The translations under genes and the position numbers were made by a program. A stretch of 29,229 bases of DNA, from positions 1 through 29,229 of the IMG/VR virus record IMGVR_UViG_3300036591_000033, one strand, 5' to 3'. The notes below the pieces were generated by a model. The model searched no databases. It was not told the DNA's origin and worked only from the letters and a program-made list of their open reading frames with translations. The DNA comes from a virus. Positions 1 through 29,229 of this stretch are shown here, in pieces. How positions within the stretch are numbered: the stretch's first letter is position 1; each line of letters begins with the position of its first letter.

Positions 1-2
1 CT

Positions 3-419
3 TTCGTTACGTTTGAGCTGAACATCCCGATCGGCGCAACGGTGGTGGTAACGCTCACCAACACGGGATCAACCGCGGCGGTCAGCACGATCGCAATGGG
101 GATTGCGGACGAATATGGGACCGTCGAAGTCGCATCCACACGGGGGCTGCGCAGCCGGTCGGTGAAGAAAACCGAGGGCACGCTGACATCCCTGTTGCGC
201 CGCACGCCTGCATCGCGGGTCGGCTATAAGGTGCATCTCGACGGATACACCGCCGCGCCGTTCTGGCGCCGGATTGACGATCTGGACGGGGTTGCGGCGG
301 TCTTTGCCGGACCTGATGACAATCCTGAATTTTTGGCATATGGTTTTGTAAGTTCGTGCCAGACGGTCAGTGAGGTTCGCGGAATGACCAAAGTTCAACT
401 CGAAGTGGAAACGCTATGA
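3..419 (+). CDS. Tail-associated protein, C-terminal part (5' truncated by window)
   Basis: The reading frame is open from the left edge, so the real start lies outside the window and the visible part is about 138 residues. I do not recognise a family. The visible part is rich in small and beta-branched residues (TVVVTLTNTG; GYKVHLDGYTAAPFW) and ends EVETL, which suits a beta-rich virion protein. It overlaps the tail fibre gene by 4 nt (ATGA), so the two are probably translated together. Position directly before a fibre gene suggests a distal tail or baseplate component; that role is inferred from context only. Confidence 0.6.
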   Translation, partial: FVTFELNIPIGATVVVTLTNTGSTAAVSTIAMGIADEYGTVEVASTRGLRSRSVKKTEGTLTSLLRRTPASRVGYKVHLDGYTAAPFWRRIDDLDGVAAVFAGPDDNPEFLAYGFVSSCQTVSEVRGMTKVQLEVETL

Positions 420-1198
420 CCGCACCGGTTATCAGGCAATTTGCGGGGACGATCCCCGACAAAGGGCAATCTCAGACCGCGTTTGACACCAACGTCGATG
501 CGTTTCTCGATTGGCAGGCGCTCCAATTCGCGCCGGATTTGGTAGCGTTTGGCACGTTTGCCAGTGACACGGCGGCTGCGCTGGTGGCCGCAAACCTGCC
601 CTCCTTGGCCGGGCGGGCCTTAGACGCGGTTCGGGTCAACGCGGCGGCGGACGGGGTTGAGTTTGCGAACGTGACGGCGGCGGGCTGGGCCTTACTGGAC
701 GATGCAGACGCGGCGGCGCAGCGTGTCACGCTTGGGCTGGTCATCGGGACAGACGTTTCAGCGATCGCCAGCCCGACGTTCACCGGCACGCCCACGGCCC
801 CCACGGCAGCGGCGGCGACAGACACGACGCAGATCGCCACGACTGCCTACACCCGGACGGCCATCGCTGACGTGCTGAACGCCGCCGGGTCCGCGCCGCT
901 ATATGCCTGCCGTGCATGGGTGAATTTCAACGGCGTTGGAACAGTCGCAATTCGGGCAAGCGGGAACGTGTCGAGCATTACGGATAACGGCGTCGGCGAT
1001 TATACGGTTAACTTTACAACGGCGATGCCCGACGCAAACTACGCTGCGCTGGTCACTTTTTCTTTTTTTGAAAGGGGCCATCAGTATGAAATAACATCGA
1101 GATTGGCCGGGTCAATCAGATTTAAGTTATGGAAAGACGTTGGCGGAAGTTACGATGTTGTTGATAGTAGCGATATCAATTTAGTAGTCTTGAGATAG
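416..1198 (+). CDS. Tail fibre / receptor-binding protein
   Basis: 260 residues. The middle carries the Ala/Thr/Pro-rich fibre repeat SPTFTGTPTAPTAAAATDTT (about residues 120-140), a hallmark of phage tail fibres, followed by a region with RAWVNFNGVGTVAIRASGN and a beta-rich tip. The N-terminal part (MTAPVIRQFAGTIPDKG, FDTNVDAFLDW) resembles tail-attachment segments of short fibres. The protein would bind the host surface. The last 120 nt or so are clearly richer in A and T than the rest, which suggests the tip was exchanged. The start is set by the ATGA overlap with the gene before it. Family-level call is firm; receptor unknown. Confidence 0.8.
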   Translation: MTAPVIRQFAGTIPDKGQSQTAFDTNVDAFLDWQALQFAPDLVAFGTFASDTAAALVAANLPSLAGRALDAVRVNAAADGVEFANVTAAGWALLDDADAAAQRVTLGLVIGTDVSAIASPTFTGTPTAPTAAAATDTTQIATTAYTRTAIADVLNAAGSAPLYACRAWVNFNGVGTVAIRASGNVSSITDNGVGDYTVNFTTAMPDANYAALVTFSFFERGHQYEITSRLAGSIRFKLWKDVGGSYDVVDSSDINLVVLR

Positions 1199-1235
1199 AA
1201 AGAATATCGCAATCTTCTGCTAAAAGGAAAAGTAA

Positions 1236-1451
1236 ATGAACCAACGCATCATCTACCAGAACGAAACCGGCGGCGTGGCGATCATCACCCCCTGCGATTG
1301 CGGCCTGACGATCCAAGAGATCGCGGCAAAAGACGTGCCGACCGGCAAGCCCTTCAAGATCGTGGACGTTTCCGAAATCCCGACCGACCGGCAATGGCGC
1401 AACGAATCGACCGTTGACGAAGCGGACCTGACAGACGGAGTGGTCGCATGA
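1236..1451 (+). CDS. Small conserved-looking protein after the fibre gene
   Basis: 71 residues, acidic, no membrane segment (MNQRIIYQNETGGVAIITPC...). The start follows a clear AAAGGA ribosome site about 7 nt upstream. It overlaps the next gene by 4 nt (ATGA), so the two are likely co-translated. I do not recognise it. Position between the fibre and the lysis genes would fit a fibre assembly helper, but this is only a contextual guess. Confidence 0.7.
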   Translation: MNQRIIYQNETGGVAIITPCDCGLTIQEIAAKDVPTGKPFKIVDVSEIPTDRQWRNESTVDEADLTDGVVA

Positions 1452-1726
1452 CCCTCATCAAGATCGGGCGCCCCGACCCCGCCAAAGCCCGCGCGGCTAT
1501 GCCAACCATATCCCCATTGCAGGGCATCCTCACGCTCGGCGAAACCGAGTGGGGCAAGATCCTGACCTACCGCGAAACGGCAACGTGGCAGGAGCGGATC
1601 GTGATCGACAACGCGGCCGACTGGTTCAGAACGAGTGAGAATATCGCGTTCTTCGGCCACCTGCTCGATTATACCGACGAGCAAATGGACGCCCTGTTCA
1701 TCGCTGCGGGAAAGGTGCGGGCATGA
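1448..1726 (+). CDS. Hypothetical tail-adjacent protein
   Basis: 92 residues, soluble, with an aromatic/acidic C-terminal half (WFRTSENIAFFGHLLDYTDEQMDALFIAAG). It begins at an ATGA overlap with the previous gene. No catalytic motif is visible. Together with its upstream partner it forms a two-gene pair directly behind the fibre; a role in fibre assembly is possible but not shown. Confidence 0.7.
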   Translation: MTLIKIGRPDPAKARAAMPTISPLQGILTLGETEWGKILTYRETATWQERIVIDNAADWFRTSENIAFFGHLLDYTDEQMDALFIAAGKVRA

Positions 1727-1819
1727 ACCACGCCGCCATCACCTGTCTGGGGTATGCGCGGGCCTGCGTGGCCGTGCTATCCGCATCCCTAGGCGCATCA
1801 TGGGTCGGGAGGGCAGGCA

Positions 1820-2014
1820 TTGACTGGCATTTTGCCGCCCAATCTCGACGTCAAGCAAACGCTGTTCAGCGTGTTCGATTCCATGCCGCCTTGGGCGTGG
1901 GGCGTCATGGGGCTTTTCATCATCGCGGAGTTGACGCTCGGCTATCTCATAATGCGGGCGATCACGCGCGCCGCACGACTATGCGCGCGGTGGTGGGATG
2001 AGCGACGACCTTGA
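1820..2014 (+). CDS. Small single-pass membrane protein (holin-like candidate)
   Basis: 64 residues from a TTG start preceded by GGGAGGG. It has one clear hydrophobic segment, WAWGVMGLFIIAELTLGYLI (about residues 27-46), then an Arg-rich tail (RAITRAARLCARWWDERRP), the positive-inside pattern of a phage membrane protein. It sits at the head of the lysis cassette, so holin or antiholin is plausible. A competing frame, 1723-2001, has ATGA overlaps at both ends but is His/Arg/Ala-rich and lacks a membrane segment, so I favour this one. The last 17 nt overlap the next gene. Confidence 0.6.
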   Translation: MTGILPPNLDVKQTLFSVFDSMPPWAWGVMGLFIIAELTLGYLIMRAITRAARLCARWWDERRP

Positions 2015-2186
2015 GCGGTGGCGTGGAAGCGCCGAAGAAAAGCTGAGGTCTCTTGAGGCGCGCATCGTAAAAAATGAAGCGTCACACGACGCAATAAATA
2101 AACGAGTTTGGGCCATTCTTTTTGTCATAATTGCCGCGCTGATCAATCTTCTTGCTGGCAAAATAACTTTCACGGGAGGCGACTAA
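1998..2186 (+). CDS. Coiled-coil plus membrane segment protein (XhlA/holin-like)
   Basis: 62 residues. The N-terminal half is a charged helix (DDLERWRGSAEEKLRSLEAR) likely to form a coiled coil, and the C-terminal half is one membrane helix (VWAILFVIIAALINLLAG). This order, soluble coil first and membrane anchor second, is that of XhlA-type phage lysis accessory proteins. It lies just before the endolysin gene. Its stop codon overlaps the next start (TAATG). Function is inferred from architecture and position. Confidence 0.7.
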   Translation: MSDDLERWRGSAEEKLRSLEARIVKNEASHDAINKRVWAILFVIIAALINLLAGKITFTGGD

Positions 2187-2302
2187 TGGCCCAATCATTT
2201 TTCATCGGCGTTGCGGCGGTCCTAATGCTCGCGGTGTTTGGAATTGACATTGCGAGCATGAATAGCGCCCCGCCAAGCGTCACAGTGCAGGGTGTGCCAT
2301 GA
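2186..2302 (+). CDS. Very small membrane peptide in lysis cassette
   Basis: 38 residues, starting at ATG 2186 after a GGGAGG ribosome site and overlapping the previous stop (TAATG). It consists almost entirely of one hydrophobic helix (FFIGVAAVLMLAVFGIDIA) plus a short Pro/Val-rich tail. It overlaps the endolysin start by 4 nt (ATGA). It could be a small holin or a signal-like membrane peptide; there is no homology call I can make. Confidence 0.55.
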   Translation: MAQSFFIGVAAVLMLAVFGIDIASMNSAPPSVTVQGVP

Positions 2303-3009
2303 TCCGCGAGACATTCTTTTCCGTTCTGCGCGCTCGCAGTTCATCGCTATTCGGGACTAGCCTGACGCAACGGCAGCGGGATGGCGTGGACGCCTTGCTG
2401 GACGCGGGCCATGCCTTGCCGCTGCATCACATGGCCAACGTGCTGGCGCAGGTCTACCACGAGACCGGTCGCGGAATGTATCCGATCAAGGAGACGGTTT
2501 TTCCTTGGCACAAAGACAAGCGCCCGACCGATGCTGATGTCATCCGCCGGTTGGACCGGGCCTTTGCCGCTGGCAAACTGCCGTGGGTTAAGTCGCCATA
2601 CTGGCGCGGCGGTGCGTTCGGGCGCGGCCAGATTCAGATCACCTATGCGGGCAATTACGCAAAGTTCGGCATCACCAATTTTGACGACGCGCTGAAGCTG
2701 GACGTGTCGGCTAGGATCGCGGTCGAGGGCATGGCCGGTGGAATGTTCACCGGCAAGAAGCTGTCGGACTACGATTTCCCGATCGATCTCTGCAACCCGC
2801 CCCGAAGCCATCCGCGCCGGATCGTCAACGGCTCGGATGGCTCGGATGGCAGAGTGCGGGAGCATCATCTGGCGTTCGCCGCGGCCCTTGAGGTGGCGGG
2901 CTGGCAGCCGAGCGCCCTTGAGGCGGCGCCCAGCGCCGCGCCAACCTCAGGCCTGTGGGTGCGCATCTTGGGACTGCTCGTGTCCCTCATCAAAGGCAAC
3001 CGACCATGA
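2299..3009 (+). CDS. Endolysin (GH19/lysozyme-fold muramidase-like)
   Basis: 236 residues. The catalytic region shows the lysozyme/chitinase-like pattern: a helix with VLAQVYHETGRGMYPIKE (candidate acids Glu55 and Glu65), then YWRGGAFGRGQIQITYAGNY (about residues 104-123), the GRG.IQ.T..NY signature of GH19-like endolysins. It would cut peptidoglycan to release progeny. The C-terminus ends with a hydrophobic/basic stretch (LWVRILGLLVSLIKGNRP) that could anchor or sense the membrane, unusual for a simple cytosolic lysin. It overlaps both neighbours by 4 nt within the lysis operon. Confidence 0.85.
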   Translation: MIRETFFSVLRARSSSLFGTSLTQRQRDGVDALLDAGHALPLHHMANVLAQVYHETGRGMYPIKETVFPWHKDKRPTDADVIRRLDRAFAAGKLPWVKSPYWRGGAFGRGQIQITYAGNYAKFGITNFDDALKLDVSARIAVEGMAGGMFTGKKLSDYDFPIDLCNPPRSHPRRIVNGSDGSDGRVREHHLAFAAALEVAGWQPSALEAAPSAAPTSGLWVRILGLLVSLIKGNRP

Positions 3010-3188
3010 AAAATATCGCACCCTTCGCACGGATCATTCTGCGCTACGGAATCGGGTATCTTGCCGGGTCTGAGGCTGGCGAGGCGCTGGCGCTCAACCC
3101 TGACGCTGTGATGTTGCTGTCGCTCGCATTGGGCGCAGCGGTCGAGAGCGTCTATGCGCTGGCCAAGCGTCGCGGGTGGGCGACATGA
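3006..3188 (+). CDS. Small membrane protein of lysis cassette
   Basis: 60 residues from ATG 3006, overlapping the endolysin stop (ATGA). Two moderately hydrophobic stretches (FARIILRYGIGYLAG and AVMLLSLALGAAVESVYALA) are followed by a basic end (KRRGWAT). A two-helix protein between endolysin and spanin genes suits a holin-type role, though three holin-like candidates exist here and sequence alone cannot rank them. It overlaps the Rz-like gene by 4 nt. Confidence 0.65.
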   Translation: MKNIAPFARIILRYGIGYLAGSEAGEALALNPDAVMLLSLALGAAVESVYALAKRRGWAT

Positions 3189-3439
3189 TAGCCCTGCTCC
3201 TGTCCAGCCGTCCAGCGCGCTGGATACTGGCGGCCCTCGCCTTTCTGGGCATCCTCGCCGTCGCGCGGCGCGATGCGGCCCGTGACGCCATCACACAGGC
3301 GGAGAACGATGAAGCGCGCCGATACATCGACAAGCGGAAGGAAATCGACAATGCGGATCTTGGGATTGGCGGCACTGATGCTGGCCGGATTGAGCGGCTG
3401 CGCGCCATTGCAGACCGGAACCGCGGCGGCGGTGATTGA
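3185..3439 (+). CDS. Rz-like inner-membrane spanin
   Basis: 84 residues from ATG 3185 (ATGA overlap). An N-terminal membrane helix (WILAALAFLGILAVA, about residues 13-27) is followed by a charged, helical periplasmic-type domain (AARDAITQAENDEARRYIDK). This is the i-spanin layout. The lipoprotein gene at 3351 begins inside it in another frame, the classic Rz/Rz1 nesting. Spanins fuse inner and outer membranes in the final step of lysis of Gram-negative hosts, so the host has an outer membrane. Confidence 0.75.
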   Translation: MIALLLSSRPARWILAALAFLGILAVARRDAARDAITQAENDEARRYIDKRKEIDNADLGIGGTDAGRIERLRAIADRNRGGGD

Positions 3440-3548
3440 CGCCACCATGCCGTTTGTCGGGCCATGCGCCGGTGCGTTGGCAGGCGAGGACATGCCGACT
3501 GCCCGCGAACAATGCCTGCCGATACTGGTTATCCTGGATAGCGATTGA
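3351..3548 (+). CDS. Rz1-like outer-membrane lipoprotein spanin (nested)
   Basis: 65 residues from ATG 3351, in a different frame within and beyond the Rz-like gene. The N-terminus is a textbook lipoprotein signal, MRILGLAALMLAGLSGC, with lipobox LSGC and lipidated Cys at about residue 17. The mature part is short. Starting inside the Rz-like gene and running past its end is the partly nested o-spanin arrangement. It is the last gene before the terminator at 3608. Confidence 0.75.
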   Translation: MRILGLAALMLAGLSGCAPLQTGTAAAVIDATMPFVGPCAGALAGEDMPTAREQCLPILVILDSD

Positions 3549-3607
3549 CAATGGCCCGCTCGCTGTGCATCTTATGCGGGCGGTTATCTCCCGTCCTGTT
3601 CGACTAA

Positions 3608-3642
3608 CCCCCGGCGCATTCCCAGTGCGCCGGGGGTTTTTT
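3608..3642 (+). terminator. Rho-independent terminator after lysis cassette
   Basis: Perfect 11-bp stem CCCCCGGCGCA / TGCGCCGGGGG with a 7-nt loop, followed directly by six T residues on the + strand. It ends the rightward tail/lysis transcript and also separates it from the converging leftward early genes. The T-run is present only in the rightward direction. Confidence 0.92.
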
Positions 3643-3729
3643 CATTGAAAAGCGCGGGCCATGTCATCCGCGAGCAAAATTGCCAGAACCATGGCCACGA
3701 TAAAGAACTGATGCGGTGGCGGTCCATCA

Positions 3730-4134
3730 TCACGTCCCCTTTGCCAACGGTTCAAGGCCGCGCTCGCGCCTCATGGCGTTGACCGTGCCCTTAACTCGCC
3801 ACCGCTTCGCCCCGTGGTTGGTGGCTTCGTTCGCAATTTCGTGCAGTTGCTCGTAGCCCATGAACCACACTTGAGGGTGAGACAGTATCGCACCCATTGC
3901 GAGTTGGTGAATCTCTGTTCCTCCGGGGGTGTTGTCAGCGCCCATCAGCCTGCGTTCAGTCCTGATCTTTTCCATGGTGCCCAAGACGCGCCCGCGCAGC
4001 GCCTCACCATTGGTCGCGGCGTCAGCGATGGCAAACAACTCCGCGTGCTTTAATTGCCAAACTTGAGGGTGCGCGAGAATCGCGGCCATGGCTCGGACCT
4101 GAATTTCGGTCGGGCCGGGTGTGTTGCGGTTCAT
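3730..4134 (-). CDS. Hypothetical protein made of two tandem repeats
   Basis: 134 residues from ATG 4134, which follows a strong GGAGGT site and overlaps the upstream stop (ATGA); a longer upstream frame is a shadow. The protein is an internal duplication: NTPGPTEIQVRAMAAILAHP (first half) matches NTPGGTEIHQLAMGAILSHP (second half), and each continues with QVW......L..IA..AT. and ends in an Arg-rich ...RERGL/RTERRL segment. Each unit is about 63 residues. No family is recognised; the helical, basic repeats could bind nucleic acid. It is the last gene of the leftward block. Confidence 0.75.
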   Translation of the reverse strand: MNRNTPGPTEIQVRAMAAILAHPQVWQLKHAELFAIADAATNGEALRGRVLGTMEKIRTERRLMGADNTPGGTEIHQLAMGAILSHPQVWFMGYEQLHEIANEATNHGAKRWRVKGTVNAMRRERGLEPLAKGT

Positions 4135-4559
4135 TTCCACCTCCGCGGCTCGGGCCGATCGTCGTAGAGGCTGAACGTCGCCGTATCGAAATGGTGGCAG
4201 GCGAACCACCTCGTCAGGGCGCCAGGCGCATCAAAGTCGATGCAGTCCAGCAACCAGCACGGCTCAGGATACAAGCCGGTGGCGCCCCACCACGCGCGCA
4301 GCGGGCGAAGCTGATGCGGTTTGTGGATGTAATTGCATCTGAACGCCGCCCAGCGCGCATTTTTCAGGGCGGTGAGGATCGGCACGGCACCTGACGCATC
4401 GGGCCAGCGCGCGCGGTAGAGCGCATCGATATGGAAAAAATCACCCGGAGCGCAGTCGATCAGCCATTCGCGGATGACCGCTTCCGCCCAAACGTCGTCA
4501 TCTTTGAGCGCGCGCGCCACCTCTGCCGATGAGATAGCGATATTGGTCAAACGTGCCAT
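4131..4559 (-). CDS. Hypothetical early protein
   Basis: 142 residues, Trp- and Cys-containing, apparently soluble. It begins after an AAAGGAG-type site and overlaps the next gene by ATGA. The first half contains AEAVIREWLIDCAPGDFFHI and a YRARWPDASGAVPILTALKN segment that could be a small DNA-binding fold. I do not recognise the family. Confidence 0.7.
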   Translation of the reverse strand: MARLTNIAISSAEVARALKDDDVWAEAVIREWLIDCAPGDFFHIDALYRARWPDASGAVPILTALKNARWAAFRCNYIHKPHQLRPLRAWWGATGLYPEPCWLLDCIDFDAPGALTRWFACHHFDTATFSLYDDRPEPRRWK

Positions 4560-4582
4560 TGTGTGTCTCCTTTGGTGAGGGG

Positions 4583-4789
4583 TCAGGCAAGAACGAAGCG
4601 GTCCGAGATGGCGGCGTCGAATGCCTTGAATGCTTCGGCGCGTGTCGCAATGCCCTCAATCGCCGGGATGGCGTCGTCGTTGAAAATCACAAACCACTCG
4701 CCGGTCATGATGGTCTGGTCAATGATGCCGCCAAGGATGGGGTCGGCGTTGGTTGCGATTCCGTCTTTGATTTCGTTCCAGATGGTCAT
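4583..4789 (-). CDS. Small hypothetical protein behind the duplicated leader
   Basis: 68 residues, acidic, soluble (MTIWNEIKDGIATNADPI...). It starts 8 nt after the AAGGAG site of the 60-bp promoter/leader copy at 4797-4856, so it is probably expressed from that promoter as well as by readthrough. Family unknown. Confidence 0.7.
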   Translation of the reverse strand: MTIWNEIKDGIATNADPILGGIIDQTIMTGEWFVIFNDDAIPAIEGIATRAEAFKAFDAAISDRFVLA

Positions 4790-4796
4790 GTCGGTG

Positions 4797-4856
4797 GCTC
4801 CTTGCCGGTGTGTCTCTATGGCCTATTATTGCCAGCTATTCCCTGCCCGGTCAACA
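4797..4856 (-). repeat. Duplicated promoter-leader element, copy 1
   Basis: 60 nt that match 7330-7389 at 59 of 60 positions (single A/T difference). Read on the minus strand it holds a -35, a 17-nt spacer, a -10, then a leader ending in CACACCGGCAAGGAGC, whose AAGGAG serves as ribosome site for the next gene. This copy also encodes the last residues of the VRR-NUC gene. Confidence 0.9.
4826..4854 (-). promoter_or_regulatory. Leftward promoter in copy 1 of the duplicated element
   Basis: Minus strand TTGACC (4854-4849), 17-nt spacer, CAATAA (4831-4826) preceded by TGG. The same TGGCAATAAT -10 context recurs at 7359 and 16308. It lies inside the 3' end of the VRR-NUC gene. Confidence 0.6.
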
Positions 4857-5350
4857 GCTAATTTTGCAAAATCGTCAGCCGTGCAGCAAAATCCGCCGAT
4901 GCCGCCAAACGCCCGAACGGACTGGATGAATGCCGCCTGAGCCTGACCGCGCTTGTCGCCTGGCGTTAGGTGCCAGCCGGGTTTCTTGGTTTCTATCGCC
5001 AGAAACACGCCGAGCGTCCGGCCCACATGCGATGGCTGCACCACGACCGGCAACAGCCCGATCAGGTCCGAGGATTTCCAGCGGGCGTTCAGCGCGGGCG
5101 ATTCATTGCCCAGGCCGAACCGGACCAGCCGGCCAGTCTGATCGGTGCAGCCGCCCTGATTATTGCGGAACAGCGGCACGCCAGCCCGGCCCGCGGCCAA
5201 ACGGATCTGTGCCGCCCCCGCAGCCTCACTGTGGCGGGCCGTGGGGGGGATGGCGGGCATGGCCGGGTTCAGGGCCGCCGACAGTTCGGCAAGTGCCTGA
5301 GCGGGGATGTGACGGCCCCAACGGGCCTGCCAATCTGCGAGGGTCACCAC
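4826..5350 (-). CDS. VRR-NUC domain nuclease
   Basis: 174 residues, starting at tandem GTG codons (5350 or 5347; the second gives a GTGA overlap with the clamp gene). The C-terminal half has the VRR-NUC restriction-like fold: PLFRNNQGG, then SSDLIGLLP (acidic residue), FLAIETKKPGW (the E-x-K pair), and GQAQAAFIQSVRAFGG (conserved Gln). Such proteins are phage-type structure-specific or recombination nucleases, often near replication genes, as here. The start region is unusual for its long N-terminal extension (about 50 residues) rich in Ala and Pro. Confidence 0.82.
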   Translation of the reverse strand: MVTLADWQARWGRHIPAQALAELSAALNPAMPAIPPTARHSEAAGAAQIRLAAGRAGVPLFRNNQGGCTDQTGRLVRFGLGNESPALNARWKSSDLIGLLPVVVQPSHVGRTLGVFLAIETKKPGWHLTPGDKRGQAQAAFIQSVRAFGGIGGFCCTADDFAKLAVDRAGNSWQ

Positions 5351-6009
5351 CGCACCGGCATGAGCGTCCCGCGCAGGCGGTCAGACGCTTTGAAATCCAC
5401 ACGGATCGGATCGCCCGGAGCCTTGCCGCCGGTCAAGCGGATCGGAAGGCCCTTTCCGATCACGTCGCCAGCCTTGACCATCTTGGCCAGCACAATGGGG
5501 TTGTAACACAGACTGGCGGCGCCGCCATCGCCCTTGGCAACCACGCGCCGCCAGTCCGGGAATGTGCCGTTGATCACCTCAAATTCCAGCACGCCAACAC
5601 GGATCATTTCGCCGCTGCCCGTCCCGTCGTTATCCACGAATTGCAGGATGCCGGTCTTGGTGTCGCCGTAAACCCAAAGGTCTCCATCGGGGGTCTTGGC
5701 CTTGAACGCCTTGTCCGCTGCGTCACAGGACAGGATGAACGCAGCCCGCTCAGGCGCACCTCTGGCGCCGGGCATCTGCGGATCGTCCATACCTTGCGTA
5801 AAACACTTCGCGCCGACGTGGTGGCCGCCGGGTAGCCTGATCGTGAGCATCTGGTGGCCGTCCAGCCCGACTAGCGTCTCGGCCTCGACCAGAACGCCGC
5901 GCAAATAGTAGCGGCTCTCTTCAGCGCTGATGCACTGAAACGCCGCGCGCAGGTCATCGGCCGGAAGGAAGAAAGTGGTTGGCGTCGGGGTGGGTGTGAT
6001 GGTTTTCAT
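5344..6009 (-). CDS. DNA polymerase sliding clamp-like protein (DnaN-like)
   Basis: 221 residues. After a Thr/Pro leader it has RYYLRGVLVEAETLVGLDGHQMLTI-type strands (the clamp motif YYL.GV.....LVA.DGH), later LEFEVINGTFPDWRRVV (the FPDW/FP.y..v motif preceding the third clamp domain) and a C-terminal strand ending LMPVRW. It is much shorter than bacterial DnaN (about 370), which fits a reduced phage clamp that may form a higher multimer. It sits in the same operon as a polymerase, so a processivity role is likely. Confidence 0.65.
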   Translation of the reverse strand: MKTITPTPTPTTFFLPADDLRAAFQCISAEESRYYLRGVLVEAETLVGLDGHQMLTIRLPGGHHVGAKCFTQGMDDPQMPGARGAPERAAFILSCDAADKAFKAKTPDGDLWVYGDTKTGILQFVDNDGTGSGEMIRVGVLEFEVINGTFPDWRRVVAKGDGGAASLCYNPIVLAKMVKAGDVIGKGLPIRLTGGKAPGDPIRVDFKASDRLRGTLMPVRW

Positions 6010-6024
6010 GTGGGTTGTTCCTAG

Positions 6025-6198
6025 TTAGCGGGTCGGTCGAAACAGTTTGCCCATGACGCGGCCCGTGAGTTTACCGGCAATGCGCCGTCCGATCCGCTTG
6101 GGGATGGCCTTGCCGGGGTTTTTATGCGTCAGGGCCTGCACATCACCGAGGATCTTGGCGAGGGCGTAAAGTTTGCCCCGGAACTTGCTGATCGTCAT
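6025..6198 (-). CDS. Small very basic protein
   Basis: 57 residues, not long enough for many gene callers. It reads MTISKFRGKLYALAKILGDV and ends in an Arg/Lys/Gly-rich tail (PKRIGRRIAGKLTGRVMGKL). The ATG overlaps the previous stop (ATGA at 6198-6195). Many siphoviruses carry a gene of this type near replication genes; its function is unknown to me. Nucleic-acid or membrane-surface binding is plausible from the charge. Confidence 0.7.
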   Translation of the reverse strand: MTISKFRGKLYALAKILGDVQALTHKNPGKAIPKRIGRRIAGKLTGRVMGKLFRPTR

Positions 6199-6392
6199 GG
6201 CTGCACCTTTTCATAAAGCCCGCTTTGGGCGTTCCAGATTTCCAGTCGGTCAACCGTGGCCGCGCCGTATGTCAGCGATCGGTCCGCTTGAACAAGCGCG
6301 TCCCGCGTGCTGGTCGCACCGATCATAATGCTGCCGTAGCGGTAGGATGTCAGTCCAGGCGCGGCGCAGGGGCGTTCGGTGTGGTGGGTCAT
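6195..6392 (-). CDS. Small hypothetical protein
   Basis: 65 residues, overlapping both neighbours by 4 nt in the leftward chain. It contains RYGSIMIGATSTRDALVQAD, which could be a short alpha/beta fold. It resembles small phage proteins of unknown role that describe no known motif. Confidence 0.65.
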   Translation of the reverse strand: MTHHTERPCAAPGLTSYRYGSIMIGATSTRDALVQADRSLTYGAATVDRLEIWNAQSGLYEKVQP

Positions 6393-6559
6393 CGGGCGTA
6401 GTCCTCAAGGGTTGTGACCAAGCCGTCAAAATCCTCGTTCGGCCCAAGCGCGCCAGCGGCGGCCGATACAATCTGCATATCGACGTCGTATTCGTCGGCA
6501 AGACTTTCGAGGTATTCGTTGCGGTCAGCGTATCCGCGGCTAATGTAAATGTTGGGCAT
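6389..6559 (-). CDS. Small hypothetical acidic protein
   Basis: 56 residues (MPNIYISRGYADRNEYLESL..., ending TTLEDYAR). It starts at ATG 6559 behind a short leader copy with AAGGAG (6565-6581) and ends with an ATGA overlap. No known motif. Confidence 0.7.
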   Translation of the reverse strand: MPNIYISRGYADRNEYLESLADEYDVDMQIVSAAAGALGPNEDFDGLVTTLEDYAR

Positions 6560-6564
6560 CGTGT

Positions 6565-6581
6565 GGCTCCTTGCCGGTGTG
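6565..6581 (-). repeat. Leader repeat copy (short)
   Basis: 17 nt identical to the ribosome-site part of the 60-nt duplicated element (minus strand CACACCGGCAAGGAGCC). It precedes the gene starting at 6559. Confidence 0.8.
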
Positions 6582-6594
6582 GATGATGGTCAAA

Positions 6595-6819
6595 TCAGCA
6601 GATCAGATCTATTGCGTTGTTTGCACTAATGTCCATTCGGGTACCCTTTGCCGTAGTGACTGTGATGATTTCACCAGATATAACCTCAATCAGTGCAGTC
6701 ATGGAGTTGTTTGATCTGATGTAATCACCCGCACGAAGGCCAGACTTCACAATTCCGTTTGATGTCACGTTAGTTGCTATAAATGATGTTGCTTTTGATG
6801 CTTGTTCCATGCGGGTCAT
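6595..6819 (-). CDS. Small hypothetical protein, AT-richer
   Basis: 74 residues with a beta-rich, SH3-like look (GLRAGDYIRSNNSMTALIEV, GEIITVTTAKG), typical of small barrel proteins. Base composition is lower in GC than its neighbours, hinting at recent acquisition. It starts behind the leader copy at 6825-6843. Function unknown. Confidence 0.7.
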   Translation of the reverse strand: MTRMEQASKATSFIATNVTSNGIVKSGLRAGDYIRSNNSMTALIEVISGEIITVTTAKGTRMDISANNAIDLIC

Positions 6820-6824
6820 GGGGT

Positions 6825-6843
6825 GGCTCCTTGCCGGTGTGTC
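6825..6843 (-). repeat. Leader repeat copy (short)
   Basis: 19 nt identical to the ribosome-site end of the 60-nt element (GACACACCGGCAAGGAGCC on the minus strand), preceding the gene that starts at 6819. Confidence 0.8.
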
Positions 6844-6879
6844 GGGTGGACCATTGCGGTCCGCCCTATTTTTTGCGCT

Positions 6880-7323
6880 TCAGCGTTTGCGAGGCGCCCC
6901 TGTTTTAGTCAACGAAGATTGGTGGACCAAAGCCATGTCGATCATCGCAGCGTTCTGTTCTTGGGTGGGGATAATGTGTAATTCTCGGCCATCCTCTGCC
7001 CAGTCTTTGGCGCCGTCTTTGTTCGTAAACAGAAAGCCCATATATCCGCTTTTGCGCATCATCCAGTGTGGCTCCTTGGAAATCTCAGCAACGATCAGTT
7101 GTTTGAAATTCAACGTCTTGATCACATCGCCGATTTTCACATCGCAGGGCATGATCAATCTAAGCGCTAGATAAAAATCTTTGGCAGCCCGCCCGCGTTT
7201 GGTGAAGGACCGTCCGTTGTTTTTGTCGTCACATTTGTAGCAGCGGCTGTGCTGGCCGTTGAAAGAGTATTTACCGGCCCCGCCGCAGCGGGTGCATGGC
7301 TCAGTTTCAAAAGCGGTGGGCAT
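6880..7323 (-). CDS. Zinc-ribbon protein
   Basis: 147 residues. The N-terminus has CTRCGGAGKYSFNGQHSRCYKC (two Cys-x2-Cys pairs), a DnaJ/primase-like zinc ribbon. The middle contains a short SH3-like region (VKIGDVIKTLNFKQLIVAEI) and a C-terminal helix. It starts just after the second promoter-leader copy. A role as a DNA- or RNA-binding early protein is likely but unspecified. Confidence 0.75.
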   Translation of the reverse strand: MPTAFETEPCTRCGGAGKYSFNGQHSRCYKCDDKNNGRSFTKRGRAAKDFYLALRLIMPCDVKIGDVIKTLNFKQLIVAEISKEPHWMMRKSGYMGFLFTNKDGAKDWAEDGRELHIIPTQEQNAAMIDMALVHQSSLTKTGAPRKR

Positions 7324-7329
7324 CGTGTC

Positions 7330-7389
7330 GCTCCTTGCCGGTGTGTCTCTATGGCCTATTATTGCCAGCTATTCCCAGCCCGGTCAACA
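7330..7389 (-). repeat. Duplicated promoter-leader element, copy 2
   Basis: 60 nt matching 4797-4856 with one mismatch. Here it lies in the gap after the polymerase gene, so it is not constrained by coding, yet it is nearly identical to copy 1, pointing to recent duplication or selection on the promoter and leader. Confidence 0.9.
7359..7387 (-). promoter_or_regulatory. Leftward promoter in copy 2
   Basis: Minus strand TTGACC (7387-7382), 17-nt spacer, CAATAA (7364-7359) preceded by TGG. It would drive the zinc-ribbon gene and those downstream. Confidence 0.62.
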
Positions 7390-7449
7390 CCCTATTGCAC
7401 CGATGCGAAAAATAATGCACGTTGGCTGTGTTGGGTGGTTCTTCCGGTC

Positions 7450-7471
7450 CCGGCGGGTGGTCACCCGCCGG
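7450..7471 (-). terminator. Strong hairpin over the polymerase stop codon
   Basis: Perfect 9-bp stem CCGGCGGGT / ACCCGCCGG with a 4-nt loop. It covers the polymerase stop and lies upstream of promoter copy 2. There is no T-run after it, so it may act as a partial terminator, RNA 3'-end stabiliser or insulator rather than a classical terminator. Confidence 0.45.
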
Positions 7472-9401
7472 TGCTGAGAACCAAGTCCCACGCGGCCCGG
7501 GCATAAAAGCCCCGGTCCAGCAACGCCCAATCAAAATGATGCAGATCATTGCACATCATAACCATGTGGTCCTTCAGGATCGCCTGGGGCCGGTCGTGCA
7601 TTGGCAGCTTGCGCAGGGGAGCCATGATCTTCCACAACTGCGCGCCGCTCTGCGCCGTGACGTAGTAGCGGCCGGTCCGCTGCTGTGCGACGCCGCCGGA
7701 ATGCACCTTGCGCTTGAAGGGTCGTCCCTTGGCGTCTGGTGGCGTCCGCTGGCAGTCATAGTCGGACAGCACGCCGCCCAGCATCACCCGGTCGCCGCGC
7801 TGGATTTTGAGCGTGTGCATGAACGCATAAGCATCGGTGCAGGCCTCCACGGTCTCGGCCACCGGCACGCCGCGGACGAGATACGCTTCAGCCGCCATGG
7901 CCACGATCTTGCACGACTGGTTTTTGTGCCAGCCGTCGCCATATCCAAGACCGTGCTGATATTCAAATGCGCCCTTGCATTTCACAGAACCGCGCGCATC
8001 AATACACAAATACGAATTTACGTCCCGCTGGTGAAAGCTGGCGTAATCGTCCGATTCCAGTTCCAGCCCGGTCAGCTTTTCCCAGTCAGCCGACACCGCG
8101 TCGCACTCTGCCACCCTGTCACGGTCAACGATATACTCCACCCCGTCAGTGTTGACCTGTATCAATTCGAGCGATGGTATAGCCGCCAGCCGTTCGGCCA
8201 GCATGCAAAGCAATAATTGACCATTGATTGTGATTGTCATGGTGTATTGCGGATCATAGAACGGGCTGAACGTGCTGTTGCTGTTGCCATATGTCGCGTT
8301 CAGCGCCAGCTTCAGCGCTTTATTGCGCGGATCGCTCTTGGGCAGGCTGATCCGTTGGTCATAAACTTGCTTGTAAATATCGCAGAACACGTCGCTCAGA
8401 TGCGCGGGATAGACCCGGTTAGCGATGGTGAGGTTGGGATAATAGCTGCGCACGTCCCGACCCTGCACCACGCGATCGGCCGTGCTGCGCCAGGTGGTGC
8501 CGTCCTGAGCGCCGTGAATGCCACCGGTGCCGAACACGAACGTCAGGCCGTGGCAGGTGGCCGTCAGGTCGTCAAACGCCCCCTTGGTTTTAGTGATGGT
8601 CTTGGCGCGCAGATAGGCCAGCACGGTGTTAAACTCGGGCGTCTGGAATTGCACATACGGAAAAATGCAATCGGCCAGCGGGATGCGCGCGCGGGGCGTT
8701 TGCCGCCACGATCCTGACTTGCCGCATATTCCGGGCTGTGCCGCGTTCAGGCGCGAGATGAAAACTTTCGAGCCGATGCTGCTGTCGCTGGCGTTGGTCA
8801 GGTCCGCGTCCAGTGCGGCCGACATCTCGTCTCGAAACGCCAGCGCGGCCGCGGACTGCCGGTAGAATTGCAGCGTGGCGGCCACGTCGTGCCGGTTGTA
8901 TCCAAGCAACTGGGGGATCTGTTCGGGCGTCAGGACCGTGCCGGGCGGGAATGGCAGGTCCGCGACGTGCGCAAGCTGAAGGGCAATTTCGATCTGTTTC
9001 AGGCTGGTCAGCCGCGCTTGATTGTCAAAGTGGTGTATTTTGAACAGATCGACTTGCGGCACGATCATGTCAGACGCCCAGACGGTATTGCGGAACCGAT
9101 CGTTCCAAGGCGTTTCGATGATGCCCATAGATACTTGATATGCGTCGGCGGCGGTAAAGGAGTCATGGCGCAAAAGGGCGTGCAGTAGCGGGTAATCATA
9201 GCCGATATTATTATAACCGACCATTCGATTGCCGGAATACTGACCGAGCGCATGAATGAAATTGAGCAACTGGCGGGACTGGTCCACCCGATCGGATACC
9301 TCAAATATCCACTCGGTGCCGCTGGCAGCGTGAACGATCACAGCGCTGAACACGTTCGGGTAGCATTCCAAATCGTAGGCAAAATCGTTCCACTGTGTCA
9401 C
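7461..9401 (-). CDS. Family B DNA polymerase with 3'-5' exonuclease
   Basis: About 646 residues from GTG 9401, which makes a GTGA overlap with the upstream gene; ATG 9419 or 9431 are alternatives, and the open frame to 9785 is a shadow of other genes. Exonuclease motifs: Exo I FAYDLECYPN (Asp10, Glu12), Exo II VGYNNIGYDYPLL, Exo III YNRHDVAAT. Polymerase motifs: A GRDVRSYYPNL, B KLALNATYGNSNS, C VNTDGVEY (one of the two usual Asp residues replaced by Asn before TD, as in some family members). It copies the phage genome with proofreading. No terminal-protein region is obvious, so protein priming is not implied. Confidence 0.9.
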   Translation of the reverse strand: MTQWNDFAYDLECYPNVFSAVIVHAASGTEWIFEVSDRVDQSRQLLNFIHALGQYSGNRMVGYNNIGYDYPLLHALLRHDSFTAADAYQVSMGIIETPWNDRFRNTVWASDMIVPQVDLFKIHHFDNQARLTSLKQIEIALQLAHVADLPFPPGTVLTPEQIPQLLGYNRHDVAATLQFYRQSAAALAFRDEMSAALDADLTNASDSSIGSKVFISRLNAAQPGICGKSGSWRQTPRARIPLADCIFPYVQFQTPEFNTVLAYLRAKTITKTKGAFDDLTATCHGLTFVFGTGGIHGAQDGTTWRSTADRVVQGRDVRSYYPNLTIANRVYPAHLSDVFCDIYKQVYDQRISLPKSDPRNKALKLALNATYGNSNSTFSPFYDPQYTMTITINGQLLLCMLAERLAAIPSLELIQVNTDGVEYIVDRDRVAECDAVSADWEKLTGLELESDDYASFHQRDVNSYLCIDARGSVKCKGAFEYQHGLGYGDGWHKNQSCKIVAMAAEAYLVRGVPVAETVEACTDAYAFMHTLKIQRGDRVMLGGVLSDYDCQRTPPDAKGRPFKRKVHSGGVAQQRTGRYYVTAQSGAQLWKIMAPLRKLPMHDRPQAILKDHMVMMCNDLHHFDWALLDRGFYARAAWDLVLSTGG

Positions 9402-9616
9402 AGCAACACCGCGTCGCATGATTTGGTGCATGCGTTCTGCTCGGCCAATGTGGCGCACGTGCATGTGTCGTCCCGCGCGATCAGTGTGCAGTCCGCGGCG
9501 AGGCGCCCGTAACCTGACCCGAAAGGCGTCACATAGGAGCCGTAGACCACGGCCAGCGTCCATTCCTCGCCTGTCGGGTTGTGGCGCACTCGGTCGCCTG
9601 GTTGGAATGCGGTCAT
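9398..9616 (-). CDS. Small conserved phage protein (SH3-like)
   Basis: 72 residues. The opening FQPGDRVRHNPTGEEWTLAVVYG is the motif of a widespread family of small phage proteins, a KOW/SH3-like barrel with unknown function. A Cys-rich tail (TCTCATLAEQNACTKSC) could bind zinc. It starts after GGGGAG and ends in a GTGA overlap with the polymerase gene, suggesting translational coupling. Confidence 0.7.
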   Translation of the reverse strand: MTAFQPGDRVRHNPTGEEWTLAVVYGSYVTPFGSGYGRLAADCTLIARDDTCTCATLAEQNACTKSCDAVLL

Positions 9617-9643
9617 AGCATGGCTCCCCTGTTGATGCGTGAA

Positions 9644-9666
9644 GGGCGGGCCGTAACAGCCCGCCC
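9644..9666 (-). terminator. GGGCGGGC hairpin, copy 1
   Basis: Perfect 8-bp stem GGGCGGGC / GCCCGCCC with a 7-nt loop, between the ssDNA-binding gene and the next leftward gene. The same stem occurs at 12320 and 28396. No long T-run follows, so attenuation or mRNA processing is as likely as termination. Confidence 0.5.
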
Positions 9667-9675
9667 CGTGTCTGA

Positions 9676-10542
9676 TCAGGCGCCGGGCATGCCGCCACCC
9701 GCAGGGGGTGCCATATACCCGCCGTAGTTAGAAGGGGATGCAGTCGCCCCACCTGGTGAACTGGGCGGTGGCTGCGTCGTCCCATGTCCGTTTCCCAAGG
9801 GCATGCCGGACGGGGCCGGTGCGGGGCCGGGCATTCCGGACGGGGCCGGTGCGGGGCCGGGCATCCCAGACGGGGCCGGTGCGGGCTGAGGCGCGCCGCC
9901 CGGGGCCTGTGGCGTCTTGGTCATGCCTGCGGGCATGTAGGCGCCCGGACCGGCGCCAAGCTGCTGTTCCAGCGTCGGGCCGCCGACGATCTCAGGACCG
10001 TAGCCGACCAGACAGATCGTCTGAGGGTTCAGATAGACGCCCGCCGTATGGTCTTGATTCCCGTTGGCCGAGGTCGAGAACGGGACGGTGACGTAATAGC
10101 CGCGCTTGATCTCGGACGGGTCGCAGTAGGTCGGGACGGCGCCGTGGTATTTCGCCGACGCGATCGGCAGCGTGGTCGAGAATTTTGCGATCCAGCACCC
10201 TGCCCCGTGCTTCCACCGCAATTCTTGCTGGCCGGTCGTCGGGTTGGCGCGCATTTCATCGCCATCAACCACTTTCCACGAGAACGCCGTGGCGGCCAGT
10301 CCCGCGTTGATCTGAGCCATGACGTTCGGGGCGTTGGCGTATCCGGCCTGAGCGGCCTTGAAAAGCAATCCGAGCATTTCGTTCATGCCGGGAGCGTTCT
10401 TTTCGATCGCCACGGCAAACCAGTATGACTGCTTTTCCTCGGGGATCGGGCGGTTGTTCTGGTCGGTGGTCTGCTTGGTCCACGGATCGCCTGAAATGAG
10501 GCGTCCGACCGGGGAATTTCCGTATTCTGTGTGGCGTGACAT
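9676..10542 (-). CDS. Single-stranded DNA-binding protein (DUF2815-like)
   Basis: 288 residues. The first 180 look like the DUF2815-type phage ssDNA-binding fold (EKQSYWFAVAIEKN..., FSWKVVDGD, GCWIAKFSTTLPIAS, GYYVTVPFSTSANG, PGVYLNPQ-like AGVYLNPQTICLVGYGPEI). The rest is a Gly/Pro/Ala-rich tail with three copies of PAPAPSGMPG (9801-9890), a disordered linker of the kind used by SSBs for partner binding and multivalent contacts. It would coat ssDNA during replication or recombination. The start overlaps the GapR-like stop (TAATG). Confidence 0.75.
   Translation of the reverse strand: MSRHTEYGNSPVGRLISGDPWTKQTTDQNNRPIPEEKQSYWFAVAIEKNAPGMNEMLGLLFKAAQAGYANAPNVMAQINAGLAATAFSWKVVDGDEMRANPTTGQQELRWKHGAGCWIAKFSTTLPIASAKYHGAVPTYCDPSEIKRGYYVTVPFSTSANGNQDHTAGVYLNPQTICLVGYGPEIVGGPTLEQQLGAGPGAYMPAGMTKTPQAPGGAPQPAPAPSGMPGPAPAPSGMPGPAPAPSGMPLGNGHGTTQPPPSSPGGATASPSNYGGYMAPPAGGGMPGA
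9801..9890 (-). repeat. Three 30-bp tandem repeats coding PAPAPSGMPG
   Basis: Three consecutive 30-bp units, nearly identical in DNA, inside the C-terminal tail of the ssDNA-binding protein. Copy number could vary between related phages. Confidence 0.85.
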
Positions 10543-10829
10543 TAGTGGTCTCCGTCATTGGTTGGGTGGCGGGGTCCGGTAGGCATTTTGATCGCTTCCC
10601 GGTATAGATCGAGAATGGCGGCCTCTTCGGCCACATCCTCAGCGGCGCGTCTGCGTTCGCTGATCAGCCTGCGCAGTATCTTGGCGTCATAGCCTCGCCC
10701 TTTGGCTTCGGCATAAACCTCCTTGACCAGATCGGCGACTTCGGACTTTTCTTTCTCAAGTCGCTCGATGCGCTCAATAACTTGCAGGATTTCCTCCCCT
10801 GCAATCGAATTGTGTCCGGCTCCGCTCAT
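10542..10829 (-). CDS. GapR-like/DUF2312 DNA-binding protein
   Basis: 95 residues. The pattern VIERIERLEKEKSEVADLVK then EVYAEAKGRGYDAKILRRLI and a C-terminal ILDLYREAI helix is characteristic of DUF2312, the family of the alphaproteobacterial nucleoid protein GapR, which clamps over-twisted DNA ahead of moving forks. A phage copy next to an SSB and polymerase suggests it aids fork progression. Family membership points to an alphaproteobacterial host. Confidence 0.85.
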   Translation of the reverse strand: MSGAGHNSIAGEEILQVIERIERLEKEKSEVADLVKEVYAEAKGRGYDAKILRRLISERRRAAEDVAEEAAILDLYREAIKMPTGPRHPTNDGDH

Positions 10830-11899
10830 CCTGTTTTCCCCCTGTTGAGTTGCCGGGCCAAGGTGTCCTGATCCAGCGGGGCCAGCTTGTGCCCCGTGCT
10901 TGGCCTTTCGGTAATAACGGATAATTGCACGGCGGTCAACCCTGCAAGTTTGAGGTCGGCAATTCCCATCGGCACGGTCTTGGTCGCGTCCTTCCCGGTC
11001 AACGCCTTGATGATCGCGGGGGGGAATTTCACGCGGGTGTTGCCCTGCCGGGGCATCAATCCCCAGCCAGGCAGACGCTCGCCCCGCTTGGCCCGCGCCT
11101 CGGCCTCGACCTCGGTGGCCTTGGCCGCTGCTGTGATGATCTCCAAGGCGTCGCGGTAGAAGTGCAGCGCTTGGGACATCTCTTCAGGCGACCGATCGCG
11201 GTGGCCGGTCATCTCGGCAATGGCCAGCGCGGTGGCGGTGGTCTGTTGCAGCGCCACGCAGCCTGACGCCCCGTCGCAATAGAGGCAATGCGCGCCAGGC
11301 GTGGCGATCGGGTCGGGCTTGTAGCACTCGTCAGCCCGTTGGACGGTCCACTCGGCTTTGTCGCGGATCTGGTCAGGCGTCCAATCGATCCACCGGCGCG
11401 GACCGTCTTGGTGGAAGCCTCGCGGCTGATAGATTTCCGTGCGGACCGTGTGGATTCGCTTGGGCGGCGCTCTCAAGATCGCCGCGGCATAGATGATCAG
11501 TTGCGGGCTGTCTGGCGCCACGAGTCGAAACCCGTATTTCAGATCGCGCACGGTCAGCACGCCGTCTGCCAGCGTCACGCAGTCGGGCGTTCCGGCGATA
11601 TGACGCCTCAACTCGACCAGTGTTTCGACCCACATTTCGCCGCCATCCGCGCGGCAAATCTCGGCATATTCCCGCATGTGGTCGATCATGGTTGCGTCGG
11701 CTTCCCAGCCGTTTTCGTGCGTCATGCCGATTTCCGCGGGCCGATCGGTCAGCATCAATTCCGCAATCCACGCCGCGCAGGTGCCCTCCCGCGCAGCATC
11801 GCTGGACGGCTGCGGCCCGGCGCGGCTTGCAAACAACGGCGCCGCGGAGCATTTCGTCCAGCGATGCGCAGCGCTGGGCCGGGTCTGGATGTCGGTCAT
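10826..11899 (-). CDS. DUF2800-type PD-(D/E)XK nuclease
   Basis: 357 residues. The N-terminus (PSAAHRWTKCSAAP...SSDAAREGTCAAW) is the opening of DUF2800 proteins, RecB/Cas4-like nucleases found with phage ssDNA-binding and polymerase genes. Catalytic candidates are GTPDCV then VRDLKYG (D...D-x-K). A CLYCDGASGC cluster (about residue 205) may be part of an Fe-S or Zn site as in Cas4-like exonucleases. It may process DNA ends for recombination-dependent replication. It starts and ends at ATGA overlaps. Confidence 0.82.
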   Translation of the reverse strand: MTDIQTRPSAAHRWTKCSAAPLFASRAGPQPSSDAAREGTCAAWIAELMLTDRPAEIGMTHENGWEADATMIDHMREYAEICRADGGEMWVETLVELRRHIAGTPDCVTLADGVLTVRDLKYGFRLVAPDSPQLIIYAAAILRAPPKRIHTVRTEIYQPRGFHQDGPRRWIDWTPDQIRDKAEWTVQRADECYKPDPIATPGAHCLYCDGASGCVALQQTTATALAIAEMTGHRDRSPEEMSQALHFYRDALEIITAAAKATEVEAEARAKRGERLPGWGLMPRQGNTRVKFPPAIIKALTGKDATKTVPMGIADLKLAGLTAVQLSVITERPSTGHKLAPLDQDTLARQLNRGKTG

Positions 11900-12294
11900 G
11901 GCTTGCCATCCAGTGCTGCATTCACCGCCGCCGGAACCTCATTCAAAAGGCTTATTGCATTGGCGTCCAATGCCGACTTCCCCCAGTCGAATTTCGGCAA
12001 GGCTTCATCAATCAGGCGTTTGGTCAGTTGCAGCGCTGCCCGCAGCCGCGCAATCTCTGCCGTTTGTTCGGTTGCGATCCGATGGAGGTCGGGAGCGGCG
12101 GCTATCAGGGCGGCATTGTGCATTGAGTTGACCATCATACCCCCGGTGTCCCCCGGATACTGAGGCGGGTTGCCCATCAAGCAAATCTCAGTGGGTGGTC
12201 TGCTCATTTGAGATACACAAATCCCGTCGCGTCCCCACGGCCCCGGAGTAAAGCCCTTCAGGCTGGCGATCATTTCGGCGTCGCTATCGGTCAT
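11896..12294 (-). CDS. Ea22-like protein
   Basis: 132 residues from ATG 12294, which has AGGGGA upstream at good spacing; ATG 12312 and the longer frame lack this. The signature is TPGPW near the start, then NAALIAAAPDLHRI, typical of the Ead/Ea22 family of small early phage proteins, followed by a coiled helix (AEIARLRAALQLTKRLIDEA). Function in the family is unclear. It overlaps the next gene by ATGA. Confidence 0.65.
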   Translation of the reverse strand: MTDSDAEMIASLKGFTPGPWGRDGICVSQMSRPPTEICLMGNPPQYPGDTGGMMVNSMHNAALIAAAPDLHRIATEQTAEIARLRAALQLTKRLIDEALPKFDWGKSALDANAISLLNEVPAAVNAALDGKP

Positions 12295-12319
12295 GTCTTT
12301 ATCCCCTGTCATGTGTGAA

Positions 12320-12342
12320 GGGCGGGCCGCAATAGCCCGCCC
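12320..12342 (-). terminator. GGGCGGGC hairpin, copy 2
   Basis: Perfect 8-bp stem GGGCGGGC / GCCCGCCC with 7-nt loop, between two leftward genes (after the gene at 12351). It matches the hairpins at 9644 and 28396 in stem sequence. It may be an attenuator or an RNA processing signal. Confidence 0.5.
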
Positions 12343-12350
12343 GGCGCGTC

Positions 12351-12992
12351 TCAGTCGGCGCTCATGGCGTGCCGGACGCATTGATCATGGTCGTCGCCCT
12401 CATCCACCGCGTCCATGTAGGCGCTCAGGCGGGCGATGTTGGTCTGGTTCGTGTCGAGATCGTCGTAGCTGATACCAAGCGCCGCATAGATCGTTTCGTA
12501 GTCGGCGGGCAGACCGTCCGGGTCTTGCATCTTGGCGACAAACCGTTCCGCCATCACCTTATACTCGATCGGCTCGGGCGGCGTGGCAGGGGCCGGTGCG
12601 GCCGGGATCGGCGTGGGCATCACGCAGACGGGGGTTGTCTCAGGCTGAGCACCCTTCGCTGCGGCAACCGCGGCGTCATACGCCTCTTTCTGCCCGCGCC
12701 GCGCCCGATACGATCCGTCAGCGTTGAAGCTGGGCGGGCTGCTGTGGATGGAGTCATCATGCGCCATGCCGTGACAGTCCAAGGCGCCAGCCGGTGCAGG
12801 CGCAGGGGCGGGTTCGGGCAGGGGGGCGATCGTGACGGTGCTGGGGGCGGGGGCGGGAGGCGTGTCGGGTGTCCATACCCCGGTCGCTGAGTCAAGCTGC
12901 GCTGTGCCAGACTGGATAGGGGCGGTGGTTCCGAGCAGGCGGGCGATCGTGGCGCATTCCTGGGCGTTGTGGGGGTCAAAGGTGATTTGCAT
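12351..12992 (-). CDS. First gene of the leftward early operon, hypothetical
   Basis: 213 residues with a Pro/Ala-rich middle. It contains DCHGMAHDDSIHSSPPSFNA followed by DGSYRARRG, a motif I know from a family of phage proteins of unknown function, and an acidic C-terminus (DAVDEGDDHDQC). It is read from the promoter at 13024-13052, with GGAG before ATG 12992. Confidence 0.75.
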   Translation of the reverse strand: MQITFDPHNAQECATIARLLGTTAPIQSGTAQLDSATGVWTPDTPPAPAPSTVTIAPLPEPAPAPAPAGALDCHGMAHDDSIHSSPPSFNADGSYRARRGQKEAYDAAVAAAKGAQPETTPVCVMPTPIPAAPAPATPPEPIEYKVMAERFVAKMQDPDGLPADYETIYAALGISYDDLDTNQTNIARLSAYMDAVDEGDDHDQCVRHAMSAD

Positions 12993-13023
12993 TTTCGTCT
13001 CCGGTGCGGGTTGATATTATCTG

Positions 13024-13052
13024 TTAATAGCCCGCGCCGGGCCGGTTGTAAA
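13024..13052 (-). promoter_or_regulatory. Early leftward promoter
   Basis: Minus strand TTTACA (13052-13047), 17-nt spacer, TATTAA (13029-13024). Transcription would begin near 13017 and read the whole leftward replication block. One arm of the 13028-13038 / 13083-13093 inverted repeat covers its spacer and -10. Confidence 0.6.
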
Positions 13053-13093
13053 TACCTATTATTAGCCTTGACGCGGGGGCGTGGCGCGGGCTA
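13028..13093. promoter_or_regulatory. Paired operator-like inverted repeat between divergent promoters
   Basis: Perfect 11-bp arms TAGCCCGCGCC (13028-13038) and GGCGCGGGCTA (13083-13093), 44 nt apart. Each arm overlaps one of two divergent promoters. The 12-bp palindrome GCTAAATTTAGC (13090-13101) adjoins the right arm. It looks like a regulator-binding switch, possibly looping DNA, for the two early transcripts. Confidence 0.5.
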
Positions 13094-13097
13094 AATT
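13068..13097 (+). promoter_or_regulatory. Rightward promoter, probably leaderless
   Basis: TTGACG (13068-13073), 18-nt spacer, TAAATT (13092-13097). The expected transcription start is at or near 13104, the ATG of the next gene, with no ribosome site between, so the first gene may be read from a leaderless mRNA. Confidence 0.5.
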
Positions 13098-13103
13098 TAG
13101 CGC

Positions 13104-13340
13104 ATGAACCATATGCCCCCAGCACCCCGCAAATTTTACGTGACCGCCATTGATGGGCCGCGCGTCCATTTTCTGGCGGGACCGTATGACACCCTCCTTT
13201 TGGCTGAGGCGCAGGTTGATACCGTGCGCGCATTGGCCTGTGATTTTGAGCAAAATGCGAGCGCCGGTCGGGCGCATTTTATGGCCTATGGCGTGACCCG
13301 CACGACCGGTGGCCATAAGACGGCGCTGGGCATAAAATGA
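13104..13340 (+). CDS. Small hypothetical protein, first of rightward operon
   Basis: 78 residues (MNHMPPAPRKFYVTAIDGPRVHF...), soluble, with no recognised motif. No ribosome site precedes ATG 13104, which lies about where the mRNA should start. It overlaps the helicase gene by ATGA, so may couple helicase translation. Confidence 0.65.
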   Translation: MNHMPPAPRKFYVTAIDGPRVHFLAGPYDTLLLAEAQVDTVRALACDFEQNASAGRAHFMAYGVTRTTGGHKTALGIK

Positions 13341-14965
13341 CCCTCACGCTTCGGCCGTATCAAACGCAACTGATCAACGACATCCGGGCCAAGTGGGCGG
13401 GCGGGGCGCGCAACGTGCTGGCGGTGATGCCGACCGGCGCCGGGAAAACTGTCGCATTCAGCAAATTGAACGCCGATGGCGAGCGGTCCTGCACGATCGT
13501 GCATCGGCAGGAATTGGTCGGCCAGATCAGCAAAACCTATGCGACGGTAGGAACCTACCACAACATCATCGCGCCTCAGTCGGTGATCAATTTTTGCATT
13601 CGGCTGCACATCGCGGCCACGGGGCGCAATTTTTACGACCCTCGCGCCGCCGTGAGCGTGGCAGGTGTCGATACGTTGATCCGAAGGTTCAAGCCGGGCG
13701 ACGCATGGTGCAACTCGATCCGGCGCTGGACGCTGGACGAAGCGCACCACGGGCGACAGGACAACAAGTGGGGAATTGCCGCCGCGTTGTTCCCAAACGC
13801 CAAGGGCCTAGGTGTCACGGCGACGGCGTGCAGGGGCGATGACAAATCGCTGCATGCTGATCAAGGCGGCCTGTTCCACGATCTGGTCCAAGGCCCTGGG
13901 ATGCGCGAACTGATCGACGCGGGCAGCCTTGCCGATTATCGCGTGTTCGCCCCGAAGGTCGGCATTGACGAAGCGCTTTTGCAGATAGGCAAGACCGGCG
14001 ATTTCACGGCAAATTCTGCCAAGGCCGCGCAAAAAGCCGAGATGATCGGCGACGTGGTGGAAAGCTATCTGGCCCACATTCCCGGCAAGCAAGCGATCGT
14101 CTTTGCGTCAGGGGTGCAGGACGCGAAAGACATCGCGGAGCAATTCAGGGCACGCGGCGTGCCAGCCACGGCGCTGGACGGCACGAACAATGACGGGCAT
14201 CGGATGGATCAAGTTGCGCGGTTTGAGACAGGCGAAACGCGGATCTTGACGAACGTCGATCTGTTCGGCGAGGGCTTCGACGTGCCAGCGTGCGAGGCGG
14301 TCATAATGGCCCGACCAACGGCCAGCTTCGGGCTGTTCGTGCAACAGTTTGGCCGCGCGCTGAGACCGTTTGAGGGCAAGACGCATGGGGTTATCATTGA
14401 CCATGTGGGCAACGTGGTGCGCATGGCTGCAAAGCATGGCCTGCCCGATACGCCACGCACATGGACGCTCTGGCAAGACGAGACGCGCAAGACCAATGGC
14501 AACCCTGATGCGGTGCCGGTCAGGGTGTGCCCTGAATGTCTGCTGACGTATGAGGCGGTTGTGTTCAAATGCCCCTATTGCGGCGCGGCGCATGTCCCTG
14601 CCGGGCGGTCATCGCCTGATCAGGTGGACGGGGTGCTGTCCGAGATGTCGATAGAGTTGCTGGCAACATTGCGCGCCGGAGCGGACAAGATCCAAGCGGC
14701 TGAGCCTGCCATCCCCTACGGCGCGTCGGCGATCGTGGCCGCGGGTATCCGGGCGCGACACCGCCGGAACCAAGCGGCTCAGGCGTCGCTATCCGATGCG
14801 ATGCAACGATGGGGCGGGATGCGCCTGGCAGCGGGTGACTCTGATGCAGCCATGCAGGCCCGGTTCCTTTTCCGGTTCGGCGTGGACGTGATGAGCGCAC
14901 AAGGGCTGTCCGAGCGGGCGGCGCTGGAATTGAGGGATGCAATCATGGAGGCGACACGCCAATGA
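13337..14965 (+). CDS. DEAH-box superfamily 2 helicase
   Basis: 542 residues. Motif I MPTGAGKTVAF (about residue 30), motif II TLDEAHHG (DEAH), motif III-like TATAC, and motif VI VQQFGRALRPF are all present, as in type III-restriction/RecG-like SF2 helicases of phages. A zinc ribbon CPECLLTYEAVVFKCPYCG (two Cys-x2-Cys pairs) follows the helicase core, then an Arg-rich helical tail. It would unwind or translocate on DNA or RNA during replication. It overlaps its neighbours by ATGA. Confidence 0.9.
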   Translation: MTLTLRPYQTQLINDIRAKWAGGARNVLAVMPTGAGKTVAFSKLNADGERSCTIVHRQELVGQISKTYATVGTYHNIIAPQSVINFCIRLHIAATGRNFYDPRAAVSVAGVDTLIRRFKPGDAWCNSIRRWTLDEAHHGRQDNKWGIAAALFPNAKGLGVTATACRGDDKSLHADQGGLFHDLVQGPGMRELIDAGSLADYRVFAPKVGIDEALLQIGKTGDFTANSAKAAQKAEMIGDVVESYLAHIPGKQAIVFASGVQDAKDIAEQFRARGVPATALDGTNNDGHRMDQVARFETGETRILTNVDLFGEGFDVPACEAVIMARPTASFGLFVQQFGRALRPFEGKTHGVIIDHVGNVVRMAAKHGLPDTPRTWTLWQDETRKTNGNPDAVPVRVCPECLLTYEAVVFKCPYCGAAHVPAGRSSPDQVDGVLSEMSIELLATLRAGADKIQAAEPAIPYGASAIVAAGIRARHRRNQAAQASLSDAMQRWGGMRLAAGDSDAAMQARFLFRFGVDVMSAQGLSERAALELRDAIMEATRQ

Positions 14966-15255
14966 AAAGGCTCTTATCCCCCGTAGCGGATGCGGTTCAG
15001 GCCTACGTCGTCCAGCATCCCGGCGCCACAGTGCGGGACGTGGCGGGTGCGCTCTTTCCGAGCCACGCGAAAAGTGGCGTTCCGGCCGCTCAAGGTTCGC
15101 TGTCCTGGCTGATGGCACGCAGGCGGATCGTCCGGGAGTCGTTCGGGCCGAACATCGCCGCGCGCTACACGGCCCGAACGGATCGGCCAGTTTGCGCTTC
15201 AATCAACGTAAACGGCGTCAGTCTGGCGCGCGCACCATGGGAAAAAATAGCATGA
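14962..15255 (+). CDS. Small winged-helix-like protein
   Basis: 97 residues. AVQAYVVQHPGATVRDVAGA then SLSWLMARRRIVRESFGPN looks like a winged helix (recognition helix then basic wing). It could be a DNA-binding accessory of the helicase next door, with which it overlaps by 4 nt. Family not recognised. Confidence 0.6.
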   Translation: MKRLLSPVADAVQAYVVQHPGATVRDVAGALFPSHAKSGVPAAQGSLSWLMARRRIVRESFGPNIAARYTARTDRPVCASINVNGVSLARAPWEKIA

Positions 15256-15698
15256 CCATCGACAAGCAATTCCGGGCCAGCTTCGTTCGGCGCTGGCACA
15301 CCAATCCCGATCTGGCGCAGACCGTTGACACGCTCGCGGGACACGGCGGGCGGGTGGCGCGCATCATCCTGAAGCTATGGCCCGATGCGTCCCGCGCCCT
15401 GCTGCACTGGGCGTTGGTGCATGATGATGGGGAATCCGTGGTCGGTGACGTGCCATCCACGACAAAGGGCGCAACGGTGATCCACGAGCAAGAGCGTGCC
15501 GCACTGGACCGTATCTGGCCGGGGTTGCCTGACCTGACGCCGGACGAATATGACCGGCTGAGATTTGCCGATCGGCTGGACGCCTATCTGTGGGCGCAGC
15601 ATCACGCGCCTCACACGCTGACCGGTGACGGCTGGCCTGAGGGCCGCTGCTGGATCTTTGCACAGGCTGAGGCGCTGGGCGTGTCGGTGTCGGTATGA
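15252..15698 (+). CDS. HD-domain phosphohydrolase (YfbR-like)
   Basis: 148 residues from ATG 15252 (ATGA overlap); a longer frame from 14937 is a shadow. Motifs: LAGHGGRVARI (first His), ALLHWALVHDDGESVVGDVPS (the H...HD pair and GD.P of the HD superfamily), and a third Asp in RLRFADRLDAYLW. The family includes 5'-nucleotidases of nucleotide salvage, so it may adjust the dNTP pool during infection. The exact substrate is unknown. Confidence 0.75.
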   Translation: MTIDKQFRASFVRRWHTNPDLAQTVDTLAGHGGRVARIILKLWPDASRALLHWALVHDDGESVVGDVPSTTKGATVIHEQERAALDRIWPGLPDLTPDEYDRLRFADRLDAYLWAQHHAPHTLTGDGWPEGRCWIFAQAEALGVSVSV

Positions 15699-16291
15699 GG
15701 GTCTTGATCGCCTGCGAGTTTAGCGGCACGGTGCGCCGCGCCTTCACCGCTCGCGGTCACGATGCATGGTCCTGCGATCTGCTACCCGCCGAGGACGGAT
15801 CGAACCGGCATATCGTCGGCGACGCGCGCACGCTGCTGAATGATGGATGGGACCTGCTCATGGTCGCGCACCCGCCTTGCACGCGCCTCTGCAACAGCGG
15901 CGTGCGGTGGCTCACCAAGGCCCCGCCAGGTCGCACGCTCGCAGATATGTGGGCAGAGCTTGAGACGGGCGCCGCGCTGTTCTCCGCGTTTTGGAATGCC
16001 GCGATCCCACGCATAGCTGTCGAGAATCCAGTGATGCACCGGCACGCCAAGGCGCTGATAGAGGGCTACGAGCCGCCCGCGCAGAGCGTCCAGCCGTGGC
16101 AATTCGGGCATGGTGAGGTTAAGCGGACTTGCCTGTGGCTGCGCGGCCTGCCGGTATTGACGCCGACCGATGTGGTCGAGGGCCGTGAGGCTCGCGTGCA
16201 TCGGATGCCACCAGGCCCGAACCGCGGCAAGGAGCGCAGCCGGTTTTTTTCGGGAATTGCCGACGCGATGGCGGATCAATGGGGTTCTTGA
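15695..16291 (+). CDS. C5-cytosine methyltransferase-like protein
   Basis: 198 residues. Motif I-like VLIACEFSGTVRRAFTARGH with DAWSCDLLPA, motif IV-like AHPPCTRLCNSG (PPC with catalytic Cys candidate) and VENP (motif VI) are present, but the target-recognition region is very short. Many phages encode such compact proteins and activity is unproven in most. It might modify phage or host DNA. It overlaps the HD gene by ATGA. Confidence 0.65.
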   Translation: MRVLIACEFSGTVRRAFTARGHDAWSCDLLPAEDGSNRHIVGDARTLLNDGWDLLMVAHPPCTRLCNSGVRWLTKAPPGRTLADMWAELETGAALFSAFWNAAIPRIAVENPVMHRHAKALIEGYEPPAQSVQPWQFGHGEVKRTCLWLRGLPVLTPTDVVEGREARVHRMPPGPNRGKERSRFFSGIADAMADQWGS

Positions 16292-16316
16292 CACGACAGT
16301 CAATAAATGGCAATAA
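16288..16316 (+). promoter_or_regulatory. Rightward promoter with shared TGGCAATAAT -10
   Basis: TTGACA (16288-16293), 17-nt spacer, CAATAA (16311-16316) preceded by TGG. The -10 context TGGCAATAAT is identical to the leftward promoters at 4826 and 7359. It precedes the gene starting at 16338 and overlaps the end of the methyltransferase-like gene. Confidence 0.6.
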
Positions 16317-16337
16317 TGCCCCAAAGGAGTCTGAACA

Positions 16338-16553
16338 ATGGCTGAACGAGTGAGAATGTCGCGGGATGACCGGCGCGGGGTGATAATCCGGGCGGCCGTC
16401 GCCTTGACGCGGGCGTCGTCAGGATGCGTCAATTCCTGGACGCGCAATGATGTGGCCCGGAAATGCTCACCCCCTACCAGCATCGACACTGTGAAAAATT
16501 ATTTCACAATGCCGGAGTTGCGCGAGGCGGTTCGGGTGGTGCTGAGGTGTTGA
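16338..16553 (+). CDS. Small HTH-like regulator
   Basis: 71 residues (MAERVRMSRDDRRGVIIRAAV...). A helix-turn-helix is likely in TRNDVARKCSPPTSIDTVKNYF (recognition helix TVKNYF), followed by a short C-terminal helix. The start follows AAAGGAG. Probably an early transcriptional regulator. Confidence 0.65.
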   Translation: MAERVRMSRDDRRGVIIRAAVALTRASSGCVNSWTRNDVARKCSPPTSIDTVKNYFTMPELREAVRVVLRC

Positions 16554-16583
16554 CTTGGCGAGCAACGCTTACCATAGTGGTAA
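16550..16583 (+). promoter_or_regulatory. Promoter with overlapping operator for the Cro-like gene
   Basis: TTGACT (16550-16555), 17-nt spacer, CATAGT (16573-16578). The inverted repeat TTACCA-tag-TGGTAA (16569-16583) lies directly over the -10, an arrangement typical of a self-repressing regulator. Confidence 0.55.
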
Positions 16584-16610
16584 ACCTAAAGCAACCGCGC
16601 AGGGGACACC

Positions 16611-16796
16611 ATGGAAAAGCTGAACGACTATCTCAAGGGCCGGACAGCCCGCCATCTGGCGCGCACGGTGGGTGTTTCAGAAGCGCACATGTCTCGCCTG
16701 AGGCACGGTGAACAAACCCCATCGCTTGCGTTGGCGCGGCGCATAAAGGAAGCGACCGCTGGCGCTGTGGACTACGATGCGTGGGGTTTGGCATGA
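16611..16796 (+). CDS. Cro/CI-family HTH regulator
   Basis: 61 residues. LARTVGVSEAHMSRLRHGEQ then TPSLALARRIKEAT is a clear lambda-repressor-like HTH (turn VSEAHMSRLR). It carries no dimerisation tail, so it is Cro-like in size. The gene has AGGGGA before ATG and its own promoter with an operator palindrome upstream. It overlaps the primase-helicase start (ATGA) and so may control it. Confidence 0.8.
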   Translation: MEKLNDYLKGRTARHLARTVGVSEAHMSRLRHGEQTPSLALARRIKEATAGAVDYDAWGLA

Positions 16797-19432
16797 CCCC
16801 GCTCTGCACAGGCTTCGGGCAATATGACACGAACGGCAAGACAGGAGCGACCTACACAGGCGTGACCGAAGCCGACATCATGGCCATGGTGCTGAATCCG
16901 CCAAGCGTTCACAAAGACGATGCGCAATGGTTCATTCCGTCTGACTATCTGGCGCATGATGCCCGCGAACATGAGGCGCAGCGCCAGCACGGTCAGTTTT
17001 GGGCCATCCCGCTCGACCTAGACGACAACAGCCCGCCCTTAGCGGTTGTGGGCAATGCACTGAGGCGCGTAATGGGCAACACGGCCCATGTGATTTTTTC
17101 CAGCCGATCGGCCAAGCCTGCCAACCTCAAGTGGCGCGCGCTGTGCTGGCTGGAAACCCCGATCGCTGGTGCGGATTACGCCGATACGGTTGAGGCGTTC
17201 AACGATCTGATCGCAGGGCAGCTTGTGCCGGACAGGGCGTTGCAGCGCACAGGCCAGCTTGTCTTTTTGCCGAACCGGGGCGAGCATTACGAGTGGGATA
17301 TGCAGGTTGGCCCCCGCACAAGCCTCACACCTAACCACCCCGTCATTGTGAGGCGCGACCAGACCAGGCGCAGCCGTGCCGATGCTCAGGCCAAGGCGGC
17401 GGCATGGAAGGCGCGCAAGGCGGCTCTGACGCCCTCTGACGCAACGAACGTGGTCGATGCCTTCAACGCGGCGCATGTCGTGGCTGATCTGCTGGAACGC
17501 TACGGATACCAACATGCCCGGTCTGGTGACAACTGGAAAAGCCCGATGCAATCCGGGGGCAGCTATGCCACGCGAGATTATGGAGACCACTGGATCAGCC
17601 TGTCAGGCTCGGACGGCGCCGCGGGGATCGGCACAGACACCAAGACAGGGCAGCGATTCGGCGATGCGTTCGACCTGTTCGTGCATTTCGAACATGCTGG
17701 CGACTTCAACGTCGCGGTGCGCACGTATGGGGCCCTTCACAGGCTGATGAACATGCCTGGCCCGTCGCATGTCCCTGCCGGGATGCTTGCCGCCCCTGGT
17801 ATGCCCAGCGCGCCGCGGGCGCCCAGTGTAATCGATCTGATCTGCGCGCGGATCAAGGACAACCCCCTGACAGCCGTAGAGTTGCTGGCCGATGAAGTGG
17901 CCCGGCTGTCGCCTGCCGACCGGGAAAAGGTGTTTGAGGAATGCAAACTCTATCCCGGTCTGGGCAAAGCCAAGATGCAGGCGGCGGTGAAGCGGGCTGT
18001 CACGGTTTTTCTGGCAGCCAAGGGTGCGCTCGCGTTGCAAACGCCAGAATATGCCGAGTTGAACCATTACTTCATTGTCCGAAACGAGGATGGGCAGGCG
18101 GTGGCGGTGGATGGCAGGGGCGGAATGCAGCCCCAGGCCCGCAAGCAATTCAGAGACGCCATGGCGCAGCTTCCGCCGATCATGATCGAGGACAAGGCCA
18201 CCGGCAATGCCCGCGCCAAGCTGGCGGCGGATTATTGGTGGGAACATCCCGACACGCTCAGTTATCACGCGACAGGATACGACCCGCTGACAGGTGTTGA
18301 ATTTTACGATGAGAAAGCCCGAAAGATCCGCAACGTCTATGAACCGGGACATGCGGCGCCCGCCCCGGCCGTCGGTCTGGAATCGATCGCACCGTTCATG
18401 CACATCATCCGAGTCAATTTCCCGGACGCATCAGATCAGCACACGCTCTTGCAAATTCTGGGAAATTTGGTGCAGCGTCCCGGCGTGATGCTGCGCTGGG
18501 CGCCGGTGATGCAGGGAACGCAGGGTTGCGGCAAAGGGACGATCTTTCAGGCCGTCGCGTATTGCCATGGGCGCAAGAACGTCGCGCACCCGTCGCCTGA
18601 CGTCATCGCCACCGATTTCAATGGCTACATGGACCGCAAGACGCTGGTTCTGGTCAACGAGATCGGCGACCACAGCAAACGCGAATTGTCGGTGTTGTCG
18701 GAAAAAATCAAACCATGGATCACCGATGACGACGCTCACATTCACGGTAAGGGAAAAGGATCTTACGACACGCAGAACTTCACGAACTGGATATTCACGA
18801 CCAACCACCTGCATTGCATGTTGGCCACGCCTGGCGAGCGACGGTATGCGCACTTCATTTCAGCCCTGCAGACCGAGGACGACGCCGCTCGGGCGTTCTA
18901 TGCCGAATGGTGGACCGGCGGTGGGGGCGACTGGTGGGGGTCATACTATGACTGGTGGGGCGCAGGCGGGGCCGAGGCGGTGCGGGGCTATCTGGGCCAC
19001 ATGGCGCTTGATGTGGCGCCGTCCCGCGCCCCTGTGACGTCCAGCACGGCTGAGGCGATGGACGCTGGCGATGGGGCAGCCATAGGGTTGATCAGGGCGG
19101 CGGTGACGGAAGGGGCCGCAGGTTTCAGGGGCGGTTGGGTTTCGATCAACGCCGTGCGCGATCTGCTGGAGTCTGAAGACCTGAAAGTTCCTGGGGGGCC
19201 GTATCTGGCGCGCCAGCTTGAGCAGATAGGCTACAGGCACACGATCCGCTGCAACACGTCCCCTCTTGAAGCGGATCGATTTCGGAAGGCATCGACAAAG
19301 ACTCGGCTATACCACACTGCAGACCTGACGGGACAAGGGCCAGCAAATGTCATTGCGCTCTATGATGCAGCGCAACGATTGGGAGACGGCGGCCCATTGC
19401 GGTCAACAGTAATTAAAATGCCCGGTCTATAA
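16793..19432 (+). CDS. Primase-helicase (AEP-like primase plus SF3/D5-like helicase)
   Basis: 879 residues from ATG 16793 (ATGA overlap). The N-terminal 250 residues resemble an archaeo-eukaryotic-type primase: FWAIPLDLDDNSPPL (D-x-D catalytic pair), HVIFSSRSAKP and LKWRALCWLET. A middle region GDNWKSPMQSGGSYATR resembles primase or zinc-binding relics. The C-terminal part is an SF3/DUF5906-type helicase: Walker A MQGTQGCGKGTIFQ, Walker B TLVLVNEIGD and sensor FTTNH. It would prime and unwind the phage origin. It is followed by a terminator and the repeat-rich gap at 19473. Confidence 0.82.
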   Translation: MTPLCTGFGQYDTNGKTGATYTGVTEADIMAMVLNPPSVHKDDAQWFIPSDYLAHDAREHEAQRQHGQFWAIPLDLDDNSPPLAVVGNALRRVMGNTAHVIFSSRSAKPANLKWRALCWLETPIAGADYADTVEAFNDLIAGQLVPDRALQRTGQLVFLPNRGEHYEWDMQVGPRTSLTPNHPVIVRRDQTRRSRADAQAKAAAWKARKAALTPSDATNVVDAFNAAHVVADLLERYGYQHARSGDNWKSPMQSGGSYATRDYGDHWISLSGSDGAAGIGTDTKTGQRFGDAFDLFVHFEHAGDFNVAVRTYGALHRLMNMPGPSHVPAGMLAAPGMPSAPRAPSVIDLICARIKDNPLTAVELLADEVARLSPADREKVFEECKLYPGLGKAKMQAAVKRAVTVFLAAKGALALQTPEYAELNHYFIVRNEDGQAVAVDGRGGMQPQARKQFRDAMAQLPPIMIEDKATGNARAKLAADYWWEHPDTLSYHATGYDPLTGVEFYDEKARKIRNVYEPGHAAPAPAVGLESIAPFMHIIRVNFPDASDQHTLLQILGNLVQRPGVMLRWAPVMQGTQGCGKGTIFQAVAYCHGRKNVAHPSPDVIATDFNGYMDRKTLVLVNEIGDHSKRELSVLSEKIKPWITDDDAHIHGKGKGSYDTQNFTNWIFTTNHLHCMLATPGERRYAHFISALQTEDDAARAFYAEWWTGGGGDWWGSYYDWWGAGGAEAVRGYLGHMALDVAPSRAPVTSSTAEAMDAGDGAAIGLIRAAVTEGAAGFRGGWVSINAVRDLLESEDLKVPGGPYLARQLEQIGYRHTIRCNTSPLEADRFRKASTKTRLYHTADLTGQGPANVIALYDAAQRLGDGGPLRSTVIKMPGL

Positions 19433-19438
19433 AATAAC

Positions 19439-19472
19439 GCCCCGCCTCATTAAATTGTGGCGGGGCTTTTTT
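19439..19472 (+). terminator. Rho-independent terminator after primase-helicase
   Basis: Perfect 8-bp stem GCCCCGCC / GGCGGGGC with 12-nt loop, followed by six T residues. It ends the rightward early operon. Confidence 0.9.
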
Positions 19473-19777
19473 ATGCCATGCGGACAGATAGTCTGGTCCG
19501 GTGGACACATAACCTGTCCACCCTTAACCGTCGGATTTGTTTAGTTTTTTATGCTGCTGGACATATTGGACAGATAGTTAGAGGTGTTTCATAAGGTATG
19601 AGAAAGTGCTGTGTTTATAATTACTATAATTACTATAATTACTATGGACGCTTTATCATTCGCCATAGGCTCAAAGGTAGATTGCTGTCCAATATGTCCG
19701 CCATCGCTGGTTATGTAGAGAAACCAAAGGCTTACATGGTGGACAGATGATTTTCGGATCTGTCCGGCACTTCCCCC
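19473..19777. other. Candidate replication origin / control region (no gene)
   Basis: About 300 nt without a convincing gene. It holds many GGACA/TGTCC motifs (near 19482, 19503, 19515, 19559, 19568, 19687, 19695, 19741, 19761), a perfect 15-bp inverted pair GGACATATTGGACAG (19559-19573) and CTGTCCAATATGTCC (19685-19699), smaller inverted pairs GGTGGACA/TGTCCACC (19500-19522) and GGACAGAT/ATCTGTCC (19741-19765), and an AT-rich tandem 9-mer TATAATTAC (3.3 copies, 19616-19645). Iterons plus an unwinding-like AT block beside the primase-helicase gene is the look of an origin. A regulatory cluster is the alternative. Confidence 0.5.
19616..19645. repeat. AT-rich 9-bp tandem repeat (TATAATTAC x 3.3)
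   Basis: Three full and one partial copy of a 9-bp unit in an otherwise GC-rich genome, in the centre of the repeat-rich gap and inside the arms of the 15-bp inverted repeat. Confidence 0.9.
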
Positions 19778-19806
19778 TTGCACGCCCCGGCAATAGGTGG
19801 CAATAT
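19778..19806 (+). promoter_or_regulatory. Rightward promoter for the 19.8 kb gene cluster
   Basis: TTGCAC (19778-19783), 17-nt spacer, CAATAT (19801-19806), again preceded by TGG. It fits the family of phage promoters with a TGGCAATA -10. Confidence 0.55.
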
Positions 19807-19832
19807 CGGCCGAACGCAACAGGAGACGCACC

Positions 19833-20132
19833 ATGCAGATGCCCCGGAACAAATTTGACACGCATTCCGCCTGCGCGCGGATGGACGCAGACACCACGCT
19901 TCATCACCGGGAGCGCTGGCCCAGCCTCGCCTTTGTCTGGGACGAGTTGGACGACCTGCGGGCCGGAGCGATCGATCCTGACGACCACGCGTCGGTCGAG
20001 AAGGAACTGCAAGAGGCTCTGGACGAATTGGACGAAATGCGGAATGCGCTCGACATGGCCTTGGGCGCGCTGGACGATCTTGAAGCGGTGCGGTTGGCTG
20101 CTGAGACTGTGATGATGGGGGGAGGGGCATGA
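19833..20132 (+). CDS. Acidic helical small protein
   Basis: 99 residues from ATG 19833, which follows AGGAG; the longer frame from 19797 lacks one. Two long acidic helices (EKELQEALDELDEMRNALDM, ALGALDDLEAVRLAAETV) suggest a coiled coil. No family recognised. It is the first gene behind the promoter at 19778 and overlaps the next by ATGA. Confidence 0.65.
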   Translation: MQMPRNKFDTHSACARMDADTTLHHRERWPSLAFVWDELDDLRAGAIDPDDHASVEKELQEALDELDEMRNALDMALGALDDLEAVRLAAETVMMGGGA

Positions 20133-20323
20133 TGCCCGCACCGCGCCCCGTGGCGCCCGCTCCGCGCATCACGATGTGGCACGGTGAGGACGGGCGCTGG
20201 ATGGCTCACCTCTACTGCAACGGGGTTTACAGTCATTCGATCCGTGACACACGTGAGGAAGCGCACGCCGCCTGTGTCAAATTCTGGCGCGAGCATACCA
20301 TGGAAGGCAGGAACGCAAAATGA
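20129..20323 (+). CDS. Small hypothetical protein
   Basis: 64 residues. ITMWHGEDGRWMAHLYCNGV...SIRDTREEAHAACVKFWREH has a beta-hairpin then helix, reminiscent of small AP2-like or DNA-binding mini-folds, but I make no family call. It has ATGA overlaps on both sides. Confidence 0.6.
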   Translation: MMPAPRPVAPAPRITMWHGEDGRWMAHLYCNGVYSHSIRDTREEAHAACVKFWREHTMEGRNAK

Positions 20324-20721
20324 CGTTTGACCCCGTGACGCGCGCCGCGCATTACAACGATGGCCCGATCGAAGTGATCCACCTCTCGCGCCGACTTGGC
20401 GCCCATCTCGCGCAGATCGTGCAATACGTGATGCGGGCGCACCTCAAGGGAGAGGAATTGCAGGATTTGCGAAAGGCGTTGTTTTGGACGGATGACTTGC
20501 TCAAGACGATGGCGCGGGAAACCGTCACGCTGGCGTGCATGGCTGAACCTGACTTTACGCCAAGCGAGTTTACGAGGCAGATGACCGATGGGCGCGGTCG
20601 GATTATTCGCATGGCATGGGCTGCTGCGTGGACGATTGACGTGCCAGCACGGCGGCGGGGTTTGGATCTCATGCGAGACGCCATTGTGGCGGAAATTGCG
20701 CTGATGGAGGACGAGGCATGA
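20320..20721 (+). CDS. DUF3310-like nucleotide kinase-related protein
   Basis: 133 residues. The N-terminal 50 residues match the DUF3310 pattern (HYNDGPIEVIHLSRRLGAHL...QYVMRAHLKGEELQDLRKAL), which in other phages is a short conserved early protein often found near nucleotide-metabolism genes. The C-terminal half (SEFTRQMTDGRGRIIRMAWA) is helical and not recognised. It overlaps the truncated ParB-like gene by ATGA. Confidence 0.6.
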   Translation: MTFDPVTRAAHYNDGPIEVIHLSRRLGAHLAQIVQYVMRAHLKGEELQDLRKALFWTDDLLKTMARETVTLACMAEPDFTPSEFTRQMTDGRGRIIRMAWAAAWTIDVPARRRGLDLMRDAIVAEIALMEDEA

Positions 20722-20888
20722 TGCCGACCGCACCGAAGGGAAAATTATTTCCCGACTATAAGACCGTTTTGACCGCCAGCCTCGTGCCATATGCGCGCAA
20801 CGCTCGCACGCACAGCCCCGCCCAGGTCGATAAGATCGCCGCCTCGATCCGGGAATTTGGGTTTGACAATTATCTAAAGTTTGGATAA
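20718..20888 (+). pseudogene. Truncated ParB-like / DNA-modification gene
   Basis: 56 residues from ATG 20718 (ATGA overlap). TASLVPYARNARTHSPAQVD then KIAASIREFGF is the conserved start of ParB-fold proteins that in phages usually continue into a DNA methylase. In intact genes FGF is followed by TNP; here the frame runs into DNYLKFG and a stop at 20886. The HNH gene follows at once and no methylase remnant appears downstream, so the gene has lost nearly all its coding part. A short functional peptide cannot be ruled out. Confidence 0.75.
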
Positions 20889-20891
20889 TGT
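20863..20891 (+). promoter_or_regulatory. Promoter at the HNH insertion junction
   Basis: Consensus TTGACA (20863-20868), 17-nt spacer, TAATGT (20886-20891; GATAAT overlaps at 20884). The -35 is at the point where the ParB-like gene departs from its expected sequence, so the inserted element brings or creates its own promoter. Confidence 0.55.
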
Positions 20892-20913
20892 TGTTCTAGA
20901 AACAGGAGTCAAC

Positions 20914-21513
20914 ATGTTCAAAACTATACCGGGTTTTCCAAACTATGAAGTGAGCAAAATCAGCGAAGTGCGGGGGAAGCGTTTCGGTAGGATCCTGAAG
21001 CCGAAGGTCCATGACGGATACCATAGCGTAGGCCTTTACATGGACGGCAAATACCATTGGCGAAATGTTCACAGGCTTTGCGCTATGGCTTGGGTGGGTG
21101 TTCCCGAGAATGCTAAAAATCTTGATGTGGCACACAACGACGGCGTGAGATCAAACAATGTCGTTTCAAATCTCCGATGGGTAACCCGTAAGGATAACAT
21201 TCACGACAGGTATAGTCATGGGACAGCTATAGGGGCGCACCCAGGTGAACGTCACCATAACGCTAAGCTAACATCCGCTCTTGTCATTGAAATGAGGGAG
21301 CGTGTTGCTAATGGGGAAAGGTTCATGGACGTTGTTTTTGAAACAGGTGTTAAAAAGTTGACAGCGTATGACGCAGTGACCGGTAAAACATGGTCAACTT
21401 TGAACGAAAAAATGCCACCTGTGTCAATCAAGTCTGTGAAAGTTAAGGCGGAGAATGTCCGTCAGAAAGTTGCAGGGATGCCCAGCGCGCCGCGCGCCAA
21501 CATGATCGCTTGA
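20914..21513 (+). CDS. Free-standing HNH homing endonuclease (NUMOD4-HNH)
   Basis: 199 residues from ATG 20914, which has AGGAG 5 nt upstream (a longer TTG start at 20881 is less likely). NUMOD4 region FKTIPGFPNYEVSKISEVRG (residues 2-21), then HNH core: VHRLCAMAWVG (His53), NLDVAHNDGVRSNNVVSNLRW (His74, Asn pair), and a C-terminal DNA-binding region with AKLTSALVIEMRERVANG and AVTGKTWSTL. GC content is well below its neighbours. It cuts DNA to spread itself; it lies at the broken ParB-like gene. The last 12 codons share a 17-nt string with the primase gene. Confidence 0.88.
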   Translation: MFKTIPGFPNYEVSKISEVRGKRFGRILKPKVHDGYHSVGLYMDGKYHWRNVHRLCAMAWVGVPENAKNLDVAHNDGVRSNNVVSNLRWVTRKDNIHDRYSHGTAIGAHPGERHHNAKLTSALVIEMRERVANGERFMDVVFETGVKKLTAYDAVTGKTWSTLNEKMPPVSIKSVKVKAENVRQKVAGMPSAPRANMIA

Positions 21514-21620
21514 AGCCGCATATCACTCCTTTGCGGGGCGGTGAAAGAAAGGGCGGCCTGTGTCATGTAGGCCTCCCCGATCAGGCGCCCCTGTGGATAT
21601 TATCCACCCTGTCAAGCACC

Positions 21621-21649
21621 TTGTCATCTATAATTACCCGCGCTATATT
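21621..21649 (+). promoter_or_regulatory. Promoter of the packaging/head operon, probably leaderless
   Basis: TTGTCA (21621-21626), 17-nt spacer, TATATT (21644-21649). Transcription is expected near 21656, which is the first ATG of terS. No ribosome site is visible before the ATG. Confidence 0.6.
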
Positions 21650-21655
21650 GGGCGT

Positions 21656-22069
21656 ATGATGGAAATGCCGAAAGACCCCCGCGGACGTAAACCCCACGCG
21701 CCAAGCGATGCGCAGCGCAAGCTGGTGCAGCTTCACGCGACGGTTGGGACGACGCAGGAAATGATCGCCCGCGTGCTGAAAATTGATGCGAAGACGTTGC
21801 GGCTGCATTACCGCGACGAACTGGATCTTGCGATGGCGCTGGCCAATGCCACAATCGGTGGCAAGCTGTTCAACAAAGCCAAAGGTGGCGACACCGCTTC
21901 CATGATTTTTTGGATGAAGACGCGGGCACGCTGGCGCGAAACGGCTGACGTGAACCTGATCAGTGAGGACGGCAGCATGTCGCCCAAGCCCGCGCTGGAC
22001 ATGTCCCGCCTGTCGCCCGAAGCCCTTGCAGAAATTGTGGCGCTTGGCGATGCACCTGACTCCGCTTGA
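21656..22069 (+). CDS. terS: Terminase small subunit
   Basis: 137 residues from ATG 21656 (ATG 21665 also possible). The DNA-binding half has GRKPHAPSDAQRKLVQLHAT then GTTQEMIARVLKIDAKTLRLH, the HTH of TerS proteins (KTLRxHYRDEL), followed by GGDTASMIFWMKTRARWRE, a conserved end of the family. It would recognise the packaging site. It overlaps terL by 20 nt. The upstream frame from 21560 is a shadow. Confidence 0.85.
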   Translation: MMEMPKDPRGRKPHAPSDAQRKLVQLHATVGTTQEMIARVLKIDAKTLRLHYRDELDLAMALANATIGGKLFNKAKGGDTASMIFWMKTRARWRETADVNLISEDGSMSPKPALDMSRLSPEALAEIVALGDAPDSA

Positions 22070-24473
22070 CATAATTGCCGCTGAGAAAGAACTGTGCCGT
22101 CGATCGCTGGCATACTTTATAAAGCGCGCGTGGCGTCACGTTGTTCCCGACAAACTGCAATGGAACTGGCATATCGAAGCCATTGCAGAGCATCTAGAAG
22201 CGGTACACCGTGGTGAAATAACAAGGCTTCTTATCAATATCCCGCCAGGGACTTCCAAAAGCACAATCGTAGGCGTGATGTATCCTGCGTGGCTCTGGGG
22301 GCCGGGAGGGCAGCCGTGGCACAGGTTCATCGGCGCAGCACACGAACAAGGCCTTGCGGTGCGCGATAACCGCATCATGAGGAACCTGATCACGTCAGAG
22401 TGGTATCAATCCTTATGGCCTATCGCCATGACGGGAGATCAAAACGAAAAGTTGTATTTTGAGAACGAAAGAAGGGGCTTCAGGCAGGCCTGCGCTGTTG
22501 CGTCTATGACAGGTCGGAGAGGTCACTGTCTTTCAGGCGACACTTTAATCGCTACAACGTCCGGTGAAAAAACCATATATGACATTGCAATCTCCGCTGA
22601 ATCCTGTAATGTCTACAGTTATGACATACATTCAAAAAGACTGGTGGAAAGACCCGTGCAAGCCGTGGCGCGGGGTTCGTCGAGACATATCAATCGAGTT
22701 CACTTTACCTCTGGGCGGGTGGTCACATGTTCTAGAGACCATAAATTCTACACCTCTAGAGGATATGTCGAAGCGCGCTTTCTTTCCAAAGGTGACACTT
22801 GCGTGCAGTTATTGCGACAAAGTGTTTGTAAAGACTGTTGCGGATGCAAAAAAATCCCATGCAAAAACCGGGGGTCCGATATACTGCAGTCTGTCATGCT
22901 CAACAACGGCAATGAATATTTGGATAGGGAACGCGGGTCCATTCTGCACGGTATGCGGCAAAAAAATCAAGAAGGTGGACGGCCGGAACTGTTCGGCAGA
23001 GTGCAAGTCGGAGTCACACAGGTTGGGGGGGTTGAAAGCTCGAGTCGAGAGAAAAACAATTTCTTGCGAGATATGCCAAAAATCAATGATTGTCCCTATA
23101 ACATCCAAGCGAAGATTTTGCTCTGTGGTATGCTCATCGACACACCACAGGTCAGTCATTTCTGGGGAGAACAACCCTGTGTGGCAGGGCGGGGTGGACG
23201 CCCTGAGACTGCGCCATGCTGGTTCCCAACGGGCATGGACCAGAATACGGACGAAAATTGTGGATCGAGACCTTGGGAGGTGCGTGGTCTGTGCATCTCA
23301 GAAAAAGCTTCACGTTCACCACATCGACGTGAACAACACCAACAACACCCCATCCAATCTAGTCACACTTTGTGCGAAATGCCATTTTGCGTGGCACGGC
23401 GCGGAAAGGTCGAAGCCTCAGAAGATATTGTGGCCATGGTTGAAAACGTATGCGGTGAAAGCGACACATACGACCTTCAGGTGAATGGAACTAACTGCTT
23501 TTTTGCAAACGGTATTCTTGTTCATAACAGCATAGTGTGGGACGATCCTTTGTCACCCGAGAAGGCAATGTCTGATCTCCATCGGGAAACCGCAATTCGC
23601 ATTTTGTCTGAAACCGTGCCGACGCGGTTAAATGACCCTGATAAATCTGCAATTATTGTTGTTATGCAGCGACTTCACGAGGGAGACCCGAGCGGGCATA
23701 TCCTGACAAAAGACTTGGGGTATGACCATCTTTGCATCCCGATGGAGTTTGAACTTGACCGCAGGTCGCCCACGTCAATCGGTTGGATTGACCCTAGAAC
23801 GATCGAGGGCGAACTTTTAGACGCGGTGCGGTTCCCGGCGCATGTGATTGAGCGTGACAAAAAAGCTATGGGGTCATACGCGTGGGCTGGTCAAATGCAG
23901 CAGCGGCCCGCACCGCGCGGCGGCGGTATGTTCAAGCGGTCAGATTTTCGCGTGGTGCGGGCCGAGCCTGCGGGCTACACGTGGGTGCGCGGATGGGATT
24001 TGGCTGCAACGAACGACCCATCAGCGGCCCGGACGGCTGGCGTCAAGGTCGGCATCGGCCCTGACCGGCGTATCTGCATCGCCCATGTTGTGAAAGACCA
24101 GGTGAACGCGGCCGGGGTTGAGCGGTTGCTTGCCAGCACGGCAGCGGCGGATGGGCGCGCGGTCCGCGGATCGATCCCTCAGGACCCCGGCAGCGCTGGC
24201 AAGTCCTGGGCATTGCACCTTCTCAAATCGGCTCTGATGGGGTATAGCTACACGTCAAGCGTCGAGACGGGCGACAAAGAAACCCGCGCAATGCCCCTCG
24301 CGGCACAGGTCGAGGCCGGGAACGTGGACATTGTGGCAGGCGATTGGAATGGTGATTTTTTGGACGAGGCCGCGACGTTCCCCATGGGTAAATTCAAAGA
24401 TCAGATCGACGCCGCAACGAGGGCGTTTGACATGATCGCGGGCGTAAATAATTCGTGGGCTGGAACAATATGA
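22050..24473 (+). CDS. terL: Terminase large subunit with intein
   Basis: 807 residues as encoded, from ATG 22050; 473 after removal of a 334-residue intein. ATPase: Walker A LLINIPPGTSKSTIVG (about residues 67-82), then TGRRGH, interrupted by the intein, resuming SIVWDDPLSP, where IVWDDP is Walker B. Nuclease: VRGWDLAATND and later acidic residues (QDPGSAGK, DQIDAATRAFD) give the RNase H-like active site. It cuts and pumps DNA into the head. Without splicing the Walker B strand would be displaced, so packaging should depend on splicing. The intein also contains an out-of-frame HNH gene at 22765-23484. Overlaps terS by 20 nt and the portal by ATGA. Confidence 0.93.
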   Translation: MHLTPLDIIAAEKELCRRSLAYFIKRAWRHVVPDKLQWNWHIEAIAEHLEAVHRGEITRLLINIPPGTSKSTIVGVMYPAWLWGPGGQPWHRFIGAAHEQGLAVRDNRIMRNLITSEWYQSLWPIAMTGDQNEKLYFENERRGFRQACAVASMTGRRGHCLSGDTLIATTSGEKTIYDIAISAESCNVYSYDIHSKRLVERPVQAVARGSSRHINRVHFTSGRVVTCSRDHKFYTSRGYVEARFLSKGDTCVQLLRQSVCKDCCGCKKIPCKNRGSDILQSVMLNNGNEYLDRERGSILHGMRQKNQEGGRPELFGRVQVGVTQVGGVESSSREKNNFLRDMPKINDCPYNIQAKILLCGMLIDTPQVSHFWGEQPCVAGRGGRPETAPCWFPTGMDQNTDENCGSRPWEVRGLCISEKASRSPHRREQHQQHPIQSSHTLCEMPFCVARRGKVEASEDIVAMVENVCGESDTYDLQVNGTNCFFANGILVHNSIVWDDPLSPEKAMSDLHRETAIRILSETVPTRLNDPDKSAIIVVMQRLHEGDPSGHILTKDLGYDHLCIPMEFELDRRSPTSIGWIDPRTIEGELLDAVRFPAHVIERDKKAMGSYAWAGQMQQRPAPRGGGMFKRSDFRVVRAEPAGYTWVRGWDLAATNDPSAARTAGVKVGIGPDRRICIAHVVKDQVNAAGVERLLASTAAADGRAVRGSIPQDPGSAGKSWALHLLKSALMGYSYTSSVETGDKETRAMPLAAQVEAGNVDIVAGDWNGDFLDEAATFPMGKFKDQIDAATRAFDMIAGVNNSWAGTI
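22527..23528 (+). mobile_element. Intein in TerL (334 residues) with both splicing halves
   Basis: Starts with Cys1 (TGT 22527; CLSGDTLIATTSG, block A). Block B is VVTCSRDHKFYTSRGYVEA (His72, with SRDH for the usual T-x-x-H). After KGDTCVQLL the frame loses intein likeness for about 200 codons. Block F/G is TYDLQVNGTNCFFANGILVH ending His-Asn (residues 333-334), followed by Ser (AGC 23529) of the C-extein. All splicing residues are present. No in-frame LAGLIDADG or HNH domain exists; the endonuclease is instead in the +1 frame (22765-23484). Confidence 0.93.
22765..23484 (+). CDS. HNH homing endonuclease nested out of frame inside the terL intein
   Basis: 239 residues in the +1 frame relative to terL, from ATG 22765 (AGAGGA lies only 1-2 nt before it, so initiation may be coupled or weak; an upstream GTG at 22564 keeps the frame but adds shadow sequence). 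Successive zinc-finger pairs: CSYC/YCSLSC (14-45), CTVC/NCSAEC (61-80), CEIC/FCSVVC (101-123); then SGENNPVWQGG (133-143), a motif common in homing HNH proteins; then the HNH core CVVC...HVHHIDVNN...SNLVTLCAKCH (Cys173/176, His185/186, Asn198, Cys203/206, His207). It looks complete and undecayed. It overlaps intein block B coding at its start and block F coding at its end. Would cut intein-less terL to promote homing. Confidence 0.85.
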   Translation: MSKRAFFPKVTLACSYCDKVFVKTVADAKKSHAKTGGPIYCSLSCSTTAMNIWIGNAGPFCTVCGKKIKKVDGRNCSAECKSESHRLGGLKARVERKTISCEICQKSMIVPITSKRRFCSVVCSSTHHRSVISGENNPVWQGGVDALRLRHAGSQRAWTRIRTKIVDRDLGRCVVCASQKKLHVHHIDVNNTNNTPSNLVTLCAKCHFAWHGAERSKPQKILWPWLKTYAVKATHTTFR

Positions 24474-25759
24474 GCATCATGGACGGCCTGCGGAACATCG
24501 TCGCCAATCTCGGCACTGACCGGGACAAGGCGTCCCACACCCATTATTTTGACACCACGATCGCCAATGATCAGCTTGTCGCAATGTATCGCACAAGCGC
24601 TGTCGCCCGCAACGTAGTGGACCTGCCCGCCGAGGATGCGACCCGCGAATGGCGGGAATGGCAGGCTGATGCAGCGCAGATCACCGCGTTGGAGGCTGAG
24701 GAAAAGCGGCTCGGGCTGCAAGGCAAGACAATGCAAAACCTCAAGCGTGCCCGGCTGTTCGGAGGCGCTGCAATTTACATTGGCACGCGCGATCTGGACG
24801 CATCGAAACCGTTGGACCCTGCCAAGATCGGCAAGGGGGGTCTGTTATATTTGGCCGTTCTCAACCGCTCGGAAGTGACGGCTGGGCAAATCCAGCGCGA
24901 CCCGCGGCTTGCCGGATTTGGCATGCCGGTAAGCTACCGCCTCAATCCTGCCACGGGCGCGTCGGTCGAGATCCACCCCTCACGGCTCGTCATTGCCACT
25001 GGGGAGGAGGTGCAGGACGATCGGTATTCGGCACACCCTGGATGGGGTGACAGCACCCTGAACGCCACGATCAGCGCCGTGCGGAACTTGGACGCCACCA
25101 TTGCCAACGTCGCGTCGCTTGTGTTTGAAGCTAAGGTGGACGTGATCGGCATCAACGGATTCAACGATGGGCTGCGGACCGGTGGGACGGCATACGAGAC
25201 AATGGTTCTGGCCCGGACAAGCCTGACCGCACGCGGCAAGGGAATCAACGGCGCGTTGCTGATGGACGCTGAAGACACATACGATCAGAAAACCGCCAGC
25301 TTTGCCACGCTGCCAGACATCATCGACCGGTTTATGCAAATGGTGGCGGCGTCGGCTGGCATCCCGATGACCCGCCTGTTCGGCATCGCGGCGGCGGGAA
25401 TGAACGCCACGGGGCAGGGCGATGAAAAGATTTATTTCGACCGCGTCCGGGTTATTCAAACGCTGGAACTCGACCCGGCAATGGAGATCCTGAACGAGTG
25501 TTTGATCCGATCAGCGCTGGGAGATCGCCCGCCTGAACTGCACTGGACGTGGCGCCCGCTGTTCCAGGTTAGCGCGAAAGAGCGGGCCGATATGGGCAAG
25601 GTTCTGGTTGACAGCGCCAAAGTCCTGTATGACATGGATATCTTGCCACAAGAGGCGATTGCGGCTACAATCGTAAATATGTTGACCGAGTCCGGTGCAT
25701 TTCCGGGGCTGGAGGGCAGAGTGGCCGAGTTCACTGAAGGCGAAGGAGCGAACGAATGA
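24470..25759 (+). CDS. Portal protein (DUF1073 / Phage_portal_3 family)
   Basis: 429 residues from ATG 24470 (ATGA overlap with terL); the track start at 24455 is a GTG shadow. MDGLRNIVANLGTDRDKASH, then TAVARNVVDLPAEDATREWR-like SAVARNVVDLPAEDATREW, KRARLFGGAAIYIG, HPSRLVIATGEEV and MTRLFGIAAAGMNATGQGDE are the typical portal signatures of this family (the AAGMNATGE-like loop). It forms the dodecameric DNA gate at the head vertex. A central loop GDEKIYFDRVRVIQ contains the tunnel helix. Adjacent to protease and capsid genes. Confidence 0.88.
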   Translation: MSIMDGLRNIVANLGTDRDKASHTHYFDTTIANDQLVAMYRTSAVARNVVDLPAEDATREWREWQADAAQITALEAEEKRLGLQGKTMQNLKRARLFGGAAIYIGTRDLDASKPLDPAKIGKGGLLYLAVLNRSEVTAGQIQRDPRLAGFGMPVSYRLNPATGASVEIHPSRLVIATGEEVQDDRYSAHPGWGDSTLNATISAVRNLDATIANVASLVFEAKVDVIGINGFNDGLRTGGTAYETMVLARTSLTARGKGINGALLMDAEDTYDQKTASFATLPDIIDRFMQMVAASAGIPMTRLFGIAAAGMNATGQGDEKIYFDRVRVIQTLELDPAMEILNECLIRSALGDRPPELHWTWRPLFQVSAKERADMGKVLVDSAKVLYDMDILPQEAIAATIVNMLTESGAFPGLEGRVAEFTEGEGANE

Positions 25760-26859
25760 AACTGACAGATTTCGCTTCGCTCGACACCGTTCGGATCACC
25801 GACGAGGGGTATCTGGTCGCAAACGTCCGCACCGCCCGGATCGGAACGCAGGACTATCTCGGCGCGGAGTTGAACCGGCCCGACCTTGACCGGGTGACAG
25901 TTTACCGCGACGAATCCGAGGTGTTCCTGAAGTCCAGCCTCCAAACCTTTGGATTGCTGCCGGTCACTGATGACCACCCCGCCGATCTGGTGACGGCCGA
26001 CACGGCTCGCATGGTCTCGGTCGGCACCACGAACGAGGAAGTCCTGCGCGACGGCGAGTATTTGCGGATCGGGATCAAGCTGACCGACGCCGCCACGATC
26101 CGAAAAGTGCAGGACGGCAAGCGTGAATTGTCGGTCGGATATGTGTCGGAATTGGTCTGGGGCGACGGGTTTGCGCCGGACGGGACGGCGTATCAGGCGC
26201 GACAGACCAACATCGTCGGCAACCACATCGCCATTGTGGCCGCCGGACGTGCAGGGCCAATGGCCCGCATCGGTGACGCCATAGCGCGGTGGGGCGCATC
26301 CCCCATCACAGACGAAAAGGACGCAATTATGGCCGATGCCATTCCGATGCGGACGGTCCAGATTGACGGCCTTTCCGTCGTCACGACCGATGCAGGCGCG
26401 CAGGCGCTTGAAAAGCTGCAAAAAACCATCACCGACATGACCGCTGCCGAAAAGAAGGAAATGGACAAGAAGGACGGCGAACTGGCCGCCAAGGATGCCG
26501 AACTGTCGGCCATGTCCAAGGCGGTTCTGTCCGATGCCGACCTTGACGCCAAGGTGGCGGCCCGCGCCGATCTGATCGGCAAGGCCAAGGCGATCGCCAA
26601 GGATCTGGCGACGGCCGGTCTGTCCGACGCCGCCATCCGCCGCGCTGCTGTCGTGGCGCGCTTGGGTGATGCGGCCCTGACCGGCAAATCCGAGGCCTAC
26701 GTGGACGCGCGGTTCGACATCTTGTCAGAGGATTCGGCCAAAGGCGACCCTGTGGCCGATGCGCTCAAGACGGGCGTGACGGTCCATGGCGATGCGCGTG
26801 CCGAATACGTCAAGAACCTCAGCACGGCCTATCTGAACTCTGCTGGCAAAGGAGCCTGA
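25756..26859 (+). CDS. Head maturation protease with scaffold-like tail (DUF2213)
   Basis: 367 residues, ATGA overlap. The N-terminal 190 residues match DUF2213: TDEGYLVANVRTARIGTQDY, LPVTDDHPADLVTADTARM, GKRELSVGYVSELVWGDGFA, NHIAIVAAGRAG (His and Ser candidates as in U35-type proteases). From about residue 220 it is a charged coiled coil (AAEKKEMDKKDGELAAKDAE) resembling a scaffold, then a C-terminal domain. Protease and scaffold thus appear fused in one chain, so the scaffold would be cut away during head maturation. Confidence 0.82.
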   Translation: MKLTDFASLDTVRITDEGYLVANVRTARIGTQDYLGAELNRPDLDRVTVYRDESEVFLKSSLQTFGLLPVTDDHPADLVTADTARMVSVGTTNEEVLRDGEYLRIGIKLTDAATIRKVQDGKRELSVGYVSELVWGDGFAPDGTAYQARQTNIVGNHIAIVAAGRAGPMARIGDAIARWGASPITDEKDAIMADAIPMRTVQIDGLSVVTTDAGAQALEKLQKTITDMTAAEKKEMDKKDGELAAKDAELSAMSKAVLSDADLDAKVAARADLIGKAKAIAKDLATAGLSDAAIRRAAVVARLGDAALTGKSEAYVDARFDILSEDSAKGDPVADALKTGVTVHGDARAEYVKNLSTAYLNSAGKGA

Positions 26860-26861
26860 TC

Positions 26862-27296
26862 ATGCCGATTCAAGACGCATTCGGGGCCGCCGTTGCGGTC
26901 ATGCCCCTTGGCTACGCCGGAATGGTCGCCGAGGGCCAGCAAGTCAAGGACGTTGCCTCCAAGCGCGTCACGACCGCCGTCATCCCGTTCGGGCGCGCGG
27001 TCGGCGCCAGCAGCACCACGCCAGGCACGGTCCGTCTCGGCGGAGTCGGCTTTGAAGGAATCGCGGTCGCAGACAAAAGCCGCGCCGATGATCTTTACAT
27101 CGTCGATGAAATGGCGGGCATTCTGCGCAAAGGGACGGTGTGGGTGATCGCCTCCACCGCCGTCACCGTGGCAAACCCCGTCACGTTCACCGCCGCGACC
27201 GGCGTGATCGGTCACGACTTGGCCGTCACGATCGCTGGTGCGAAATTCGAGACGGCTGGCGAGATCGGTGATCTTGTCCGCGTCTATCTGCCGTAA
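26862..27296 (+). CDS. Capsid decoration/stabilisation protein (DUF2190-like)
   Basis: 144 residues, beta-rich: QDAFGAAVAVMPLGYAGMVA, RAVGASSTTPGTVRLGG, RKGTVWVIASTAVTVANPVT. Position between protease and major capsid protein and the repeated beta-strand pattern fit a head-stabilising cement protein. The call rests on context and overall pattern. Confidence 0.65.
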   Translation: MPIQDAFGAAVAVMPLGYAGMVAEGQQVKDVASKRVTTAVIPFGRAVGASSTTPGTVRLGGVGFEGIAVADKSRADDLYIVDEMAGILRKGTVWVIASTAVTVANPVTFTAATGVIGHDLAVTIAGAKFETAGEIGDLVRVYLP

Positions 27297-27308
27297 GGAA
27301 AACAGAAA

Positions 27309-28208
27309 ATGCACACGCAGATCATGGACGCGCCCGCCGCTCTGGGCTTCGTCGTTTCGCAGCGCAGTTACATCGAAGCCGAGGTTCTGCGCAAGCCATA
27401 CCCGACGATTCTTTACCCGCGCTTGATGCAGGTTGACACGTCGGCAAACCCGTTCGCGGCGTCCGTCACGTTCTTCACCCAGGACTCGGTCGGACAGGCC
27501 AAGTTCATCAACGGTAAAGGGGACGACATTCCTGCCGTTGATGTGACGTCTGGCAAGTTTGAGCAGACTGTTAACATGGCTGGCGTCATGTATCGCTATT
27601 CGATCGAAGAGATCGGTGCGGCGGCACAGGCTGGCACGAACTTGCCCACAGATTCCGCCAATGCGGCTCGGATGGCATACGAAATGCTGGTCAACAGCAC
27701 GGCGCTGATCGGCAACACCCAACTGGGTGTTGAAGGGTTTTTCAACACGACGGGCATTACCTCGGCGGCATCTGCGGCGACGTTCGCACTGTCCACGCCG
27801 CAGGCGATCCTTGCATTCGTCAATGGTCTGTTGACCGGCGTCCAGTCGGGCAGTCTTGGAACGCAGTTTGCTGATACCGTCGTTCTGCCGATTGCGCAGT
27901 TCGGGGATCTGGCCACCCGCCAGATTTCGCCGGAAAGCGACGTAACCGTTTTGGATTTCATCCGGCGCGCAAACGTCTACACCGCCCAGACCGGCCAGCC
28001 CCTGAGCATCTTTTCGGATTTCAACCTGACCAATCGCATGGTTGCCTACCGGAACGATCCGAGCGTGGTCAAATTGCCCATGCCCATGCCGTTGCAGTTC
28101 CTCGCACCGCAGGCCTACGGCCTTGAGGTGCGGACCTACGGCGCGTTCCGGTTCGCGCCGGTGAGCATCCGCACGCCCGCGGCGGTGCGCTACGGGACCG
28201 GGCTGTAA
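27309..28208 (+). CDS. Major capsid protein (DUF2184-type, HK97 fold)
   Basis: 299 residues after a AAGGAAAACAG leader. GFVVSQRSYIEAEVLRKPYP near the N-terminus, MYRYSIEEIGAAAQAGTNLP (the spine-helix region), then TGLQIAQFGDLATRQI-like VVLPIAQFGDLATRQISPES and SFRFAPVSIRTPAAVRYGTG at the end are typical of the family. The N-terminal part up to about residue 25 is short, so a separate long delta domain is absent, in line with the scaffold on the protease. Its stop overlaps the next ATG (TAATG). Confidence 0.8.
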   Translation: MHTQIMDAPAALGFVVSQRSYIEAEVLRKPYPTILYPRLMQVDTSANPFAASVTFFTQDSVGQAKFINGKGDDIPAVDVTSGKFEQTVNMAGVMYRYSIEEIGAAAQAGTNLPTDSANAARMAYEMLVNSTALIGNTQLGVEGFFNTTGITSAASAATFALSTPQAILAFVNGLLTGVQSGSLGTQFADTVVLPIAQFGDLATRQISPESDVTVLDFIRRANVYTAQTGQPLSIFSDFNLTNRMVAYRNDPSVVKLPMPMPLQFLAPQAYGLEVRTYGAFRFAPVSIRTPAAVRYGTGL

Positions 28209-28390
28209 TGGCCCGTCACACCAGCACCTATCCGGGCACGTTGGTTATGCCGGACGGGACTGAGGTCAAGCACGGCGGTGACGTTCCGGTCACCGCCGAT
28301 CTGGCAAAGAACCGAGGTGTGGCGGAGTGGATCGCAAGCGGTTGGCTCGTGTCGGTCGCGCCGCCCGTCATGCCCAGCGCCAAAAAGTAA
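28208..28390 (+). CDS. Small head-completion-like protein
   Basis: 60 residues, starting at a TAATG overlap with the capsid gene. RHTSTYPGTLVMPDGTEVKHG then ADLAKNRGVAEWIASGWLV is a compact beta-helix unit. It lies where a head fibre or connector subunit would be. No family call. Confidence 0.65.
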   Translation: MARHTSTYPGTLVMPDGTEVKHGGDVPVTADLAKNRGVAEWIASGWLVSVAPPVMPSAKK

Positions 28391-28395
28391 CCAAC

Positions 28396-28418
28396 GGGCG
28401 GGCTGTCGTGGCCCGCCC
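28396..28418 (+). terminator. GGGCGGGC hairpin, copy 3
   Basis: Perfect 8-bp stem GGGCGGGC / GCCCGCCC with 7-nt loop, then CTTTATT. It follows the capsid-linked gene and would limit or pause transcription after the capsid. The stem is the same as at 9644 and 12320 (minus strand), and the short T-rich tail makes this the best terminator candidate of the three. Confidence 0.6.
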
Positions 28419-28438
28419 CTTTATTGGAGCATCCCGAT

Positions 28439-28837
28439 ATGATCGGCACCGTTGCAGCACTGATCGCATATGCCGGGGCGCGCGGCACTGTAATTGCTGA
28501 CGATCCGGCAACGGCTCAGGCGCTTGTCCGGGCATCCGATTACATTCAATTCACGTATCTCGACGGATCAGGCTGCACGGTTGACAGCGCCAATGTCGTG
28601 GAAGCCGTTTATGAAGCTGCCATTGCTGAGGTGGCCGCGCCGGGCATCTGGTCCAAGACGTTCACGCCTGCCGAGCAAAAAGTGCTGACCAAGGTGGGCG
28701 ATATTCAATGGACCGTGACCGGTGACGCCAGCAAGGGCGGCTCGTCCATCCCGCGCTCAACCAAGATTGAATCAATGCTCCGGCTGTGCATCGGCGGCGG
28801 GCTTTACGGCTACTCGACCGGCCCGAGGCTGGTATGA
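28439..28837 (+). CDS. Head-tail connector (DnaT-like family)
   Basis: 132 residues from ATG 28439 after GGAG. ALIAYAGARGTVIADDPATA, LVRASDYIQFTYLDG and VVEAVYEAAIAEVAAPGIWS match the helical DnaT-like/connector fold common between capsid and tail genes. The C-terminal PRSTKIESMLRLCIGGGLY completes the family pattern. It should form the adaptor ring on the portal. Overlaps the next gene by ATGA. Confidence 0.75.
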   Translation: MIGTVAALIAYAGARGTVIADDPATAQALVRASDYIQFTYLDGSGCTVDSANVVEAVYEAAIAEVAAPGIWSKTFTPAEQKVLTKVGDIQWTVTGDASKGGSSIPRSTKIESMLRLCIGGGLYGYSTGPRLV

Positions 28838-29214
28838 GCGGCGCCGCAATAGCCGCTGAAGTTGCGCTGGCCTATGCCGAGGCGGGCCGTGATGCGGGCG
28901 ACGGGTTTGGCGCGGTGTCTGTCACGATCAGCCGCACAGGCGCACCGACCGGGCCGGAATGGGCGCCCGTACCCGGCACGCCCGTGGTTCACACATTCAC
29001 CGCCAAGCCGTCCAGCAAGGCTTATACGCAGCGGACCGGGCTGGCACTGGGCGCAGGTGAATTGGTCTATTCGCTGGTGAATTATGGCGTTACGATCGCG
29101 CCTAGCACGTCCGACGTGCTGACAATCGACGGCGTGAATTGGCCGGTGCAGGAAGTTATCCCGATGGATTCTGCCGGATACGCCATATCTTGGCTGGTGC
29201 GGGTGGCTAAATGA
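28834..29214 (+). CDS. Head-tail joining / tail terminator-adjacent protein
   Basis: 126 residues from ATG 28834. GFGAVSVTISRTGAPTGPEW then KAYTQRTGLALGAGELVYS and LTIDGVNWPVQEVIPMDSAG are beta-strand rich with an SH3/OB-like look seen in head-closure and stopper proteins. The family is not certain; position supports head-tail joining. Confidence 0.6.
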   Translation: MSGAAIAAEVALAYAEAGRDAGDGFGAVSVTISRTGAPTGPEWAPVPGTPVVHTFTAKPSSKAYTQRTGLALGAGELVYSLVNYGVTIAPSTSDVLTIDGVNWPVQEVIPMDSAGYAISWLVRVAK

Positions 29215-29229
29215 TCATCCCTGAAGGAG
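29211..29229 (+). CDS. Start of next head-tail gene (truncated by window)
   Basis: ATG 29211 overlaps the preceding stop (ATGA), giving MIIPEG before the window ends. Only the start can be seen; the coupled overlap makes it a likely gene. Confidence 0.4.

What the first reader, a model, noticed from the sequence alone, without database searches (positions are those of the whole stretch)
22527..23528. Complete HNH endonuclease gene nested out of frame within a spliceable terL intein
Seen directly: terL and the intein share one frame from 22050 to 24473 with both splicing halves intact (Cys1; His72; terminal His-Asn then Ser). A full 239-codon zinc-finger HNH gene lies inside the intein in the +1 frame (22765-23484). 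It starts within block B coding and ends within block F coding. In the middle, the terL frame encodes sequence without family likeness, yet has no stop for about 200 codons. The third forward frame has stops at 22829, 22925, 23033 and 23087, so the openness of the terL frame is not a property of the region. Known: in inteins the endonuclease is normally an in-frame domain; fractured genes with split inteins have a separate endonuclease between the halves. Inference: a mini-intein was invaded by an HNH gene in another frame, under dual selection: terL must stay readable, and the endonuclease must stay active. The linker is then a by-product peptide tolerated between splicing halves.
Basis: partly seen in the sequence, partly recalled or inferred. 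Interest (0 to 1): 0.95.

Follow-up and report, generated by a model that had tools for sequence, protein, structure and literature searches.

The report
Endonuclease gene hidden inside phage intein
In this phage the gene for a DNA-cutting "homing" enzyme is written in a shifted reading frame inside a self-splicing protein segment of the DNA-packaging gene, so one stretch of DNA is kept readable in two frames at once, and the same trick turns out to be widespread in phages.

Summary
TerL (22050-24473) carries a Hint intein (22527-23528; Cys1, His72, His-Asn, then Ser). A zinc-finger HNH endonuclease lies wholly inside it in the +1 frame. It is not a local accident: 58 loci (26 non-redundant, including Gordonia phage Clown, Synechococcus phage S-EIVl and Streptomyces plasmids) have the HNH always in +1. 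In 25 of the 26 the host frame has 0 stops over the HNH, against about 233 expected; the 26th, L122, is a split intein with chance-level stops. Free-standing HNH relatives also show chance-level stops (422 vs 432). Substitutions switch phase where HNH coding begins and ends. The structure model gives a confident Hint fold from both ends and a disordered middle. HNH coding probably starts near 22621, not 22765. The intein is about 98% identical to that of L001 although TerL third codon positions differ by 34%, which points to recent homing. Two further classes behave alike: another HNH type in +2 (45 non-redundant loci) and EDxHD endonucleases in +1 (45), both with 0 host stops. The nearest published case I found (ShiLan) is an out-of-frame HNH insertion without an intein. 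Splicing, cleavage and how the HNH is translated are untested.

The parts
22050..24473 (+). terL (terminase large subunit) with intein, one uninterrupted frame of 807 codons
   Evidence: Pfam Terminase_6C and Intein_splicing; TerS-like gene upstream and portal gene downstream
22527..23528 (+). contiguous Hint intein, 334 aa, Cys1 to His-Asn, +1 Ser; inserted just before the TerL Walker B motif (SIVWDDP)
   Evidence: (empty site in L002: GGTCAC|ACAATAGTGTGG)
22527..22817 (+). intein N-terminal splicing half (residues 1-97)
   Evidence: AlphaFold pLDDT above 90; profile hit to Spl DnaX mini-intein 7cfv
22836..23396 (+). TerL-frame linker, intein residues 104-290, no visible sequence constraint except absence of stops
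   Evidence: pLDDT below 50 over nearly all of it; substitution phase; only C1, H72 and N334 invariant in the host frame
23409..23528 (+). intein C-terminal splicing half (residues 295-334), blocks F and G
23281..23397 (+). HNH nuclease module (+1 frame): Cys221, Cys224, His233-His234, Asn246, Cys251, His255, His259
   Evidence: the first seven are invariant or nearly so in 32-35 homologues; Pfam HNH; profile hits to IscB HNH 9k2z and DotN
22804..23136 (+). zinc-binding Cys pairs upstream of the HNH module (+1 frame; C62/C65, C89/C93, C149/C152, C167/C171)
22621..22817 (+). 5' dual-coding zone: splicing half in the TerL frame and HNH N-terminus in +1
   Evidence: reduced rate at both kinds of sites (for the S-EIVl-like group, for the window clade)
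23409..23484 (+). 3' dual-coding zone: intein block F and HNH C-terminus

Best explanation
A contiguous (cis-splicing) intein at the Walker B codons of TerL, whose homing endonuclease is not a domain of the intein but a separate zinc-finger HNH protein encoded in the +1 frame within it. Ribosomes reading terL pass straight through and make TerL-intein-TerL; the Hint halves (residues 1-97 and 295-334) fold around an unstructured 190-residue linker and should splice to restore TerL. A second round of translation in the +1 frame makes the HNH protein, which should cut intein-less terL alleles at the Walker B site, so that repair copies the whole element. Selection keeps the TerL frame free of stops through the HNH gene and keeps the HNH residues. 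Shown by sequence: architecture, fixed frame, stop avoidance, phase of substitutions, recent lateral transfer, precise empty sites. Inferred: splicing, DNA cleavage, and the mode of HNH translation (internal initiation near 22621 most likely).
For: Intein and HNH domains in two frames. The same +1 nesting in 58 loci, 26 non-redundant, including annotated isolate genomes Clown and S-EIVl. 0 host stops in 25 non-redundant members vs about 233 expected; free-standing relatives 422 vs 432 expected; split member L122 35 vs 36.4. Substitutions by host codon position: exteins 927/609/2579, HNH segment 1458/715/620; sharp transitions at about 110 and 930 nt after Cys1. Hint fold confident, linker disordered; HNH model mean pLDDT 78.5. 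Window vs L001: extein third-position differences 150/443, HNH third-position 6/288, P=4e-30. L209 vs L208: HNH lost by an in-frame 510-nt deletion with near-identical splicing halves. L092: HNH frame has a stop while the intein frame stays open.
Against: No experiment shows splicing, cleavage or HNH expression. In this class start codons in the HNH frame are not enriched for Shine-Dalgarno sequences (P=0.53), so the way the HNH is translated is open. Between the window and L001 there are too few changes within the HNH (12) to show purifying selection for this copy alone. The Foldseek hits of the HNH model are weak, best E=0.014. All insertion-site and transfer evidence is comparative.
Confidence: 0.88

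Rival explanations
1. Split intein with a free HNH gene between its halves (fractured gene); the TerL frame is open by chance and TerL is made by trans-splicing of two polypeptides.
For: A true split relative exists, L122, with its own HNH start ATG preceded by TAAGG and chance-level host-frame stops. IntC of the window begins MVENV, like a separately started half.
Against: 0 stops vs about 233 expected in 25 independent members. In-frame mini-inteins and in-frame deletion L208 show that cis reading is used.
Confidence: 0.03
2. The HNH is made by +1 ribosomal frameshifting, as a TerL-IntN-HNH fusion, rather than from its own start codon.
For: The HNH frame is open for a long way upstream in most members, often to within 30 nt of Cys1; no Shine-Dalgarno enrichment in this class.
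Against: L096, L108, L122 and L174 have HNH-frame stops inside IntN shortly upstream of candidate ATGs. The two sister classes show strong Shine-Dalgarno enrichment at an internal ATG about 257-281 nt after Cys1. No conserved slippery site was searched for systematically.
Confidence: 0.15
3. An in-frame HNH intein that suffered two compensating frameshifts, or an assembly error.
For: In-frame HNH inteins exist elsewhere (CL131 dCTP deaminase, PMC6293099).
Against: The same +1 frame in 58 independent loci, isolates included, and none in frame in this family; phase evidence for long-term two-frame constraint.
Confidence: 0.01
4. The segment is removed at RNA level (group I or other intron carrying an HNH gene).
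For: HNH genes are common in phage introns (general knowledge).
Against: No Rfam intron match; host-frame stop avoidance has no reason in an intron; ends have protein-splicing residues and a Hint fold.
Confidence: 0.01
5. The HNH of this particular copy is an inactive relic; only the intein frame matters.
For: Homologues with a broken or deleted HNH exist: L092, L208, L183, L196.
Against: All conserved Zn and HNH residues are intact in the window; the element moved recently between the window's lineage and L001.
Confidence: 0.08

Closest known systems
[quoted passage not shown]
   Same: HNH gene in a shifted frame inside an insertion that stays open in the host frame; sporadic distribution suggesting homing; tblastn links the Clown HNH to the methylase insertion of phage Mantra
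   Different: ShiLan has no Hint motifs and is thought to stay in the protein; its HNH is in the third frame with a GTG start. Here a full splicing domain surrounds the HNH
Canonical large inteins with an in-frame homing endonuclease domain (LAGLIDADG; in-frame HNH such as CL131 dCTP deaminase, PMC6293099)
   Same: Hint splicing domain, endonuclease for homing, insertion in an active-site motif; TerL inteins of mycobacteriophages splice in tests (PMC5050341)
   Different: Here the endonuclease is out of frame, hence not part of the spliced-out polypeptide
Fractured genes: split inteins with a free endonuclease gene between the halves (Dassa et al. 2009, from memory)
   Same: Separate endonuclease gene between splicing halves; EDxHD/Vsr-like endonucleases recur here; L122 is a split member of the same HNH family
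   Different: Here the halves are one continuous reading frame that runs through the endonuclease gene in another frame
Group I intron homing endonuclease genes of phages
   Same: Endonuclease gene carried inside a self-removing element
   Different: Removal here is at protein level, so the host frame must stay open; no intron family match

Membership tests
Intein (Hint protein-splicing element) | Cys/Ser at position 1, block B His, C-terminal Asn with preceding His, Cys/Ser/Thr at +1 | tested here: met
   C1, H72, H333-N334, S+1; C1, H72 and N334 are the only invariant columns in 32 members
Intein (Hint protein-splicing element) | Hint fold | tested here: met
   AlphaFold pLDDT above 90 for both halves; Foldseek to Mtu RecA and Ssp DnaB mini-inteins; profile to 7cfv E=4e-26
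Intein (Hint protein-splicing element) | Precise insertion with intein-less alleles | tested here: met
   L002 and L003 lack it exactly between GGTCAC and AGC/ACA
Intein (Hint protein-splicing element) | Protein splicing activity | not testable with these tools
   needs expression
HNH homing endonuclease | HNH motif and zinc ligands | tested here: met
HNH homing endonuclease | Evidence of mobility independent of host gene | tested here: met
   intein far more alike than exteins, window vs L001
HNH homing endonuclease | Cleaves the empty site | not testable with these tools
   needs an enzyme assay
Intein with in-frame endonuclease domain | Endonuclease in the same frame as the splicing halves | tested here: not met
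   +1 in all members
Fractured gene / split intein | Host frame interrupted between the halves | tested here: not met
   0 host-frame stops
ShiLan-type out-of-frame HNH insertion | Out-of-frame HNH in a host-frame-open insertion | tested here: met
ShiLan-type out-of-frame HNH insertion | No self-splicing domain | tested here: not met
   Hint domain present
Group I intron | Conserved ribozyme core | tested here: not met
   no Rfam intron hit at E up to 5

The most novel reading that the evidence does not exclude
Out-of-frame nesting is a general and repeatedly evolved architecture of phage inteins, not an oddity: zinc-finger HNH in +1 at TerL Walker B, a second HNH type in +2 (TerL nuclease site and others), and EDxHD/Vsr-like endonucleases in +1 in helicases, each with a fixed frame and a host frame kept free of stops, whereas DOD/LAGLIDADG endonucleases sit in frame. 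Many large phage inteins that look as if they had an anonymous middle would be such elements, and they would be intermediates between split and contiguous inteins.
Probability: 0.8. Interest if true: 0.9.

Novelty: new variant of a known kind. Interest (0 to 1): 0.86.

Why it matters
It separates the two functions of a mobile intein into two proteins written over one another: the splicing protein and the homing enzyme. That would remove the need for the endonuclease to fold as a domain of the intein, would let its dose be set independently, and couples loss of the enzyme to no loss of splicing. It supplies long gene overlaps with sharp before/after controls (free-standing, split, deleted and decayed relatives), so how overprinted genes are kept and how inteins gain and lose endonucleases become directly testable. 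It also shows that annotation by single reading frame hides endonucleases in many phage genomes.

Tried and rejected
A tblastn with the wrong frame of Clown found only Clown itself, which usefully shows that the host-frame linker has no relatives. An IntN profile was too variable to scan with. Considered and rejected: assembly error, compensating frameshifts, RNA intron, split intein by chance openness (see rivals). A Shine-Dalgarno signal for the HNH start was sought in the window's class and not found. Genome contigs gave only one nested relative, a partial Bacteroidetes MAG contig, L168.

Full report
What is there. terL runs in one frame from ATG 22050 to 24473, between a terS-like gene and a portal gene. 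Residues encoded by 22527-23528 form an intein with Cys1, His72, C-terminal His-Asn and a following Ser, matched by Pfam Intein_splicing (E=5e-11). In the +1 frame a zinc-finger HNH protein ends at 23484 (Pfam HNH). I therefore take 22621-23484 (287 aa) as the likely gene; this is an inference.

It is a family. tblastn with the HNH hit two TerL genes of isolates, Gordonia phage Clown and Synechococcus phage S-EIVl, at offsets that put the HNH in +1. A scan of IMG/VR with the HNH profile, with profiles for the two splicing halves, gave 58 loci with both halves in one frame and the HNH between them, always in +1; 26 are non-redundant at 80% HNH identity. They include Streptomyces plasmids and, in part, a Bacteroidetes MAG contig. 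All sit at the Walker B region of TerL. An independent scan with the C-half motif added about a dozen more, plus mini-inteins without HNH at the same site.

The openness of the TerL frame is selected. Shuffling synonymous codons of each HNH gene predicts about 233 host-frame stops in 25 non-redundant members; there are none. The third frame has as many stops as expected. Free-standing HNH relatives have 422 host-frame stops against 432 expected. One member, L122, has 35 against 36.4 and is a split form: its halves are in register but closed by stops, and its HNH has its own ATG with TAAGG before it.

Which frame is constrained where. In 25 disjoint pairs, substitutions fall at host codon positions 1/2/3 as 927/609/2579 in exteins, 309/205/407 in the N half, 1458/715/620 in the HNH segment and 102/65/169 in the C half. 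Host position 1 is HNH position 3, so the constraint changes frame. In 28 gap-free S-EIVl-like sequences the change is sharp at about 110 and 930 nt after Cys1, with zones at both ends where both frames are slow. In the middle, changes that are silent in HNH but alter the TerL-frame residue are frequent, so the linker has no visible constraint beyond the lack of stops. In the HNH frame all Zn and HNH residues are invariant or nearly so; in the TerL frame only C1, H72 and N334 are.

Structure. AlphaFold gives the TerL-frame intein a confident two-part Hint domain (residues 1-97 and 295-334, pLDDT above 90) with residues 104-290 almost all below 50; Foldseek and profile searches find mini-inteins. 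The HNH-frame protein is confident from about residue 55 on apart from a short stretch near 180-200, and its profile finds IscB and DotN HNH modules; structural matches are weak.

Mobility. The intein DNA of the window and of L001 is nearly identical, while TerL outside it differs at 150 of 443 third positions; HNH third positions differ at 6 of 288 (P=4e-30). L002 and L003 have the empty site. L209 and L208 have identical C-extein sequence and near-identical splicing halves, but L208 lacks 510 nt of HNH in frame, with HNH remnants at both ends. L092 has a stop in its HNH frame and an open TerL frame. These are the stages of a homing cycle: gain, spread, decay, loss.

Generality. The C-half scan also showed HNH proteins of another build in +2 and EDxHD endonucleases in +1 in helicases. 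Dedicated scans: 78 of 80 loci of the second HNH type are nested in +2 with an open host (45 non-redundant, 0 stops vs 62 expected); 63 of 80 EDxHD loci are nested in +1 with an open host (45 non-redundant, 0 vs 300), and 5 non-redundant ones are split with chance-level stops. No in-frame case turned up in either. The annotated isolates phi673, MR14 and TJE1 agree in frame (offsets 664, 589 and 1367 nt from the CDS start). DOD endonucleases in the same sample were in frame (L182, L241, L251). These scans were seeded with out-of-frame members, so the proportions say nothing about inteins at large.

How the HNH is made. In the two sister classes start codons in the endonuclease frame are enriched for Shine-Dalgarno sequences (P=1.5e-7 and 5e-6), mostly at an ATG about 257-281 nt after Cys1. 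In the window's class there is no enrichment (P=0.53). Internal initiation is thus well supported for the sister classes and only probable here; frameshifting is not excluded.

Literature. In the held open-access library the only out-of-frame endonuclease insertions reported are ShiLan and similar methylase insertions, which have no intein (PMC11855218; also PMC12613952). The Clown HNH is homologous to the one in Mantra, a ShiLan carrier. Searches for inteins with an out-of-frame endonuclease found nothing else; subscription papers and preprints are not covered, so priority is not certain.

Verdict. A real, selected, widespread architecture: a contiguous intein whose homing endonuclease is overprinted in another frame. 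New variant of a known kind (mobile intein), bridging ShiLan insertions, fractured genes and canonical inteins. Function is inferred, not shown.

Noticed in passing
L156:1168-2838 and L166:1096-2790: HNH gene nested out of frame near the C-terminus of a C5-methylase-like ORF without Hint motifs, host frame without stops (expected 2.2 and 3.5): ShiLan-like insertions in another methylase type.
   Followed up: partly
L208 vs L209: Near-identical TerL inteins, one with the nested HNH and one with an in-frame 510-nt deletion of it: a natural with/without pair.
   Followed up: yes
L122:2161-3279: Split-intein member of the same HNH family, halves still in register but closed by about 35 stops.
   Followed up: partly
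L216, L230, L245, L249, L250 and L333-L412: EDxHD/Vsr-like endonucleases nested +1 in phage helicase and other inteins; some split (L400, L402, L409, L410, L412).
   Followed up: partly
L190-L246 (selected) and L253-L332: Second HNH type (HNH first, zinc fingers after) nested in +2 in inteins, many at the TerL nuclease motif HDD|C...NCDA.
   Followed up: partly
L093:2846-3649, L095, L144: TerL genes with a second, different intein (Walker A region in L095 and L144) besides the nested-HNH one.
   Followed up: no
window 7461-19432: Replication genes of the phage: DNA polymerase (7461-9785, minus), exonuclease (10826-11899, minus), helicase (13337-14965) and primase-like (16781-19432) by PHROGs.
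   Followed up: no
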